Below are positions 1 to 64,000 of a DNA stretch of 64,000 nt, piece by piece (position 1 is the first letter of the stretch; each line of letters starts with the position of its first letter). The position numbers and the translations under genes are program-made. Origin of the DNA: Chryseobacterium glaciei. Its GTDB lineage: Bacteria; Bacteroidota; Bacteroidia; Flavobacteriales; Weeksellaceae. The notes under the pieces were generated by a model. That model made no database searches, was not told the origin of the DNA, and saw nothing but the letters and a program-made list of their open reading frames with translations. The stretch spans positions 3,109,001-3,173,000 of the forward strand of contig NZ_CP015199.1 in assembly GCF_001648155.1 (NCBI RefSeq), read 5' to 3'.

Positions 1-97
1 CCAATTCTTTTAATAAAATATCCTGACTAACCGCTGATTTTGAGTTCTTTAATGAATCAAGAATCAGTTGTTTTGTTTTTGTATTTCTCTTAAGCAT
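1..97 (-). CDS. Fur-family transcriptional regulator, N-terminal fragment
   Basis: The reverse strand reads from an ATG at 97 to the window edge without a stop and gives a 32-residue start, MLKRNTKTKQLILDSLKNSK and onward. This resembles the first helix of Fur/PerR-family metal- or peroxide-sensing repressors. The rest of the gene, including the metal sites, lies outside the window, so the subfamily cannot be told. It diverges from the flavoprotein gene at 184, and an inverted repeat lies between them, which suggests that it controls both promoters. Confidence 0.6.
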   Translation of the reverse strand, partial: MLKRNTKTKQLILDSLKNSKSAVSQDILLKEL

Positions 98-114
98 ATA
101 CAAATATATAAAAT

Positions 115-139
115 ATTATTGCGAATAAGTCGCATTAAT
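115..139. promoter_or_regulatory. Inverted-repeat operator (Fur-type box) in a divergent promoter
   Basis: Two 10-base arms, ATTATTGCGA and TCGCATTAAT, flank a 5-base spacer, with one mismatch between the arms. The core TGCGA-ATAAG-TCGCA is perfect. It lies between the divergent Fur-family gene and the flavoprotein gene, just upstream of a TACATTTG -7 element at 152-159. A repressor bound here would cover the -33 region of the flavoprotein promoter. Binding by the adjacent Fur homologue is inferred. Confidence 0.5.
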
Positions 140-183
140 GAAAATTTGTTTTACATTTGCAGAAGTAAGAAGCAACAAGCAAT

Positions 184-1083
184 ATGAAAAACTTTGACGT
201 AATTATCATTGGAGGAAGCTATTCCGGACTTTCAGCGGGAATGGCTTTAGGCAGATCTTTGAGAAATGTTTTGATCATCGACAGCGGAAAACCTTGTAAC
301 AGACAGACTCCACATACCCATAATTTTCTGACTCAAGATGGAAGAACTCCAAAAGAAATAAGCACGATTGCAAGAGAACAGGTAGAAAAATATGATACGA
401 TAAAATTTCATGATGGAGTAGTGCTGAAAACTTCCAAAATTGATGATAATTTTGAAGTTGAAACAGACCAAGCAGAAAAATTTACGGCCAAAAAACTAAT
501 TATTGCGACTGGTATAAAAGATATACAACCAAATATTCCCGGATTTGCTGAATGCTGGGGAATTTCCGTTCTGCATTGCCCGTATTGTCATGGATATGAA
601 GTTAAAAATGAAACTACCGGAATTTTCGCCAACGGAGATATAGCTTTTGAATTTTCAAAAATGATCTTGAACTGGACAAAAGACTTAACATTATTCACGA
701 ACGGAAAATCAAGTTTAAATGAAGAACAAACTCAAAAACTACAAGAGAAAAGCATCAATATTAATGAAACCGAAATTGAAGAAATAATCCATAAAAACGG
801 ACAAATTCAAAAATTAATTTTCAAGAACGGACAAGAATTTTTATTAAAAGCTTTATATGCAAAAATCCCATTTCAACAAAATATCAACATATCGGAGGAT
901 CTCGGTTGTGAAATGACCGAACAGGGATTTATTAAAGTTGATCCTTTTCAAAAAACAAATATTTACGGACTTTATGCCTGTGGAGATAATGTTACAATGA
1001 TGCGCTCCGTTTCAAATGCCATTGCTCAAGGAAATTTTGCTGGAGCGATGGTGAATAAAGAATTGGTGGATGAACAGTTTTAA
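184..1083 (+). CDS. Thioredoxin-reductase-like NAD(P)/FAD-dependent oxidoreductase
   Basis: This 299-residue flavoprotein has an N-terminal FAD dinucleotide-binding motif (GGSYSGLSAG, about residues 10-19), a redox-type CPYCHGYE motif with C132 and C135 in the central domain, and a C-terminal FAD segment (YACGDNVTMM). The layout is that of the thioredoxin reductase/AhpF family, though the CxxC differs from the classical CATC, so the electron acceptor may not be standard thioredoxin. It diverges from a Fur-type regulator and precedes the arsenic operon after a terminator. It could reduce a thiol partner under metal or oxidative stress, perhaps one that serves the thioredoxin-dependent arsenate reductase at 2078. 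That link is inferred from position only. Confidence 0.85.
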   Translation: MKNFDVIIIGGSYSGLSAGMALGRSLRNVLIIDSGKPCNRQTPHTHNFLTQDGRTPKEISTIAREQVEKYDTIKFHDGVVLKTSKIDDNFEVETDQAEKFTAKKLIIATGIKDIQPNIPGFAECWGISVLHCPYCHGYEVKNETTGIFANGDIAFEFSKMILNWTKDLTLFTNGKSSLNEEQTQKLQEKSININETEIEEIIHKNGQIQKLIFKNGQEFLLKALYAKIPFQQNINISEDLGCEMTEQGFIKVDPFQKTNIYGLYACGDNVTMMRSVSNAIAQGNFAGAMVNKELVDEQF

Positions 1084-1100
1084 TTATATTCTATTTTTTG

Positions 1101-1134
1101 AATCCTTGTTGTAAATTCAGCAAGGATTTTTTTG
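1101..1134 (+). terminator. Rho-independent terminator after the flavoprotein gene
   Basis: Arms AATCCTTGTTG and CAGCAAGGATT form an 11-base stem with one G-T pair, followed by a run of seven or more T. It separates the flavoprotein from the arsenic operon. Confidence 0.75.
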
Positions 1135-1152
1135 TTAAAAGTTGAAAAAATA

Positions 1153-1188
1153 TTTGTCGGTTTTATTTATTATCGTAATATTGCGATA
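1153..1188 (+). promoter_or_regulatory. arsR promoter with overlapping ArsR operator
   Basis: TTTG at 1153-1156, a 19-base spacer and TAATATTG at 1176-1183 match the Bacteroidetes -33/-7 layout, with one departure in the -7 box. The -7 element lies inside an 18-base near-palindrome, TATCGTAATATTGCGATA (1171-1188), symmetric at all but one base pair. A nearly identical copy occurs at 1551. Such a site is expected for an ArsR/SmtB repressor that blocks RNA polymerase and is released by arsenite. Confidence 0.65.
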
Positions 1189-1205
1189 TAAAATTATTTA
1201 TAAAA

Positions 1206-1532
1206 ATGGGTGCTACTAAAACAGACTTTTTTACTGAACAACAAAACCAAATCGCTACCATTGCAAAAGCTTTGGGACATCCTGCCAGAATAGCAATCAT
1301 AGAATATTTATTGAAAGTTAATGAATGTATCTGTGGAGATATCGTTAATGAATTACCACTTGCCCAACCTACAGTTTCTCAGCATTTGAAAGAACTTAAA
1401 AACGCAGGATTAATTAAAGGTAATATTGAAGGAAACACAATTTGCTATTGTATTGATGATAAAGCTTTCGAAATTTTGAATACCTATTTCTCGAATATTA
1501 TTTCCACGGTGAAAAAGCAAAACTGCTGTTAA
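1206..1532 (+). CDS. arsR: ArsR/SmtB-family arsenic-responsive repressor
   Basis: This 108-residue protein has the winged-helix fold of ArsR repressors: ALGHPARIAIIEYLL, then a CICGD metal-site segment, and the recognition helix QPTVSQHLKELKNAGLI. It ends in a vicinal cysteine pair (QNCC), which may add to the arsenite site. In the family, binding of As(III) releases the repressor from a palindrome in its own promoter. Here two copies of such a palindrome lie before this gene and before the next one. It is the first gene of an arsenic resistance operon ending with the ACR3 pump at 3741. Confidence 0.9.
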   Translation: MGATKTDFFTEQQNQIATIAKALGHPARIAIIEYLLKVNECICGDIVNELPLAQPTVSQHLKELKNAGLIKGNIEGNTICYCIDDKAFEILNTYFSNIISTVKKQNCC

Positions 1533-1550
1533 AAAATTTTTGACCAAGAT

Positions 1551-1568
1551 TATCGTAATATTGCAATT
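1551..1568 (+). promoter_or_regulatory. Second ArsR operator, internal to the ars operon
   Basis: TATCGTAATATTGCAA repeats the first 14 bases of the arsR operator exactly. It includes a TAATATTG -7-like element 28 bases before the start of the DUF6428 gene. No TTTG is seen at the usual spacing, so it may be a weaker internal promoter or an auxiliary operator. Confidence 0.55.
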
Positions 1569-1591
1569 TAACAATTTAAAATATATAAAAA

Positions 1592-2065
1592 ATGACCTTA
1601 GAACAAATTAAAAATATTCTACCATCATTAGAAAACGTAGAATTTCAATTAGAAAATGGACAGTTTGTCCCTGAACATTTCCATGTCACAGAAATCGGAA
1701 TGGTTACCAAAGACTTTATAGATTGTGGCGGTACCATGAGAAAAGAAGAAAGAGTAAATTTCCAACTTTGGGATGCTGATGATTTTGAACATCGTCTGAA
1801 ACCGGGAAAGCTTTTGCGTATCATTACACTTTCAGAAGAAAAACTAGGCATCGGAAATTTTGAAATCGAAGTAGAATATCAAGACACAACCATTGGAAAG
1901 TATAATCTTGATTTTAATGGAAAGAATTTTATCCTTAAAAATAAAGTAACCGCTTGCTTAGCACAGGAAGCTTGCGGAATTCCTCAGGAAAAACAAAAAA
2001 TAAATTTGAGTGAATTGAAAAGTGATAAAGATTCTTGTTGTACCCCAGATTCAGGATGTTGTTAA
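1592..2065 (+). CDS. DUF6428 family protein of the arsenic operon
   Basis: This 157-residue cytoplasmic protein of unknown biochemical role belongs to the DUF6428 family, which I know from Bacteroidetes ars operons. The body is a conserved small domain (residues about 5-130, with VPEHFHVTE and DFIDCGGTMR). The tail is cysteine-rich: ACLAQEACGIP followed by DSCCTPDSGCC. Two vicinal cysteine pairs plus further cysteines are well suited to bind trivalent arsenic, so a chaperone or sequestering role is plausible but unproven. It lies between arsR and arsC and has its own operator copy upstream. Confidence 0.8.
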   Translation: MTLEQIKNILPSLENVEFQLENGQFVPEHFHVTEIGMVTKDFIDCGGTMRKEERVNFQLWDADDFEHRLKPGKLLRIITLSEEKLGIGNFEIEVEYQDTTIGKYNLDFNGKNFILKNKVTACLAQEACGIPQEKQKINLSELKSDKDSCCTPDSGCC

Positions 2066-2077
2066 TCTTTTAGAATA

Positions 2078-2695
2078 ATGGATATGAATGCTAAGCTATC
2101 AAAATATATAGAAGTAATTTTTACTAAGGAAATCAATGAAGAAAGAAAAATCATCTTACAGCCATTGATTGATTTTATACAGGAAAAAGTAAAAGATCAG
2201 AAGTCAATTAACATCAATTTTATTTGTACTCACAATTCACGCCGAAGTCATTTGGCGCAGATTTGGGCACAAACAGCATCGGCACATTTTAATATTCCTA
2301 ATGTAAACTGCTATTCCGGAGGAACAGAAACAACGGCTTTGTTTCCTAAAATCATAGAAACTCTGGCAAATGCAGGCTTTGAAAGTCGGAAATTAAGTGA
2401 AAATGAAAATCCGGTATACGTCATAAAATATTCTGAAAACGCTTCACCTATTATTGGATTTTCTAAGAAATATGATGATGTTTTTAATCCGGTTAGTGAT
2501 TTTGCTGCGATTATGACGTGTTCACAAGCAGATGGCGGTTGTCCTTTTATTCCGGGAGCAGCAAAACGTATTCCTATTACATTTGAAGATCCAAAAATAG
2601 GCGATAATACGTCAAGACAAACTGAAATATACGAAGAAAGAAGTCTGCAAATAGCGGCTGAAATGTTGTATGTTTTTTCTAAAATAAATAAGTAA
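2078..2695 (+). CDS. arsC: Thioredoxin-coupled arsenate reductase (low-molecular-weight PTP fold)
   Basis: This 205-residue protein has the phosphatase loop CTHNSRRS, with nucleophile C50. A second segment, CSQADGGC, places C148 and C155 seven residues apart. The same spacing occurs at C82 and C89 of the staphylococcal pI258 arsenate reductase, where the three cysteines pass a disulfide to thioredoxin. This favours a thioredoxin-linked As(V) to As(III) reductase over a plain tyrosine phosphatase. The protein is longer than pI258 ArsC, with about 40 extra N-terminal residues. The gene is 12 bases after the DUF6428 gene and 2 bases before the ACR3 gene, so all are probably co-transcribed. Confidence 0.85.
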
Positions 2696-2697
2696 AA

Positions 2698-3741
2698 ATG
2701 AAAACTGAATTAAAATTTCTTGATAGATATTTAACCCTTTGGATTTTTCTGGCAATGATTATTGGGGTAGGATTGGGATATTTTTTTCCTACGATTTCTA
2801 ATGTTACCAACTCGCTTTCCGTTGGTACAACCAATATACCTTTAGCCATTGGGTTGATCTTAATGATGTATCCTCCGTTAGCAAAAGTAGATTATTCATT
2901 ATTGCCACAAGTTTTTAAGGATAAAAAAGTCATCTCAATTTCCTTATTGTTAAACTGGATTGTTGGTCCTGTTTTAATGTTTGCCCTTGCGGTTATTTTT
3001 CTTAGAAATGAACCTGATTTTATGATAGGATTAATTCTAATTGGCTTAGCAAGGTGCATTGCAATGGTAATTGTTTGGAATGATTTGGCAAAAGGGAACA
3101 GAGAATACGCTGCTTTGTTGATTGCTTTAAATAGTATTTTTCAAATCATATCTTACAGTTTTTTGGTTTGGCTATTCATTAATGTTCTTCCACAAAAATT
3201 AGGATTGGGAAATTTTAATGTTTCTGTTTCGATTCGGGATGTAACGGAAAGCGTGTTGATTTACTTAGGGATTCCTTTCTTAGCAGGTTTTTTAACGCGC
3301 TATTTTCTTACGAAATCAAAAGGAAAGGATTGGTATAACCGAAAATTCATTCCTGCAATTTCGCCCATTACCTTATATGCGTTATTGTTTACCATTGTTT
3401 TGATGTTTAGTTTAAAAGGCGATAAAATCATAGAACTACCAATGGATGTTGTAAAAGTTGCTATTCCCCTGATGATTTATTTTGTATTGATGTTTTTCAT
3501 TAGCTTTTTCATCAACAAATTCATGAAAGTTCCTTACGATAAAAATGTTTCAATTGCTTTTACAGCAACAGGAAATAATTTTGAATTGGCTATTGCGGTT
3601 AGTATTGCCGTATTTGGGATTCATTCGGCTCAAGCTTTTGTAGGAGTGATTGGTCCTTTGGTAGAAGTTCCAGTCTTAATTTTATTGGTAAAAGCCAGTC
3701 TATATCTTAAAAAAAGGTATAAACTAGTAACTAATGATTAG
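2698..3741 (+). CDS. acr3: ACR3-family arsenite efflux permease
   Basis: This 347-residue inner-membrane protein has about ten hydrophobic segments and the family motif [17 protein letters not shown], which holds the conserved cysteine needed for arsenite transport. Length and motifs match ACR3 rather than the unrelated ArsB family. It exports As(OH)3 formed by the reductase encoded 2 bases upstream. It is the last gene of the ars operon; about 110 bases separate it from glyA. Confidence 0.93.
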
Positions 3742-3816
3742 TAAATCAATAGATAATATTAAAATTTCAGCTCAAAAATCATAAATAAGGATGATAAAAT
3801 CTAGCTTAAAAATCCG

Positions 3817-3824
3817 TATATTTG
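3817..3824 (+). promoter_or_regulatory. -7 element before glyA
   Basis: TATATTTG matches TAnnTTTG and lies 29 bases before the glyA start. No clear TTTG is seen 19 bases further upstream. Confidence 0.45.
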
Positions 3825-3853
3825 GGGTGAAAAATTTCAAAATCTAAAAGTAA

Positions 3854-5119
3854 ATGGACATTATTTTCGACCTTATTGAAAAAGAAAGACAAAGACAATC
3901 CCATGGATTAGAGTTGATTGCATCAGAAAACTTTGTTTCTGAAAATGTAATGAAAGCAGTGGGAAGCGTATTGACTAATAAATATGCAGAAGGATACCCT
4001 GGTAAAAGATATTACGGAGGGTGTGAAGTAGTAGATGAGGTTGAAACATTAGCGATCGATAGAGCGAAAGAGCTTTTCGGAGTTGATTATGTAAATGTTC
4101 AGCCGCATTCTGGTTCTCAGGCTAATGCAGCAATTTACTTGGCCGTTTTGAAACCTGGAGACAAAATCATGGGAATGGATCTTTCAATGGGAGGTCACCT
4201 TACTCACGGTTCTGCAGTGAATTTCTCAGGAATTCAATATAACGTAGTTTCTTACGGAGTTCAGCAGGAAACTGGTTTGATCGATTATGATCAGATGAGA
4301 GAAGTTGCTTTAAGAGAAAGACCAAAAATGTTGATCGCTGGTTTCTCTGCGTATTCAAGAGATTTAGATTATGCTAAATTCAGAGAGGTTGCAGATGAGA
4401 TCGGAGCTACACTTTGGGCTGACATCGCTCACCCTGCAGGTTTGGTTGCTAAAGGATTATTAAATTCTCCATTCGCACATTGCCACGTGGTAACAACTAC
4501 TACTCACAAGACATTAAGAGGTCCAAGAGGGGGAATGATCATGATGGGTAAAGATTTTGAAAATACTTACGGTCACAAAACTCCAAAAGGAGAAACTAAG
4601 ATGATGAGCCAAGTATTGGATGGAGCTGTTTTCCCGGGAATTCAAGGTGGTCCATTAGAGCACGTTATTGCAGGTAAAGCAATCGCTTTCGGTGAAGCGT
4701 TGGATGTTCAGTTTGAAACGTATGCTAAGCAAGTTAAATCTAATGCTCAGGCGTTAGCAAAAGCAATGGTAAGCAGAGGTTTTGATATCGTAAGTGGTGG
4801 AACAGACAATCACTTAATGTTAGTTGATCTTAGAAATAAAGACGTAAACGGTAAAGAAACTGAAAAGGCTCTTGTAAAAGCTGATATTACTTGTAATAAA
4901 AATATGGTTCCTTTTGATGATAAGTCACCATTCACAACTTCTGGGATCAGATTGGGAACGGCTGCGATCACAACAAGAGGATTGAAAGAAAACGATATGG
5001 AAACGATTTCAGAATTGATCTCTGAGGTGGTTGATAATATTAAAAATGAAGAGGTTCTTACTTCTGTAAGAAAAAAAGTAAACGAATTAATGGAAGGTAA
5101 AGCGTTATTTAACTACTAA
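3854..5119 (+). CDS. glyA: Serine hydroxymethyltransferase
   Basis: This 421-residue PLP enzyme interconverts serine plus tetrahydrofolate with glycine plus 5,10-methylene-tetrahydrofolate in the cytoplasm. Visible family motifs are the N-terminal [22 protein letters not shown], and the PLP-lysine segment [14 protein letters not shown]. The length is normal. The gene is followed by a clear terminator and is probably monocistronic. Its codon use looks like that of a highly expressed housekeeping gene and is less AT-rich than the polysaccharide locus downstream. Confidence 0.97.
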
Positions 5120-5140
5120 CATTTATCGAATTTAAAATAT

Positions 5141-5173
5141 AAAGAATGAGCCTGTGCTCATTCTTTTTTTATA
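5141..5173 (+). terminator. Rho-independent terminator after glyA
   Basis: GAATGAGC and GCTCATTC form an 8-base perfect stem around CTGT, flanked by AAA/TTT and followed by a T run. Confidence 0.85.
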
Positions 5174-5176
5174 GCT

Positions 5177-5635
5177 ATGGAAAAGAAATCTTTCACTTTT
5201 GATGAAATTAAGCTGAAACTGGTGAACTATTGTGTTTATCAGGATCGTTGTCATGCAGAAGTAGAGCAGAAAATGCGGGAATTTATGTTGATTGAGGAAG
5301 CTAAAGATGAGATCATACTTTATCTTTTAAAGGAAAATTATTTAAATGAAGAAAGATTTACTCGAAGTTACATCCGCGGAAAGTTTTACATAAAGCATTG
5401 GGGAAGAAATAAAATCAAAATTAATCTGAAACAGAAGCAGATTTCGGAAAAACTAATAAATACATGTTTTGATGAAATTTATGAACCAGATTATGAAAAA
5501 ACATTAAAAAAAATCTTTGAAGATTACTATTCTAAGCAAACAGGTTTGAAGGAATATCAGAGAAAATCAAAGACTATTAAATATTTGATGGGCAAAGGTT
5601 TTGAATATGAAAAAATAAATGATATTTTTGAGTAA
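5177..5635 (+). CDS. recX: Regulatory protein RecX
   Basis: This 152-residue protein shows the RecX pattern of three-helix repeats: LVNYCVYQDRCHAEVEQKM, then YLNEERFTRSYIRGKFYIKHWGRNKI, then LKEYQRKSKTIKYLMGKGFEYEKI. RecX binds RecA filaments and limits strand exchange. recA is not in the window. The start is 4 bases after the glyA terminator, and its stop is 12 bases before the aminotransferase remnant, so it may be co-transcribed with the polysaccharide locus by position rather than function. Confidence 0.85.
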   Translation: MEKKSFTFDEIKLKLVNYCVYQDRCHAEVEQKMREFMLIEEAKDEIILYLLKENYLNEERFTRSYIRGKFYIKHWGRNKIKINLKQKQISEKLINTCFDEIYEPDYEKTLKKIFEDYYSKQTGLKEYQRKSKTIKYLMGKGFEYEKINDIFE

Positions 5636-5647
5636 ACATAAACAAGA

Positions 5648-6779
5648 TTGAAAGAAGAAAAAATCTGGCTTTCACCTCCGCATATGGGAGGAAGCGAGTT
5701 GAAATATATACAGGAAGCATTTGATACCAACTGGGTTTCACAATATGGTTACAACATTGATGAGTTTGAAAAAAGTCTTGAAAATTATCTTGGAAACAAC
5801 TCATTTGTTACCGCCCTGTCTTCCGGGACTGCAGCTATTCATTTAGCGCTAAGTCTATTAAATGTAGAAGAAGGCGATTTTGTGATCTGTCAATCCTTTA
5901 CTTTTGTAGCTTCTGCCAATCCTATTTTGTATTTAAAAGCTATTCCTGTTTTTGTTGACAGCGAAAGCTCAACTTGGAATATATGTCCCAACGCATTGGA
6001 AGATGCTGTTAAATATTGCATGAATCAGGGCAAAAAACCAAAAGCAATTATTACAGTTTCTTTATACGGAATGCCTTTTATGGTTGATGAAATTCTTGAA
6101 ATTTCCAGAAAATATGAAATTCCTATTATTGAAGACAGCGCCGAAGCTTTAGGAAGTAAATATAAAGGACAGCCTTGCGGAACCTTCGGAGATTTATCAA
6201 TAATAAGTTTTAACGGAAATAAAATTATCACAACTTCAGGAGGTGGAATTTTGATCTCGAGAAATCAAACAGATAAAAATAAAGCACTTTTTTTGGCTAC
6301 GCAGGCAAAAGACAATGAAGATTATTACAGCCATTCCGAAGTTGGATATAACTATAGAATGAGTAATATTTCTGCTGGAATAGGCAAGGGGACAAATGGA
6401 AGTGCTAGAAAATAGAATAGAAGAAAGGCGCGAAAACCATGATTTTTATCAAGAAATTCTTAAAGATATTGATGGAATAAATCTGTTTTCAGCTCCGAAT
6501 GAAGATTTTTATTCTAACTATTGGTTAAACACAATTGTGATAGATAAAAATATTTTATCAAAAGAAAATATTAGAGAAATTTTTTCACAAAATAATATAG
6601 AAACCAGATATTTATGGAATCCGATGCATTTACAATCGCTTTATAGAAAATATAAATTCTTTGGAAATAATTTTTCTGGTATAATTTTTGCGAGTGGTTT
6701 GTGCTTGCTGTCAGGAACTAACCTTACTGATAATTGCAAAAACAGGATTACTGAAGCTTTAAAAAAAATTAAACACTAA
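5648..6779 (+). pseudogene. DegT/DnrJ/EryC1 aminotransferase (PglE type), frameshifted
   Basis: The gene begins with TTG (KEEKIWLSPPHMGGSELKY) and reads as a PLP-dependent sugar aminotransferase to about 6390. It then continues in another reading frame to 6779. The internal PLP-lysine segment SFNGNKIITTSGGG is present. Comparison with the intact paralogue at 37494 shows one extra G in the run at 6388-6391 (GGGG where GGG is expected, before CAAATGGA). Without it, the product would be 376 residues, exactly the length of the paralogue. Such enzymes put an amino group at C4 of UDP-4-keto-6-deoxy-GlcNAc, made by the dehydratase encoded next at 6900. It may be a true inactivated copy or a homopolymer sequencing error. 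Confidence 0.85.
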
Positions 6780-6819
6780 ATTTATTTTTTAAATAGTAAG
6801 TATAGATGAAATTTTATTT

Positions 6820-6827
6820 TAATTTTG
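6820..6827 (+). promoter_or_regulatory. -7 element before the polysaccharide dehydratase gene
   Basis: TAATTTTG fits TAnnTTTG and lies 72 bases before the start at 6900. It may drive the main transcript of the polysaccharide locus. No matching -33 box is evident. Confidence 0.4.
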
Positions 6828-6899
6828 CAAGATTGATATAATTATTAATAATGAATATCAGGTTTTATACCTTATTAAATATGAACACAAATAACGACA

Positions 6900-8828
6900 A
6901 TGTACAATTCTCTTAGAAATAAAATATTTGGAGGGGATAATGTTGTCAATCTCTCAGACGTAAGATACCTTCCCAGATGGATAATACTTGTAATAGACAT
7001 TATTATTCTGGTCGTATCCTTATTTCTTTCAACTTACATCATTGAAAAAATCAGTATAAAAGAATTTATTTATCATGATAATGAAAGCATTGTTTTTGTT
7101 TCCATCATTTTGGTAAATGTAATATTCATGTATTTTTTTAAAACCTATGCGGGGATTATAAGACATTCAACATTTATTGATTTATTTAAATTATTGATCT
7201 CGTGCTTCTGTACCATGTTCATTGTAGCTACGATCAATATGATTTATTTCTGGACAACCGGAGAAAAATTTATCCTAACTCCTTATTTGATACTTTATTT
7301 TATCATTTCCTTCATGGGGTTATTTCTTTTTAGATTATATGTAAAAGAATTTTTTCATATCGTTAGAGAATACCGAAGAAGTGCTCTGAAAAAAAGAATT
7401 TTGGTTTTAGGTATTGATGAGCAGTCTATTGCTATTGCAAGGGCTATTTTAGATAACCCTAGTCTACCATATCAGGTTGTAGGATTTCTTACCCAAAGAA
7501 CGGATTCTAAGAGAGCTTCATTATTAGGAAAGCCTATTTATGAAAAGAAAAGAATTGAAGAAAATTCAAAAGAAGATCTTATTATAGATGGAGTAATTAT
7601 CGTTAAAGAAATGATGTCTAAAGATGAAATGAATTCATGGGTGAATTTATTTTTAGAAAAAGACTTAAATATTTTCAAAGCACCATCTGTTCAAAAATTG
7701 CGAGATAATGATCTAGGAGTTTCCATCAGAAATCTTCAAATTGAGGATCTATTGAACAGAAAACCTATAAAAATTGAAAACGAAGAGGTTAAGAGCAGAC
7801 ATTACAATAAAAACGTTTTAGTAACGGGCGGTGCCGGATCTATCGGTAGTGAAATTGTAAGACAGGTAGCTCAATTTAATCCTTCATTGATTGTTGTATT
7901 AGACCAAGCTGAAACGCCATTATATGATATAGAATTGGAAATGAAGGATAAATTTCCTCATATCAGATTCAAATTTGTTCTGGCAGATGTTTCAAACAAA
8001 CATAGAATTGAACCATTGTTTCAGATGTACAACTTTTCAATGGTTTATCATGCTGCGGCCTATAAACATGTTCCTTTGGTTGAGGAAAATCCTCACGAAG
8101 CTATATTAGTTAATATTTTAGGATCAAAAAATGTATCTACTCTATCAAGTAAATATAAAGTGAACAGATTTGTAATGGTTTCTACAGATAAGGCCGTTAA
8201 TCCTACAAATGTGATGGGAGCTTCTAAAAGAGCATCGGAGTTATTTGTGCAGTCATTACAGAATGTAGAAGGGAATGTAACTAAATTCATTACCACAAGG
8301 TTTGGAAATGTTTTGGGATCTAATGGATCTGTTATCCCACATTTCAAAAGGCAGATTGAAGCTGGAGGACCAGTCACTATTACTCATCCAGATATTGTAA
8401 GATATTTCATGACCATTCCTGAAGCTTGTGAATTGGTTTTACAGGCTGGAACAATGGGGAAAGGAGGCGAGATTTTTGTATTTGATATGGGAGATCCTGT
8501 AAAAATATTAGATCTGGCCAAAAGAATGATAAAACTGTCTGGTTTTGAACCGGAAATTGATATCAAAATAATTTATACAGGTTTAAGACCTGGAGAAAAA
8601 CTATATGAAGAGCTATTGAGTGATAATGCGAAAACTCTTCCTACTCATAATGACAAAATTATGATTTCTAAAGATCCAACGATGAATTTCTCGGATATAG
8701 AAGCTTTGGTAAATACGATAACGAGAGCTTCAATAAGAAGGGATAAAGTAGATGTAGTAAAGATTTTAAAGATAATTGTTCCAGAATTTAGGAGTAATAA
8801 TTCTGTCTATGAGGTATTAGACAAATAG
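6900..8828 (+). CDS. PglF/WbpM-type membrane nucleotide-sugar 4,6-dehydratase
   Basis: This 642-residue protein has four N-terminal membrane segments (within about residues 28-146), a regulatory CoA-binding-like Rossmann domain (about 165-265), and a C-terminal SDR domain with VTGGAGSIGSEIV near residue 307 and STDKAVNPTNVMGASK near 430. It belongs to the long FlaA1/PglF/WbpM dehydratases. These convert UDP-GlcNAc to UDP-2-acetamido-2,6-dideoxy-xylo-hexos-4-ulose, with Met in place of the usual SDR tyrosine. The flanking aminotransferase copy and the intact one at 37494 would use this product. An upstream ATG at 6881 is out of frame and meets a stop at once, so 6900 is the best start. Confidence 0.9.
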   Translation: MYNSLRNKIFGGDNVVNLSDVRYLPRWIILVIDIIILVVSLFLSTYIIEKISIKEFIYHDNESIVFVSIILVNVIFMYFFKTYAGIIRHSTFIDLFKLLISCFCTMFIVATINMIYFWTTGEKFILTPYLILYFIISFMGLFLFRLYVKEFFHIVREYRRSALKKRILVLGIDEQSIAIARAILDNPSLPYQVVGFLTQRTDSKRASLLGKPIYEKKRIEENSKEDLIIDGVIIVKEMMSKDEMNSWVNLFLEKDLNIFKAPSVQKLRDNDLGVSIRNLQIEDLLNRKPIKIENEEVKSRHYNKNVLVTGGAGSIGSEIVRQVAQFNPSLIVVLDQAETPLYDIELEMKDKFPHIRFKFVLADVSNKHRIEPLFQMYNFSMVYHAAAYKHVPLVEENPHEAILVNILGSKNVSTLSSKYKVNRFVMVSTDKAVNPTNVMGASKRASELFVQSLQNVEGNVTKFITTRFGNVLGSNGSVIPHFKRQIEAGGPVTITHPDIVRYFMTIPEACELVLQAGTMGKGGEIFVFDMGDPVKILDLAKRMIKLSGFEPEIDIKIIYTGLRPGEKLYEELLSDNAKTLPTHNDKIMISKDPTMNFSDIEALVNTITRASIRRDKVDVVKILKIIVPEFRSNNSVYEVLDK

Positions 8829-8842
8829 AAAAAATATAAATG

Positions 8843-8850
8843 TATATTTG
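8843..8850 (+). promoter_or_regulatory. -7 element before the export lipoprotein gene
   Basis: TATATTTG fits TAnnTTTG and ends 14 bases before the start at 8865. This is a likely start point for the transcript that carries the export and kinase genes. Confidence 0.45.
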
Positions 8851-8864
8851 TACAATTTTAAAAT

Positions 8865-9683
8865 ATGAAGGGTAAAATATTGGCATTATTTGTTGTGTTC
8901 TTATTAATTGGATGTAAGACTAATCCTAATAAACATAACGATTTGAACTATATGCAAAATATAGAACAAACAGCCACAGAAGCGTCTGCAAAGAATTCAA
9001 ATTCGACAATACAGGTAGGGGATCAATTGATTATCTTAATTACGGCGAAGGATATGGATGTCGTAAAACCATTCAACCAAAATTATTCTTCGTCAGAAAT
9101 GATTCAAACAAATGCTATGGCAGGTGGAAATACCCCTAATCAAGGTTTAACTACGCTTTCCGGACCAACTTATGTTGTAGATACACAAGGGGATATTGAT
9201 TTTCCTATTCTGGGCAAAATCAATACAACAGATAAATCTCTTGTTGAGTTTAAGGACGAGATCCGTAATAGGATGACAAAGTATATCATTAACCCAACGG
9301 TAAGTGTTAGACTTTCTAATTTCAAAATTACTGTATTAGGTGAAGTAAATAGACAAGGGGACTATACTATAGCAAACGGACAGGCAACTATTTGGAATGC
9401 TTTGGGGCTTGCTGGTGATTTAACAATGTACGGAAAAAGAAATGATGTACTTGTAATAAGAACCGAAAACGGAGTTATTACACATGGAAAAGTTAATTTA
9501 CAAGATGCCAATCTTATCAATTCACCCTATTATAATCTAAAACAAGGTGATGCTATCATCGTTTCTGCCAGCAATACCAGAGACCTAGCAGCTAAACAGA
9601 ATCCGAATACCGGGCTTTATCTAACAGCAGCATCTATAGCCATTACAGCAGTCGCAGTAGTAGTAAGTTTATTCAAGAAATAA
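8865..9683 (+). CDS. Polysaccharide export lipoprotein (Wza-like)
   Basis: This 272-residue protein has a lipoprotein signal peptide ending LLIGC, with the lipidated cysteine at residue 17. A polysaccharide-export domain follows ([26 protein letters not shown]), and then an SLBB-like segment ([14 protein letters not shown]). A hydrophobic C-terminal helix ([22 protein letters not shown]) may cross the outer membrane, as in Wza. It should form the outer-membrane channel for the polymer. Wza of E. coli is about 380 residues, so this is the shorter Bacteroidetes form. It is 7 bases upstream of the tyrosine autokinase gene, its usual partner. Confidence 0.9.
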
Positions 9684-9690
9684 AAAATTA

Positions 9691-12087
9691 ATGGACAACC
9701 AATCTTCACAAGTTTCAGAAGTGCAAAATAACTCAAACAATATTGATATTAATGAAATTATAAAACCATACCTAAGAAAATGGCCTTGGTTTATTTTTGG
9801 TGGAATATTGGCTTTGGTCATAGGTTATATGGCATTAAGATTCATGACTACTGTGTACAGTGTGCAAACAACAGTTCTTATCAAGGATGCAAAAAATTCG
9901 GCTTCGCCTGTTGGTAATGATTTGGGAGTTTTGCCCGATTTAACTGGCTTCGGAGGTTTAAAAACAAACAGTATTTCAAATGAAATAGAGATTTTTAAAT
10001 CAAAGAAATTAATGAGAGAAGTTATCATTAATCAAAACCTTCAAACTAATATTATCGCTAAAGGGAGAATATCAACAGTCGAATTATACAAAGAATCTTC
10101 TCCAATAGAAGTTAGGGTAATTAACGAGAAGCCCAATAGCAGTTCCAATAATATTTTAAAATTGGAAATTGATGGAGATAAGCTTAAATTAAGTGCGGAC
10201 AAATCTGGTAAAGAAATAGTTACGACTTATGGTAAAACAATAGGGCTACCATTTGCTAATATCATTATTACTAAAAATCCTAAATTTAATACACTAAATG
10301 CAAAGGGTATAAATACTAAAAACCTGGAATTGCATATATCCTCGTTGGACTCTAAGGTTAATAGTTTACAAGGTATTTTTAACGTAGCTCAAATAAATAA
10401 AGATGCTACGGTACTTAAACTAAGTATGAATTATCCGCAAATCTCTAAAGCTCAAGATGTACTTAATACTTTAGTTGTTGCTTATAATAATGATGCTATT
10501 CTAGATAAAAATTCAGAATCAAAGAAAACGTTGGATTTTATTGAAGACAGAATTAAAAAACTTTCAATAGAGTTGGGGCAGGTTGAAGATCAAAAAGAGA
10601 ATTTTAAATCGAAGAATAATCTTACAGACCTTGAAACCGAAGCGAAAATAAACTTGGAAAGTTCCGCTTCTGCAAGAGCTAAACAATTGGAAATTGATGC
10701 GCAGTTAGAATTAACTAATGCTTTAATTGGTTTTGTTTCTAGACAAGGGCAATATCAAACTCTACCATCAAATGTTGGTTTAAATAGTCCAGATGCTATT
10801 TCAGGAATTTCGGCTTATAATCAACTGATATTACAAAGAAATAGATTATTAGAATCTGCAACTAGCGAAAACCCTATTGTTATCGATGTAACAAAGCAAA
10901 TTAATACAATGCGCTCATCGATTGAGCAAAGTCTACAAAGAAATAGAACGGGACTTGAATTGGCTAGAAATGAATATTTAGGTGAGCAAAATAAGGTTTC
11001 TAATAAAATATCTAAACTTCCATCAATCGAAAAGCTTTTTAGAGGTATTGAAAGACAGCAGCAAATAAAAGAGAATTTATATCTTTTATTACTTCAAAAA
11101 AGAGAAGAGACTGCTATTTCATTATCAATTACAGCACCTAAAGCCAGAGTGATTGATACAGCCTATGCTTCTACAGTTCCTGTAGCACCTAAAAGGAATG
11201 TAGTTTTACTTGCAGCTTTATTTTTAGGTTTGTTAATACCTTTCATAATAATTTATTTAAAAGGTTTGTTGAATGATAAAATTATTACCAAGCATGATTT
11301 AGAAAAATTAGTTAAAGCACCAGTTATTGCAGAATTACCAAGTCTTGAAAAAGGAGATTCTGAAATTGTTCAAATGAATGATATCACGCCGATGGCTGAA
11401 GCATTTAGAATTCTTATTACAAATATGAATTTTATGCTTCCTAAAGATAAAAAAGGTGAAGGAAAAGTTGTTTTTGTAACTTCTACAGTAAAAGGAGAGG
11501 GTAAGACATTTGCATCAGTGAATTTAGCTTTAACATTAGCTAATCCTAAAAAGAAAGCAATTATTATCGGTTCTGATATCAGAAACCCACAATTGCAAAG
11601 ATATAACCCTGCAAGAAAAGGATTGATAGGGCTTACGGAATATCTTTATTCAGATCAAACCAAATTAGAAGAAATTATTCATGTTTCATCATTTAATCCT
11701 CACTTGGATGTAATCTATTCAGGTATGATTCCTCCAAACCCGACAGAGCTATTGTCAAATGGAAGATATGAAATACTTCTAGCTGAATTAAAGTCAAAAT
11801 ATGATTACATTATTTTAGATACAGCACCATTGCTTCTTGTGACAGATACTTTCTTAATTGCAGAATTAGCAGATGTTACCATCTATGTTTCAAGATCTAA
11901 ATACACAGAAAAGGCTTTGATGGAATTCGCAAATAATAATATTAGTCAAAATAAAATCAAAAACGTTGGGTTTGTCTTAAATGATGTCAGCAGAGAAAAT
12001 TTAGGATACAGCAACAAATATGGTTACGGATACAATAACCATAAAGAACAAACATGGTTTGAAAAAATCAAAAATAAACTTAGCTAA
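9691..12087 (+). CDS. wzc: Polysaccharide co-polymerase / tyrosine autokinase (Wzc-like)
   Basis: This 798-residue inner-membrane protein has two transmembrane helices (about residues 31-52 and 504-526) around a periplasmic Wzz domain with coiled-coil stretches (about 280-490). A cytoplasmic BY-kinase domain follows. It shows the Walker A segment [10 protein letters not shown] (about 597-606), the A' segment [12 protein letters not shown] and the Walker B segment YIILDTAP (about 705). The tail is tyrosine-rich ([11 protein letters not shown]), the usual autophosphorylation cluster. The protein sets chain length and controls export through cycles of phosphorylation. Its stop codon overlaps the start of the next gene by one base. 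Confidence 0.93.
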
Positions 12088-13382
12088 TGATGAAAACATA
12101 TAAAATAGCTGTTATAGGGCAAGGTTATGTAGGCTTACCTTTGTCTTTAGAATTTGCTGGACATTATCCAGTTTTAGGATTTGATATTAATGCACAAAGA
12201 GTTGATCAACTTAATGAAGGTTTAGATATAACACTTGAAGCAGATATAGAGAAACTTAATAACGGCTTAAAAAAATACAAAGAATCTAATAACGGTATTG
12301 GATATAAAGCGACAAGCCAGTTATCAGATATCGCTCAGTCAAATATATTTATCGTTACTGTTCCCACACCTATCGATAAATATAATGCTCCGGATCTTAA
12401 TCCATTAATTTCTGCTTCAAAAATGCTAGGAGAAATTATTAAAAAAGGGGACATTGTTATCTATGAATCTACAGTTTTTCCTGGCTGTACAGAAGAAGAA
12501 TGTGTTCCTGTTTTGGAGAAGCATTCGGGATTAAAGTTCAACGAAGACTTTTTCGTAGGATACTCACCAGAAAGAATTAATCCGGGAGATAAAGTAAATA
12601 CTTTAACGAGTGTTAAAAAAGTTACTTCAGGATCTACAGAAGATATTGCAGAAGAAGTGGATAATCTTTATAAAAAAATTATCACTGCAGGAACTCATAA
12701 AGCACCAAGTATCAAAGTAGCAGAAGCCTCTAAAGCAATAGAGAATGCTCAGCGTGATGTTAATATTTCTTTTGTAAATGAATTGGCACTAATTTTTGAT
12801 AGAGTTGGTATTGATACCAATGATGTTTTGGAAGCAGCAGGAACAAAATATAATTTCCTTAAATATAAACCAGGTTTAGTAGGTGGCCACTGTATATCTG
12901 TTGATCCTTATTATTTGGCTCATAAAGCGGAGCAGCTTGGTTATCATCCGGATGTTATCTTATCTGGACGTAGAGTAAATGATTCTATTGCAAAGTTTGT
13001 TGCTTCTAAAGTAGTGAAACTACTTATTGCTAAAGGTGGAGTTATTAAAGATTCTCAGGCTTTGATTTTAGGAGTAACTTTTAAAGAAAACTGCCCGGAT
13101 GTAAGAAATACTAAAGTCGTAGATATTTACAAAGAACTTAAAGATTATGGAGTTAATGTAGATATTTATGATCCATGGGCAAGTAAAGAAGAAGTGAAGC
13201 ACGAATACGGAATTGATATTCTTGATGCTCTTATCGTAGGTAAAAAATATGAATCTATTATCATTGCAGTTTCTCACAGCGAATTTCTTGAAATGGATTT
13301 AAACCTATTGAAGAAAGAAAATGCAGTAGTTTTTGATACTAAAGCTTGTTTAGACAGAAACTTAGTAGACGCAAGATTATAA
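12087..13382 (+). CDS. wbpA: UDP-N-acetylhexosamine 6-dehydrogenase (WbpA/TviB type)
   Basis: This 431-residue enzyme has the N-terminal NAD motif GQGYVGLPLSLEFAG and the catalytic cysteine segment GGHCISVDPYYLAHKAEQLG. It oxidises C6 of UDP-GlcNAc or UDP-GalNAc to the uronic acid with two NAD+. Sequence alone does not settle GlcNAc (WbpA) or GalNAc (TviB/WbpO) specificity. The neighbouring WbpE, WbpD and WbpB homologues favour UDP-GlcNAcA as the first intermediate of the 2,3-diacetamido uronic acid route. The start overlaps the wzc stop (TAATG). Confidence 0.88.
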   Translation: MMKTYKIAVIGQGYVGLPLSLEFAGHYPVLGFDINAQRVDQLNEGLDITLEADIEKLNNGLKKYKESNNGIGYKATSQLSDIAQSNIFIVTVPTPIDKYNAPDLNPLISASKMLGEIIKKGDIVIYESTVFPGCTEEECVPVLEKHSGLKFNEDFFVGYSPERINPGDKVNTLTSVKKVTSGSTEDIAEEVDNLYKKIITAGTHKAPSIKVAEASKAIENAQRDVNISFVNELALIFDRVGIDTNDVLEAAGTKYNFLKYKPGLVGGHCISVDPYYLAHKAEQLGYHPDVILSGRRVNDSIAKFVASKVVKLLIAKGGVIKDSQALILGVTFKENCPDVRNTKVVDIYKELKDYGVNVDIYDPWASKEEVKHEYGIDILDALIVGKKYESIIIAVSHSEFLEMDLNLLKKENAVVFDTKACLDRNLVDARL

Positions 13383-13391
13383 TAAGATACA

Positions 13392-14582
13392 ATGAATTAT
13401 GACATCGTAATCATCGGCGCGGGCTTGGTAGGATTGGCAACTGCTTATCAAACAAAGCTTAAAAACCCGGATTCTAAGATTTTAATTTTAGAAAAAGAAA
13501 AAGATGTATCCTTACATCAATCCGGCCACAATAGCGGGGTGATTCATAGTGGAATATATTATAAACCGGGAAGCTTAAAGGCTAAGAACTGCATCGAAGG
13601 CTATAATTCTGTAATAAACTTTGCTAAAGAATACGGAATTAAATACGATCTGTGCGGTAAAATAATTGTTGCAACTTCTCAGGAAGAGCTGTCGCTTTTA
13701 GATAATATTTATAAAAGGGGAATTGATAACGGTCTTGATAATCTACAATACCTTTCAAGAGAAGAATTCCGTGAAATAGAACCTCATTGCGAGGGAGTAA
13801 AAGCCATCAAAGTTCCTCAAACAGGTATTATAGATTATCCGGGAGTTGCAAAAAAGATAAAAGAATTATTTGAAGAGCTTGGAGGAGAGGTTAAATTTAA
13901 TAATGAAGTAAAAGACATTATTAATAAAGGTTCAGAAATTATTATTAAAACTAATAATTCTGAATTTAAAACAAAAAAAATGGTCTCTTGTGCCGGTCTG
14001 TATTCAGATAAAATTACAAAAATGACCAATGAGAAGAATGATGTTATCATTATTCCGTTCAGAGGAGAATATTATAAAATAAAAGACGAAAAAAAACACC
14101 TTGTAAAGCATCTTATTTATCCTGTTCCGGATCCTAATTTTCCATTTTTGGGAGTTCATTTTACGAGAATGGTTGATGGGAATATTGAAGCAGGACCTAA
14201 TGCTGTTTTAGCTTTTAAAAAAGAGGGTTACCAGTTTTTTGACTTTAATTTTAGCGAGACTATGCAGACGCTTACTTGGCCAGGTTTTAGAAAAATTGTT
14301 GCTAAGTACGGAAAAACAGGAATGGGAGAAGTACATCGTTCTCTTTCTAAATCCGTATTTACCAAAGCTTTGCAAAAACTAATGCCGGAAATACAGGAAA
14401 ATGATCTTGTACCTGGAGGTTCAGGAGTTAGGGCACAGGCTTGTGACAGAAATGGCGCCTTAATTGATGACTTTGATATTGTTAAAAACGGAAACATTAT
14501 TCATGTCAGAAACGCACCTTCGCCTGCCGCAACTTCATGTCTTTCTATAGGAAATAAAATTAGTGAGCTTATAGGAAATTAA
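13392..14582 (+). CDS. lhgO: L-2-hydroxyglutarate oxidase
   Basis: This 396-residue FAD-dependent oxidase of the LhgO/DAO family has the FAD motif IIIGAGLVGLATAYQ and the characteristic HQSGHNSGVIHSGIYYKPGS. The C-terminus has GGSGVRAQACDRNG. It oxidises L-2-hydroxyglutarate to 2-oxoglutarate, passing electrons to oxygen or the quinone pool. It sits 9 bases after wbpA and 44 before wbpE. WbpB-type enzymes reoxidise their NADH with 2-oxoglutarate and release 2-hydroxyglutarate, so this gene probably recycles that by-product. The metabolic link is inferred from the families and gene order. Confidence 0.9.
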   Translation: MNYDIVIIGAGLVGLATAYQTKLKNPDSKILILEKEKDVSLHQSGHNSGVIHSGIYYKPGSLKAKNCIEGYNSVINFAKEYGIKYDLCGKIIVATSQEELSLLDNIYKRGIDNGLDNLQYLSREEFREIEPHCEGVKAIKVPQTGIIDYPGVAKKIKELFEELGGEVKFNNEVKDIINKGSEIIIKTNNSEFKTKKMVSCAGLYSDKITKMTNEKNDVIIIPFRGEYYKIKDEKKHLVKHLIYPVPDPNFPFLGVHFTRMVDGNIEAGPNAVLAFKKEGYQFFDFNFSETMQTLTWPGFRKIVAKYGKTGMGEVHRSLSKSVFTKALQKLMPEIQENDLVPGGSGVRAQACDRNGALIDDFDIVKNGNIIHVRNAPSPAATSCLSIGNKISELIGN

Positions 14583-14626
14583 TTTTTTCTCTAAAGCTTT
14601 CGCAATACCAAAACATAAATTATTAT

Positions 14627-15751
14627 ATGAAAATTCAAATGGTTGACCTAAAAGGTCAATATGAAAAAATTAAAAACGAAGTAGATGCTGGCATTCAGAA
14701 TTGTATAGATAATACAGCATTTATTAATGGTCCTGCGGTAAAAGAATTTCAGCAGGATTTTGAAAATTACTTAAATGTAAAGCATGTTATTCCTTGTGCT
14801 AATGGTACAGACGCATTGCAGATCGCAATGATGGCATTAGAATTAAAACCTGGGGATGAAATAATCTGCCCTGCTTTTACATACGTTGCAACTGCCGAAG
14901 TTATGGGACTTTTAGGATTAAAACCTATAATGGTAGATGTAGATGAAAATACTTTTGAGATTGAACTTAACGGTTTAGAAAAATATATAACTCCAAATAC
15001 GAAAGCCATCGTTCCTGTTCATTTATACGGACAAAGTGCTGATATGGAGAAAATTCTTGAATTTGCAAAAAAGCATAACTTATTTGTAATCGAGGATAAT
15101 GCACAGGCAATCGGTTCTGATTATACGTTCTCTGACGGAACTATTAGAAAATCCGGAACCATAGGTCATATTGGATGTACTTCTTTCTTCCCTTCAAAAA
15201 ACTTAGGTTGTTATGGAGATGGGGGAGCTTTAATGACCAATGATGATGATTTAGCATTAAAAATAAGAATGATCGCAAACCACGGTCAACAAAAAAAATA
15301 TTATCACAAAGTTTTGGGTTGTAACTCAAGATTGGATACAATTCAGGCTGCAGTTCTTAAAGTGAAGTTGCAACATCTTGATGAATATTCGGCGGCAAGA
15401 AATAAAATGGCAGATTATTATGATGAAAATTTAGCCAAAATTTCTGATATTCAGATTCCTGAAAGAGCAAAAAACTCTACTCATGTCTTCCATCAATATA
15501 CTTTAAAGGTAAAAAATGGAAAAAGAGATGAGCTACAAAAATATCTTGGTGAAAAAAATATCCCAAGTATGATTTATTATCCGCTTCCGTTATATAAGCA
15601 GGAGGCTTTTCAGCAATATGTGGAGGAAGGTTTCAGTCTTCCTGTTACAGAAAAACTTTGTTCAGAAGTTATTTCACTTCCGATTCATACAGAATTTGAT
15701 CAGGAGGTATTGGATTTTATTATTTCTGAAATTAAGAATTTTTTTAATTAA
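14627..15751 (+). CDS. wbpE: UDP-3-oxo-sugar uronate aminotransferase (WbpE-like)
   Basis: This 374-residue DegT/DnrJ/EryC1 aminotransferase has CANGTDALQIAMMAL, the aspartate segment IEDNAQAIGSDY, and the PLP-lysine segment SFFPSKNLGCYGDGG. In the WbpE family it transfers an amino group from glutamate to C3 of UDP-2-acetamido-3-oxo-glucuronic acid. Its deamination product, 2-oxoglutarate, is what WbpB needs to reoxidise NADH. The assignment over other C3 aminotransferases rests on the adjacent wbpA, wbpD and wbpB homologues. The start is 44 bases after lhgO. Confidence 0.88.
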   Translation: MKIQMVDLKGQYEKIKNEVDAGIQNCIDNTAFINGPAVKEFQQDFENYLNVKHVIPCANGTDALQIAMMALELKPGDEIICPAFTYVATAEVMGLLGLKPIMVDVDENTFEIELNGLEKYITPNTKAIVPVHLYGQSADMEKILEFAKKHNLFVIEDNAQAIGSDYTFSDGTIRKSGTIGHIGCTSFFPSKNLGCYGDGGALMTNDDDLALKIRMIANHGQQKKYYHKVLGCNSRLDTIQAAVLKVKLQHLDEYSAARNKMADYYDENLAKISDIQIPERAKNSTHVFHQYTLKVKNGKRDELQKYLGEKNIPSMIYYPLPLYKQEAFQQYVEEGFSLPVTEKLCSEVISLPIHTEFDQEVLDFIISEIKNFFN

Positions 15752-15765
15752 TAATCAATAAAAAT

Positions 15766-16338
15766 ATGTCAGATTTTTTTGCACACGAAACAGCTATTAT
15801 AGATGAAGGCTGCGAAATAGGAGCCGGAACTAAAATTTGGCACTTTTCACATATTATGCCTAATTGTATTTTGGGAGAAAAATGTAATATCGGGCAGAAT
15901 GTAGTAGTTTCACCTAAAGTTATTTTAGGAAAGAATGTAAAGGTTCAGAACAATGTTTCTATATATGAAGGTGTTACTTGTGATGATGATGTTTTTTTAG
16001 GGCCTTCAATGGTTTTTACTAATGTTATTAATCCTAGAAGTGCTGTAAACAGAAAAAATGAATATTTAAAAACACATGTTGGAGTAGGCGCGTCAATTGG
16101 AGCTAATGCAACAATTGTTTGTGGTCACAACATTGGTAAATACGCCTTTATTGGGGCTGGTGCAGTTGTAACAAAAGAGGTTCTGGATTATGCTTTGGTA
16201 GTCGGAAATCCGGCAAAACAAATGGGCTGGATGAGCGAATTTGGTCAGCGTCTTCATTTTAATGATGAAGGTATTGCAGTATGTGAAGAAAGTGGAGAAG
16301 AATATAAAATTGAAAATAATAAAGTTTCAAAAAATTAA
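15766..16338 (+). CDS. wbpD: UDP-3-amino-sugar uronate N-acetyltransferase (WbpD-like)
   Basis: This 190-residue left-handed beta-helix acetyltransferase carries many hexapeptide repeats from residue 10 to 150 (IGAGTKIWHFSHIMPN, IGQNVVVSP, VGASIGANATIVCGHNIG). The N-terminal pattern AIIDEGCEIGAGTKIWHF is typical of WbpD/WlbB. These acetylate the C3 amine of UDP-GlcNAc(3NH2)A with acetyl-CoA to give UDP-2,3-diacetamido-2,3-dideoxyglucuronic acid. It lies 14 bases after wbpE and 9 before wbpB, so the three steps are encoded together. Confidence 0.9.
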   Translation: MSDFFAHETAIIDEGCEIGAGTKIWHFSHIMPNCILGEKCNIGQNVVVSPKVILGKNVKVQNNVSIYEGVTCDDDVFLGPSMVFTNVINPRSAVNRKNEYLKTHVGVGASIGANATIVCGHNIGKYAFIGAGAVVTKEVLDYALVVGNPAKQMGWMSEFGQRLHFNDEGIAVCEESGEEYKIENNKVSKN

Positions 16339-16347
16339 AAAATACAA

Positions 16348-17379
16348 ATGTCTGATAAAATAAAATTTGCAGTTATCGGTTGTGGCCATATTGGGAAAAG
16401 ACATGCAGAAATGGTGTCTAGGAATTCCGAATGTGAATTGGTAGCTTTAGTTGATGTAAAAGATAAATCTGTTTTAGGAATCGAAAGTTATGATGTTCCT
16501 TTTTTCGCCTCATTAGATGATTTTTTGAAATCTGGGATTGAAGTGGATGTTATCAATATCGCTTCGCCAAACGGATTTCACTTCGAGCAGGCATATAAAG
16601 CTATCGACGCAGGAAAACATGTTGTTGTAGAAAAACCAATGGCTTTGAATAAGCAGGATGCTGAGAAACTTATTTTTCAGGCACTTCACAAACATAAGCA
16701 GGTTTTTGCAGTAATGCAAAATCGTTATTCTCCACCTTCTGCATGGATAAAAGAAATGGTAGAAAGTGGAAGATTAGGAGATATATACATGGTTCAGCTT
16801 AATTGCTATTGGAACCGTGACGACAGATATTATAAGCCGGAATCATGGCATGGAAAAAAAGATCTTGATGGTGGAACATTGTTTACACAGTTTTCTCACT
16901 TTATAGATATTATGTACTGGTTATTTGGAGATCTTACCAATATTCAGGCAAAATTTGCAGACTTTAATCACAAAAACCTTACAGATTTTGAAGATTCGGG
17001 TTTTGTGAGTTTTGATTTTGTAAACGGAGGAATGGGTTCTTTAAATTACTCAACTTCTGTTTGGAATCAAAACCTAGAAAGTTCGATGACTATTATTGCC
17101 GAAAATGGAGCAGTGAAAATCGGAGGACAGTATATGGATAAAGTAGAAGCATGTAATGTAAAAGATTATGTGATGCCTGAATTGGCACCTACAAATCCGG
17201 GTAATGATTATGGTGCATACAAAGGTTCTGCTGCAAATCATCACTACATTATTGAAAACGTAGTAGATGTATTGAAAGGTAGAAATACCATCACTACAAA
17301 TGCATTAGAAGGTTTGAAAGTAGTAGATATTATTGAAAAAATCTATGCTCTGAAAAAAAATGAAAGTTATGAATTTTAA
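16348..17379 (+). CDS. wbpB: UDP-N-acetylglucosaminuronate 3-dehydrogenase (WbpB/WlbA-like)
   Basis: This 343-residue Gfo/Idh/MocA oxidoreductase has the Rossmann motif VIGCGHIGKRHAEM, the conserved VVVEKPMAL lysine segment, and the active-site histidine segment FTQFSHFIDIMYWLFGD. It oxidises C3 of UDP-GlcNAcA to the 3-keto sugar with tightly held NAD+. The NADH is reoxidised by 2-oxoglutarate, giving 2-hydroxyglutarate, which fits with lhgO three genes upstream. The deacetylase start overlaps its 3' end by about 20 bases. Confidence 0.88.
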   Translation: MSDKIKFAVIGCGHIGKRHAEMVSRNSECELVALVDVKDKSVLGIESYDVPFFASLDDFLKSGIEVDVINIASPNGFHFEQAYKAIDAGKHVVVEKPMALNKQDAEKLIFQALHKHKQVFAVMQNRYSPPSAWIKEMVESGRLGDIYMVQLNCYWNRDDRYYKPESWHGKKDLDGGTLFTQFSHFIDIMYWLFGDLTNIQAKFADFNHKNLTDFEDSGFVSFDFVNGGMGSLNYSTSVWNQNLESSMTIIAENGAVKIGGQYMDKVEACNVKDYVMPELAPTNPGNDYGAYKGSAANHHYIIENVVDVLKGRNTITTNALEGLKVVDIIEKIYALKKNESYEF

Positions 17380-18004
17380 AAAAGTTTTAGTTCTTGCACC
17401 ACATACTGATGATGGAGAATTAGGAGCGGGAGGTTTTATTTCAAAATTAGTAGAAGAAGGTGCTGAAGTATTTTATATGGCATTTTCTACTGCTGAAGAG
17501 TCTGTTCCTGAGGGATTTCCAAAAGATGTTTTAAAGACAGAGGTAAAAGCTGCTACGAAAGTATTAGGTATAAAAGAAGAAAATGTTATTATTTTTAACT
17601 ATCAAGTAAGAAAGCTTAACTACGCAAGACAGGAAATATTAGAAGAATTAATTAGGTTTAAAAGACAGGAATCGGATATTGACCTTGTTTTGATACCTAG
17701 TATTAATGATATTCATCAGGATCATTCTACAATTGCAAACGAAGGAATAAGAGCTTTTAAAACTAAGTCTATATTTAGTTATGAGCTTATTTGGAACAAT
17801 TTATCATTTAATACTCAAAGTTATGTATCTCTTGATCAAAGGCACATTGATAAAAAAATAAATGCCTTAAAGGAGTATAAATCTCAAGGTTTTAGAGATT
17901 ATTTAAGTGCTGATTTTATTAGATCCTTAGCTGTTGCCAGAGGGGTGCAGTTTGGTGTTCAGTATGCAGAAACATTTGAAGTTGTTAGGTTTTCAATAAA
18001 ATAA
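17360..18004 (+). CDS. PIG-L/LmbE-family sugar N-deacetylase
   Basis: This 214-residue protein shows the zinc-binding motif [13 protein letters not shown] near the N-terminus and the later histidine segment [12 protein letters not shown], both typical of PIG-L/LmbE deacetylases. Family members remove N-acetyl from GlcNAc-containing substrates. The start may be 17360 or the second ATG at 17369 ([12 protein letters not shown]); both overlap wbpB. The next gene, 5 bases on, is an LpxD-like acyltransferase. The two may together replace an acetyl group with another acyl group on the repeat-unit sugar. Confidence 0.85.
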
Positions 18005-18009
18005 TAATT

Positions 18010-18939
18010 ATGGCAATATTATCTGAAATAATAGAAAAGCTTAAACCTGATGCTATAATTGGAAATACTAATAAAAAGGTTATCAATGCCATTCAGTTAG
18101 ATACCAATAATCAGAGGGAAGATGTTCTAATGTGGGTTTCTTCAAAATTTAATGATAAACTTAAAGAAATTACAAAAGGAATTATTATTTGTAATGAATT
18201 TCCTGAAGCTTTTATTAATCCAGATTGTACTTATTTAGTATTTGACAACCCAAGACTTGCTTTTCAGAAAACACTTACTGAATTTTTTATGCCTGTCAAA
18301 AAAACAGGGATTTCAAAAACAGCTGTTGTGGGCGAAAATGTTCAGATAGGTAAAGATGTATATTTGGGCGAATTCGTTATAATAGAAGATAATTGTATTA
18401 TAGGAAATAATACTGTTGTTGATCATCATACAGCGATTAAGGAAGGTACCGTAATTGGTGAAAATGTTACCATTGGAGCCAATAATACAATTGGAGGAGT
18501 AGGTTTTGGATATGAGAAAGATGAAACAGGACAATATGTTTTTATTCCTCACATAGGAAATGTTATCATTGGAAACAATGTAGATATAGGAAATAATACA
18601 TGTATAGACAGAGCTGTATTAGGAAATACGATTTTAATGGATAACGTAAAAATCGATAATCTTGTACATATTGCTCATGGCGTAAAGGTTGGACGAAATA
18701 GTCTGGTTATAGCCAATGCAATGGTCGCAGGCAGTGTAGAGATTGGCGAAAATACCTGGGTGGCTCCGTCATCTTCAATTCTTAACCAAAAGAAAATCGG
18801 AGACAATGTTACTATTGGTTTATCTGCAGTTGTAGTAAAAAATGTAGAAAACGGACAAACTGTAATAGGAAGTCCTGCCGAAGAAATTTCAATCGCATTG
18901 GGTAAGAAAAAAATAATGAATGATAAATTATTTAAATAG
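18010..18939 (+). CDS. LpxD-like sugar N-acyltransferase of the polysaccharide locus
   Basis: This 309-residue hexapeptide-repeat protein has a long left-handed beta-helix (about residues 100-280) and the LpxD hallmarks [20 protein letters not shown] and [12 protein letters not shown], whose histidine is the expected catalytic base. The N-terminal domain (residues 1-95) differs from the usual LpxD uridine-binding domain. The lipid A enzyme LpxD is encoded at 51927, so this copy is more likely to N-acylate a capsule or O-antigen sugar. It follows the PIG-L deacetylase, which would free the amine. The acyl donor is unknown. Confidence 0.8.
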
Positions 18940-18941
18940 TT

Positions 18942-20228
18942 TTGAGTATTAAAAATTTCATAGACAGGGTAAAATCAAATTCATTTTTACAAAATGTTGC
19001 AATACTATCAAGCGGAACTATTATAAGCCAGCTTATTGTTATTGCAACTTCACCATTTCTTACTCGTGTATATTCTGTAGAATCTTTTGGGCTCTTATCT
19101 ATTTTTAGCAGTTTTGCTGTGTTTTTTGCAGTTCTGTCAACAGGACGGTATGAATTAGCATTAGGCTTGCCTAAGGATAGCTTAAAAGCATCATCAATTT
19201 TCAAACTCATACTTGTTATTGGTTTTTGTGTTTCAATATTTTATTTGATATTAATTTTTCTTCTAAAGGATATTGTTCATCTCAAGGATAAAACAGGATT
19301 TCTTAGTAATAATCAAGCTTATTTAGCGCCTATTTATATCTTCTTTGGTGCTTTATATTCAGCATTAGGATATTGGAATCAACGAGATAAGAAATATAAA
19401 AAAATAACTATTGCTAATGCCATACAGGTTATAGGAACAAGTATTTTTAGTTTAATATTTGGAGTATTACATTATGAGAGTGGTATGATCTGGGCACTTA
19501 TTATTGGAATTATAACGTCAAGTGCATTTTTGCTTTTAACAGACAAAAAATTACTAGATAATTTGTCTACTACTCCTAATAAAGAACTTTTAGGTACAGC
19601 AAAGGAGTATAGTTCATTTCCAAGATATATGATACTCTCGGATTTATCACTTACAGCATGCCAGCAATTTATTCCAATTCTATTTTCAGCATTGTATAAT
19701 ACTACAATTGTAGGTTTTTTTTCAATGGCAAACAGGATGATTAGGCTCCCTAATATTGTTATTACTTCTTCGGTCGGAAATGTATTCAGAAATGATGCAA
19801 TTGATGAAATAAGAGAGAAAGGTAATTGTGAAAAACTTTATCATTCTACTTTTAAGAAATTATTATTAATATCCTTTCCTACATATTTGCTAATCTTTAT
19901 TATTTCTCCAAAATTATTTTCAATTGTATTTGGAGAAAAATGGGAAATTGCAGGAGAGTTTGCTAGAATTTTGTCTGTAGCACTATTTTTTGAATTTATT
20001 TCAGCACCTCTAAATACATTGTTTTATATTTTTGAGAAGCAGAAGATTTTAATGAAATTACAAATGCTAAACGCAATTTTGGTTTTCGTGTCAATATTCT
20101 TAGGTTACTATATTAATAACAGTTATCTTTTATCATTAATTTTTTACATGATTATTTCTGTTTTATCAAGTTTAGTTTTTTTGTATTTTACAAACAATTT
20201 ATCAAAAAATGGAGGCAGAAAGATCTAA
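18942..20228 (+). CDS. wzx: Wzx-type lipid-linked oligosaccharide flippase
   Basis: This 428-residue polytopic membrane protein has about twelve hydrophobic segments and the N-terminal pattern of the polysaccharide transporter family (VAILSSGTIISQLIVIATSP, FLTRVYSVESFGLLSIFSS). It should move undecaprenyl-linked repeat units across the inner membrane. A TTG start at 18942, two bases after the preceding stop, gives MSIKNFIDRVKSN. No ATG is suitably placed. The 3' end overlaps the next gene by 20 bases. Confidence 0.88.
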   Translation: MSIKNFIDRVKSNSFLQNVAILSSGTIISQLIVIATSPFLTRVYSVESFGLLSIFSSFAVFFAVLSTGRYELALGLPKDSLKASSIFKLILVIGFCVSIFYLILIFLLKDIVHLKDKTGFLSNNQAYLAPIYIFFGALYSALGYWNQRDKKYKKITIANAIQVIGTSIFSLIFGVLHYESGMIWALIIGIITSSAFLLLTDKKLLDNLSTTPNKELLGTAKEYSSFPRYMILSDLSLTACQQFIPILFSALYNTTIVGFFSMANRMIRLPNIVITSSVGNVFRNDAIDEIREKGNCEKLYHSTFKKLLLISFPTYLLIFIISPKLFSIVFGEKWEIAGEFARILSVALFFEFISAPLNTLFYIFEKQKILMKLQMLNAILVFVSIFLGYYINNSYLLSLIFYMIISVLSSLVFLYFTNNLSKNGGRKI

Positions 20229-21381
20229 TAAATTACAAGTATTTTTTCTTACACTCATGCTTTACGGCTATGAGCTTATATCTTTTTTTCCAGATTTATT
20301 AAAAATAGAATCTAGACCATTAAGTATTGTTTTAAGGCTGGTTGTTGTTGTTACAGGTATTTTAGTGATATTTAAAAATCAAATGAGATTAACAAAAGTT
20401 CATGTTTTGTTATTCTTCTTTTGGGCTTTATATTTATTAAGGTTATTTTATGACGCAGCAATTACCTCAAAAAATATCATGTCGCCCATTGATGACTACT
20501 GGTCATTCTCATTGTTGATAATGATATCTATATTTGCATGTGCAACAAATTTTTCTAAAAAAACCTTGTTGGATGTAAAAAATTATGTTTTAATAATCTT
20601 ATTTATTGTAAATATTTGGGGATTGTATAATAATGTTACTGCTCCTCAAATTGTTCCGGATGATATCTTAGTAAGAGCAGACGGTAATAGTGCTCTTAAT
20701 ACGGTTTCTTTTGGAAAAACTTCATCTGTTTTATTTTTTCTATGTTTTATTTCTTTATTAAAAAATAAGAAAAATCTTATTACGGGTATCTATATATTAG
20801 GAATGATATTAAGTTTATATAATGTATTTATGGCTGGTTCTAGGGGGCCTTTGGTTCAGCTATTAGCAGCATTATTACTTTATTTGGCTGTCAATCTAAA
20901 GCAGGTAAAATTAAAGTATGTATTTCTATTTTTTATAGCAGGTATAATTCTTTTAAATCTTTTCCCAAGTTATTTTGATGTATCGAAATTGATTTTTCAA
21001 AGGATAAGCGAAACCGGCTTTTCATCCAATGAAAATGATCAGTATAGAGGATCTCTTTTAAAATCTGCTTGGGAGCAATTTTTAGATAATCCATTCTTTG
21101 GAGACTCAATTGAAACTAATTTCGGAAATACATATCCCCACAATATAATTTTAGAATCTTTTATGGCTATGGGAATTATTGGTGGAATATTATCCATAAT
21201 AATTTTTATGCTAAATGCTATTTATTCTATGAAGTTAATGCAGGTATTTGCATATAGTTTATTTGGTGCAATTCTTATAATGGATACTGTAGGATCAATG
21301 TCGGCGGGCTCTATTGTAAATTATTTATTAATTTGGCCTATGCTTTCCTTATCAATTAATTTAGCTCAAAATGAAAAATAA
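20209..21381 (+). CDS. wzy: O-antigen polymerase/ligase-family membrane protein (Wzy-like)
   Basis: This 390-residue protein has about ten membrane segments, an arginine-containing loop (MAGSRGPLVQLLAALLLYLA), and the family pattern TYPHNIILESFMAMGIIGG in the last third. These fit the Wzy_C/O-antigen ligase family, which polymerises repeat units or transfers chains to an acceptor. A second member is encoded at 31703, and sequence alone does not say which is polymerase and which is ligase. It overlaps wzx by 20 bases and the next transferase by 11. Confidence 0.8.
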   Translation: MEAERSNKLQVFFLTLMLYGYELISFFPDLLKIESRPLSIVLRLVVVVTGILVIFKNQMRLTKVHVLLFFFWALYLLRLFYDAAITSKNIMSPIDDYWSFSLLIMISIFACATNFSKKTLLDVKNYVLIILFIVNIWGLYNNVTAPQIVPDDILVRADGNSALNTVSFGKTSSVLFFLCFISLLKNKKNLITGIYILGMILSLYNVFMAGSRGPLVQLLAALLLYLAVNLKQVKLKYVFLFFIAGIILLNLFPSYFDVSKLIFQRISETGFSSNENDQYRGSLLKSAWEQFLDNPFFGDSIETNFGNTYPHNIILESFMAMGIIGGILSIIIFMLNAIYSMKLMQVFAYSLFGAILIMDTVGSMSAGSIVNYLLIWPMLSLSINLAQNEK

Positions 21382-22558
21382 AAGTAAGAAGATTGTTATG
21401 TTGCAAGATTTTTTTGGTTTAGATTATACTTACCAGGAAAATTTGCTGACTAAAAACTATACAAAGTATGGACATAATGTAGTAGTTATATCATCTACTT
21501 TTGAAAATGTTTTTGATTATGCACATAATAAGTATGATTCTTCTAAAAAACAAAAAACAGAGGAATATTTTGGAGCAAAAATAATTCGTCTTCCTTATAG
21601 TTTTAATTTTTTAAACAAATTAAGAAAGCATGCAGGAGTATATGAAATTCTTTTAAAAGAGAAACCTGATTTAATTTATGTTCACGATATACATTTTAAT
21701 CTAAAGGAAGCTGTAAAATATAAAAAGCAATTTCCGAATTGCAAAATTATCTTAGATTACCATGCAGATTATACTAACTCTGCTCATAACTGGGTTTCAT
21801 TAAATATACTACATAAAGTAATTAGAAAAAGCTTCTTTAATAAGTATAAGAAATATATTAGTAAAATATTTCCTGTCGTTCCGGGTGGGGCAGACTTTCT
21901 TCATGAAGTATATGGTGTGAGCCATAAAGAAATGGAGCTTTTGCCCTTAGGATGTGATTATAGCAAATCCATGGAAATAATGCAAAATATTGATAATATT
22001 AAGCAAAGACAAAACCTAGGGATAAAAGAAAATGATATCATTATTATCACTGGAGGTAAGATCAATAAACTTAAAAATACCCATGTAATTGTTGATGCAA
22101 TTAAAAAAAATAATAGAGAGGATGTACATCTTATTGTTTTTGGAAAAGAAGATCAAGGGTCAGAAGAATATTTTGATAATATTAAAAAAAGTGCAGAAAA
22201 TTACAAGAATATTCATTTCATAGGTTGGGTTGATAATACAAAAATATACGAGTTGCTTGCTATTTCAGATTTAGCAGTCTATCCAAGTAGCCAATCTGTT
22301 TTATGGCAGCAATCTATAGGAATGCATTTGCCTTTAATTGTTGGTGATTTTGGCGGACAAGATATGTCATATTTAAATCAAAACAATAATATCATAAAAG
22401 TTGATAAAGAAAATTTAAATGCCGACTATTTTGCAACTTTATTAAATCAATTAATTGAAAATCCCTCCGAGATTGAACAAATGAAAAAAGGAGCAGAAAA
22501 AACAGCAAAAGAATATTTAGACTATAGAATAATTGCAGAAAAAACGCTGGAAAATTAA
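21371..22558 (+). CDS. GT4-family glycosyltransferase
   Basis: This 395-residue GT-B enzyme has an N-terminal acceptor domain (MLQDFFGLDYTYQENLL) and a C-terminal GT1/GT4 donor domain with IIITGGKINKLKNTHVIVDAI and AISDLAVYPSSQSVLWQQSIG. The usual EX7E glutamate of GT4 enzymes is not obvious in the SVLWQQSIGM segment, where Gln replaces it, so the catalytic set may be atypical. It overlaps wzy by 11 bases. The sugar and linkage cannot be assigned from sequence. Confidence 0.8.
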   Translation: MKNKSKKIVMLQDFFGLDYTYQENLLTKNYTKYGHNVVVISSTFENVFDYAHNKYDSSKKQKTEEYFGAKIIRLPYSFNFLNKLRKHAGVYEILLKEKPDLIYVHDIHFNLKEAVKYKKQFPNCKIILDYHADYTNSAHNWVSLNILHKVIRKSFFNKYKKYISKIFPVVPGGADFLHEVYGVSHKEMELLPLGCDYSKSMEIMQNIDNIKQRQNLGIKENDIIIITGGKINKLKNTHVIVDAIKKNNREDVHLIVFGKEDQGSEEYFDNIKKSAENYKNIHFIGWVDNTKIYELLAISDLAVYPSSQSVLWQQSIGMHLPLIVGDFGGQDMSYLNQNNNIIKVDKENLNADYFATLLNQLIENPSEIEQMKKGAEKTAKEYLDYRIIAEKTLEN

Positions 22559-22585
22559 TCTGAAGCTAATAGCAAATAGATTATT

Positions 22586-23803
22586 ATGAGTATTAAAATC
22601 TTTCAAATATCTAGTGAAGTAAATAGTGGTTCTGTAGGGAGAATTGCTGAACATATTGGTGAAAAAGCAATTGAGAATGGCTGGGACAGTTATATTGCAT
22701 ATGCGAGAGATAATAATCCGAGTAAATCTAAAGTTATCCGCATTGGAGGTAAGGCTGACTTAATTATGCATGGTCTTTTAACAAGATTTACTGATCGTCA
22801 TGGATTTGGATCTTCATCAGCTACAAAAAATCTGATAAAGATTATTAAAGAAATAAATCCGGATATAATTCAACTTCAGCATCTACATGGCTATTACATA
22901 AATATTGAAATATTATTTAAATTTTTAGTAGAATTCAACAAACCTGTAGTTTGGACTTTTCATGACTGTTGGTCTTTTACAGGACATTGTTCTTATTACG
23001 AGCTTGCTGAGTGTGATAAGTGGAAGAGTACCTGTAATCAATGTCCACAAACACAAGAATATCCAAAATCATATATAGATCAATCATTAAAGAATTTTGA
23101 AGATAAAAAACGAATTTTTAATTCCGTTGAAAACTTAACGATTGTTCCTGTTTCGAATTGGATTGAAGATCAGGTAAAGGAATCTTTTTTAAAAGAAGTT
23201 GAAATAAAAACTATTCATAATGGAATAGATATTGATAATTTTGCCCCACAAAATACAGTAAATATAAAAGAAAAGTTTAACTTATCAGATAAATTTGTAA
23301 TATTGGGTGTGGCAAGCCCTTGGGGTGAAAGAAAGGGATTGAAGTATTTTGTTGAGCTGTCAAAAATGCTTTCAGAAGAATATCAAATAATGTTAATTGG
23401 CTTAAGTGAAGACCAAATTAAGAGTTTGCCAGCAGAGATAAAAGGGATAGAAAGAACTGAGAGCGTTAAAGAGCTGGCAGAGTTTTATTCAGCCGCAGAT
23501 GTTTTCTTGAATCCTACTTTAGAAGAAGCTTTAGGCTTAACCAATATTGAAGCACAGGCTTGTGGAACTCCTGTTATTACTTTTAAATCAGGAGGCTCAC
23601 CAGAAACTATAAATGATGAGACAGGAATTACAGTAGAAAAAGGAGATGTAGAAGGTTTGCATAATGCTATCAGAATAATTCGTGAAAATGGTAAAGCATT
23701 TTATGCAGACAAATGTAGAAAAAGGGCTGAGGAGTTTTTTAATAAAGATGATCGTTTTCAAGAATATCTGAATTTATATTATGACATATTAAAATTGAAT
23801 TGA
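22586..23803 (+). CDS. GT4-family glycosyltransferase
   Basis: This 405-residue GT-B enzyme shows the nucleotide-sugar site typical of GT4: NPTLEEALGLTNIEAQACGTPV and FKSGGSPETINDETG. The EX7E pair is present. The acceptor domain has FHDCWSFTGHCSYYELAECDKW, a cysteine- and histidine-containing segment common in Bacteroidetes capsule transferases. It probably adds one residue of the repeat unit at the inner face of the membrane. The donor sugar is not evident. It lies 1 base before the lipoprotein gene, so they are co-transcribed. Confidence 0.87.
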   Translation: MSIKIFQISSEVNSGSVGRIAEHIGEKAIENGWDSYIAYARDNNPSKSKVIRIGGKADLIMHGLLTRFTDRHGFGSSSATKNLIKIIKEINPDIIQLQHLHGYYINIEILFKFLVEFNKPVVWTFHDCWSFTGHCSYYELAECDKWKSTCNQCPQTQEYPKSYIDQSLKNFEDKKRIFNSVENLTIVPVSNWIEDQVKESFLKEVEIKTIHNGIDIDNFAPQNTVNIKEKFNLSDKFVILGVASPWGERKGLKYFVELSKMLSEEYQIMLIGLSEDQIKSLPAEIKGIERTESVKELAEFYSAADVFLNPTLEEALGLTNIEAQACGTPVITFKSGGSPETINDETGITVEKGDVEGLHNAIRIIRENGKAFYADKCRKRAEEFFNKDDRFQEYLNLYYDILKLN

Positions 23804-23804
23804 C

Positions 23805-24749
23805 ATGATTACAAAACTATTTACGGTACTTATTACAGTATTTCTTTTAGCATGTATAGGAAATGATAAAAAACAAAGCTTCATATCCTCAGAAGTAAAA
23901 AATATTCAGGCCAAACCTCAAATATTAATTTGTTCTGATAATAAATCAAAAACATTTGTAGATTTTATAAATCGTGAAAAAATACAATTTGTACAGTTTG
24001 TAAACGATGGGCAGTTTATTGATAGTAAAGTACCGTTTACTTTTAGCGAAGATTTACTTTTAAAAGAACTTCAAAGAGCTTATCCGGATCCCAAATCATC
24101 AGGTATTGCATATATTGATATAGAATATCCTTATACAGACTATCTTTTAAAAGAAAATATTACAAGTTCTAATTATAAAAAAAGTGTTAAGCTATTTTTG
24201 GACGTATTGAGTTTTGTAAAAAAAGAAAGACCAAATGTTAAATGGGGATATTATGGTATTCCGTTTACAACCTATTGGGGAAGAGATAAAAAATTTTATG
24301 ACCAATATAAAAAAGTAGATGAGATAATTAAAAAAAGTGATATTCTTTTTCCTTCAATCTATATATTTTATAATAATGTGAGCTTTAATTTAGAAAATAA
24401 AGGTTATCTTAAAGAAAATACAGAAGAAATGCTGAGAATAGCAAGCTTATATAATAAAAAAGTTTATCCATTTGTAATGTCACGTTACCATCCTTCCAAT
24501 AAGTCAATTGGTAATGAGCAAATAGATAATTCTGATTATAAAACATATATATCAACAATTGCTAAAGCAGAATATAAAAATAAACATATTGATGGACTGG
24601 TTCTATGGAATGCAGATGGTTATGCATACAGAGTTAATGAGCCTGTACTAAAAAAGGAACTTGAAAAAAATAAAATTGGTAATTTTGATGCTTTTTATGA
24701 TCAATATATTATTGGTTTATTAAGCCTCATGAAAAAAGAAGTGGAATAA
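23805..24749 (+). CDS. Lipoprotein with a hyaluronidase (GH56)-like TIM-barrel pattern
   Basis: This 314-residue protein has a lipoprotein signal ending LLAC (lipid cysteine at residue 17), so it acts at an envelope surface and not in cytoplasmic synthesis. I do not recognise a named family. Three segments follow the order and wording of GH56 hyaluronidases: YIDIEYPY with D105 and E107 (catalytic D-x-E), RPNVKWGYYGIPFTTYW (about 142-158), and DILFPSIYIFYNN (about 179-191, compare ALYPSIYL). A late IDGLVLWNADGY fits the strand before the last barrel helix. A glycan hydrolase that trims or remodels the exported polymer is a reasonable guess. It lies among glycosyltransferase and amidotransferase genes with gaps under 10 bases. 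Confidence 0.65.
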   Translation: MITKLFTVLITVFLLACIGNDKKQSFISSEVKNIQAKPQILICSDNKSKTFVDFINREKIQFVQFVNDGQFIDSKVPFTFSEDLLLKELQRAYPDPKSSGIAYIDIEYPYTDYLLKENITSSNYKKSVKLFLDVLSFVKKERPNVKWGYYGIPFTTYWGRDKKFYDQYKKVDEIIKKSDILFPSIYIFYNNVSFNLENKGYLKENTEEMLRIASLYNKKVYPFVMSRYHPSNKSIGNEQIDNSDYKTYISTIAKAEYKNKHIDGLVLWNADGYAYRVNEPVLKKELEKNKIGNFDAFYDQYIIGLLSLMKKEVE

Positions 24750-24756
24750 CATACTT

Positions 24757-25902
24757 ATGGAAATAAATAAAAATCTTCAAATCTGCACTAAGACAATAAT
24801 GGATACCACAGATCCTAATATTGTGTTCAATGAAAAAGGAGAAAGTGATTATTATACAAATTATATAGAGCAAATTTTACCAAATTGGCATACCGACGAA
24901 AGAGGGCAAAAGGAGCTGGAACAAGTAGCAGAAAAGATCAGAAAAGATGGTAAAAACAGAGATTTTGACTGTATCATAGGATTAAGCGGAGGGCTGGATA
25001 GCTCGTATGCAGCTCATGTAGCAAAAGAAGTAATGGGTCTGCGTCCTTTAATCTTCCATGTTGATGCAGGTTGGAATACAGATAGAGCAGTAGGAAATAT
25101 TGAAAAACTAGTTAATGGACTTAATTTAGACCTTTATACTGAAGTTATTAATTGGGAAGAAATGAAAGATCTACAGGTTGCATTTCTAAAAGCACAGGTT
25201 GCAGATCAAGATATGCCACAGGATATTGCATTTTTTTCAGGTCTCTATAAATTTGCCAAAAAAAATAAAATAAAATATGTACTAACAGGTGGAAATTACT
25301 CTACAGAATGCTGTAGAGAACCTGAGGAGTGGGGAGCATATCCGGGGATAGATAAAACATTAATTTTAGATATTCATAAAAAATTTGGAAAAAAAGAGCT
25401 TAAAACTTTTCCAATAGTGGATATTATGAGCTATAAACTCTATTACAAATATGTTTTAGGTATGGAAGTTTATAAACCATTAAACTGTTTACCATATAAT
25501 AAAAAAGATGTTGAAAAGATGCTATTTGATAAATACGGATGGGAAAGCTTTCAACATAAGCATCATGAATCAAGATTTACAAGATTCTATGAAGATTATT
25601 GGATGCCAAGAAAATTTGGATATCAAAAAAGAAAAGCACATTTTTCCAGCTTGATTTTAACAGGACAGATGACAAGAGAAGAGGCATTAGACCGAGTTTC
25701 AAGACCTGAGCTTTCTGAAGAGTTTCTACTAAAAGAATTTGAATATGTAGCAAATAAATTAGATCTTACTACAGATGAACTTCAAAAATTATTTGAAGGA
25801 GAAAACAAAACATATCACGATTATAAAAATAAAAGATCCCTTATTGGTCTTGGAGCACAGACAATGAGGAAACTTGGACTTGAAAAAAGATTATTCAGAT
25901 GA
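24757..25902 (+). CDS. wbpG: N-acetyl sugar amidotransferase (WbpG/PseA/LfnA family)
   Basis: This 381-residue PP-loop ATPase has SGGLDSSYAAHVAKE as the pyrophosphate loop and the family segments GGNYSTECCREPEEWG and YWMPRKFGYQKRKAHFSS. Family members use ammonia and ATP to turn an acetamido group into an acetamidino group, or act on related amino sugars. Members usually begin with two CxxC pairs in a zinc finger; here only C10 of the first pair is kept (ICTKTIMDTTDPN) and the second is absent. hisH overlaps its end by 4 bases and hisF follows, giving the usual three-gene amidation unit of P. aeruginosa O5. Confidence 0.88.
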   Translation: MEINKNLQICTKTIMDTTDPNIVFNEKGESDYYTNYIEQILPNWHTDERGQKELEQVAEKIRKDGKNRDFDCIIGLSGGLDSSYAAHVAKEVMGLRPLIFHVDAGWNTDRAVGNIEKLVNGLNLDLYTEVINWEEMKDLQVAFLKAQVADQDMPQDIAFFSGLYKFAKKNKIKYVLTGGNYSTECCREPEEWGAYPGIDKTLILDIHKKFGKKELKTFPIVDIMSYKLYYKYVLGMEVYKPLNCLPYNKKDVEKMLFDKYGWESFQHKHHESRFTRFYEDYWMPRKFGYQKRKAHFSSLILTGQMTREEALDRVSRPELSEEFLLKEFEYVANKLDLTTDELQKLFEGENKTYHDYKNKRSLIGLGAQTMRKLGLEKRLFR

Positions 25903-26513
25903 TAACAATTATTGATTATGGAGTAGGAAATATCAATGCTTTTGTTAATGTTTATAAAAGAGTAGATATTCCCGTAAAAATTGCTAAGACAAAGGAAGAT
26001 TTAGAGGGTGCACAAAAAATAATTCTTCCGGGTGTTGGTCATTTTGACCATGCGATGACTCAATTGAATAATTCGGGGATGAGAGATAAACTTGATCAAT
26101 TAGTACTTGATGAAAATGTACCGGTCATCGGAATCTGTGTAGGAATGCAAATGATGGCAAACAGCAGTGATGAAGGAAAGGTTGAAGGGTTGAAGTGGAT
26201 TGACGCTACTGTAAAAAAGATTGATGAAACAAAGATTAATCAGGTAACTAGGCTTCCACATATGGGATGGAACGATGTAAAGCCTGTAAAAGATATAGAA
26301 TTATTTAAAGGATTAGAAAATAATTCTATTTTCTATTTTCTTCATACCTACTACTTTCATTGTAATAATAATGAAGATATTATGGCCATAACAGATTATG
26401 GTGGAGAGTTTGCATCTGCGGCACATCATAAAAATAGATATGGGATACAATTCCATCCTGAAAAAAGTCACCATTATGGTGAAATTTTGTTACATAATTT
26501 TGCAAAACTTTAA
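25899..26513 (+). CDS. hisH: HisH-type glutamine amidotransferase subunit
   Basis: This 204-residue class I glutaminase has the nucleophile segment GICVGMQMM and the His-Glu pair in QFHPEKSHHYG, so the catalytic triad is complete. It releases ammonia from glutamine. No other histidine genes are present, and it overlaps the sugar amidotransferase gene by 4 bases (ATGA). It most likely feeds ammonia through the HisF homologue to the sugar amidotransferase, as HisH2/HisF2 do with WbpG, rather than working in histidine synthesis. Confidence 0.88.
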   Translation: MITIIDYGVGNINAFVNVYKRVDIPVKIAKTKEDLEGAQKIILPGVGHFDHAMTQLNNSGMRDKLDQLVLDENVPVIGICVGMQMMANSSDEGKVEGLKWIDATVKKIDETKINQVTRLPHMGWNDVKPVKDIELFKGLENNSIFYFLHTYYFHCNNNEDIMAITDYGGEFASAAHHKNRYGIQFHPEKSHHYGEILLHNFAKL

Positions 26514-26519
26514 AAGAAA

Positions 26520-27284
26520 ATGTTAAGGCCTAGAATTATACCAAGTCTTCTAATCCAGGATAGTGGACTTGTAAAGACTGTAAACTTTAAGAATCCAAAA
26601 TACGTTGGAGATCCTATAAATGCCGTAAGAATATTTAATGAAAAAGAAGTAGATGAACTTGCAATTTTTGATATTGATGCCACGGCAAAAGGATTGGAGC
26701 CAAATTATAGCTTAATTGAAAGAATTGCCAATCAATCAAGAATGCCCCTTTGCTATGGAGGAGGTGTGAAAACCGTTGAACAAGCTCAAAGAATTTTTGG
26801 TCTTGGGATCGAAAAAATTGCACTTTCATCAGCAGTTCTTCAAAATCCACAATTAATTACACAAATTGCAGAAAGAGTAGGATCACAAAGTGTAATAGTG
26901 GTATTAGATGTAAAGAAAAAGCTTTTCGGAGGCTATGAGGTTTATACCCATAACGGAAAAAAGGCAACAGGAATTAATCCTGTTAAATTTGTTGAAGATG
27001 CACAAAAGTTGGGTGCTGGAGAAATTATTATAAACTCTATAGACCAGGATGGAGTGATGAAGGGGTATGATATGGCGTTAATAGAGAAAATTAGAGAGAA
27101 AATTTCCTTACCACTTACTGTTTTGGGAGGAGCCGGTTCTCTAGATCACGTTAAACAAGTAATAGATAAACACGGAATAATAGGAGTTGCTGCAGGAAGT
27201 TTATTCGTGTTTAAAGGGGTGTACAAAGCTGTTTTAATAAGTTACCCTACTTTTGAAGAAAAAGAAATATTAATACAAAAATAA
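26520..27284 (+). CDS. hisF: HisF-like ammonia-channel subunit for sugar amidation
   Basis: This 254-residue TIM barrel of the HisF family aligns at the start as MLRPRIIPSLLIQDSG. Position 11, the aspartate needed for imidazole glycerol phosphate synthesis, is leucine here. The second catalytic aspartate region (VVLDVKKKLFGGYEV) is kept. Loss of the first aspartate argues that it does not make imidazole glycerol phosphate and serves as an ammonia channel and docking partner for HisH. The barrel patterns GGGVKTVEQAQRIF and NSIDQDGVMKGYD are intact. Confidence 0.88.
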   Translation: MLRPRIIPSLLIQDSGLVKTVNFKNPKYVGDPINAVRIFNEKEVDELAIFDIDATAKGLEPNYSLIERIANQSRMPLCYGGGVKTVEQAQRIFGLGIEKIALSSAVLQNPQLITQIAERVGSQSVIVVLDVKKKLFGGYEVYTHNGKKATGINPVKFVEDAQKLGAGEIIINSIDQDGVMKGYDMALIEKIREKISLPLTVLGGAGSLDHVKQVIDKHGIIGVAAGSLFVFKGVYKAVLISYPTFEEKEILIQK

Positions 27285-27288
27285 CTGA

Positions 27289-29099
27289 ATGTGCGGCATT
27301 GCTGGAATAATATATAAAAATCAAACTTCGGTAGAAAAGGAAACTCTAAAGAAAATGACAGATAAAATGTCACATAGAGGGCCAGACTCCGAAGGTTTTT
27401 TCGTTAATTTAAATTTAGGTTTAGGACATAGAAGGCTCTCAATTATCGATACTAGTGAGTCAGCAAATCAGCCATTTTTTTTTGAAGATAAGCATGTATT
27501 GGTTTTTAATGGAGCCATTTATAATTATATAGAATTAAAAAAAGAACTGGAAGAAAAAGGATATACTTTTACGACTAGTTCTGATACAGAAGTTTTAATT
27601 GCAGCATATGATTATTGGGGGAAGAGTGTGTGCAAAAGTTTAATGGCATGTGGTCTTTCGTTATTTTTGACTCCAAAAAGAATAAATTATTCTGCTCAAG
27701 AGATCGATTTGGAATCAAGCCATTTTACTATTACACAGATAAAGATAAATTTATTTTTGCTTCCGAGATAAAACCTATTCTTGAAATAGAAAAAATTGAA
27801 AAAGTAAATGTTCAAATTTTATTGCAATACCTTATTGTTAATATGACAGGGCATTACAATGAAACATTTTTTGAAGGTATACTTAAGCTGCCAGCATCAC
27901 ATAACCTTATTTATGATTTAAATAACCATCAGTTTGAAATATATAAATATTATGAAATTGAGTTTAGAAAAGAAGTAAATGAACTGAGCCTTGATGAGTC
28001 TATTAAGCTTTTTGAACAAAGATTTGAAGAATCAGTAAGATTAAGATTACGGTCGGATGTGAAAATCGGAAGCGCATTAAGTGGCGGTCTGGATAGTCCT
28101 TATGTTACATCAATTGCCAATAAAATTATTGGCAAAGAAAATAATAATGGATTTACTGCCATTACAGTTGGTTCCTTAGATAAAAAGGATGACGAAAGCC
28201 AATTAGCTACAATTATTGCTGAAACTCTTAATATCAAGCATGATATTGTAACTCCTAAGTCTGATGAATTCAGAGATGATCTTGAAGACGTAATTTTTAT
28301 GCATGAAGAACCTTTTGCCGACTTATCTGTTTTCATGCAAAATTTTTTGATGAAAGAAGCTAATAAACTGGGAATTAAGGTTTTTTTAGACGGTCAGGGA
28401 GCCGACGAAATTTTATTGGGTTATAGTAGATATACTGCTGCATTTTTAAAAAATCATGATTTAATATCAAATATTAAATTTTTGAGAAAGGTTAAAAGCC
28501 ATTATGATCTTTCTATTTTGGAGGCAGCAAAAACATATTTTTATTTTTCTAACTATTATGTTAGAAAATTCAGATTAAAAAGAAGAGGTGCTCTTTTAAA
28601 GAAAGGTTATTTAAATATAATCAATTTTACAAAACTTAAAAAGTTAACAAGGTCGTATAAAAGAATTTTTGAGCTTCAAAAAAATGAAATTTTTTTCTTT
28701 TTATTACCGGATATTTTAAGAATCGAAGACAAAAACTCAATGCTTTTTTCTATTGAGTCTAGGCTTCCCTTTTTAGATTATAGTTTTGTGGAAACTGTAT
28801 TATCAATAAATAATAATTACAAGATAAGAGATGGCTGGTCTAAATATATATTAAGAAGAAATCTTGAAAAATATGTACCGGATCAGATAACTTATAACAA
28901 TAGAAAAATTGGATTGGCACCACCTGTTGAACATTGGTGGCCAAGATCTGAAAGTATATATGAAACTATTAATAGTTCTAAAATCATACAGGAAATTTCG
29001 AAAAAGAAATTTAATTTTATAGCAGATAGAGATTTAGAATGGAGGCTTTATAATATAGCGATCTGGGAAAAATTTTATAATATGAAATTAGAAAACTAA
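27289..29099 (+). pseudogene. asnB: Asparagine-synthase-like amidotransferase (WbpS type), frameshifted
   Basis: The 5' part (27289 to about 27620) encodes an N-terminal class II glutaminase domain beginning MCGIAG, with Cys2 as nucleophile. The reading frame then shifts, and the rest (EECVQKFNGMWSFVIFD to the end at 29099) continues the glutaminase and the synthetase domain with the PP-loop SALSGGLDSPY. Five G stand at 27617-27621 where six would keep the frame. Corrected, the product is about 603 residues, a normal AsnB length. In O-antigen clusters such proteins (for example WbpS) convert a sugar uronic acid to the uronamide, which fits the uronic acid pathway here. It could be a sequencing slip or a real inactivation. 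Confidence 0.87.
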
Positions 29100-29108
29100 A
29101 AAACGCAT

Positions 29109-30143
29109 ATGCAGATTAAAGATAAAACACTACTTATAACAGGAGGAACAGGTTCATTTGGAACAGCTGTTTTAAGAAAGTTTATAAATACAGAACATTT
29201 TAAAGAGATTCGTATTTTTTCTCGTGACGAGAAGAAGCAGGATGATATGAGAAATCAGTTTAAAAGTGATAAACTGAAATTTTATATTGGAGATGTAAGA
29301 GATTATAATAGTGTAGAACCAGCAATGAGAGGAGTAGATTATGTCTTTCATGCTGCTGCTTTAAAACAAGTTCCATCTTGTGAATTTTTCCCTATGCAGG
29401 CTGTGAAAACTAATGTTGAAGGCACACAAAATGTCATCGATGCAGCTGGAAGAAATAAGGTGAAAAAAGTAATATGCTTAAGTACAGATAAAGCTGCATA
29501 TCCTATCAATGCAATGGGAATTTCCAAGGCAATGATGGAAAAAGTAGCTGTTGCCGCTTCAAGAAATCTGGAGGAAACAGTAGTTTGTCTTACCAGATAT
29601 GGTAACGTAATGGCTTCCAGAGGTTCTGTGATCCCATTATTTATTAAACAGATTAAAGCTGGTGGCGAAATTACGATCACAGATCCTAATATGACTCGTT
29701 TTTTAATGTCATTAGAAGAAGCTGTAGATTTAGTATTATTTGCATTTGAACACGGAAATCCTGGTGATCTATTTGTTAATAAAGCTCCTGCAGGTACAAT
29801 TGGAGACTTAGCTCAGGCATTGAAAGAAATGTTTAAAGCCGATAATCCGATAAAAGTTATTGGGACAAGACATGGTGAAAAACTATATGAGACGTTATGT
29901 ACTCGTGAAGAGATGTTAAAGGCAGAAGATATGGGAGATTTTTATAGAATTCCTGCTGATAACAGAGATTTAAACTATGCTCAATATTTTTCTGAAGGTA
30001 TACAAGATATTTCAAAAATTGAAGATTATCACTCTCATAATACACAGCAACAAGATGTGGAAGGGATGAAAGACTTATTATTAAAACTTCCATTAATAAG
30101 AAAGGAAATTTTAGGTGAAGATGTAATGCAATATCCCGACTAA
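29109..30143 (+). CDS. capE: UDP-GlcNAc 4,6-dehydratase/5-epimerase of L-FucNAc synthesis
   Basis: This 344-residue SDR enzyme has the NAD motif ITGGTGSFGTAVL and LSTDKAAYPINAMGISK, with Met instead of Tyr as in CapE/FnlA/WbjB. It forms UDP-2-acetamido-2,6-dideoxy-L-arabino-hexos-4-ulose from UDP-GlcNAc, the first step to UDP-N-acetyl-L-fucosamine. capF at 30579 and capG at 32895 supply the next steps. It is shorter than the membrane dehydratase at 6900 and has no transmembrane part. It starts 9 bases after the asparagine-synthase-like gene. Confidence 0.92.
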   Translation: MQIKDKTLLITGGTGSFGTAVLRKFINTEHFKEIRIFSRDEKKQDDMRNQFKSDKLKFYIGDVRDYNSVEPAMRGVDYVFHAAALKQVPSCEFFPMQAVKTNVEGTQNVIDAAGRNKVKKVICLSTDKAAYPINAMGISKAMMEKVAVAASRNLEETVVCLTRYGNVMASRGSVIPLFIKQIKAGGEITITDPNMTRFLMSLEEAVDLVLFAFEHGNPGDLFVNKAPAGTIGDLAQALKEMFKADNPIKVIGTRHGEKLYETLCTREEMLKAEDMGDFYRIPADNRDLNYAQYFSEGIQDISKIEDYHSHNTQQQDVEGMKDLLLKLPLIRKEILGEDVMQYPD

Positions 30144-30153
30144 AAATATTTTT

Positions 30154-30579
30154 ATGGAAATGCCCAAAATTATTGAAGGAGGAAAATATTCTGATGAAAG
30201 GGGAAGTCTTCTTTTTAATAATGATTTCAATCTATCAGAAATTAGAAGAATGTACTGTATTGAAAATGCAGATGTAGATTTTGTTAGAGGTTGGACAGGG
30301 CACCAAATAGAGCAACGCTGGTTTTCGGCATTGCAAGGAAGTTTTACAATTAAACTTATAAAAATAGACAATTGGGAAAACCCATCAAACAATTCTGAAA
30401 TCTTGGATTTTGAACTTTCTTCTGAAAATTTAGATGTCTTACATGTTCCTAAAGGATTCGTAAGTGCAATTCAGTCTAAAGAAAAGGGGGCAAGACTATT
30501 AGTTATGGCAGATTATTTTTTGGGAGAGATAAACGATGATTTTCGCTTTCCTATAGATTATTTTGAAAATTTAAAATAA
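30154..30579 (+). CDS. WxcM/FdtA-like cupin, possible sugar isomerase
   Basis: This 141-residue single cupin domain has segments DERGSLLFNN, FVRGWTGHQIEQRWFSALQGSFTI and LHVPKGFVSAIQS, as in the WxcM/FdtA group of nucleotide-sugar 3,4-ketoisomerases and related epimerases. It is placed between capE and capF, 10 bases after the first and overlapping the start of the second. It might act on the 4-keto intermediate of the L-FucNAc route, or be a helper to CapF, whose own cupin does the C3 epimerisation. The exact reaction cannot be read from sequence. A second ATG at 30160 is possible. Confidence 0.75.
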   Translation: MEMPKIIEGGKYSDERGSLLFNNDFNLSEIRRMYCIENADVDFVRGWTGHQIEQRWFSALQGSFTIKLIKIDNWENPSNNSEILDFELSSENLDVLHVPKGFVSAIQSKEKGARLLVMADYFLGEINDDFRFPIDYFENLK

Positions 30580-31697
30580 TGAAGAAAATTGGAATTACCG
30601 GACAAAACGGATTTGTCGGGTCACATTTATACAATACTTTAGGTTTAAGACCTGAAGATTTTGAAAGAGTAGATTTTGAGAGATCTTTTTTTGATGATTC
30701 AGCAAAATTGGATGAATTTGTAAAGAAATGTGATGTAATTGTACATCTTGCAGCAATGAACCGTCATCCAGATCCTGAAGTTATTTTCAATAATAATATT
30801 AAGCTGGTTAAAAAACTGGTTGCTTCTCTGGAGAAAAAAAATTCTAAAGCTCACGTTCTTTTTTCATCTTCTTCACAGGAAGAAAAAGATAATCTATACG
30901 GAAAATCTAAAAAAGAAGGGCGCGAAATTTTTGCAGACTGGGCAAAAAAATCTGGCGGAAAGTTCACAGGAATGATTATTCCAAATGTTTTCGGACCGTT
31001 CGGAAAGCCTAATTATAATTCATTCGTTGCTACATTTTGCCATAAACTTACACATGGAGAAACTCCGGTGATCGATAATGATGGTGAAGTGAAACTTATT
31101 TATGTAGGAGAGCTGGTTCAGGAAATTATTAATCAAATAGAAACTGCTGAAACAAAAGATATTTATGAAGTTTCTTATACTTCGGTGAATAAAGTTTCTG
31201 AAGTTCTCAATAAATTAGAAAACTATAAAAAATTGTATTTCGATAATGGTGAAATTCCAGAATTGAATACAAAATTTGATCTTAATCTTTTCAATACTTT
31301 TCGTTGTTATTTTGAGATTAAAGACCACTATCCTGTAAAATTTACACAACACACAGATCCTAGAGGAGCTTTTGTTGAAGTCATAAGATTGGGAATTGGA
31401 GGACAATGCTCTTTCTCGACAACGGTTCCCGGAATTACGAGAGGAAACCATTTTCATACAAGAAAAATAGAAAGATTTGCTGTAATTAAAGGAAAAGCTT
31501 TGATACAATTAAGAAAAATAGATTCAGACGAAGTATTAGACTTTTATTTGGATGGCAATGAGCCTGCGTATGTAGATATGCCAATTTGGTATACTCACAA
31601 CATTAAAAATATCGGAGAGGAAGAATTGTACACAATTTTCTGGATTAATGAGCCTTTTAATCCCGAAGACTCGGATACTTATTTTGTAGAAGTATAA
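30579..31697 (+). CDS. capF: Bifunctional CapF, UDP-L-FucNAc pathway epimerase/reductase
   Basis: This 372-residue protein has an N-terminal SDR domain (GITGQNGFVGSHLYN; NLYGKSKKEGREI holds the YxxxK pair) and a C-terminal cupin domain (TDPRGAFVEVIR, TRGNHFHTRKIERFAVIKG). In CapF the cupin epimerises C3 of the 4-keto sugar and the SDR domain reduces C4 with NADPH to UDP-L-TalNAc-type product. Length and domain order match the family. The start overlaps the preceding stop (TAATG). Confidence 0.93.
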   Translation: MKKIGITGQNGFVGSHLYNTLGLRPEDFERVDFERSFFDDSAKLDEFVKKCDVIVHLAAMNRHPDPEVIFNNNIKLVKKLVASLEKKNSKAHVLFSSSSQEEKDNLYGKSKKEGREIFADWAKKSGGKFTGMIIPNVFGPFGKPNYNSFVATFCHKLTHGETPVIDNDGEVKLIYVGELVQEIINQIETAETKDIYEVSYTSVNKVSEVLNKLENYKKLYFDNGEIPELNTKFDLNLFNTFRCYFEIKDHYPVKFTQHTDPRGAFVEVIRLGIGGQCSFSTTVPGITRGNHFHTRKIERFAVIKGKALIQLRKIDSDEVLDFYLDGNEPAYVDMPIWYTHNIKNIGEEELYTIFWINEPFNPEDSDTYFVEV

Positions 31698-31702
31698 TTT
31701 TG

Positions 31703-32947
31703 ATGGAAAGAATAAATCGTTTAAAATCCTCAATTGTTAATAAAAAGGAAACTTATTTCCTTTTTATTACTTTGTTTGGTTATATTCTTGCCTACATAGA
31801 TCCTTTTGAATTAGAAGTATTGCCTCATTTTACTAACCTTTTATTAAGAGGAGGGATATTCATTTCTTCAATATATTTTATAGCTAAAAATTTTGAAATT
31901 GTAAAAGAAAGGAAATACGTCATTATATATTTTCTTTTATTCTATATATTTTATATAATCAAGGTAATTTATAGTTTTCAAAATTTTTACTTTATTCCAA
32001 AAACTTTTCAAGGGTTTAAAGAATCCTTTTACTACTTTGGTTTAATTGTAATTCCTTTACCTGTACTGGCACTTTTGAGCTTAAATTATCAAAAGGTTGA
32101 TTTTAAAAAATTCTATAGAATAGTTTTCTATTTTTTCTTAATTATTTTAGGAATTAATTTGCTCTTTATAGGAAAGCCGAATGGTAACAGAAGTGGTATA
32201 TTCAGGTCATATTATATTTTAACTGGGCATTATGGATTAAGTTTAGTGTTTATCAGCTTGTTTAGTTATTTATTTCTGAATAAAAATAAGAAAATATATT
32301 TATTAGGAATTGTATTGGGATGTGTACCTATGTTTGTATCTGCAGCAAGAAGTCCTGTTTTAACCTTTTTTCTAATTCTTTTGGTGTTTTTTATATTAAT
32401 AAATAAAAGAAAGTATTGGTTTTATTTGTCTATTGGAGTAATTTTATCAATATTTTCACTTTTTGTGATTTATATAAATGGACTAGGAGATGATATTGTT
32501 TTTTTCAAAAGAATAAATGCTGCAATTTTTCAACAAAATGGTTCCGGAAGATCATATTATTTAAATAAAGGTATTGATATATTCATTAATAATCCTTGGT
32601 TCGGAGGGAGAGTACTTTTTGAAGATGGGACGTATCCTCACAATTTATTTGTGGATGTTCTTATGTCAACAGGGGTGTTAGGTATGATTCTATTTATTAT
32701 TTATTTTAAATTTGTAATACAGAATTTTATAAAGATTTTAAAAAATATTTACAAGTATAAAGAAAGGGGGATTTTAGCTTTTTTTTTCTTTCAATATTTT
32801 ATTTTAATTCAGACATCAGGAAATATATACTCATCATTTGAGTTTTGGTATTTTGGTGCTGCAATAATTGGTTTAGGATATATAAATTTAACAAATGAAG
32901 AAATTAAAAGTAGTAACAGTTGTGGGAACACGACCGGAAATTATTAG
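31703..32947 (+). CDS. Second O-antigen polymerase/ligase-family membrane protein
   Basis: This 414-residue protein has about eleven membrane segments, an arginine in the SAARSPVLTFFLILLVFF loop, and the family pattern GTYPHNLFVDVLMSTGVLG. It is related in layout to the protein at 20209 but clearly diverged. One of the two is likely the Wzy polymerase and the other a ligase or a polymerase for a second repeat. A TTG at 31700 directly precedes the ATG at 31703, and the ATG is preferred. Its last 53 bases overlap the capG coding region, an unusually long overlap. Confidence 0.8.
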   Translation: MERINRLKSSIVNKKETYFLFITLFGYILAYIDPFELEVLPHFTNLLLRGGIFISSIYFIAKNFEIVKERKYVIIYFLLFYIFYIIKVIYSFQNFYFIPKTFQGFKESFYYFGLIVIPLPVLALLSLNYQKVDFKKFYRIVFYFFLIILGINLLFIGKPNGNRSGIFRSYYILTGHYGLSLVFISLFSYLFLNKNKKIYLLGIVLGCVPMFVSAARSPVLTFFLILLVFFILINKRKYWFYLSIGVILSIFSLFVIYINGLGDDIVFFKRINAAIFQQNGSGRSYYLNKGIDIFINNPWFGGRVLFEDGTYPHNLFVDVLMSTGVLGMILFIIYFKFVIQNFIKILKNIYKYKERGILAFFFFQYFILIQTSGNIYSSFEFWYFGAAIIGLGYINLTNEEIKSSNSCGNTTGNY

Positions 32948-34031
32948 ATTATCAAGGGTATTATCAGCTTTAGATGCCTCTGAAGCTGTTGAACATATTA
33001 TCGTCCATACGGGACAAAACTATGATTACGAACTTAATCAGATCTTTTTTGAGGATTTAGGTTTACGTAAACCTGATTACTTTTTGGAAGCTGCAGGAAA
33101 AACGGCAACAGAAACGGTAGGAAATATTTTAATTAAAATAGATCCGCTTCTTGAAGAGCTGAAACCTGATGCTTTTTTGGTTTTAGGTGATACAAATTCT
33201 TGTCTTTGTGCAATTCCAGCTAAGAAAAGGCAAATTCCTATTTTCCATATGGAAGCAGGAAACAGATGTTTTGATCAAAGAGTTCCTGAAGAAACAAACC
33301 GTAAAATTGTAGATCATACCTCAGATGTTAATTTAACATATTCTGATATTGCCCGTGAATATCTATTGCGAGAAGGGCTTCCTGCAGACAGAATTATTAA
33401 AACAGGATCTCCTATGTTTGAGGTTTTAAATCATTATTTATCTCAAATTGAGAGTTCTGATGTTTTAAGCAGATTGAACTTGGAAGAAGGAAAATATTTT
33501 GTAGTTTCTTCACATAGAGAAGAAAATATTAATTCTGAAAAGAATTTTAATGGTTTAATGGAAAGCCTTAATGCTATTGCTGAAAAATTTGGATATCCTA
33601 TTATTGTTTCTACTCACCCTAGAACAAGAAATATGATTGATAAGAAACAGATAGAAATGAGACCGGAAATTCAGTTTTTAAAACCACTTGGTTTCCATGA
33701 TTATAACGCTCTTCAGATGAGAAGTTATGCTGTTTTATCTGATTCGGGAACAATTTCTGAAGAATCATCTGTTTTAAATTTCAGAGCGCTTAATATCAGA
33801 GATGCTCATGAAAGACCGGAAGCAATGGAAGAAGCATCTGTAATGATGGTAGGAATGTCACCGGAAAGAATTTTACAGGGATTGGTACAACTTCAACAAC
33901 AAAAAGTAGGTAAAGAAAGAAATTACAGATCTGTAGCAGATTATTCGATGCCTAATGTTTCTGAAAAAGTAGTAAGAATCATTTTAAGTTATACAGATTA
34001 TATTAATAGAGTAGTTTGGAGTAAGATATAA
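32895..34031 (+). CDS. capG: UDP-sugar 2-epimerase completing UDP-L-FucNAc (CapG/FnlC)
   Basis: This 378-residue non-hydrolysing 2-epimerase of the WecB group has VGTRPEIIRLSRV, HTGQNYDYELNQIFF, GDTNSCLCAIPAKK, FHMEAGNRCFDQRVPEE and SDSGTISEESS. These are close to CapG of Staphylococcus aureus, which converts UDP-L-TalNAc-type intermediate to UDP-L-FucNAc. The ATG at 32895 matches the family N-terminus (MKKLKVVTVVGTRPE), so the 53-base overlap with the preceding gene is probably real. WbpI-type epimerases of the ManNAc3NAcA route are relatives, and a second role there cannot be excluded. Confidence 0.9.
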   Translation: MKKLKVVTVVGTRPEIIRLSRVLSALDASEAVEHIIVHTGQNYDYELNQIFFEDLGLRKPDYFLEAAGKTATETVGNILIKIDPLLEELKPDAFLVLGDTNSCLCAIPAKKRQIPIFHMEAGNRCFDQRVPEETNRKIVDHTSDVNLTYSDIAREYLLREGLPADRIIKTGSPMFEVLNHYLSQIESSDVLSRLNLEEGKYFVVSSHREENINSEKNFNGLMESLNAIAEKFGYPIIVSTHPRTRNMIDKKQIEMRPEIQFLKPLGFHDYNALQMRSYAVLSDSGTISEESSVLNFRALNIRDAHERPEAMEEASVMMVGMSPERILQGLVQLQQQKVGKERNYRSVADYSMPNVSEKVVRIILSYTDYINRVVWSKI

Positions 34032-34033
34032 AT

Positions 34034-35242
34034 ATGAATGTATTATTCCTTACCTTAGTTAAAATTGAAACACTGCAACAACGCAGTATCTATCATGATT
34101 TGATGCGTGAGTTTTCTAACCACGGACATAATCTTTATATCGTTTCTCCTACAGAAAGACGCGAAAAACAAAAAAGTACAATAAAAACAGAAGGCAGTGC
34201 AAAGTTTTTAAATGTAAGAACACTTAATATTCAGAAAACGAATTTTATAGAAAAAGGATTATCCACAATATCCATAGAAAAACTGTTTCTAAGAGCTATT
34301 AAAAAGAAATTTTCTGATGTGAAATTTGATTTAATACTTTATTCTACGCCTCCTATTACTTTTACCAACCTTATCAAATATTTTAGGGAGAGAGATAATG
34401 CTAAAACGTATTTACTACTGAAGGATATTTTTCCTCAAAATGCTGTAGATATGAAGTTTATTTCTAAAAAAGGAATGATATATCGCTATTTTAGAAATAA
34501 AGAAAAAGATTTATATAATATTTCCGACAAGATAGGATGTATGTCTAAAGCAAATGCTGATTATGTTTTAAATCATAATCCGTACATTCCAAATAATAAA
34601 GTTGAAATTAATCCCAATTCAATTGAAATACAGCCATTCAATGACGTTTCAAATGAAGATGAAGAAAAAATTAAAGCTAAATATAAAATTCCTGACAATA
34701 GAAAAATATTCATTTACGGAGGAAGTCTTGGAAAACCTCAGGGAATTGAGTTTCTTTTACAAACTTTGGAAGCAAAGAAAAACGATGAAAGGTTGTTTTT
34801 TATCATAGTAGGTTCAGGAACTGAATATAATAAAATAGAAAACTGGGTTAATATTAATAATCCTCAAAATACTATTCTGCTATCAGCTTTGCCGAAGAGT
34901 GATTATGATTTACTGATAAGAGTTTGTAATGTAGGACTTATATTCTTACATAAAGATTTTACGATTCCGAATTATCCATCCAGATTACTTTCATATCTTG
35001 AATTTAAGATGCCTATAATTGCAGCTACAGATAATAATACTGATATAGGTACGGATATTATGAATAATGGTTGCGGAATTTCCGTTTATTCTGATGATAT
35101 AAATCAAATGACAGAAGCTATTAATTCATTGATAGAAATGGCTCCTGAAAAGTTTGAAGAGATGAGACAGAAAAGTTGGGATTTCCTGGTAAATGATTTT
35201 AAAGTGGAAGATTCTTACCAAAAGATTATTAATATAAAATAG
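34034..35242 (+). CDS. wbuB: WbuB-like glycosyltransferase, probable L-FucNAc transferase
   Basis: This 402-residue GT4-family enzyme has YLLLKDIFPQNAVDMKF and IYRYFRNKEKDLY in its first domain and IYGGSLGKPQGIEFLLQTL in the second. It resembles WbuB of E. coli O26/O145, which is encoded next to fnlC and adds L-FucNAc to undecaprenyl-PP-GlcNAc. It starts 2 bases after capG and ends 11 bases before the initiating sugar transferase. The position supports L-FucNAc as the second sugar of the repeat unit. Confidence 0.83.
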   Translation: MNVLFLTLVKIETLQQRSIYHDLMREFSNHGHNLYIVSPTERREKQKSTIKTEGSAKFLNVRTLNIQKTNFIEKGLSTISIEKLFLRAIKKKFSDVKFDLILYSTPPITFTNLIKYFRERDNAKTYLLLKDIFPQNAVDMKFISKKGMIYRYFRNKEKDLYNISDKIGCMSKANADYVLNHNPYIPNNKVEINPNSIEIQPFNDVSNEDEEKIKAKYKIPDNRKIFIYGGSLGKPQGIEFLLQTLEAKKNDERLFFIIVGSGTEYNKIENWVNINNPQNTILLSALPKSDYDLLIRVCNVGLIFLHKDFTIPNYPSRLLSYLEFKMPIIAATDNNTDIGTDIMNNGCGISVYSDDINQMTEAINSLIEMAPEKFEEMRQKSWDFLVNDFKVEDSYQKIINIK

Positions 35243-35253
35243 GATAAATAAAA

Positions 35254-35865
35254 ATGTATCAAACTATTTTTAAACCGATTTTGGATGTTATTTTCGCTGC
35301 AGTAGGATTAATTATCTTAAGCCCGATTTTTTTAGTCGTTACAATCTGCCTGTTTTTTGCGAACGATGGTAAACCTTTTTTCTTTCAGAAAAGACCCGGA
35401 AAAAACGGAAAAATCTTTGAAATAATAAAATTCAAGACAATGAACGATAAAAAAGGGATTGATGGTAATCTTTTATCAGATGCTGAAAGACTTACATCTG
35501 TTGGTTCATTCGTTAGAAAAACATCTTTGGATGAAATTCCACAGCTTATTAATGTTCTAAAAGGAGATATGTCATTTATAGGACCAAGACCTCTTTTGGT
35601 TCAGTATTTGCCAATATATAATGCTTTTCAAGGAAGAAGACATGAAGTGAAACCTGGAATAACCGGTTGGGCGCAGGTAAATGGAAGAAATGCCATTTCA
35701 TGGAAAAAAAAGTTTGAATTTGATGTTTGGTATGTGGATAACCTCTCTTTTTTATTAGATGTGAAAATCTTTTTCCTTACAATAAAAAAAGTTTTTATAA
35801 GAGAAGGTATAGCACAGGAGGGGCAAGCAACAATGGAAATGTTTACAAAAGAAGGAAATGAATAA
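35254..35865 (+). CDS. Initiating phosphoglycosyl transferase (PglC-like)
   Basis: This 203-residue monotopic transferase has one N-terminal re-entrant helix (ILDVIFAAVGLIILSPIFLVV), the FQKRPGKNGKIFEIIKFKTM segment, and the catalytic Asp-Glu pair in KTSLDEIPQLINVLKGDMSFIGPRP. It moves a sugar-1-phosphate from a UDP-sugar to undecaprenyl phosphate and starts the repeat unit. In the small PglC class the donor is often UDP-bacillosamine or a related 4-amino sugar, which fits the dehydratase/aminotransferase genes here. The next gene overlaps it by 8 bases. Confidence 0.9.
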   Translation: MYQTIFKPILDVIFAAVGLIILSPIFLVVTICLFFANDGKPFFFQKRPGKNGKIFEIIKFKTMNDKKGIDGNLLSDAERLTSVGSFVRKTSLDEIPQLINVLKGDMSFIGPRPLLVQYLPIYNAFQGRRHEVKPGITGWAQVNGRNAISWKKKFEFDVWYVDNLSFLLDVKIFFLTIKKVFIREGIAQEGQATMEMFTKEGNE

Positions 35866-36826
35866 TATACTTATAACATCTGCAGGACAAAGAGTTTCTT
35901 TAGTTCGTGCTTTTCAGAAAGAAATTAGAAAAGTAGATAAAACTGGAAAAGTTTTTACAGTAGATTTAAATCCAATACTGGCGCCTGCTTGTCATGTTTC
36001 AGATGGATCTAAAGAAATTTGCAGAGTTACAGATGCAGATTATATTTCCAAACTATTAGAAATTTGTAAAAATTGGGAAATAAAGATTATTATTCCAACA
36101 ATTGATACCGAACTTATTGTTTTAGCTGAAAACAGAGAACTTCTTTTACAAAATGGGATCATTCCGATTATCTCTTCGGAAGATTTTATTACAAAATGCA
36201 GAGATAAGCGAATTATCAATGAGTTTTTTCAAGAAAACAACATAGATATTCCTCAGGAAGTTGATAAAGAAAATGTTACTTTTCCTATGTTCATTAAACC
36301 TTATGACGGTTCATTAAGCAAAGATACATTCCTGATAAGAGAGGCTTCAGAATTAACGGAATATCATTTTCAGAACCCTAAACTTATGTTTATGGAGTAT
36401 ATTGATCATGATGTTTATGATGAATACACGGTAGATACTTACTATGATAAAAATGGTGAGTTAAAATGTATAGTTCCTCGTAAACGTATATTTATAAGAG
36501 CCGGTGAAGTTAATAAAGGAGTAACTTCCAAAAACGAAATAATAAATTATGTTAAAGATAATTTATCTAAAATTGAAGGAGCTGTAGGATGTCTTACAAT
36601 GCAGTTTTTCTTTCATCCAATAGAAAAAAGAATTATTGCAATTGAGATAAATTCACGATTCGGAGGAGGATATCCGCTAAGCTATCTGGCTGGAGCAAAC
36701 TATCCCGAGTGGATCATAAAAGAATATATATTTAATGAAGAAATTCCTTATTTTGAAGATTGGGAAGATAATTTATTAATGTTAAGATATGACGATGAAG
36801 TTTTAGTTCATAATTATGAAGAATAA
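35858..36826 (+). CDS. ATP-grasp ligase, substrate unknown
   Basis: This 322-residue protein has a preATP-grasp domain (ILITSAGQRVSLVRAF, residues 4-19) and an ATP-grasp fold with IKPYDGSLSKDTFLI, KLMFMEYIDHDVYDEY and the metal-binding IEINSRFGGGYPLSYLAGANY. It resembles carbamoyl-phosphate-synthase-like ATP-grasp ligases, which join a carboxylate to an amine or thiol. It lies between a PglC-like transferase and, after an overlapping HAD gene, a PglE-type aminotransferase. No PglD-type acetyltransferase is nearby, so it may attach an amino acid or other carboxylate to the 4-amino group of the sugar. This role is inferred from position only. Confidence 0.8.
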   Translation: MNNILITSAGQRVSLVRAFQKEIRKVDKTGKVFTVDLNPILAPACHVSDGSKEICRVTDADYISKLLEICKNWEIKIIIPTIDTELIVLAENRELLLQNGIIPIISSEDFITKCRDKRIINEFFQENNIDIPQEVDKENVTFPMFIKPYDGSLSKDTFLIREASELTEYHFQNPKLMFMEYIDHDVYDEYTVDTYYDKNGELKCIVPRKRIFIRAGEVNKGVTSKNEIINYVKDNLSKIEGAVGCLTMQFFFHPIEKRIIAIEINSRFGGGYPLSYLAGANYPEWIIKEYIFNEEIPYFEDWEDNLLMLRYDDEVLVHNYEE

Positions 36827-37457
36827 ATATATTATTTTTGATCTTGATGATACTTTAATGTATGAAATAGACTATCTGGAATCTGCTTACCTAAGAATAG
36901 CGAGTATGTTGGATGAAAATAATTCGGGGCAGTTATTTGAAAAAATGATTACTTCTTATAAAGACAAACAAGATACTTTTAGTCTTTTAGAAACTGAATA
37001 TACGGTTAGTAAGCATGAACTTTTAGATATCTACAGAAATCATTATCCGCTTCTTAAAGTAAATGAAGATGTTAATTTTGTTTTAGATTATATCAAAAAC
37101 AAGAATTATAAGCTGGGATTGATAACCGATGGAAGATCAGTAACACAGCGAAATAAGCTTAAAGCTTTAAATATAGAATCTCTGTTTGACGAAATTATTA
37201 TTTCTGAAGAGTTTGGAAGCACCAAACCAAATGAAAATAATTATAAAGTATTCATGACGGATACTAATATGGACTATTTTTATATAGGAGATAATCCAAA
37301 GAAAGATTTTATCACACCAAATAAGTTGGGATGGCAAACTATAGCATTAAAAGATAGAGGAAGAAACATCCATCAGCAAAATTTTGATGAATCTTTAGAG
37401 CATAAACCTCATTTTATAATAGATAATCTAAGAGAATTGATCAATTATATAAGTTAA
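36816..37457 (+). CDS. HAD-family phosphatase
   Basis: This 213-residue protein has the HAD motifs in order: IFDLDDTLMYE (nucleophile Asp and acid Asp), LITDGRSVTQRNKLKAL, SEEFGSTKPNENNY with the lysine, and FYIGDNPKKDF. It is a haloacid-dehalogenase-type phosphatase with a helical cap after motif I. It overlaps the ATP-grasp gene by 11 bases, so the pair probably works on one substrate, such as a phosphorylated precursor. The substrate cannot be named. The aminotransferase gene follows 36 bases later. Confidence 0.85.
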   Translation: MKNKYIIFDLDDTLMYEIDYLESAYLRIASMLDENNSGQLFEKMITSYKDKQDTFSLLETEYTVSKHELLDIYRNHYPLLKVNEDVNFVLDYIKNKNYKLGLITDGRSVTQRNKLKALNIESLFDEIIISEEFGSTKPNENNYKVFMTDTNMDYFYIGDNPKKDFITPNKLGWQTIALKDRGRNIHQQNFDESLEHKPHFIIDNLRELINYIS

Positions 37458-37493
37458 TAATCAACAATATATCACTAAGTAAAAATCACTATA

Positions 37494-38624
37494 ATGTCTG
37501 AGAAAATCTGGTTATCCTCTCCTCACATGGGAGGCAATGAATTAAAATATATAAATGAAGCTTTCAAAGAAAATTGGGTAGCTCCATTAGGACCTAACGT
37601 AGATGGGTTCGAAAAAGATTTAGAACTTTTTTTAAATAAAGATGTAAATGTTGCTGTTTTATCTGCGGGTACGGCGGCTATTCATTTGGCTTTAATAGAA
37701 TGTGGAGTTGAGCATGGTGATGAGGTTATATGCCAGTCAATGACATTCTCTGCTTCTGCAAATCCGATTTCGTATTGTGGTGCAACCCCTGTATTTATTG
37801 ATAGCGAATCAGATACATGGAATATGTGTCCAAAAGCTTTAAAAGAAGCTATTGAAGATAGAATTAAGAATGGTAAAAAGCCAAAAGCAATAATTGTAGT
37901 TCATTTGTATGGAATGCCTGCTAAAATGGACGAGATAGTTTCTATTGCTAATGAATATCAAATTGATCTTATTGAAGATGCCGCAGAAGCTTTGGGTTCA
38001 AAATATAAAGACCAGTCTTGTGGTACTTTTGGTCGTTTTGGAATTCTAAGTTTTAACGGAAATAAGATTATCACGACTTCTGGAGGTGGCGCATTAGTTT
38101 GTCACACAAAGGATGATAAAGATAAAACTGTGTTTTTGTCTACTCAGGCCAGAGACAATGCTCCTCATTATCAACACTCACATATTGGTTTCAATTACAG
38201 AATGAGCAATATTGTAGCAGGTATTGGAAGAGGACAAATGGAGGTATTACAAGATCGAGTAGATGCAAGAAGAGCAATGCATGATTTTTATGTGAATATC
38301 TTTGAAAAAATTGATGGAGTAGAAGTTTTTTCTGAACCGAATTCTGATTTTTATTCAAATCATTGGCTTTCTTCTATCATAATTGATCCGGCTATTGTTG
38401 GTAAAACAAGAGAGGATTTAAGATTAGCATTTTTAGAAGATAATATAGAATCAAGACCATTATGGAAACCTATGCATATGCAGCCAATTTTTGCTGATGC
38501 GCCTTATTATGGAACCAATGTTTCCGAAAAATTATTTGAGGATGGACTTTGCTTACCTTCAGGATCTAACCTTTCTGATGAAGAAAGGGAAAGAATTGCT
38601 AATGTTATCAGTAAGTTTTTTTAA
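37494..38624 (+). CDS. PglE-type UDP-4-keto-6-deoxy-sugar aminotransferase
   Basis: This 376-residue DegT/DnrJ/EryC1 aminotransferase has KIWLSSPHMGGNELKYI at its start, SAGTAAIHLALIECG for PLP-phosphate binding, LIEDAAEALGSKY, and the lysine segment SFNGNKIITTSGGG. It is the intact paralogue of the frameshifted gene at 5648 and equals its corrected length. It probably converts the 4-keto product of the dehydratase at 6900 to UDP-4-amino-4,6-dideoxy-GlcNAc, using glutamate. Placement after the HAD and ATP-grasp genes and before a second initiating transferase suggests that this end of the locus handles the first sugar. Confidence 0.9.
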   Translation: MSEKIWLSSPHMGGNELKYINEAFKENWVAPLGPNVDGFEKDLELFLNKDVNVAVLSAGTAAIHLALIECGVEHGDEVICQSMTFSASANPISYCGATPVFIDSESDTWNMCPKALKEAIEDRIKNGKKPKAIIVVHLYGMPAKMDEIVSIANEYQIDLIEDAAEALGSKYKDQSCGTFGRFGILSFNGNKIITTSGGGALVCHTKDDKDKTVFLSTQARDNAPHYQHSHIGFNYRMSNIVAGIGRGQMEVLQDRVDARRAMHDFYVNIFEKIDGVEVFSEPNSDFYSNHWLSSIIIDPAIVGKTREDLRLAFLEDNIESRPLWKPMHMQPIFADAPYYGTNVSEKLFEDGLCLPSGSNLSDEERERIANVISKFF

Positions 38625-38642
38625 GCTTTAGTTTTATTATCA

Positions 38643-39212
38643 ATGAATCATTATAAAAATTGGAAGGTCATTTTTGATTTTATTTTTTCAATCATTTTGA
38701 TTATTTTGATGATGCCTTTGTTCATTGTTTTATTTATTATAATTAGTATTGATACAAAGTCAAATGGGATTTTCTGTCAAAAAAGAGTAGGCCAGTATGG
38801 TAAACTTTTTACAATTTATAAATTTAAAACAATTAATGAAAAAACTAAAAAAAGCTCGTATTTAGGTCTATTATTGAGGAAAACTAAGCTTGACGAACTT
38901 CCTCAATTATTCAATATTATTAAAGGAGAAATGAGTTTTGTAGGCCCTCGTCCGGATATTGAAGGATATTATGATAAGCTTCAAGGAAATGACTGGGAAG
39001 TGTTACAACTAAAACCTGGAGTGACTTCTGAAGCAAGTATAAAATATAGTAATGAAGAATTTTTATTAAAATCTCAGAAAAATCCTATGTTATATAATGA
39101 TGAAGTTATATTTCCAGATAAAGTAAGAATGAATTTAAATTATTTGGAAAAAATGTCTTTTTCCGAAGATTTAAGGATCATTTTGAAAACAATTTTCAAA
39201 ATAATAAAATAA
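38643..39212 (+). CDS. Second initiating sugar transferase (PglC-like)
   Basis: This 189-residue monotopic transferase has an N-terminal hydrophobic helix (IFDFIFSIILIILMMPLFIVLFIII), FCQKRVGQYGKLFTIYKFKTI and the catalytic DE pair in KTKLDELPQLFNIIKGEMSFVGPRP. It has the same role as the protein at 35254. The two are clearly different in sequence. The presence of two such enzymes suggests two glycans built from this locus, or a duplicate left after replacement of part of it. It lies 18 bases after the aminotransferase gene and 35 bases before rfbC. Confidence 0.88.
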   Translation: MNHYKNWKVIFDFIFSIILIILMMPLFIVLFIIISIDTKSNGIFCQKRVGQYGKLFTIYKFKTINEKTKKSSYLGLLLRKTKLDELPQLFNIIKGEMSFVGPRPDIEGYYDKLQGNDWEVLQLKPGVTSEASIKYSNEEFLLKSQKNPMLYNDEVIFPDKVRMNLNYLEKMSFSEDLRIILKTIFKIIK

Positions 39213-39247
39213 ATTTGCAGATCGCTTTTAAAGCTATATTTAAATCT

Positions 39248-39793
39248 ATGAAAATAAAAGAAACACCACTTAAAGATTGTTATATAATAGAGCCTACTAT
39301 TTTTGAAGATGATAGAGGCTATTTCTTTGAGAAATTTAATGAAAAGAAGTTTGAAGAACTAACCTCAATGAACGGGCATTTCGTTCAGGATAATATTTCT
39401 AAATCTTCTTATGGAGTTTTAAGAGGGTTACACCTACAGAAAGGAGAACATGCTCAGGCTAAACTCGTTTCATGTTTGGAAGGTAAAGTTTGGGATATAG
39501 CTGTTGATTTGAGAGAAGATTCTCCAACATTTGGCAAATGGTTCGGTATAGAACTTACCGAAGAAAATAAGCTTCAATTATATATACCAAGAGGATTCGG
39601 ACATGGTTTTTCAGTAATAAGTGAAACGGCTGTGTTTGCTTATAAATGTGATAATTTTTATAATAAAGAATCCGAAGGAAGTGTAAAATTTGATGATCCA
39701 GAGCTTAATATTGATTGGAAAGTTGATCCAAATGGTATGATTCTTTCAGAGAAAGATCAAAATTCACTAGGCTTTAAAGATAAAAACTTTTAA
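39248..39793 (+). CDS. rfbC: dTDP-4-dehydrorhamnose 3,5-epimerase
   Basis: This 181-residue cupin enzyme has FEDDRGYFFEKFNEKKF, VLRGLHLQKGEHAQAKLV with the catalytic His, PRGFGHGFSVIS, and a C-terminal FDDPELNIDW. It epimerises C3 and C5 of dTDP-4-keto-6-deoxyglucose on the way to dTDP-L-rhamnose. The start at 39248 (MKIKETPLKDCYII) gives the usual RmlC length; an in-frame TTG further upstream would add 11 atypical residues. rfbA, rfbB and rfbD are not in the window, so the other steps must be encoded elsewhere. A strong terminator follows at once. Confidence 0.92.
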   Translation: MKIKETPLKDCYIIEPTIFEDDRGYFFEKFNEKKFEELTSMNGHFVQDNISKSSYGVLRGLHLQKGEHAQAKLVSCLEGKVWDIAVDLREDSPTFGKWFGIELTEENKLQLYIPRGFGHGFSVISETAVFAYKCDNFYNKESEGSVKFDDPELNIDWKVDPNGMILSEKDQNSLGFKDKNF

Positions 39794-39803
39794 ATAGCAT
39801 ATT

Positions 39804-39838
39804 GAGAATCACTTTATTAAAGTGGTTCTCTTTTTTTA
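39804..39838 (+). terminator. Rho-independent terminator closing the polysaccharide locus
   Basis: GAGAATCACTTT and AAAGTGGTTCTC form a 12-base stem with one G-T pair and a 3-base loop, followed by seven T. It lies 10 bases after the rfbC stop and marks the end of the cluster. Confidence 0.9.
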
Positions 39839-39860
39839 ATTCATACTCTTCAATATTTCG

Positions 39861-39868
39861 TATCTTTG
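39861..39868 (+). promoter_or_regulatory. -7 element before rimO
   Basis: TATCTTTG matches TAnnTTTG and ends 19 bases before the rimO ATG. No clear -33 TTTG is present because the locus terminator occupies that position. Confidence 0.55.
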
Positions 39869-39887
39869 CAAACTCAAAATCAAAAAG

Positions 39888-41189
39888 ATGCGTACAAAAT
39901 CCATAGGTAAGAAGAAAATTAACATCGTCACACTCGGCTGTTCAAAGAATGTATATGACTCTGAAGTGTTGATGAGCCAGCTGAAAGCCAATGGAAAAGA
40001 TGTGGTGCATGAAGACAAAGGTGATATCGTTGTTATCAATACCTGCGGATTTATAGATAATGCAAAGGAAGAATCTATCAATACAATTCTTGAATATGTA
40101 GAGGCTAAAAACAGAGGTGAAGTTGAAAAAGTTTTTGTTACAGGTTGTCTTTCTGAAAGATATAAGCCGGATTTGATTAAAGAAATCCCTGATGTAGACC
40201 AATACTTCGGAACAAGAGATCTTCCTATTTTATTGAAACATTTAGGCGCAGATTATAAGCATGAGTTGGTTGGAGAGCGATTAACAACTACTCCAAGACA
40301 TTATGCTTATTTAAAAATATCTGAAGGTTGCGACAGACCATGTTCTTTTTGTGCGATCCCTTTAATGCGTGGTGGTCATACTTCTACGCCGATTGAGAAA
40401 TTAGTTTCTGAAGCTCAGAAATTAGCAAAAAAAGGAACTAAAGAATTAATTCTAATAGCTCAGGATCTTACCTATTACGGTTTAGATATCTATAAAAAAC
40501 GTGCCCTTGGAGATTTATTAAAAGAACTTGTAAAAGTAGAAGGAGTAGAGTGGATTCGTCTTCATTATGCTTTCCCAAGCGGTTTTCCTGAAGATGTTTT
40601 AGATATCATCAGAGAAGAACCAAAAGTTTGTAATTATATAGATATTCCGCTTCAGCACATCAATTCAGATTTATTGAAATCGATGAAGAGAGGTACTACT
40701 CATGAAAAGACGGATGCACTTCTTGCTAAATTCAGAGAGAAAGTTCCTGATATGGCAATTAGAACAACTTTAATCGTTGGGTATCCCGGAGAAACTGAAG
40801 AAAGATTTCAGGAAATGAAGGAGTGGGTAAGAGAACAAAAGTTTGACAGATTGGGTTGTTTTACATATTCTCATGAGGAAAATACTACGGCTTATGTTTT
40901 GGAGGATGATATTCCTCAGGAAGTAAAAGAAGCTAGGGTAGAAGAAATCATGGAATTACAATCTCAAATTTCTTGGGAAAAGAATCAGGAGAAGATTGGA
41001 AAAGTTTTCAAATGTGTATTCGATAGAAAAGAAGGAAACTATTTTATAGGAAGAACAGAATATGATTCTCCTGATGTAGACAATACAGTGTTGGTTTCTG
41101 CGGACAATACTTATATTTCTATTGGCGAATTTGCTGAGGTTAAGATCACTTCTGCCGAAGAATTCGACTTGTATGGAGAGTTGGTTTAA
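39888..41189 (+). CDS. rimO: Ribosomal protein S12 methylthiotransferase RimO
   Basis: This 433-residue radical-SAM enzyme has an N-terminal UPF0004 domain (TLGCSKNVYDSEVLM, with further cysteines at NTCGF and VTGCLSERY for the auxiliary cluster). The radical-SAM CxxxCxxC is in SEGCDRPCSFCAIPLMRGG, and a C-terminal TRAM domain ends the protein. It adds a methylthio group to an aspartate of ribosomal protein S12. The SEGCDRPCSFCAIP form is typical of RimO rather than MiaB. It stands as a single gene between the locus terminator and a long intergenic region. Confidence 0.95.
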   Translation: MRTKSIGKKKINIVTLGCSKNVYDSEVLMSQLKANGKDVVHEDKGDIVVINTCGFIDNAKEESINTILEYVEAKNRGEVEKVFVTGCLSERYKPDLIKEIPDVDQYFGTRDLPILLKHLGADYKHELVGERLTTTPRHYAYLKISEGCDRPCSFCAIPLMRGGHTSTPIEKLVSEAQKLAKKGTKELILIAQDLTYYGLDIYKKRALGDLLKELVKVEGVEWIRLHYAFPSGFPEDVLDIIREEPKVCNYIDIPLQHINSDLLKSMKRGTTHEKTDALLAKFREKVPDMAIRTTLIVGYPGETEERFQEMKEWVREQKFDRLGCFTYSHEENTTAYVLEDDIPQEVKEARVEEIMELQSQISWEKNQEKIGKVFKCVFDRKEGNYFIGRTEYDSPDVDNTVLVSADNTYISIGEFAEVKITSAEEFDLYGELV

Positions 41190-41603
41190 AATATCTCATT
41201 TATTAGTGAATTTTCAATATATAATTCATTGATAGTATTATATCTCTAAATATATTTTAAACATTAATAAAATTTAACACATTTTATTGTATTTTAATAT
41301 TGCAAGTAACTGTTTGATCTTTAGTGTTTTATATTTTCATCAAGATGGATTTGTAAAACTTTTTATATCAGACTATTGCAGTTAAATAATAAAGTACTAA
41401 CTTTGCGGTATGAATAGATTTTTATAATGCTATTTACTGAACGTTAGATATTTAAAACTAAATCGAAAATGAAACAGTTTTTGAGGATTTAATCCTTATA
41501 ATTTGTTTTGATTTCCTTTTGTTAAGGCACAAGTTGGGATGAGTTGTCCCATTTTGAATAAATATCATTGATGAAAAATGTAATTTAAAATCTTTAAAAA
41601 CTT
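41190..41603 (+). other. Intergenic region with a long leader for the secreted-protein pair
   Basis: No gene is seen in these 414 bases. ATTG at 41375-41378, a 19-base spacer and TAACTTTG at 41398-41405 form a good promoter match. A transcript from it would have an untranslated leader of about 190 bases before the ATG at 41604. A 14-base word, TTTAACACATTTTA (41273-41286), recurs upstream of the RlpA-like gene at 43369-43382. I see no clear riboswitch or strong hairpin in the leader. Confidence 0.55.
41375..41405 (+). promoter_or_regulatory. Promoter of the tandem secreted-protein genes
   Basis: ATTG (-33), a 19-base spacer and TAACTTTG (-7) match the Bacteroidetes sigma factor consensus TTTG-N19-TAnnTTTG with one difference. 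The position implies a long leader before the gene at 41604. Confidence 0.6.
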
Positions 41604-42284
41604 ATGAAAAAAATTTTATTAACAGCGACTGTACTTGTTAGCATGACAGCGCTTACTAAAGCTCAACAGGGGCGTGTAGGTATAAACACAACTACACCTG
41701 CCGCTACTTTAGACGTTACAGCAAACACAGCTGACGCTACAAGACCTGATGCGTTATTAGTCCCTCGTATGACAGAAAATGAGCTAGCTGCTAAGAATGC
41801 CGTTTATTTAGCTGCTCAAAATGGAGCTCTTGCTTTTGTTACAGCAGTAGATGGTACTACTACAGCTAAAACTGTAAATGTAACTGCTACAGGATTCTAT
41901 TATTATGATGCACCAAACGCAGTTTGGGTTACTGTAGGAAGTGGCGCTGCTGCTACTCCTAATTTCCAAATTCAGAAAGCAAGACTTCATACTGCAGCTG
42001 CTACTCCTATTACATGGGTGGCAGATGATTATTCAGTTATTACTACAGCTTTGGGAGGTACAAGTGTTTTATTATTACCAAATGCTACAACTTTGCCGTT
42101 GAATTCGGTAAGATGTGTTTCCAACAATGGTACTGGTGTTGCTGGTTGGGATCCAACTGCTGTTGTGGGTGTAACAAGAGGTATTAATAATATTCCACCT
42201 AACATTCAATCGAGTTCTGGTTTTTGCTTTGTTACTGTTAATCAAGCGGGATCAAATGTTTGGACAATTCTTTCGGGTAGATAA
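41604..42284 (+). CDS. Secreted protein of unknown function
   Basis: This 226-residue protein has a clear signal peptide (KKILLTATVLVSMTALTKAQ). The mature part starts QGRVGINTTTPAATLDV, a pattern common at the start of Flavobacteriia surface or tail-fibre-like proteins. Middle segments PDALLVPRMTENEL and ATGFYYYDAPNAVWVTVGSG resemble a repeated theme in such proteins. Alanine, threonine and valine are abundant, which suggests a beta-rich exported protein. I cannot assign a function. It is followed 31 bases later by a protein of similar design. Confidence 0.7.
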   Translation: MKKILLTATVLVSMTALTKAQQGRVGINTTTPAATLDVTANTADATRPDALLVPRMTENELAAKNAVYLAAQNGALAFVTAVDGTTTAKTVNVTATGFYYYDAPNAVWVTVGSGAAATPNFQIQKARLHTAAATPITWVADDYSVITTALGGTSVLLLPNATTLPLNSVRCVSNNGTGVAGWDPTAVVGVTRGINNIPPNIQSSSGFCFVTVNQAGSNVWTILSGR

Positions 42285-42315
42285 CCAATTTTATTAACAA
42301 TATAATACAAAAAAA

Positions 42316-43038
42316 ATGAAAAAAATAGTTTTTGCACTATTGTTAGTATCGTTTGGTACAATTAGTGCGCAAGTAATGTCAAATGGAGCAATTGCTAATA
42401 CATTTGCTAATCAGAATGTATTCTTAGATGCTTCTACAAATAATAATGGTACAGTAAATGATGGTAAGGGACTTTTATTCCCAACTACTAATCTTACTCA
42501 ATTTACTTTTAGACTGGATGCTGCGGATGGTCTTAATTTTCCGTCTTATTTTGATGGAATGATTGTCTTTAATACAGCAACAGGAAGTACAAATGATCCT
42601 GCATTAACTACTCAAACAACTGGTTTAGCTAGAGGATTTTATTATTTCTCCAACCCAAATTGGGCTACTACTAATAGTGTATCTTCTGGAACATGGATTC
42701 CGTTAGGTGGTAATCCAAGATTCAATGTAACAACTGCTGAAACAACTACTAATACTTTGGTAAATAGTAATCAAGTTTACGCTAAAAAAGGAAGATTTGT
42801 AGCAAGTGGAACTTCTACTGCACCTACATCTTATCCTGATGGAGCTATTACAGTTCCTGCTAGTGGAACTGCTGGTATTTACAGAGTAACAGTTTTCAAG
42901 GCTGGTACGGGAAGCGTTTTCGCAAACGGAGTTTACTCTTATGACATTAGTAATGGTAACCTTATTACAGGTTCTCCAAGTATGTCTGTAGTTTATCCTG
43001 CCGGAACATATGACTATGTTGTAGAATATACTAAATAA
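42316..43038 (+). CDS. Secreted protein of unknown function, second of a tandem pair
   Basis: This 240-residue protein has a signal peptide (KKIVFALLLVSFGTISAQ). The mature part is rich in Asn, Thr and Gly, with GKGLLFPTTNLTQF, DGMIVFNTATGS and ARGFYYFSNPNWA followed by GTWIPLGGNPRF. The GFYY and W-P-L-G themes parallel those of the protein encoded just upstream, so the two may be distant paralogues. The C-terminus (GIYRVTVFKAGTGSVFANG) looks like a beta sandwich. No function is assigned. A terminator follows 22 bases after the stop. Confidence 0.7.
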   Translation: MKKIVFALLLVSFGTISAQVMSNGAIANTFANQNVFLDASTNNNGTVNDGKGLLFPTTNLTQFTFRLDAADGLNFPSYFDGMIVFNTATGSTNDPALTTQTTGLARGFYYFSNPNWATTNSVSSGTWIPLGGNPRFNVTTAETTTNTLVNSNQVYAKKGRFVASGTSTAPTSYPDGAITVPASGTAGIYRVTVFKAGTGSVFANGVYSYDISNGNLITGSPSMSVVYPAGTYDYVVEYTK

Positions 43039-43060
43039 GGTATACCTGCATTCTAAATAT

Positions 43061-43098
43061 AAAACCAATGAGTTATCTCATTGGTTTTTTTGTTTTTA
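43061..43098 (+). terminator. Rho-independent terminator after the secreted-protein pair
   Basis: AAAACCAATGAG and CTCATTGGTTTT form a 12-base perfect stem around TTAT, followed by a T-rich tail. Confidence 0.9.
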
Positions 43099-43530
43099 TA
43101 ATGATACTATAATGCTTTATAGTATTTAAATAACAGTTTTAATTGGGAAATTTAAAAGTAAATGATAATCATTTTTTTCTGACAATAAAGAAATTCTCAA
43201 AGAAGGTACATAATGGCAAAAAGTAACGATATTATTTAATTGGTTTCTAAGCTGAATTTTTTAAATTTGAGCCAAAAATATTAAAATATTGATTTTCAGA
43301 GGTTTTTAAAATCTAATTTTAGAAATTATGCTTAGATTAGTTAATTACGTTAACATTTAAGTATCTTTTTTAACACATTTTAACAACCAGCTCTAAAAAG
43401 CCTATTAATAGGGACTTACAGAGGTCGTTGGCATAGAATTATGTTTTTGTTAACAATTTTTAACATTTCGACTGTGGACTTTACCATATTCATGATACTT
43501 TTGCTGAGTCAAAACCAATAAAATTTCAAG
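43099..43530 (+). other. Intergenic region before the RlpA-like gene
   Basis: No gene is seen. The region holds several TTAACA words (within 43350-43385 and 43450-43465), the 14-base word TTTAACACATTTTA at 43369-43382 also found before 41604, a perfect 12-base palindrome CCTATTAATAGG at 43401-43412, and a TACTTTTG -7 element at 43496-43503 that ends 27 bases before the next start. Confidence 0.5.
43496..43503 (+). promoter_or_regulatory. -7 element before the RlpA-like gene
   Basis: TACTTTTG fits TAnnTTTG. The -33 position holds TGTG, one base from TTTG, at the expected 19-base spacing. Confidence 0.5.
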
Positions 43531-43902
43531 ATGATGAAAAGATTCATTCTCGTAATCATAATGATGATTTCAACCTTTGGTATTTATTCTTTCAAGAATA
43601 ATGCCACAGATGCGAAGAAAACAAGTTATGCATCGTACTACCACGATAAATTTAACGGTAGAAAAACGGCCAGCGGAGAAATCTTTGATAATTCAAAGCT
43701 TACTGCAGCCAACAGAACGCTTCCTTTTGGTACAACTATTAAAGTAACCAATCTGAACAATGGAAAAGAGGTAATAGTGAAGATTAATGATAGAGGACCT
43801 TTCCATTCATCAAGAGCCTTAGATATGTCTAAAGCCGCGTTCGAGGAAATTGGAAATGCCGATCATGGCACGATTCCGGTGGAATATGAAATTGTCGATT
43901 AA
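43531..43902 (+). CDS. RlpA-like double-psi beta-barrel protein
   Basis: This 123-residue exported protein has a hydrophobic signal (KRFILVIIMMISTFGIYSF) without a lipobox and then one RlpA-type double-psi beta-barrel: SYASYYHDKFNGRKTASGE, LTAANRTLPFGTTIKVTN, VIVKINDRGPF and RALDMSKAAFEEIG. RlpA proteins bind or cleave naked glycan strands at the division site in some species. There is no SPOR domain, so it may act elsewhere in the wall. The first codons are ATGATG, and either could be the start. Confidence 0.87.
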   Translation: MMKRFILVIIMMISTFGIYSFKNNATDAKKTSYASYYHDKFNGRKTASGEIFDNSKLTAANRTLPFGTTIKVTNLNNGKEVIVKINDRGPFHSSRALDMSKAAFEEIGNADHGTIPVEYEIVD

Positions 43903-43920
43903 CATTTATGATTAAATGCA

Positions 43921-43952
43921 AAGCCAGCTGAATAAGCTGGCTTTTATTTTTT
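43921..43952 (+). terminator. Terminator between converging genes
   Basis: AAGCCAGCT and AGCTGGCTT form a 9-base perfect stem with loop GAATA, followed by TTTATTTTTTT. It lies between the converging RlpA-like and exonuclease genes and may serve both strands. Confidence 0.8.
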
Positions 43953-44716
43953 TAGATGTTAACTTCTATTAAAGCAGGGCAGTGATCCGAATGCACAGCT
44001 TCCTTCAAAATAACAGCTCTGGAAAGCTTATCTTTTAATGGATAGGATGCAAAGTTGTAATCCAATCTCCAACCTTTGTTATTAGCTCTGGAATTCTGTC
44101 TGTAGCTCCACCAAGTATAATTGTCGGGCTCATTATTAAAAAACCTGAAACTGTCTATCAATTCGCATTCTTCAATAAAACTGGTCATCCATTCTCTTTC
44201 TATCGGTAAGAAACCGGAAGTATTTTTTAAACCAACCGGATTGTGGATATCGATCGCTTCATGACAGATATTAAAATCCCCCGAAATAATAAGATTGGGA
44301 ATAGTCTTTTTTAATTCTTTAATATAAGCTAGAAAGTCATGGCAAAACTGCATTTTAAATTCAAGTCTTTCAATATTCGAAGCAGAAGGTACATATACAG
44401 AAATTGCCGAGAAGTCATCAAAGTCTGCACGGATAATTCTTCCTTCATTATCATAGCTTTCAATACCGCAGCCATATTCTACATGATTAGGTTTTATTTT
44501 TGAAGCTATTCCGACACCACTGTAGCCTTTTCTCACCGCCGAATGCCAATAACTGTGATAACCTAATTTTTCAAGGCTTTCGATGTCAATCTGATCGTTT
44601 CCTGCTTTACTCTCCTGAATGCAGATAATATCTGGGTCAGCCGTTTTCAGCCAACCTAGAAAATCTTTGGTAAAAGCAGCTCTGATTCCGTTTACGTTGT
44701 AAGTAATTAATCTCAT
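43952..44716 (-). CDS. xth: Exodeoxyribonuclease III
   Basis: This 254-residue AP endonuclease/3'-exonuclease of the EEP superfamily has MRLITYNVNGIRAAF (catalytic Asn), DIICIQESKAG (metal-binding Glu), LIISGDFNICHEAID (Asp-x-Asn) and HSDHCPALIEV (catalytic Asp-His). It cleaves DNA at abasic sites in base excision repair. Its start overlaps the stop of the YciI-like gene by one base, so the two are translationally coupled. Confidence 0.95.
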   Translation of the reverse strand: MRLITYNVNGIRAAFTKDFLGWLKTADPDIICIQESKAGNDQIDIESLEKLGYHSYWHSAVRKGYSGVGIASKIKPNHVEYGCGIESYDNEGRIIRADFDDFSAISVYVPSASNIERLEFKMQFCHDFLAYIKELKKTIPNLIISGDFNICHEAIDIHNPVGLKNTSGFLPIEREWMTSFIEECELIDSFRFFNNEPDNYTWWSYRQNSRANNKGWRLDYNFASYPLKDKLSRAVILKEAVHSDHCPALIEVNI

Positions 44717-45006
44717 TAGTCTTTTATAAAAAATTTAAAATTATTATTATACCTTGATGGAATAAACTCAATAATATTATAATCTGCAATTTGATGAATG
44801 TAAAAAGGATCTTCTTCTATAATTTGCTCAACTTCACTTTTAGAATTCGCATTTGCTAAAATTATACCACCGGTTCTCGGTTCCTTTCGTCCAGATGTAA
44901 TGAATTGTCCTGTATTATAGTATTTCTGTAAAAATAAATTATGATCAATAATCAAACTTTCTACTTTATCGATACTTGCTTTATAAGTCAATGAAATAAT
45001 AAACAT
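44716..45006 (-). CDS. YciI-like protein
   Basis: This 96-residue protein has a ferredoxin-like fold pattern typical of YciI: MFIISLTYKASIDKVESLI, DHNLFLQKYYNTGQFITSG (with the conserved His) and GGIILANANSKSEVEQII followed by EDPF. YciI domains are small, possibly enzymatic, and of unclear role. It precedes xth with a one-base overlap and follows the porX terminator. Confidence 0.85.
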   Translation of the reverse strand: MFIISLTYKASIDKVESLIIDHNLFLQKYYNTGQFITSGRKEPRTGGIILANANSKSEVEQIIEEDPFYIHQIADYNIIEFIPSRYNNNFKFFIKD

Positions 45007-45044
45007 ACTTATTTTTTTACGAAGATATGAACATTAAAAAAGAA

Positions 45045-45072
45045 GCGGAAAAAATCAATTGATTTTTTCCGC
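45045..45072 (-). terminator. Rho-independent terminator after porX
   Basis: A perfect 28-base palindrome, with arms beginning GCGGAAAAAATC, lies 40 bases after the porX stop on the minus strand. It is followed on that strand by TTCTTTTTT. Confidence 0.8.
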
Positions 45073-45111
45073 CACCCTTATTACCCAAAGTTAAATAAAC
45101 TATGAAAAAAA

Positions 45112-46656
45112 CTACTTGGGTTCTAAAATACTTATTGGAATAATACATTCTTCCAATGATATTCCACCGTGTTGGTAGGTTTCTTTATAATAATTCACAA
45201 AGTGATTATAATTTTTAGGATAAGCCAGGAAAATATTGTTCTTAGCGAAAATATATTTAGAGCTTAAATTTCCTTTTGGTAAAAATAATTTTTCAGGGTT
45301 TGTAATTGCCCATACATCTCTATCGTCATAGGTTAAACTTTTACCTGTTTTATAACGGATGTTAGTAGATGTTTCTCTGTCACCCACAACTTTGCTAGGT
45401 TTTTTAACGTAAACCGTTCCGTGGTCGGTTGTGATGACTAATTTATAACCGCTTTCAGCAGCTAATTTGATGATCTTTATTAAAGATGAATTTTCAAACC
45501 AGTTCGATGTTAAAGAACGGAAAGTTTTATCATCACGAATCAATTGGTCAACAATGTGATTGTCTGTTTTTGCGTGTGAAAGAATATCAATAAAGTTATA
45601 AACGATCACCAAAAGATCATTGTTTTTGTGCTGATTGAAATCATCGTAGATCTTTCTTTCAAAATCAGCGTTTAGAACTTTCAAATATTTCATTGATTTA
45701 GAGCCTAAACCAATTCTTTTCATTTGATCTTCTAAGAAATCACGCTCAAATTCATTCTTGTTTCCGTCTTCATTATCATTAAACCACTTTTCAGGGAAAC
45801 GTTTTTCTATTTCAGAAGGCATTAAACCTGCAAAGAAAGAATTTCTCGCATATTGTGTAGCTGTCGGAAGAATACTGTAATAATAATCTTCTGAAACTTT
45901 ATTATAGTATTTAGTGAATAAAGGCTCAATTACTTTCCACTGATCGTAACGAAGATTATCAACCATCAGCAAAAGAACTTTTTCTTTTTCTACTTCCGGT
46001 TTTATCTTTTCTTTGAAAAGGGTGTGACTCATTAATGGTTTTTCATTTCCATTCAACCAATCTTCGTAATTGTTTTCAATAAATTTAGCAAACTGAATGT
46101 TGGCTTCTTCTTTTTGAGACTGTAAAAGATCTGCAAATTCATTATCTGCAACTTTATCAAATTTGATCTCCCAACTAACGATTTTTTTGTAATATTCTGC
46201 CCAATCCTGATACGTTCTCAAATAAGAAAGTTCCATAGAAAGGTTTCTGAATTCCTGCTGATATTGTAAAATTGTCTTTTGCTCGACAAGATTGTCTTCC
46301 TGAAGATTTTTCTTTAAAGACAATAAGATCTGATTAGGATTTACAGGCTTTAAAATATAATCTGCGATCTGAGAACCAATGGCTTCTTCCATAATGTGTT
46401 CTTCCTCGCTTTTTGTAACCATCACTATTTTCAGAGAGCTATCTCTTTGTTTGATCATAGGAATAGCCTCAAGCCCGGAAATCCCAGGCATATTTTCATC
46501 TATTAAAGTAAGTGCAAATTTTTCCGAATCTATTAATTCTAATGCCTCATTTACATTATTTACAGGGGTTACGTGGTAACCTTTTTTCTCTAAAAATACA
46601 ATATGAGGTCTAAGTAAATCTATCTCATCATCTATCCATAATATCTTTTCCGACAT
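45112..46656 (-). CDS. porX: T9SS regulator PorX, response regulator with PglZ domain
   Basis: This 514-residue protein has an N-terminal receiver domain (acidic pocket WIDDE near residue 8, phosphoacceptor D53 in LIDENMPG, conserved lysine K103 in YILKPVNP), a helical linker, and a C-terminal PglZ domain of the alkaline-phosphatase fold (LLLMVDNLRYDQWKVI, VITTDHGTVYV). PorX is the response regulator partner of the kinase PorY and controls type IX secretion genes; its PglZ domain has been reported to cleave oligonucleotide phosphodiesters. It is a single gene here. A T9SS-sorted protein is encoded at 61221. Confidence 0.93.
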   Translation of the reverse strand: MSEKILWIDDEIDLLRPHIVFLEKKGYHVTPVNNVNEALELIDSEKFALTLIDENMPGISGLEAIPMIKQRDSSLKIVMVTKSEEEHIMEEAIGSQIADYILKPVNPNQILLSLKKNLQEDNLVEQKTILQYQQEFRNLSMELSYLRTYQDWAEYYKKIVSWEIKFDKVADNEFADLLQSQKEEANIQFAKFIENNYEDWLNGNEKPLMSHTLFKEKIKPEVEKEKVLLLMVDNLRYDQWKVIEPLFTKYYNKVSEDYYYSILPTATQYARNSFFAGLMPSEIEKRFPEKWFNDNEDGNKNEFERDFLEDQMKRIGLGSKSMKYLKVLNADFERKIYDDFNQHKNNDLLVIVYNFIDILSHAKTDNHIVDQLIRDDKTFRSLTSNWFENSSLIKIIKLAAESGYKLVITTDHGTVYVKKPSKVVGDRETSTNIRYKTGKSLTYDDRDVWAITNPEKLFLPKGNLSSKYIFAKNNIFLAYPKNYNHFVNYYKETYQHGGISLEECIIPISILEPK

Positions 46657-46918
46657 AATAATTTAATTTTTCAGGGTTAGTATATCAAAATTGCGACCAA
46701 AAGCTCCTAAAATCTACGAAAATAGAGACTTTAAAAGTTAAATCTTAGTTAAAAATTTTGATGCGTTTTCATTGTAATAATTGATTATGAAGATAACGCA
46801 TTTGTGTTATAAATAGTATGTTTTTTAATGAAAAATCAATTATTGGTTCTTTGATTAATGTATTGAAGAGTTTTATACTTTTATAAGAAATTTTACGAGT
46901 TAATTTTTAAACTTGAAA

Positions 46919-47488
46919 TCATAAAAGAGAAATTATTTCATCAATAATATCAAAACCTTTATTGCTTTCGTAATATTCCTGTAATTCGGAGAGGAAAATC
47001 TCTTTAGGAAATTTTTCGGGATCGCTTTTGTATTTGGCTAAAAGTTCAAATCCAAACGCGGTCCGCGGTCCCCAATGACTGATAATATCGCTCTTGACAT
47101 CAAGGATAATGACAATGGGGACGGACTCGCTTCCACTTGTTAAGAATAATTTCATCAAATCAGGGTTTTCATCCCTGTATAGTATTTTTACGGCATTTTT
47201 TTCTTCGAAGAATTTTTTTATTACCGGAATGGCCTGGCTACAGTCTCCACACCAATCTTCGGCTATAATTAAAATTTTTCCATTGAAGTTTTTCTCATTA
47301 AGAATATTCTCATGATTGCTATCCGGAAAGTAATTTTGCATGAGCTGTTCGGCTCTTTCGAGGGAAAGCTTACATTTTTGGATTTTATCTTCATCAAGAC
47401 CCTGTTTTTCGGGAGCTTCTATTTTCTTTTCGATATTATTAAGATAGGATTCGAAAGAAATACCTTTTTTCCAATATGTTTCAATCAT
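46919..47488 (-). CDS. Thioredoxin-family protein
   Basis: This 189-residue cytoplasmic protein carries a thioredoxin fold with the active-site motif EDWCGDCSQAIPV and the cis-proline region SESVPIVIILD. It has about 80 N-terminal residues before the fold. The family (thioredoxin-like, CGDC motif) is common in Bacteroidetes and its partner is unknown. It lies 18 bases after the start region of the beta-propeller gene on the same strand, so the two may form an operon. Confidence 0.85.
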   Translation of the reverse strand: MIETYWKKGISFESYLNNIEKKIEAPEKQGLDEDKIQKCKLSLERAEQLMQNYFPDSNHENILNEKNFNGKILIIAEDWCGDCSQAIPVIKKFFEEKNAVKILYRDENPDLMKLFLTSGSESVPIVIILDVKSDIISHWGPRTAFGFELLAKYKSDPEKFPKEIFLSELQEYYESNKGFDIIDEIISLL

Positions 47489-47506
47489 GATTGAGATTTT
47501 TAAAGA

Positions 47507-48541
47507 TTATTTTAATTCTCTTTTATAATACGTCAAACCAAAAGGATTGGTTCCTACAGTTGCTGTGGCCGATGGAGAAATAGCACCCGACGAACTCACA
47601 TTATAGATAGAAACTTTGTTTGCAGTACCTGCGGAATGGGTTACAAACATTTTATCACCTTTATCATTAAGTACAATATTATGAGGTGTTGCAGCAGAAG
47701 ATGACACTGGACTTCCGATTTGATCTCCGGTTGTCGCATTTATTGAATATAATTGATTACCAGTAATATTACTCACAAAAAATATGTTTTGAGAAGGCAG
47801 CGTGAAAATTCCGTGAGCGCCTGTGAATACTTTTTCAGACAAAGTATTTAATGTATTTCCATCCAAAACATATGTTTTCTCTAATTGGCAGGGTACATAT
47901 AATTTATTGTTGGCATAAAATAAATGAGGTTCTTTTCCAACTGTTTTCTCACCTGTTTTAGCATAAGTGGAGGTAGAATATTTATAAATTTTATCCGTGG
48001 TAGAACTGCTTGTAAAAACAGAAACATAAGCGCTTGTTCCATCTTGAGATAAAAATATATCGTGAGGCGTCATATCTACACTGATGGTATTGGTTACGGA
48101 ATTTGTAGCGAGATTTACCACAGAAATTGTTTTGTCTATATCATTAACTACCCAAAGTTCTTTGCCTTGAGCGTCTGCCCACATATGAAAAACACCGTTT
48201 CCTACATTAATAGATGTTTCTATCTGCTGATTTTGAGGATTGATAACATGAATTTTCTTATTTGCTCTGTTTCCAACATACAATTTATCAGTTTTCGGAA
48301 CGTAAACAACATACATCGGATCCGAATTTGCGATAGTGAGCGTCTTTGTAACGTTATTGGTAACAGCATCAATAAAAGTAACAGAACTGCTGACGCGGTT
48401 TGCAACGACAACTTTTTCCTCCGTCTTGGCATTTTGATCGACAGTTATTTCGTTGTCGCTATTGCAAGAGTAAATTGAAATTAAGGCTAATAAAGCAATA
48501 GCTCCTATTTTCGTCTGTTTTCCTGAAACGCAATTTTTCAT
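47507..48541 (-). CDS. YncE-like seven-bladed beta-propeller lipoprotein
   Basis: This 344-residue protein has a lipoprotein signal peptide ending ISIYSC, with the lipid cysteine at residue 26. Repeated beta-propeller blades follow with the YncE/40-residue pattern: VANRVSSSVTFIDAVTNNV, YVGNRANKKIHVINPQNQQ, WVVNDIDKTISVVNLATNS and FVTHSAGTANKVSIYN. Related proteins bind ligands or DNA ends, or act in envelope stress, and this one has no assigned role. It should be anchored in the envelope. It lies upstream of the thioredoxin gene in the same operon direction. Confidence 0.85.
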   Translation of the reverse strand: MKNCVSGKQTKIGAIALLALISIYSCNSDNEITVDQNAKTEEKVVVANRVSSSVTFIDAVTNNVTKTLTIANSDPMYVVYVPKTDKLYVGNRANKKIHVINPQNQQIETSINVGNGVFHMWADAQGKELWVVNDIDKTISVVNLATNSVTNTISVDMTPHDIFLSQDGTSAYVSVFTSSSTTDKIYKYSTSTYAKTGEKTVGKEPHLFYANNKLYVPCQLEKTYVLDGNTLNTLSEKVFTGAHGIFTLPSQNIFFVSNITGNQLYSINATTGDQIGSPVSSSAATPHNIVLNDKGDKMFVTHSAGTANKVSIYNVSSSGAISPSATATVGTNPFGLTYYKRELK

Positions 48542-48688
48542 AATTTTATTTGTTTAGGCTAATTTGTTAATAACTTAGACGTAAACAAATTGAATTGCTG
48601 ACAAAAAAATATGAAAAATATTTATTTTAATTAATAACTAATTGAAAAATAGATGTTTATTTTGAAGTGGAAATTTTTATTAATTGAA

Positions 48689-50329
48689 TTATTTTCCTGT
48701 ATTTATATATTCCAAAGCCCTTTCTAAGACTTCATCTTTTCCTTCTTTGATGCCTTTTACGGTAGGTTTTATCAAAATGTCAGGGATAATTCCTATTCTT
48801 TGAGTTTCTCGACCGTCGGGATAATAGGCTCCCAATCCGGTAAAACTCGTTTCCAAATCTGCAATATTGAATCTTATAATATCTCCATTGGCTCCGGAAG
48901 TGTTGCTACCAATAATTTTAGCTTTTGGATGTTGTTTAAACATCATCGTCGTAGTTTCAGCTTGACTTTGGGTATTTTCATCAACCAAAACAACCACATT
49001 TCCTTTGTAATAATCATTGTTTCTATGTCCAATGCTATTTTTTCGGCTGTAAAATTTGCTTAAATAATTCGTTTCAGGAAAATTGAATTGATAATAAATA
49101 GTATTTTCAGGAAGTAATAATTTACTTAAAGGTAAGATTGTCTGTTTTGGATAATTTCTGAGATCAAAAATAATAGATTCCGTTTCCTTCAGGTTTTTAT
49201 ACATTTCCTCCAGATCTTTTCTTTCAATAATTCCCATGTTTACATAGCCGATTTTTCTTTCTTCATCAATGAATTTCCATTTTTCTGGTGTCGCAATTTT
49301 TCCATTGATAATATCTCTGAGCAGATAAGTTTTTACTTTGATAGCTAAATTTTGTCCATCTCGTTCAAGTTTAATCGCAATTGAATCATTATTGGTAAAA
49401 AGAAATAGGTTTTTCGCTTTCTTGATTTTTCCCCAAGAATTGGAAGCCGGAATGTATTTTCCAAAGCTATTAACCATTTGCGGAATAGTTTTACCATTAA
49501 CATCATAAATTACGTCACCGATTTTCAAAAGATTTTCTTCATTAAATTTATTGGAATTGATTTTAGTAACAACCAATTTTCCTTCCGCATAACTATATTC
49601 AACTGGAATTTTTCTTCTTCCATATTGATGCAAGCTAATAAAAGGCGAAAACAAAAAAGCATGAGAATCATCTGTTTTGGTAACCAATTCTGCTAAAGTT
49701 AAATGATAAGATTCATCATTATTAATAATGAGAAATTTCGGAATCATCTCTGTTAAAACATCATTCCAGTTTTGATCTGTTTTGTATTTGTAAGGAAAAA
49801 AATATTCTACATAATTCCAATATCGGAATAATTCTAAAAGACTGATTTCTTTAGACATAAATTTTGAACCATAAGAATTTTCATTTCTGAAAAATACTTT
49901 TCTTCCACCAATTCCGAAATAATAATGGTCTCCAATATTTCTATTATTCTGAATATAGCTCAATTTCTGAATTATATTTTCTGAAAAAATAATCTGATTG
50001 TTAATCCAATTAAGATCAAAGTTTTTCAAAAAATAGAGTTTGTTATCCTCTTTTTTACATTGTTCACAAATTTCAACTCTTCCCAGACTGTCAATCCAGT
50101 TAGAATAAAATTCGTTCAATTGGTTTTTATCGTTGATTTTTTCAATTTCATTTAATTTCAGGAAAAGCTGATTATCCCAATCCAGATTTCCTTTGGCAAC
50201 ACTCGGATGATAATATTTTAAAAATCCCCAAACTTTGCAAAGAGACTCTAACTTTTGAGTTTCAGATAAATTTTGTGCCGAAAAATTGATACTTAAAAAG
50301 ATGATGACAAAAAGTGAGAATTTTCTCAT
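48689..50329 (-). CDS. S41-family peptidase (C-terminal processing protease type)
   Basis: This 546-residue exported protease has a signal peptide (RKFSLFVIIFLSINFSAQ), a long N-terminal helical region (about 20-230), a PDZ-like segment (LLKIGDVIYDVNGKTI), and a C-terminal S41 domain with the nucleophile segment VDENTQSQAETTTMMF and IIGSNTSGANGDIIRF. It should cleave proteins or C-terminal tails in the periplasm or outside the cell. The substrate is unknown. No lipobox is present. It stands alone between two intergenic gaps. Confidence 0.88.
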   Translation of the reverse strand: MRKFSLFVIIFLSINFSAQNLSETQKLESLCKVWGFLKYYHPSVAKGNLDWDNQLFLKLNEIEKINDKNQLNEFYSNWIDSLGRVEICEQCKKEDNKLYFLKNFDLNWINNQIIFSENIIQKLSYIQNNRNIGDHYYFGIGGRKVFFRNENSYGSKFMSKEISLLELFRYWNYVEYFFPYKYKTDQNWNDVLTEMIPKFLIINNDESYHLTLAELVTKTDDSHAFLFSPFISLHQYGRRKIPVEYSYAEGKLVVTKINSNKFNEENLLKIGDVIYDVNGKTIPQMVNSFGKYIPASNSWGKIKKAKNLFLFTNNDSIAIKLERDGQNLAIKVKTYLLRDIINGKIATPEKWKFIDEERKIGYVNMGIIERKDLEEMYKNLKETESIIFDLRNYPKQTILPLSKLLLPENTIYYQFNFPETNYLSKFYSRKNSIGHRNNDYYKGNVVVLVDENTQSQAETTTMMFKQHPKAKIIGSNTSGANGDIIRFNIADLETSFTGLGAYYPDGRETQRIGIIPDILIKPTVKGIKEGKDEVLERALEYINTGK

Positions 50330-50411
50330 GAAAGGTTATTGGAATTTGTATCAAAGATAATTTTTAAACCTAAAGTATACAAAAATTTTATGTGATTAAT
50401 TGAACGTACAG

Positions 50412-50494
50412 TTTGTCATTCCGGAGGAATCTCAACAAAATAATTCACAAAACAATTTTTATAAACTATGTCTAGATTCCTACGGAATGACAAA
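50412..50494. repeat. Intergenic inverted repeat with 21-base arms
   Basis: The left arm begins TTTGTCATTCCGGAGG (50412-50432) and the right arm is its reverse complement (50474-50494), with one mismatch and 41 bases between. This GTCATTCC-type palindrome looks like a dispersed REP-like element of Flavobacteriia. Only one full copy is in the window. Confidence 0.65.
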
Positions 50495-50599
50495 TCAAGT
50501 GGAATAACATTCGTGTTATTAGTGAAAAAGTTTGTGCCATTTGTGTTTACACCATAATTTTTTAATAGAAAATTAATCAACCCTAAAATTTAAAATCCC

Positions 50600-50607
50600 T
50601 AAATTTG
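50600..50607 (+). promoter_or_regulatory. -7 element before the HD-domain gene
   Basis: TAAATTTG matches TAnnTTTG and ends 21 bases before the ATG at 50629. An in-frame TTG at 50605 lies inside this element and so is unlikely to be the start codon. Confidence 0.6.
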
Positions 50608-50628
50608 TGTACAAATACTGACATTTCA

Positions 50629-51846
50629 ATGCAGAATAAGCTTAAAATCATCAATGATCCTGTTCATGGATTTATCAAAATTCCTCACGAAATTTTATTC
50701 GACATCATCGAACATCCATACTTTCAAAGGCTGAGAAGAATTTCCCAGACTGGACTTTTAACTTTAATTTTTCCGGGTGCTACACATACGAGATTTCATC
50801 ATGCTTTGGGTGCGATGCACTTGATGTTTACGGCTTTGGAAACTTTAAAGCAGAAAGGAGTTAAAATTTCGGATGAAGAGGAAAAAGGAGCAATGTTGGC
50901 GATTTTAATGCATGATATTGGTCATGGACCATTTTCTCACGCGTTGGAAAGCATGTTAATGGATGATTGGCATCACGAAAATCTTTCATTATTATTAATG
51001 AATCGATTAAATGTTGAATTTGATGGTCGACTTAATGTTGCTATAGAAATGTTCCAAGGGAAATATCATAGAAAATTTTTCAATCAGCTTATTTCTTCTC
51101 AATTAGATGTTGACAGACTGGATTATTTGAAGAGAGACAGCTTTTTTACAGGAGTTTCAGAAGGAAATATCAATACACAAAGGATTATTTCAATGATGAA
51201 CGTTTGCGAAGAGGGCGAATTGGTGATTGATGCGAAAGGAATTTATTCAATTGAAAATTTTCTTACAGCAAGAATGTTTATGTATTGGCAGGTATATTAC
51301 CATAAAACTTCAGCTTTGGCGGAGTTTCTTTTGGTTAAAATCTTAGAAAGAGCAAAATATTTGGTTTCTCAAGGAATTGATCTGCCTGCGACAGAAAATT
51401 TGAAATATTTTTTATACCGCGGAAAAAGCTCAGCAACCGATGAAGACGTTGAAAGGTTCACTCAAATGGATGATAATGACGTTATTCAGGCCATGAAATC
51501 TTGGCAAAATTCTGATGATATTATTCTTTCTTATTGGTGTAAATGCGTGATACAGAGAAACCTGCCTAAAACAATTATCTCTTCTCATCCGTTTGATCCG
51601 AAATTTATTGAAGAAAAAATAAAAAACACGAACGAATTTTTCGGAATTGATAACGGGGAAGACCTAGTACACGAGATCAAGAGAAAATTGTTGCCTTATG
51701 ACACAGAAAAGCAACCAATTTATTTATTACAGAAAAGTGGGGTCAAATTAAGGCTAGACGAGTCGGAAGACCAGCTTTTATCGGGGTTGATCGTAAATAA
51801 AACCACAAGATATATCCTCACTTTTCCACGAGATATGTCTAACTGA
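50629..51846 (+). CDS. HD-domain phosphohydrolase (dNTPase-like)
   Basis: This 405-residue protein has the N-terminal pattern KIINDPVHGFIKIP, then the HD metal site: RFHHALGAMHL and AILMHDIGHGPFSHALE, and a later SSQLDVDRLDYLKRDSFF with the aspartate. The family includes dGTP triphosphohydrolases and SAMHD1-like proteins and is conserved in Bacteroidetes upstream of lpxD. The substrate is likely a nucleotide but not known. The start at 50629 (MQNKLKIINDPVHG) is chosen because the upstream TTG lies within the -7 box. Confidence 0.88.
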   Translation: MQNKLKIINDPVHGFIKIPHEILFDIIEHPYFQRLRRISQTGLLTLIFPGATHTRFHHALGAMHLMFTALETLKQKGVKISDEEEKGAMLAILMHDIGHGPFSHALESMLMDDWHHENLSLLLMNRLNVEFDGRLNVAIEMFQGKYHRKFFNQLISSQLDVDRLDYLKRDSFFTGVSEGNINTQRIISMMNVCEEGELVIDAKGIYSIENFLTARMFMYWQVYYHKTSALAEFLLVKILERAKYLVSQGIDLPATENLKYFLYRGKSSATDEDVERFTQMDDNDVIQAMKSWQNSDDIILSYWCKCVIQRNLPKTIISSHPFDPKFIEEKIKNTNEFFGIDNGEDLVHEIKRKLLPYDTEKQPIYLLQKSGVKLRLDESEDQLLSGLIVNKTTRYILTFPRDMSN

Positions 51847-51891
51847 TTTCTTAAATAATATTAAAATTCACTATCCTAAAACTAAAAAATG

Positions 51892-51920
51892 TTTGCGAAT
51901 TATAGAATTTCTTATCTTTG
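51892..51920 (+). promoter_or_regulatory. lpxD promoter directly next to the start codon
   Basis: TTTG (51892-51895), a 17-base spacer and TATCTTTG (51913-51920) match the Bacteroidetes promoter with a slightly short spacer. The -7 box ends 6 bases before the ATG at 51927, so the mRNA may be nearly leaderless. Confidence 0.6.
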
Positions 51921-51926
51921 CAGAAT

Positions 51927-52958
51927 ATGGAATTTACAGCTTCGCAAATTGCAAGTTTTATCGACGGAAAAATAATAGGTGATGAACACGCACGTATTAC
52001 TGGAGTTTCACCCATTGAGAATGGGGAATCAGGACATCTTTCTTTTGTAGCACAAGAGAGATTTTCCCACTATTTGGACACTTCACGATGCTCCGTTCTT
52101 ATTGTTTCTGAAGATATTATAACTAAAGATAATTATAATCCTACCATCATTGCCGTAAAAGATGCTTATCTTGCCTTCCAGGTTTTAATGAATCTGTATC
52201 AGGAAATGCAGGGAAGAAAAGAAGGGGTCGAAGACGGCTCTTCTATTCATGAAACAGCTGTTATTGGCGAAAAAGCCTATATCGGTGCGTTTACCTACAT
52301 CTCAGATAAAGCAAAAATTGGTGAAGGTTCACAAATTTATCCTCATGTTTACATTGGTAAAGGTGTAAAAATTGGTAAAAACTGTAAAATAGACAGTGGT
52401 GCCAGAATTTACGATTACTGTATTGTTGGAGATAATTGTGTGATTCATTCAAATACTGTGATTGGCGGAGATGGGTTTGGTTTTCAGCCTACTCCTGACG
52501 GATTCAAAAAAATCCCTCAGTTGGGTAATGTGATTATCGAAGATGATGTTGAAATTGGTTCTAACTGTAGTATCGATAGAGCTACCATCGGATCTACCAT
52601 TATTGGAAAGGGGACTAAAATAGATAACCTTATCCAGATTGCCCACAATGTAAAAATTGGTCAGAACAATGTAATTGCAGCACAAGCGGGAATTGCAGGA
52701 TCTACTACTATTGGCAACTGGAACCAGATCGGAGGTCAGGTGGGGATCGTAGGGCATATTAAAATAGGAGATCAGGTGAAGATTCAGGCTCAAAGTGGTG
52801 TGAATTCTAGCGTAAATGATAAAGAAACTGTTTACGGATCACCTGCGATAAGTTATAATGATTACCTTAGAAGCTATGTACATTTCAGGAATTTACCTGA
52901 AATCGTAAAACGAATAAATAATCTTGAGAATACCTCAAAAGATCATACTAATGAGTGA
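51927..52958 (+). CDS. lpxD: UDP-3-O-acyl-glucosamine N-acyltransferase (lipid A)
   Basis: This 343-residue enzyme has the LpxD N-terminal domain ([40 protein letters not shown]) and then a long left-handed beta-helix. It shows [19 protein letters not shown] and [14 protein letters not shown] with the catalytic His. It adds a 3-hydroxyacyl chain to the 2-amine of UDP-3-O-acyl-glucosamine in lipid A synthesis. The ATG at 51927 is used, since an in-frame TTG at 51918 lies in the -7 box. It overlaps lpxC-fabZ by 8 bases. Confidence 0.95.
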
Positions 52959-54348
52959 TATGCAAAAAACACTTCAGGAAGAGGTAACACTTTCCGGAAT
53001 TGGCCTTCATACTGGTAAAGAAGTAAAATTGACCATAAAACCTGCTAAAGAAAATACAGGTTTCGTTTTTGTGAGAACAGATTTAGAGGGTCATCCTCAG
53101 GTCGAAGCTGATGTAAACTATGTTGTAGCGACAGAAAGAGGAACGACATTAGAGAAATTAGGAGTTAAAATTAACACTTGTGAACATCTTTTGGCAGCTT
53201 TAGTTGGTTGTGATATTGATAACGCAATGCTGGAAATGGATGCTTCTGAACCTCCAATTTTAGATGGTTCTTCAAAGTTTTTTGTAGAAGCTATTGAAAG
53301 TGTAGGAATCGTAGAACAAGGTATTGCCAGAGAATATTTGGTGGTAAAAGAAGTTCTTAGCTATAGCGATCCGGCAACGGGTTCAGAAATTACAATTATT
53401 CCTTCAGATAATTACGAAATTACTACAATGGTGGATTTTGGGACTAAAGTTTTAGGTACTCAAAATGCTACTCTTAAAAATATTTCAGATTTTAAAGAAG
53501 AGATTTCATCTGCTAGAACGTTCAGCTTTTTACATGAATTAGAAATGCTTTTAGATCACGGTTTGATCAAAGGTGGAGATATTTCTAACGCGATCGTTTA
53601 TGTAGACAAAGATCTTACTCCTGAAACTACAGAAAAATTAAAGAAAGCTTTTGGTAAAGACAAAGTGTCTATCAGACCAAACGGCATTCTTGATAATCTT
53701 ACTTTAAATTATCCTAACGAAGCTGCAAGACACAAATTACTTGATGTAATCGGTGATTTGGCTTTGGCTGGAGTGAAAATAAAAGGAAAAGTTATTGCTA
53801 ATAAACCAGGACATTTTGTAAATACTCAATTTGCTAAAAAATTGAACCGTCAGTGGAAATTACAAAAGAAAAAAAATGTTCCTGATTTTGATTTAACGAA
53901 AGAACCTGTGTTCGATATCAACGGAATTATGAAGTTGATGCCTCACAGACCTCCATTTTTATTGATTGATAAAATCTTAGAATTGTCAGATTCTCACGTG
54001 GTAGGTTTGAAGAATGTTACAATGAACGAACCTTTCTTCGTTGGACATTTTCCTAAAGAGCCTGTAATGCCAGGAGTTTTACAAGTGGAAGCGTTGGCAC
54101 AAACAGGAGGTATCTTAGTATTGGCAAGCGTTCCGGATCCTGAAAATTACTCTACTTATTTCATTAAAATTGATAAAGTAAAATTCAAGAGAAAAGTAGT
54201 TCCCGGTGATACTATGATTTTCAAAATTGAATTGATAGAGCCTATCAGAAGAGGTATTGTTCATATGCAGGGATACGGATATGTGGGAGATACTGTAGCA
54301 GTAGAAGCAGAATTAATGGCTCAAGTTGCAAAAAATAAAGTTGATTAA
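52951..54348 (+). CDS. lpxC-fabZ: Fused LpxC deacetylase / FabZ dehydratase
   Basis: This 465-residue fusion has an N-terminal LpxC domain (about 1-300), with [11 protein letters not shown] (zinc His) and [10 protein letters not shown]. The C-terminal FabZ domain (about 315-465) has [14 protein letters not shown] and [23 protein letters not shown]. LpxC removes the acetyl group from UDP-3-O-acyl-GlcNAc, the committed step of lipid A synthesis. FabZ dehydrates 3-hydroxyacyl-ACP, so the fusion links lipid A and fatty acid flux in one chain. The fusion is usual in Bacteroidetes. The start at 52951 (MSDMQKTLQ) overlaps the lpxD stop as ATGAGTGA. Confidence 0.95.
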
Positions 54349-55143
54349 ATGATTCATCAATTAGCAGCCGTTGATAAACGTGCAAAAATCAGCAAAAATG
54401 TTATTGTAGAACCATTTACTACAATAGCAGGGGATGTAGAGATCGGAGAAGGAACTTGGATTGGCCCTAATGTTACCATCATGGATGGTGCCAGAATAGG
54501 TAAAAACTGTAGAATATTTCCGGGAACGGTAATTTCTGCGATCCCTCAGGATTTAAAATTTGATGGTGAAGATACCCAGACAATTATTGGTGATAACACA
54601 ACTTTAAGAGAATGTGTAACCGTGAATAGAGGGACAAAAGCTTTAGGATATACAAAAGTAGGAGATAATTGCCTTATTATGGCAACTTCGCATGTCGCCC
54701 ACGATTGTATAATTGGTAATAATGTAATTATTGCTAACGGTTGTGGAATTGCAGGACACGTTGAAATTGGTGACTTTACAGTAATGGGTGGTCTTTCTGC
54801 GGTACAGCAGTTTGGTAAGATTGGTAAACATGTGATGATTTCAGGTGGTTCTTTGATTAGAAAAGATATTCCACCCTATATAAAAGTAGGTAGAGAACCT
54901 ATTTCTTATGCAGGAATCAACTCTGTTGGTTTACGAAGAAGAGGTTTTAACAACGAGAAAATTTTTGAAATTCAAAAGATTTACAGATATTTCTTTCAGA
55001 TGAAAATGAATGTTACGCAAGCGCTAAATCATATTGAAAAAGATATGCTTCCAACGGCAGAAAGAGATGAAATTTTAGAATTTATAAAAAATTCCCCAAG
55101 AGGTATTGTAAAAGGATACGGAACTGGAAAAGATAGTAATTAG
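54349..55143 (+). CDS. lpxA: Acyl-ACP:UDP-GlcNAc O-acyltransferase
   Basis: This 264-residue left-handed beta-helix enzyme transfers a 3-hydroxyacyl chain from ACP to O3 of UDP-GlcNAc, the first lipid A step. Visible motifs are IGEGTWIGPNVTIMDG, ECVTVNRGTKALGYT, ATSHVAHDCIIGNN with the catalytic His, and GISGHVEIG-like GIAGHVEIGDFT. A helical C-terminal domain ends it. Its start directly follows the lpxC-fabZ stop, so all three lipid A genes form one operon. Confidence 0.95.
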   Translation: MIHQLAAVDKRAKISKNVIVEPFTTIAGDVEIGEGTWIGPNVTIMDGARIGKNCRIFPGTVISAIPQDLKFDGEDTQTIIGDNTTLRECVTVNRGTKALGYTKVGDNCLIMATSHVAHDCIIGNNVIIANGCGIAGHVEIGDFTVMGGLSAVQQFGKIGKHVMISGGSLIRKDIPPYIKVGREPISYAGINSVGLRRRGFNNEKIFEIQKIYRYFFQMKMNVTQALNHIEKDMLPTAERDEILEFIKNSPRGIVKGYGTGKDSN

Positions 55144-55171
55144 TAATAAATTAAGATAATAATAAATAGTA

Positions 55172-55738
55172 ATGGCAACAAGTAACGATATAAAAAAAGG
55201 CCTTTGTATAGAATTCAGCAACGATATTTTTAAAGTAATTGAATTTATGCACGTAAAGCCAGGAAAAGGACCAGCTTTCGTTAGAACAAAACTAAAATCA
55301 GTAACCAACGGAAAAGTTCTTGATAATACTTTCTCTGCAGGTCACAAAATTGATGAGGTAAAAGTAATTACAAGAAAATTCCAATATCTTTATGATGATG
55401 AGAATGGATTCCACTTCATGAATAATGATGATTTCTCTCAGCTTTATCTTGATAAAGAAATGATTGAAAACTCTAATTTGATGAAAGCAGGTGAAGAAGT
55501 TACCATCATTTTAAAGGAAGCTGATGAGACGCCTTTGTCTGCAGAACTTCCTCAATCTGTTTACTTAGAAGTTATCGAAGCTGATCCGGGAGTAAAAGGA
55601 AACACTGCTACCAACGCTCTTAAAAACGCTATCGTTGAAACAGGAGCAAGAGTAATGGTTCCTCTGTTCATTGAAGCAGGAGACAAAATCAAAGTGAGTA
55701 CAGAAGATGGTTCTTACTTAGAAAGAGTAAAAGAATAA
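55172..55738 (+). CDS. efp: Elongation factor P
   Basis: This 188-residue protein shows three beta-barrel domains of EF-P: the first with FMHVKPGKGPAFVRTKLK, the last ending NTATNALKNAIVETGARVMVPLF. The lysine in PGKGPAF is at the tip of domain I, the site modified in some bacteria. It relieves ribosome stalling at proline stretches. It lies 28 bases after lpxA and is followed by a terminator, so it is likely the last gene of the lipid A operon. Confidence 0.95.
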   Translation: MATSNDIKKGLCIEFSNDIFKVIEFMHVKPGKGPAFVRTKLKSVTNGKVLDNTFSAGHKIDEVKVITRKFQYLYDDENGFHFMNNDDFSQLYLDKEMIENSNLMKAGEEVTIILKEADETPLSAELPQSVYLEVIEADPGVKGNTATNALKNAIVETGARVMVPLFIEAGDKIKVSTEDGSYLERVKE

Positions 55739-55755
55739 TTATTCAAAATAATAGG

Positions 55756-55793
55756 AAGCTGGAAGTATAACAACTTTCAGCTTTCATTTTTTA
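55756..55793 (+). terminator. Rho-independent terminator after efp
   Basis: AAGCTGGAAGT and ACTTTCAGCTT form an 11-base stem with one G-T pair around a 6-base loop, followed by TTCATTTTTT. Confidence 0.75.
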
Positions 55794-55795
55794 TG

Positions 55796-55881
55796 GCAGC
55801 TATTTCCGCCTTCCGCTCCCAATCTTTTTTGGCCATTGCTTTTTCCATGCTAAAAAAGGATTTCCGCTCAAGTCGGGCTGC
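55796..55881. repeat. Intergenic palindromic repeat with GCAGC/GCTGC ends
   Basis: The element begins GCAGC and ends GCTGC. It contains TTTCCGC twice (55803 and 55861) and CCGCTC twice, with an AT-rich middle. Its wording (TTTCCGCCTTCCGCTCCC, AGGATTTCCGCTCAAG) resembles a dispersed repeat of Chryseobacterium genomes. It does not code for protein in any frame that I can support. Confidence 0.5.
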
Positions 55882-55901
55882 AATCTAAACTTGAAAACAA
55901 A

Positions 55902-55930
55902 CCGTGTCAAGGTTTAAAACATTGACACGG
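55902..55930. repeat. Hairpin repeat with 9-base perfect arms
   Basis: CCGTGTCAA and TTGACACGG flank an 11-base AT-rich loop. It lies directly before the LpxD-like gene at 55960 and could act on its mRNA or be another dispersed palindrome. No T run follows, so it is not a classical terminator. Confidence 0.55.
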
Positions 55931-55959
55931 GTGATAAAATTTAAACATCATTTAAAAAT

Positions 55960-56862
55960 ATGACGTTTCATCAACCACAAAAACTGAAAACTATTGCTGA
56001 TCTTATCGGATCAAAATTCATCGGTTCTGAAGACTTTGAAGTATTAGGAACGAATGAAATTCACATGGTGAGACCGGGGGATATAGTTTTCGTAAATCAT
56101 CCAAAATATTACGATAAAGCTTTAAATTCAGCAGCAACAATTATTTTAATTGATAAAGAAGTTGAATGTCCGGAAGGTAAAGCGCTTTTAGTTTCCGAAG
56201 ATCCTTTCGGAGATTTTAATAAGATCAATACTCATTTTACGAGAATATATAACTTCACAGAAGAACTTCACGATGTTGAAATCGGAGAAGGAACAAAAAT
56301 TCACCGTACAGCTGTTATCGGAAATAATGTTACTATTGGAAAAAATACACTTATTTTTCCTAATGTTGTCATTGGTGACAGAACTGTGATTGGTGACAAT
56401 GTAATTATTCAATCAAATACAGTTTTAGGTGGTGATGCTTTTTATTACAGAAAATTAAACGGGAATTTCGACCGTCTGATTTCTGTAGGAAATGTTGTCA
56501 TCGAAAATAATGTAGAAATCGGAAACGGCTGTACGATCGACCGTGGTGTTACAGATTCTACTGTTATTGGAGAAGGTTCTGTTTTAGATAATCAAATTCA
56601 GATCGGTCATGATACCGTGATTGGTAAAAAATGTTTAATTGCTTCACAAGTAGGAATCGCAGGATGCTGTGTGATAGGAAATGAAGTAACATTATGGGGA
56701 CAGGTTGGCATGGCTTCCGGGAACAAAATTGCTGATGGATCTGTAATTCTCGGCAAAACCGGAGTCAACAGAGATCTTGAAAAAGGTACTTATATCGGAA
56801 TGTTTGCAGAAGATTTTAAAACTTATTTGAAAAAAGAGGTAAAACTGAGAAATCTCAAATAA
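55960..56862 (+). CDS. LpxD-like acyltransferase, second genomic copy
   Basis: This 300-residue protein has an LpxD-type N-terminal domain ([37 protein letters not shown]) and a beta-helix with [18 protein letters not shown] and [14 protein letters not shown], whose His matches the catalytic base. It differs from LpxD at 51927 and from the locus copy at 18010. The gene sits between efp and sucD, a conserved Bacteroidetes arrangement. It may acylate a lipid A or related amino sugar, and the substrate is not known. Confidence 0.85.
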
Positions 56863-56902
56863 ACAATTCTTAAGGTTTTATCTAAAATCAAAGAAAAATA
56901 AG

Positions 56903-56910
56903 TAAATTTG
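56903..56910 (+). promoter_or_regulatory. -7 element before sucD
   Basis: TAAATTTG matches TAnnTTTG and ends 44 bases before the sucD ATG. No clear -33 TTTG is present at the usual spacing. Confidence 0.5.
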
Positions 56911-56954
56911 TGAGCATTAATAGAATAATAAAAATAAATTAAAACAACAATAAA

Positions 56955-57827
56955 ATGTCAATTTTAGTAAACAAAGATTCTAAAGTAATTGTACAAGGAT
57001 TTACAGGTAACGAAGGTACTTTCCACGCAGGTCAGATGATCGAATATGGAACAAACGTAGTAGGTGGTGTTACTCCAGGAAAAGGAGGTAGCGAGCACTT
57101 AGGAAAGCCTGTATTTAATACTGTTGCTGATGCTGTTGAAAAAGCTGGAGCAAACGTAAGTATCATTTTTGTACCACCTGCATTTGCTGCAGATGCTATC
57201 ATGGAAGCTGCTGAAGCTGGAATTAAAGTGATCGTATGTATTACTGAAGGTATTCCTGTAGCAGACATGGTAAAAGTAAAATCTTACATTGCAGACAGAG
57301 ATTGTAGATTGATCGGACCAAACTGCCCGGGAATCATTACTTCTGAAGAAGCTAAAATTGGTATTATGCCAGGTTTCGTTTTCAAAAAAGGAAAAGTAGG
57401 TATCGTTTCTAAGTCAGGAACTCTTACGTATGAAGCTGCTGACCAAGTTGTAAAAGCTGGTTATGGTGTTTCTACGGCTATCGGTATTGGTGGTGACCCA
57501 ATTATTGGAACTACTACAAGAGAAGCGTTAGAGTTATTCATCAACGACCCAGAAACTGAAGCTGTTGTTATGATCGGTGAGATCGGTGGTGGTCTTGAAG
57601 CTGAAGCTGCAAGATGGTACAAAGCTAGTGGATCTACTAAGCCGGTTGTAGGATTTATCGCTGGACAAACTGCTCCTAAAGGAAGAACTATGGGACACGC
57701 TGGTGCAATCGTAGGTGGTGATGAAGATACTGCTCAGGCAAAAATGGAGATTATGAGAGAAAATGGAATCAACGTTGTAGATTCTCCAGCTGATATCGGT
57801 GCAACTGTAGCGAAAATTTTAGCTTAA
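56955..57827 (+). CDS. sucD: Succinyl-CoA synthetase, alpha subunit
   Basis: This 290-residue protein has the CoA-binding Rossmann segment [20 protein letters not shown], the phosphohistidine loop [14 protein letters not shown], and [20 protein letters not shown]. With SucC it converts succinyl-CoA to succinate in the TCA cycle with ATP or GTP formation. sucC is not adjacent. The length is standard. The outer-membrane barrel gene follows 16 bases after its stop. Confidence 0.96.
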
Positions 57828-57843
57828 TTATAAAACCCAACAT

Positions 57844-58512
57844 ATGAAAAAACTTTTATTAGCCTCAGCTTTGGTACTTTCTACGTTATCTTTCGCCCAG
57901 ATCGATTTCAGTAGCACAAGATTCGGTATCACTGCAGGAGGTAATTACGCCAGAGTAAAAAATGCTCACAACCCTTCAGGTCCTAGATTTACGATTCAGG
58001 CCGGAGCTTTAGCTTTAATTCCAATGGGAAAAGAAAACCAGTTTTTCTTACAACCTGAAATAGTATATTTCGGAGCTGGAGAAACCGGAAAAGATAAGGA
58101 TGCTAAAAACAGACCGGGCTATGACGCTGTTTATGCAAATGATTATATAAGTGTTCCTATTTATTTCAAAGGATATTTTTCAGAAGCTGAATCAGAATTC
58201 TTTGCAATGGCAGGGCCTAGATTTAATTTTTTAATTAGTCAGAAAGTTAAGAACGCTCCAAGCACAAGACCTTATTATGATCCGGACGTTACTGATCCTA
58301 GTCTTCCTGGAGTAAACGGTAAAGCAGCTAGTTTTAACTTTGGTGTAGGAATTGGTGTCGGTTATAGCTACAAAAGACAGTTAGAATTTGCTTTGAACTA
58401 TGACTTTGGTATTTCTAATACCTATCCAGGTCTTAAGAATGAGCCATTCGGAAGTACAAAAGGTAAATCTGAACAAGTTCTTAGTGCTAAAATAAGCTAC
58501 ATCTTTGAATAA
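57844..58512 (+). CDS. Outer-membrane beta-barrel protein
   Basis: This 222-residue protein has a signal peptide (KKLLLASALVLSTLSFAQ) and an eight-strand barrel pattern: FGITAGGNYARVKN, FFLQPEIVYFGAGE, SVPIYFKGYF, FAMAGPRFNFLIS and ASFNFGVGIGVGYSYKR, with a terminal ISYIFE. It belongs to the PorT-like/outer membrane beta-barrel domain group common in Bacteroidetes. The ligand or partner is unknown. It is 16 bases after sucD and may be read through from it, and it is closed by a strong terminator. Confidence 0.85.
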   Translation: MKKLLLASALVLSTLSFAQIDFSSTRFGITAGGNYARVKNAHNPSGPRFTIQAGALALIPMGKENQFFLQPEIVYFGAGETGKDKDAKNRPGYDAVYANDYISVPIYFKGYFSEAESEFFAMAGPRFNFLISQKVKNAPSTRPYYDPDVTDPSLPGVNGKAASFNFGVGIGVGYSYKRQLEFALNYDFGISNTYPGLKNEPFGSTKGKSEQVLSAKISYIFE

Positions 58513-58532
58513 AAAGATTTCATAAGAAACAT

Positions 58533-58570
58533 AAAAAATCCCGGGAATTTTTATTCTCGGGATTTTTGTT
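58533..58570 (+). terminator. Rho-independent terminator after the barrel gene
   Basis: AATCCCGGGAAT and ATTCTCGGGATT form a 12-base stem with one G-T pair around a short T-rich loop, followed by a T run. Confidence 0.85.
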
Positions 58571-58888
58571 TTATAATTTTTAATGTTCAGGATCTATAAA
58601 TTATATTTAATTTGACTTAAATTTAATTCAAAAAACTGAAATTTGTTAATTAATCTGATCGACCTAGGAAGCTGTAGCGTTAAGAAAATAAGTTCTGAGA
58701 GCGTTAAGAAAATTCTAGTGTTTGAAGCGCGAACCCGATTTTGAATCGAAGAACAAATAGTAAATTTCGCGCAAGTTTAGAATTTTTAGTGAACAGAAAT
58801 TATTTTTAGCGGAAGATTCCAGTCTTGAATTTTTGGTCCGTTTGCTTCAAGGCAAAAGGACATATTAAATAAAAATCTCTTTATACTT
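58571..58888. other. Intergenic region with direct and inverted repeats
   Basis: No gene is seen in about 320 bases. AGCGTTAAGAAAAT occurs twice (58676-58689 and 58700-58713). GTCCGTTTGC and GCAAAAGGAC (58836-58861) form a 10-base hairpin with one mismatch, of a kind familiar in Chryseobacterium spacers. The base composition (CGCG-containing words) differs from the surrounding spacers. It may be the remnant of a repeat element. Confidence 0.45.
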
Positions 58889-60199
58889 TTATCCTCTGAC
58901 CCATTTCCAAAGCTCTTTCAAAGTAGCCTTATTTCCATACATCAAAATTCCTACTCTGTAGATTTTTCCTGCAAGGAATATCATGAAAACCGTTGTTCCC
59001 AACAATAATACAATCGACAAGGCTAACTGCCAAATAGGAACTCCAAAAGGAATTCGTGCAATCATTGCGACAGGTGATGTGAAAGGAATTATGGATAACC
59101 AAAAACCTAATGGACCATCAGGATTATTCATCAATGAAAAACTTCCGTACATACCCAACGTTAATGGTAAAATTGCAAATAAGGTGAATTGCTGAGTTTC
59201 AGTTTCATTGTCAACGGCAGAACCAATCGCAGCATAAATCGAGCTGTAAAAGATATATCCCAAAAGGAAATAAATGATAAATACTCCAATAATCAAAGGG
59301 AAATTAAGCTCTAATAAACTGTGAGAAACCTGAGTTGCAATCTGAGCAATATCCAATTTACTCATCATTTCTTCATTTCCACCGGGAACATTTTTTTGTA
59401 TTGAATTAAAACCTGTATTTAAAACCAACGCACCAATAACCGACATCGTAATCCAGATAATAAACTGAGTCAAAGCAACCATCGTTACACCCAAAATTTT
59501 ACCCATCATCAGCTCAAAAGGTTTCACGGAAGAGATAATAATTTCTACAACGCGGTTGTTTTTCTCCTCCAAAACACTTCTCATTACTCTCACACCATAA
59601 ATAAGAATAAACATGAAAGTAACGTACATTAAAACCAGACTCAATCCCGTTTTCACCCCGAAACTAAGGTCAGAATCTTCTTTATTATTTTCTGAAACGT
59701 TAATTGTTTTTAAAGTAAAACCTTTATCAAGATTATCAAGTTGAGTTTCAGCAATTCCTAATTGTTTGATCTTTTCTTTTTTGATGACATTCGTGATATC
59801 AGAAATGATTCTTTGTTTTGTATCAAAACCAATCTTAGAATTAATAACCAACCTTGAATTTTTTTCCAGATCATCATAATTTTGACCGCTCAATTCAGGT
59901 AAGATTAAAATCCCGTCCAAAGATTCATTCCCCTTTAAGTTATTGATCTTCGACTTTTCATCAGCCGCAGAAACAAAAACATAATTAAGTTTATCGTTTG
60001 ATTTTAACTGATTTTTAAATAATCCGCTTTTATCAACAACTTCAATAATGCTGTGCGATTCATTAGCCTTAAACATTAATCCGATAACTGCTCCAAAAGC
60101 AATAATCATAACGGGAGCCAATAAAGTTAATATAATGAAGGATTTTTTCTTAACCTGCGTAAGAAATTCCCTTTTTGTAATTAAAAAAATATTATTCAT
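58889..60199 (-). CDS. ABC-2 type exporter permease (NatB-like)
   Basis: This 436-residue permease has one N-terminal membrane helix (KKSFIILTLLAPVMIIAFGAVIG), a large extracytoplasmic domain (about 40-180), and five or six further helices with MRSVLEEKNNRVVEIIISSVKPFELMMGKILG, the ABC2-permease signature. It pairs with the ATPase encoded 2 bases upstream on the same strand. NatAB-type exporters extrude sodium or small molecules, and the substrate here is not clear. Confidence 0.87.
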   Translation of the reverse strand: MNNIFLITKREFLTQVKKKSFIILTLLAPVMIIAFGAVIGLMFKANESHSIIEVVDKSGLFKNQLKSNDKLNYVFVSAADEKSKINNLKGNESLDGILILPELSGQNYDDLEKNSRLVINSKIGFDTKQRIISDITNVIKKEKIKQLGIAETQLDNLDKGFTLKTINVSENNKEDSDLSFGVKTGLSLVLMYVTFMFILIYGVRVMRSVLEEKNNRVVEIIISSVKPFELMMGKILGVTMVALTQFIIWITMSVIGALVLNTGFNSIQKNVPGGNEEMMSKLDIAQIATQVSHSLLELNFPLIIGVFIIYFLLGYIFYSSIYAAIGSAVDNETETQQFTLFAILPLTLGMYGSFSLMNNPDGPLGFWLSIIPFTSPVAMIARIPFGVPIWQLALSIVLLLGTTVFMIFLAGKIYRVGILMYGNKATLKELWKWVRG

Positions 60200-60201
60200 A
60201 A

Positions 60202-61113
60202 TTAAGAGTTGTTGCTTACGGCATTAATAAATACCTCATTCATACTTGGAATTTTTTCATCAAATGATCTCACTTTTCCTACATTTACAAGATCTAAAAT
60301 AATGTTGTTCTGATCATTTTCATTTTTTAAATCGAAAGAAACCAGATTGTTTTCATTGGTATAATTAAAAATTTCGTATTTATTTTTGAAAGTATCAAAT
60401 TGAGTATCATTTACCTCAGAAAGAGTAATTTCAAAAATATTTTTCTTGAATTTTTCTCTTACGTCGAAAACTCTTCCGTCAATAATTTTTTTAGAATTAT
60501 TGATCAATGCTACATAATCACACATTTCCTCCACACTTTCCATTCTGTGAGTAGAAAGAATAATGGTTGTTCCGTTATTTTTAAGCTCAATGATTTGGTC
60601 TTTGATCAAATTGGCGTTTACAGGATCAAAACCAGAGAAAGGCTCATCCAGAATCAAAAGATGCGGTCTGTGAAGTACAGTTACCACAAACTGAATTTTC
60701 TGAGCCATTCCTTTTGAAAGTTCAGAAAGCTTTTTTTTCCACCATTGATCAATATTCAGTTTTTCAAACCATTTTTTTGCTTCATTTAAAGCATCATTTT
60801 TGGTCATACCTTTTAATTCTCCAAAATAAAGGATCTGATCGCCAACGGTCATATTTTTATACAAACCTCTTTCTTCAGGCATGTAACCGATATCTCTGAT
60901 GTGATTTTGATTAAGCTTTTCTCCGTTAATAAAGACATCTCCGGAATCAGCCTGAGTAATTTGATTGATAATACGGATGAAGGAAGTTTTTCCGGCTCCG
61001 TTTGGGCCTAAAAGACCATAAATACTCCCTGTTGGGACATGTATACTGAAGTCATCCAATGCGATCTTCTTACCTGCATTGTAGGTCTTCGTAATATGTT
61101 CAGCTTTTAGCAT
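60202..61113 (-). CDS. ABC transporter ATP-binding protein (NatA-like)
   Basis: This 303-residue ATPase has the Walker A motif GLLGPNGAGKTSFIRI, the signature LSKGMAQKIQF (an LSKGM variant of LSGGQ), Walker B LLILDEPFSGFDP, and a switch His in ILSTHRM. The C-terminal 80 residues form the extra domain usual in ABC-2 ATPases. It powers the permease at 58889, with 2 bases between the genes. A divergent terminator and a small T9SS gene lie on its upstream side. Confidence 0.9.
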   Translation of the reverse strand: MLKAEHITKTYNAGKKIALDDFSIHVPTGSIYGLLGPNGAGKTSFIRIINQITQADSGDVFINGEKLNQNHIRDIGYMPEERGLYKNMTVGDQILYFGELKGMTKNDALNEAKKWFEKLNIDQWWKKKLSELSKGMAQKIQFVVTVLHRPHLLILDEPFSGFDPVNANLIKDQIIELKNNGTTIILSTHRMESVEEMCDYVALINNSKKIIDGRVFDVREKFKKNIFEITLSEVNDTQFDTFKNKYEIFNYTNENNLVSFDLKNENDQNNIILDLVNVGKVRSFDEKIPSMNEVFINAVSNNS

Positions 61114-61189
61114 TAATTTGTTTTTCTATAGTTAGTATAAAAATATCCCGAAAGTTACGGAATAATTAAAACAGAATTAATGTAAAAGA

Positions 61190-61215
61190 AAAAATCCTGA
61201 TGATTATCAGGATTT
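61190..61215 (-). terminator. Rho-independent terminator after the T9SS mini-protein gene
   Basis: AAATCCTGAT and ATCAGGATTT form a 10-base perfect stem with a 4-base loop. On the minus strand it lies 5 bases after the stop codon and is followed by a T-rich run. Confidence 0.8.
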
Positions 61216-61220
61216 AAATT

Positions 61221-61574
61221 TTATTGTTTTACGATTTGAGTAACCTTTTGGGTATTATCGCTTAAAATGTAACGAATCAAATATTTTCCGGGTTTCAATT
61301 TTTCAATATTGATCTCTCCCGAATTCATATTTACTGTGTAATTAGCAACTTGTGTACCCAAAATTGAATAAAAAGTCACGCTCTTGACTCTTAAAGAAGA
61401 GTCCTTTGCCTTAATGATAAGGAAATCCTTTGCAGGATTCGGATAGGCAACAAGCACACCATCATCTGCTTTTTGCGAGATGGAACCAGGTTCTCTCAGT
61501 TGAGCTTTAAAATTGTTGGAAAATCCAACAAAAGTGCCTATAAATAGAAATAAAAGTAAAAGTTTTTTCATCAA
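61221..61574 (-). CDS. Small secreted protein consisting of a T9SS type A sorting domain
   Basis: This 117-residue protein has a signal peptide (MKKLLLLFLFIGTFVGFS) and then a type IX secretion C-terminal sorting domain of about 75 residues: VLVAYPNPAKDFLIIKA, VTFYSILGTQVANYTV, and INIEKLKPGKYLIRYI ending KVTQIVKQ. Between them lies only a short linker of about 20 residues. T9SS proteins normally carry a large cargo before this domain, so this is a near cargo-less form. It could be a truncated gene or a small surface protein in its own right. It is flanked by its own terminator and the hemB promoter. Confidence 0.82.
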   Translation of the reverse strand: MMKKLLLLFLFIGTFVGFSNNFKAQLREPGSISQKADDGVLVAYPNPAKDFLIIKAKDSSLRVKSVTFYSILGTQVANYTVNMNSGEINIEKLKPGKYLIRYILSDNTQKVTQIVKQ

Positions 61575-61654
61575 ATTATAATTTCTCTAGGTATTTCATA
61601 ACAAAAGTAAATAATTCTATAATCACTTGCAATATTTTTTTATAGAACTTATAC

Positions 61655-61662
61655 TAAATTTG
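61655..61662 (+). promoter_or_regulatory. -7 element before hemB
   Basis: TAAATTTG matches TAnnTTTG and ends 28 bases before the hemB ATG. Confidence 0.5.
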
Positions 61663-61690
61663 CAGAAACTTATTCAAAAAGTATTCCAAA

Positions 61691-62680
61691 ATGATACATT
61701 CAAGAAATAGAAGACTTAGAGTTAATGAATCTATGAGAAGCTTGGTAAGAGAAAGTATCCTTACAACTGATGATTTTGTAATGCCGATCTTCGTAATGGA
61801 GGGCGAAAACAAGGAAGAGGCGATCCCGTCGATGCCGGGTATTTTCAGGCGAAGTATAGATTTAACAGTAAAGGAATGTAAGGAATTATTTTCTTTAGGA
61901 GTAAAAGCTGTCAATCTGTACATGAAAGTGTCTGATCATTTAAAAGACAACACCGGAAAAGAAGCATGGAACAAAGACGGTTTGATGCAAAGCACGATTA
62001 AAGCGATCAAAGATGCTGTTCCTGCAATGATCGTGATGCCTGATGTAGCTTTAGACCCATATTCAATTTACGGTCACGACGGAATTATAGAAAACGGAAA
62101 GATTGTAAATGATGCTACCAACAATGCATTGGCAAGAATGTCTGTGTCACATGCTGAAGCTGGAGCTGACATTGTGGCACCAAGTGACATGATGGACGGA
62201 AGAGTATTGACCATTCGTGAAGCTTTAGAAGATAGCGGATTTACAGACGTCGGAATTTTAAGTTATTCTGCAAAATATGCGAGTTCTTTTTACGGACCGT
62301 TCAGAAGTGCTTTAGATAGTGCTCCGACAGATGATGTAGAAATTCCAAAGGATAAAAAAACATATCAGATGGATTTTCATAATTCAAGAGAGGCTTTAAA
62401 TGAAGTTTTTAAAGATATTGAAGAAGGAGCAGATATTATTATGATCAAACCGGGACTTCCATATCTTGATATTGTTGCTAAAGTTCGTGAAGCAATCGAT
62501 CTTCCAATCGCAGTTTACAACGTAAGTGGTGAATATGCAATGGTAAAAGCAGCGGCTCAAAATGGTTGGTTAGATAATGACAAAACAATTATTGAAAGCT
62601 TAACTTGCTTCAAAAGGGCAGGAGCAGATATGATTTTTACTTATTTTGCTAAAGAAGCAGCGATTCTTTTAAATAAATAA
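61691..62680 (+). CDS. hemB: Porphobilinogen synthase (delta-aminolevulinate dehydratase)
   Basis: This 329-residue enzyme joins two 5-aminolevulinate molecules to porphobilinogen in heme synthesis. The two active-site lysines are visible in LSYSAKYASSFYGPFRSA and IMIKPGLPYLDI. The segment MPDVALDPYSIYGHDG replaces the cysteine-rich zinc site by Ala and Asp, which indicates the magnesium-dependent form. The length is standard. A terminator follows 20 bases after the stop. Confidence 0.95.
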   Translation: MIHSRNRRLRVNESMRSLVRESILTTDDFVMPIFVMEGENKEEAIPSMPGIFRRSIDLTVKECKELFSLGVKAVNLYMKVSDHLKDNTGKEAWNKDGLMQSTIKAIKDAVPAMIVMPDVALDPYSIYGHDGIIENGKIVNDATNNALARMSVSHAEAGADIVAPSDMMDGRVLTIREALEDSGFTDVGILSYSAKYASSFYGPFRSALDSAPTDDVEIPKDKKTYQMDFHNSREALNEVFKDIEEGADIIMIKPGLPYLDIVAKVREAIDLPIAVYNVSGEYAMVKAAAQNGWLDNDKTIIESLTCFKRAGADMIFTYFAKEAAILLNK

Positions 62681-62700
62681 TCAAAAGCAATGATATAAGA

Positions 62701-62729
62701 AAAACACCTCAATTTGAGGTGTTTTTTTA
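62701..62729 (+). terminator. Rho-independent terminator after hemB
   Basis: AAAACACCTCA and TGAGGTGTTTT form an 11-base perfect stem with a 3-base loop, followed by T. Confidence 0.88.
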
Positions 62730-62835
62730 TGAAATATCAAAATCTTTTTCCTTTGTAAACTTAGCTGTAAAATGGGCTTGATTTCCTGAATTTTTAAAAC
62801 AAAATATTTTTTTAGAATCAAATATCTAACAGAGT

Positions 62836-62862
62836 TGTCATCCTAAGTCCGTCGAAGCATCT
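62836..62862. repeat. Single arm of a GTCATCCT-type dispersed element
   Basis: TGTCATCCTAAGTCCGTCG and the following AAGCATCT resemble one arm of the GTCATCCTGAG...GGATCT palindromes seen in Bacteroidetes spacers. No second arm is found nearby, so it may be a decayed copy. Confidence 0.4.
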
Positions 62863-62926
62863 ATTAAAAAAATCATAAAACTTTTGAACACAATCTTTAA
62901 TCTAAAATTTGAATTCAAAAAAACTT

Positions 62927-62934
62927 TATCTTTG
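62927..62934 (+). promoter_or_regulatory. -7 element directly before lptB
   Basis: TATCTTTG matches TAnnTTTG and ends 5 bases before the lptB ATG, implying a nearly leaderless mRNA. TTTG at 62908-62911 is only 15 bases upstream, shorter than the usual 19. Confidence 0.5.
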
Positions 62935-62939
62935 CCACT

Positions 62940-64000
62940 ATGATTTTACGAGGAGAAAACTTAATCAAAGAATACGGTCCCAAAAAAGTTGTAAAAGGCG
63001 TTTCTGTACAGGTTCAGCAGGGAGAGATTGTTGGGTTGCTTGGTCCAAACGGAGCAGGAAAGACCACGTCATTTTATATGATTGTAGGTTTGGTTAAGCC
63101 CACTTCAGGAAAGATTTTCTTGGATAAGCAGGAAATTACAACCGATGCCATGTACCGCAGAGCCCAAAAAGGAATCGGATATCTGGCTCAGGAAGCGTCG
63201 GTTTTCAGAAAACTTTCTGTGGAAGAAAATATCATGGGAGTTTTACAGTTAACAAACCTTTCAAAACGCGAACAGCAAATGAAATGCGACGAATTGGTTG
63301 AAGAATTCTCGTTACAGCACGTTCGTAAAAACAGAGGAGATCTTCTTTCGGGAGGAGAAAGACGTAGAACGGAAATCGCGCGTTGTTTGGCAACAAGTCC
63401 AAATTTTATCTTGTTGGATGAGCCTTTCGCAGGGGTTGACCCGATTGCTGTTGAAGATATTCAGAAGATCGTAAGAAGCTTGGTTGATAAAAACATCGGA
63501 ATTTTGATTACTGACCACAACGTTCAGCAAACTTTGGCGATTACCAATAAAACATACATTATGTTCGAAGGAAAGATCCTGAAAGAAGGACTTCCCGAAG
63601 AATTAGCTAATGATCCACAGGTAAGAGAAGCTTATCTTGGTGAAAACTTCGTTTATCAGAGTATTTTAGATAAACCGAAGAAGAAAACTTACGCTTATAA
63701 CATTTGGGCAGGAAATTTCGATTCAAAACCTCAGTTTCAAGGTTTTGTTGATGAAAATTTTGCTCAGTTTGATGATTTGAGATTAATGTATGGTTTTGAA
63801 GATATCAGCTTTGCATCGTTGGGGAATTCTGAAATTGAGCATATTTTCAAAGACGTTGTAGATAAGAATGCAAATAATTCTTTTGTTTTCCAGAGAAAAG
63901 AAATTAATTCTCAATATTCTTTAGAACAGGCAGAATCAGAATCAAAGGAAGCAAGCAAATCAGAATTGCATTATCTTACAACCTACATTTATGCAGGATA
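62940..64000 (+). CDS. lptB: Lipopolysaccharide export ATPase LptB, with C-terminal extension, partial
   Basis: The frame opens with ATG at 62940 and runs to the window edge without a stop (353 codons). Residues 1-240 are a complete LptB: Walker A GLLGPNGAGKTTSFYMI, signature LLSGGERRRTEIA, Walker B FILLDEPFAGVDP and the switch His in ITDHNV. LptB powers the extraction of LPS from the inner membrane with LptFG. After the usual end (YLGENFVYQ) at least 115 more residues continue (KKKTYAYNIWAGNFDS, then a Ser/Glu-rich QAESESKEASKSE), with no family that I recognise. The lipid A genes lie 6-11 kb upstream. Confidence 0.9.
   Translation, partial: MILRGENLIKEYGPKKVVKGVSVQVQQGEIVGLLGPNGAGKTTSFYMIVGLVKPTSGKIFLDKQEITTDAMYRRAQKGIGYLAQEASVFRKLSVEENIMGVLQLTNLSKREQQMKCDELVEEFSLQHVRKNRGDLLSGGERRRTEIARCLATSPNFILLDEPFAGVDPIAVEDIQKIVRSLVDKNIGILITDHNVQQTLAITNKTYIMFEGKILKEGLPEELANDPQVREAYLGENFVYQSILDKPKKKTYAYNIWAGNFDSKPQFQGFVDENFAQFDDLRLMYGFEDISFASLGNSEIEHIFKDVVDKNANNSFVFQRKEINSQYSLEQAESESKEASKSELHYLTTYIYAG

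Follow-up and report, generated by a model that had tools for sequence, protein, structure and literature searches.

Why a gene for an L-2-hydroxyglutarate (L-2-HG) oxidase, lhgO, is located among the genes for a nucleotide sugar acid is the question raised by this locus of Chryseobacterium glaciei. In the window, by which the whole 64,000-nucleotide stretch analysed is meant, the genes wbpA-lhgO-wbpE-wbpD-wbpB are co-directional on the forward strand (12087-17379), with gaps of 9, 44, 14 and 9 bp, the arrangement that the original prediction had described. The wbpA-like gene (12087..13382), which overlaps the end of a wzc-like gene upstream by 1 base, codes for a UDP-GlcNAc 6-dehydrogenase of the NDP-sugDHase subfamily (PF03721/PF00984/PF03720; 392.7 bits against a cut-off of 189.8 in the profile search), which scores 519.6 bits on the TviB equivalog model, below its cut-off of 592. 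It is followed by lhgO (13392..14582), a wbpE-like DegT/DnrJ aminotransferase gene (14627..15751; PF01041, 381 bits), a wbpD-like hexapeptide N-acetyltransferase gene (15766..16338; Hexapep PF00132) and wbpB/wlbA (16348..17379), coding for a UDP-GlcNAcA 3-dehydrogenase of the Gfo/Idh/MocA family. A PIG-L-type deacetylase gene on the same strand (17360..18004; PF02585) overlaps wbpB by 20 bp. As WbpE, WbpD and WbpB reach no NCBIfam cut-off among the matches listed, their names are based on the whole set and, for WbpB, also on structure matches.

Homologues of wbpA, wbpB, wbpE and wbpD, matched at the family level, are thus all present together for the Wbp/Wlb UDP-GlcNAc3NAcA pathway. Genes resembling wbpG, hisH2 and hisF2 occur downstream of the five-gene set, and a wecB-type epimerase gene (32895-34031) is located near fnlA/fnlB-like genes, where it may serve FucNAc synthesis rather than the C2-epimerase step of wbpI that gives the manno form. 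The order of wbpA, lhgO and wbpE with a downstream wbpB is kept in all 22 Chryseobacterium/Kaistella loci, with wbpD replaced in two of these (L019 and L022), and the constancy of this order indicates that the arrangement is more than chance.

The LhgO substrate site

The window LhgO scores 541.5 bits on the curated NF008726 model (cut-off 299), and its closest solved structure is the Drosophila L2HGDH (8w75; E 3e-107). The residues that contact L-2-HG in the fly enzyme (S88, V90, H92, Y289, L299, H302 and R393; PMC10726252, available in part) are identical in the window LhgO, at positions 48, 50, 52, 243, 253, 256 and 347. They are unchanged in nearly all of 161 aligned LhgO proteins, L299 being replaced by Ala in two and V90 by Ile in one. 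The alignment covers 161 of 162 LhgO, the fragment L029 having been dropped, while eight loci (L107, L109, L111, L150, L160, L249, L258 and L279) were left out beforehand; the lhgO of G323 (L128) and the fragment L130 lie outside the LhgO set. The score and the full residue set support the predicted identity as an L-2-HG oxidase, and by its sequence the window LhgO looks L-specific; the fly homologue does not oxidise D-2-HG, according to the available part of its description (PMC10726252).

Linkage of lhgO and wbpB

Among the 236 genomes of the window's family, lhgO occurs in 41, and all 41 carry a WbpB of the window type (at least 74% identity), which is found in 42 genomes; the Fisher tests on this association ignore the relatedness of the genomes. 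The two genes are no more than 6 kb apart in 40 of the 41 pairs. In the one genome with a window-type WbpB and no lhgO (G392), lhgO, wbpE and wbpD are absent together and wbpA directly adjoins wbpB. Ten tested genomes of the family, including G392, contain WlbA-type genes without lhgO and without a PF02913 protein; these were counted against a metabolic cycle joining the two enzymes, and their WlbA-type gene is mostly found outside a compact wbpA-E-D set.

Linkage is also observed in f5, the family of G037, where lhgO is present in 28 of 80 genomes and a wbpB lies within ~11 kb of it in nine, against an expectation of 0.12. Gene orders vary among these nine loci, and the partner is a Pseudomonas aeruginosa-type WbpB in six and the window type in three. 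Twelve of the 28 lhgO loci have no wbp neighbour, three of them being on stretches of ~3-5 kb (L273, L278 and L279). WbpB is encoded in 26 of the 28 genomes with lhgO versus 40 of the 52 without it, so that possession of WbpB does not depend on lhgO in this family. In a single operon from a third family (G603), a WbpB with 86% identity to that of the window ends 2 bp before an LhgO with only 44% identity, and a different LhgO lineage is therefore paired with nearly the same WbpB. In f4, six genomes encode a WlbA-type WbpB without lhgO (G017, G033, G126, G150, G253 and G292), with wbpD adjoining wbpB in three (G017, G126 and G292); these six were likewise counted against the cycle. Of the 12 lhgO genes of f4, 11 lack a wbpB within 1.5 kb, and over the phylum as a whole the two genes are close together in only 6 of the 115 genomes with lhgO, figures that also speak against the cycle. 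By a hand tally, lhgO exceeds the cut-off in 31 of 48 carriers of WlbA-type and 35 of 59 carriers of P. aeruginosa-type WbpB, versus 115 of 296 genomes overall, a presence/absence correlation that is weaker than the linkage counts and confounded by lineage.

The co-occurrence anticipated in the original prediction thus extends well beyond the strain group, and the family-level counts in the window's family and f5 rule out chance or strain-specific adjacency. The LhgO tree (140 rows, quick search; the 22 of 162 left out are near-identical window-family rows, including L029) and the WbpB tree (62 rows, quick search, L272 not among them) fit several gains and few gains with losses alike; the WbpB tree labels L127 (G323) as linked, though the lhgO of G323 is on another contig. 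A brief check of the literature turned up no wbp operon described as containing lhgO.

LhgO might instead perform general L-2-HG clean-up and hitchhike with the polysaccharide locus, while WbpB uses free NAD+ and forms no 2-hydroxyglutarate (2-HG). The genes of the operon could have spread together as one block, lhgO is located elsewhere in many Bacteroidota, WbpB is common without lhgO, and a sequential mechanism is reported for the WlbA class (PMC10622841, available in part). We nevertheless regard this as unlikely: in the window's family lhgO is found only where this type of wbpB occurs, and hitchhiking by itself would not lead one to expect a linkage that survives changes of gene order, involves both WbpB classes and extends to more than one lineage of LhgO.

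WbpB class and the handedness of a possible 2-HG product

In both sequence and fold, the window WbpB is closest to 3q2k and 3q2i among solved structures, with 3q2k as the top-ranked fold match; these are the WlbA proteins of Bordetella pertussis and Chromobacterium violaceum. According to a 2011 abstract, WlbA of these species reportedly does not need 2-oxoglutarate. The matches to the P. aeruginosa/Thermus-class WbpB structures 3oa2 and 3o9z reach E-values of only 1e-11 and 1e-12, the f5 enzyme in L193 matches 3oa2 at 1e-117, and a search of the window genome with that enzyme gives no match at E<=1e-40. By sequence, the window WbpB is thus a member of the Bordetella/Chromobacterium WlbA class and outside the ping-pong, 2-oxoglutarate-using class, to which the partners in six f5 genomes do belong. 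The original prediction had held that WbpB/WlbA enzymes reoxidise bound NADH with 2-oxoglutarate; this holds for the P. aeruginosa class but is not supported as written for the class of the window enzyme, for which the mechanism is reported as sequential (partial text of PMC10622841). The linkage with lhgO suggests that this WbpB lineage may depart from the 2-oxoglutarate-free sequential mechanism.

The only WbpB for which we found a reported handedness, that of P. aeruginosa, produces D-2-HG, by which it is inhibited, and loss of the D-2-HG dehydrogenase lowers O-antigen in that species (PMC8651671, available in part). An LhgO of relaxed or switched stereospecificity could act on D-2-HG derived from WbpB, in which case the cycle would be real and the enantiomer and the name wrong. 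The location of lhgO within 11 kb of a P. aeruginosa-class WbpB in the six f5 genomes is in keeping with this, as is the lack of a PF02913 protein in the window genome by domain search. The inactivity of the fly enzyme on D-2-HG, as given in the accessible text of PMC10726252, and the unchanged contact residues in the window and nearly all 161 LhgO proteins make it improbable. The PF02913 type is presumably that to which D-2-HG dehydrogenases belong, and no such protein was found in 34 tested members of the window's family, one of which (G324) is only 56% complete; its absence from these genomes and from the window genome also counts in favour of the L-2-HG cycle proposed below.

Outside wbp loci, lhgO is found in polysaccharide operons of the CDP-sugar type (rfbF, lhgO, SDR, rfbC and a DRL/SAF oxidoreductase) on Deinococcus plasmids and in Bacteroidota, and beside SDR or aminotransferase genes, in each case without wbpB. 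Matches to LhgO occur in 207 plasmid records; of five examined, three contain the rfbF operon and none has wbp genes annotated beside lhgO, and no lhgO was seen in the one WbpB plasmid record examined. That these homologues are flavin sugar oxidases acting on another substrate, such as a nucleotide-sugar intermediate, would suit settings where no known 2-HG source is seen, but is very doubtful given that the L-2-HG contact set is common to the window and CDP-operon LhgO and that the score of the window protein exceeds the equivalog cut-off by a wide margin.

A proposed 2-oxoglutarate shuttle

The recurrence of the lhgO-wbpB pairing in several families suggests that one sugar-making step probably sheds its electrons as 2-HG. 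On balance, we favour a cycle within the sugar acid operon in which WbpB reduces 2-oxoglutarate to L-2-HG and LhgO recycles it. The five genes would yield UDP-2,3-diacetamido-2,3-dideoxy-glucuronic acid, to which the products of the wbpG/hisH2/hisF2-like genes would probably then add an acetamidino modification. Bound NAD would serve WbpB in the oxidation of UDP-GlcNAcA at C3, and the WbpB of this operon lineage would then be reset by passing the hydride to 2-oxoglutarate, which would leave as L-2-HG. WbpE is expected to convert the 3-keto to the 3-amino sugar and release 2-oxoglutarate from glutamate, while LhgO would return L-2-HG to 2-oxoglutarate through its FAD, with the electrons presumably entering the respiratory chain or another acceptor. 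The 2-HG would thereby not build up, 2-oxoglutarate would be kept available beside WbpE and C3 oxidation would be pulled forward. Contrary to the original prediction, the cycle would not be self-contained, because an FAD oxidase must pass its electrons on to an acceptor.

Such a cycle would be a new variant of the published coupling in P. aeruginosa PAO1, where the 2-HG formed from 2-oxoglutarate by a UDP-GlcNAcA 3-dehydrogenase is recycled by a second enzyme, sustaining O-antigen synthesis (PMC8651671, in part). PAO1 differs in forming D-2-HG, in having a WbpB from the other class and in recycling the product through PA0317, a D-2-HG dehydrogenase that serves SerA as well, whereas the window encodes a predicted L-type oxidase inside the operon. 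The LhgO proteins of Escherichia coli and Pseudomonas putida, of the same family by name, oxidise L-2-HG formed by CsiD during glutarate hydroxylation in csiD-lhgO-gab clusters (PMC8206213 and PMC6265302, both in part); the neighbours of the window lhgO instead make a nucleotide sugar acid. In higher eukaryotes L2HGDH is found in mitochondria and, unlike the window LhgO, lacks an operon partner. More tentatively, and with less confidence than in the cycle itself, the 2-oxoglutarate/L-2-HG shuttle may be a repeatedly recruited nucleotide-sugar module, in which WlbA-class WbpB would be the stereo-inverted counterpart of the P. aeruginosa enzyme, purposely making L-2-HG for recycling by LhgO, and the rfbF-lhgO operons of Deinococcus and Bacteroidota would use the shuttle for a different sugar.

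2-HG is mostly regarded as a damage product. If the proposed cycle is correct, 2-HG would serve as an ordinary shuttle metabolite in surface-polysaccharide synthesis, with a dedicated oxidase encoded in the operon, bacterial L-2-HG oxidase would have a role outside glutarate catabolism, and some WlbA-class dehydrogenases would depend on 2-oxoglutarate after all. It would also raise a stereochemical question, with the D form in Pseudomonas and the L form in the window operon.

Operon structure and identity of LhgO

In the 4.87 Mb genome of Chryseobacterium glaciei, wbpA (12087-13382, directly after wzc), lhgO (13392-14582, between wbpA and wbpE), wbpE (14627-15751), wbpD (15766-16338) and wbpB (16348-17379) follow one another on the + strand, with a PIG-L-type and an LpxD-like gene downstream of wbpB and intergenic gaps of -20 to 44 bp from wzc to the LpxD-like gene. 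The original prediction, which placed lhgO inside a wbpA-E-D-B operon with short gaps (12087-17379) and proposed that its product recycles the 2-hydroxyglutarate (2-HG) made by WbpB, is thereby confirmed as regards gene order and spacing. The protein encoded by lhgO scores 541.5 bits, over the cut-off of 299, with the curated model for L-2-hydroxyglutarate oxidase, its nearest named relatives are found in Chryseobacterium (top identity 94%) and its nearest solved relative is the fly L-2-hydroxyglutarate dehydrogenase. According to the report on the fly structure, 2-oxoglutarate is contacted by S88, H92, Y289, L299, H302 and R393, and the enzyme is inactive on D-2-HG (PMC10726252). The full set of contacts is kept in the LhgO of the window. 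Among 161 LhgO proteins compared, S88, H92, Y289, H302 and R393 are invariant, while L299 is replaced by Ala in two and V90 by Ile in one, and the contact residues are likewise unchanged in 12 further LhgO proteins from family f4. As judged from the alignment, this unchanged binding site supports a putative role in 2-HG oxidation. The lhgO of Chryseobacterium sp. E1 (L029:10001-11184) splits into two open frames.

Genes for acetamidino modification, coding for a WbuX/WbpG-type amidotransferase, HisH2 and AglZ/HisF2, are also present (24757-27284), and the pathway probably ends in a uronic acid with a 3-acetamidino group, as in Pseudomonas aeruginosa O5. The fnlA-like, fnlB/wbcJ-like and wecB-type genes at 29109-34031 likely constitute a UDP-L-FucNAc route in the same locus, the matches to the fnlA and wbcJ models scoring under the respective cut-offs. 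A DegT aminotransferase gene (5648-6779) extends over two overlapping frames that match different parts of PF01041, and this split is a frameshift or assembly error.

Linkage of lhgO and wbpB

The order wbpA, lhgO, wbpE and, further on, wbpB is kept in 22/22 Chryseobacterium/Kaistella loci from named genomes, two of which (L019 and L022) have other genes in place of wbpD. Within the family of the window, 41 of 236 genomes encode lhgO over the cut-off and 92 encode WbpB. WbpB proteins with at least 74% identity occur in 42 of these genomes, including all 41 lhgO carriers, and in 40 of the 41 the two genes lie less than 6 kb apart on one contig. In G323, wbpA-lhgO and wbpD-wbpB are on different contigs (L127, L128); G392 (L126) has WbpB and lacks lhgO, wbpE and wbpD as a block. 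The remaining 50 WbpB genomes (at most 71% identity) are without lhgO over the cut-off; one of them, the 56% complete G324, carries, where a contig breaks off, an lhgO fragment that directly follows wbpB (L130) and escaped the survey. In L019 (12355-15427), the only such locus in which protein families were examined, the place of wbpD is taken by a fused E1-type 2-oxoacid-dehydrogenase-like protein and a NeuD-like hexapeptide acyltransferase, and the same gene clusters occur in L022, L245, L246 and L247. This replacement suggests a different N-acyl group in some Chryseobacterium loci.

Across 296 Bacteroidota genomes, lhgO is found over the cut-off in 115, WbpB of the WlbA type, to which that of the window belongs, in 48 and P. 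aeruginosa-type WbpB in 59. Close pairs occur in six genomes, namely four of the genus of the window, G026, where a second wbpB adjoins a second lhgO copy, and G037, and therefore most Bacteroidota lhgO genes do not adjoin wbpB; in G038 and G100 the distance is ~20 kb. The family of G037 (f5), whose WbpB in that genome matches 3oa2 (E 1e-117), was sampled as 80 genomes from 79 genera, 28 with lhgO. Of these 28, 26 encode a WbpB of one class or the other, vs 40/52 without lhgO, so presence alone tells little, and position relative to WbpB is more informative: WbpB lies within ~11 kb of lhgO in 9/28, vs 0.12 expected at random placement. The partner is P. aeruginosa-type in six of the nine and window type in three. 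In the stretches fetched, at least one same-strand wbp gene (at least 45% identity) is near lhgO in 16/28, in orders including lhgO-A-E-D-B, lhgO-E-A-D-B, lhgO-E-D-B-A, lhgO-D-B-A, E-A-lhgO-D-B and lhgO-E-D-B. Family f4 carries lhgO in 12/147 genomes, with wbpB within 1.5 kb in one of the 12 (G603; wbpA-E-D-B-lhgO, with 2 bp between the last two genes). The G603 WbpB shares 86% identity with that of the window, the LhgO 44%, being closest to those of G026 and three f17 genomes (59-62%), so at least two LhgO lineages are joined to nearly the same WbpB. The predicted co-occurrence extends well past the strain group. The strongest argument for a functional link in these data is that the linkage survives changes of gene order and is seen with both WbpB classes and with more than one lineage of LhgO.

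A proposed 2-hydroxyglutarate cycle and its counter-evidence

The leading explanation, to which we give slightly more credence than doubt, is a cycle in which WbpB would reduce 2-oxoglutarate to 2-HG of putative L stereochemistry and LhgO would oxidise it back, with 2-oxoglutarate use by the window WbpB itself putative. Release of 2-HG is shown biochemically for one member of the P. aeruginosa WbpB class, and recycling of D-2-HG in support of this sugar pathway is already published for P. aeruginosa (PMC8651671). Unlike that D-2-HG recycling, window-type operons encode an L-type oxidase within the operon, and such an oxidase beside either WbpB class is new as far as our limited literature search extends.

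PF02913, a family that includes the D-2-HG dehydrogenases as well as other FAD oxidases, has no member in the window genome. Among 58 genomes selected by hand it is absent from all 34 of the window's family, lhgO present or not, and present in all 24 others, each with P. aeruginosa-type WbpB. In family f23, an FAD/iron-sulphur protein with PF02913 is often encoded within five genes of lhgO (cluster k11, 17 members; PF02913 checked in one of 966 aa, L172:4605-7502), which fits a 2-HG role and makes an L-/D-2-hydroxyglutarate oxidation pair possible.

Against the cycle, the literature search found no data on 2-oxoglutarate use by WlbA-class enzymes. Ten tested genomes of the window's family, including G392, have a WlbA-type gene, mostly outside a compact wbpA-E-D set, without lhgO and without PF02913. 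Six f4 genomes likewise carry WlbA-type WbpB without lhgO, wbpD adjoining in three (G017, G126, G292). The clash in handedness with P. aeruginosa is sharpest in the f5 operons joining P. aeruginosa-type WbpB to LhgO. Three Deinococcus plasmids (L146, L147, L151) carry an operon without wbpB, rfbF-lhgO-SDR-rfbC followed by a Gfo/SAF-type oxidoreductase; the same set occurs in L114 and L237 and in shortened versions in L113, where the oxidoreductase is PF21135 DRL, and L115, so that the rfbF-lhgO-SDR-rfbC-DRL/SAF-oxidoreductase operon spans two phyla. As lhgO is found in operons without wbpB, the link between LhgO and surface sugars is wider than WbpB.
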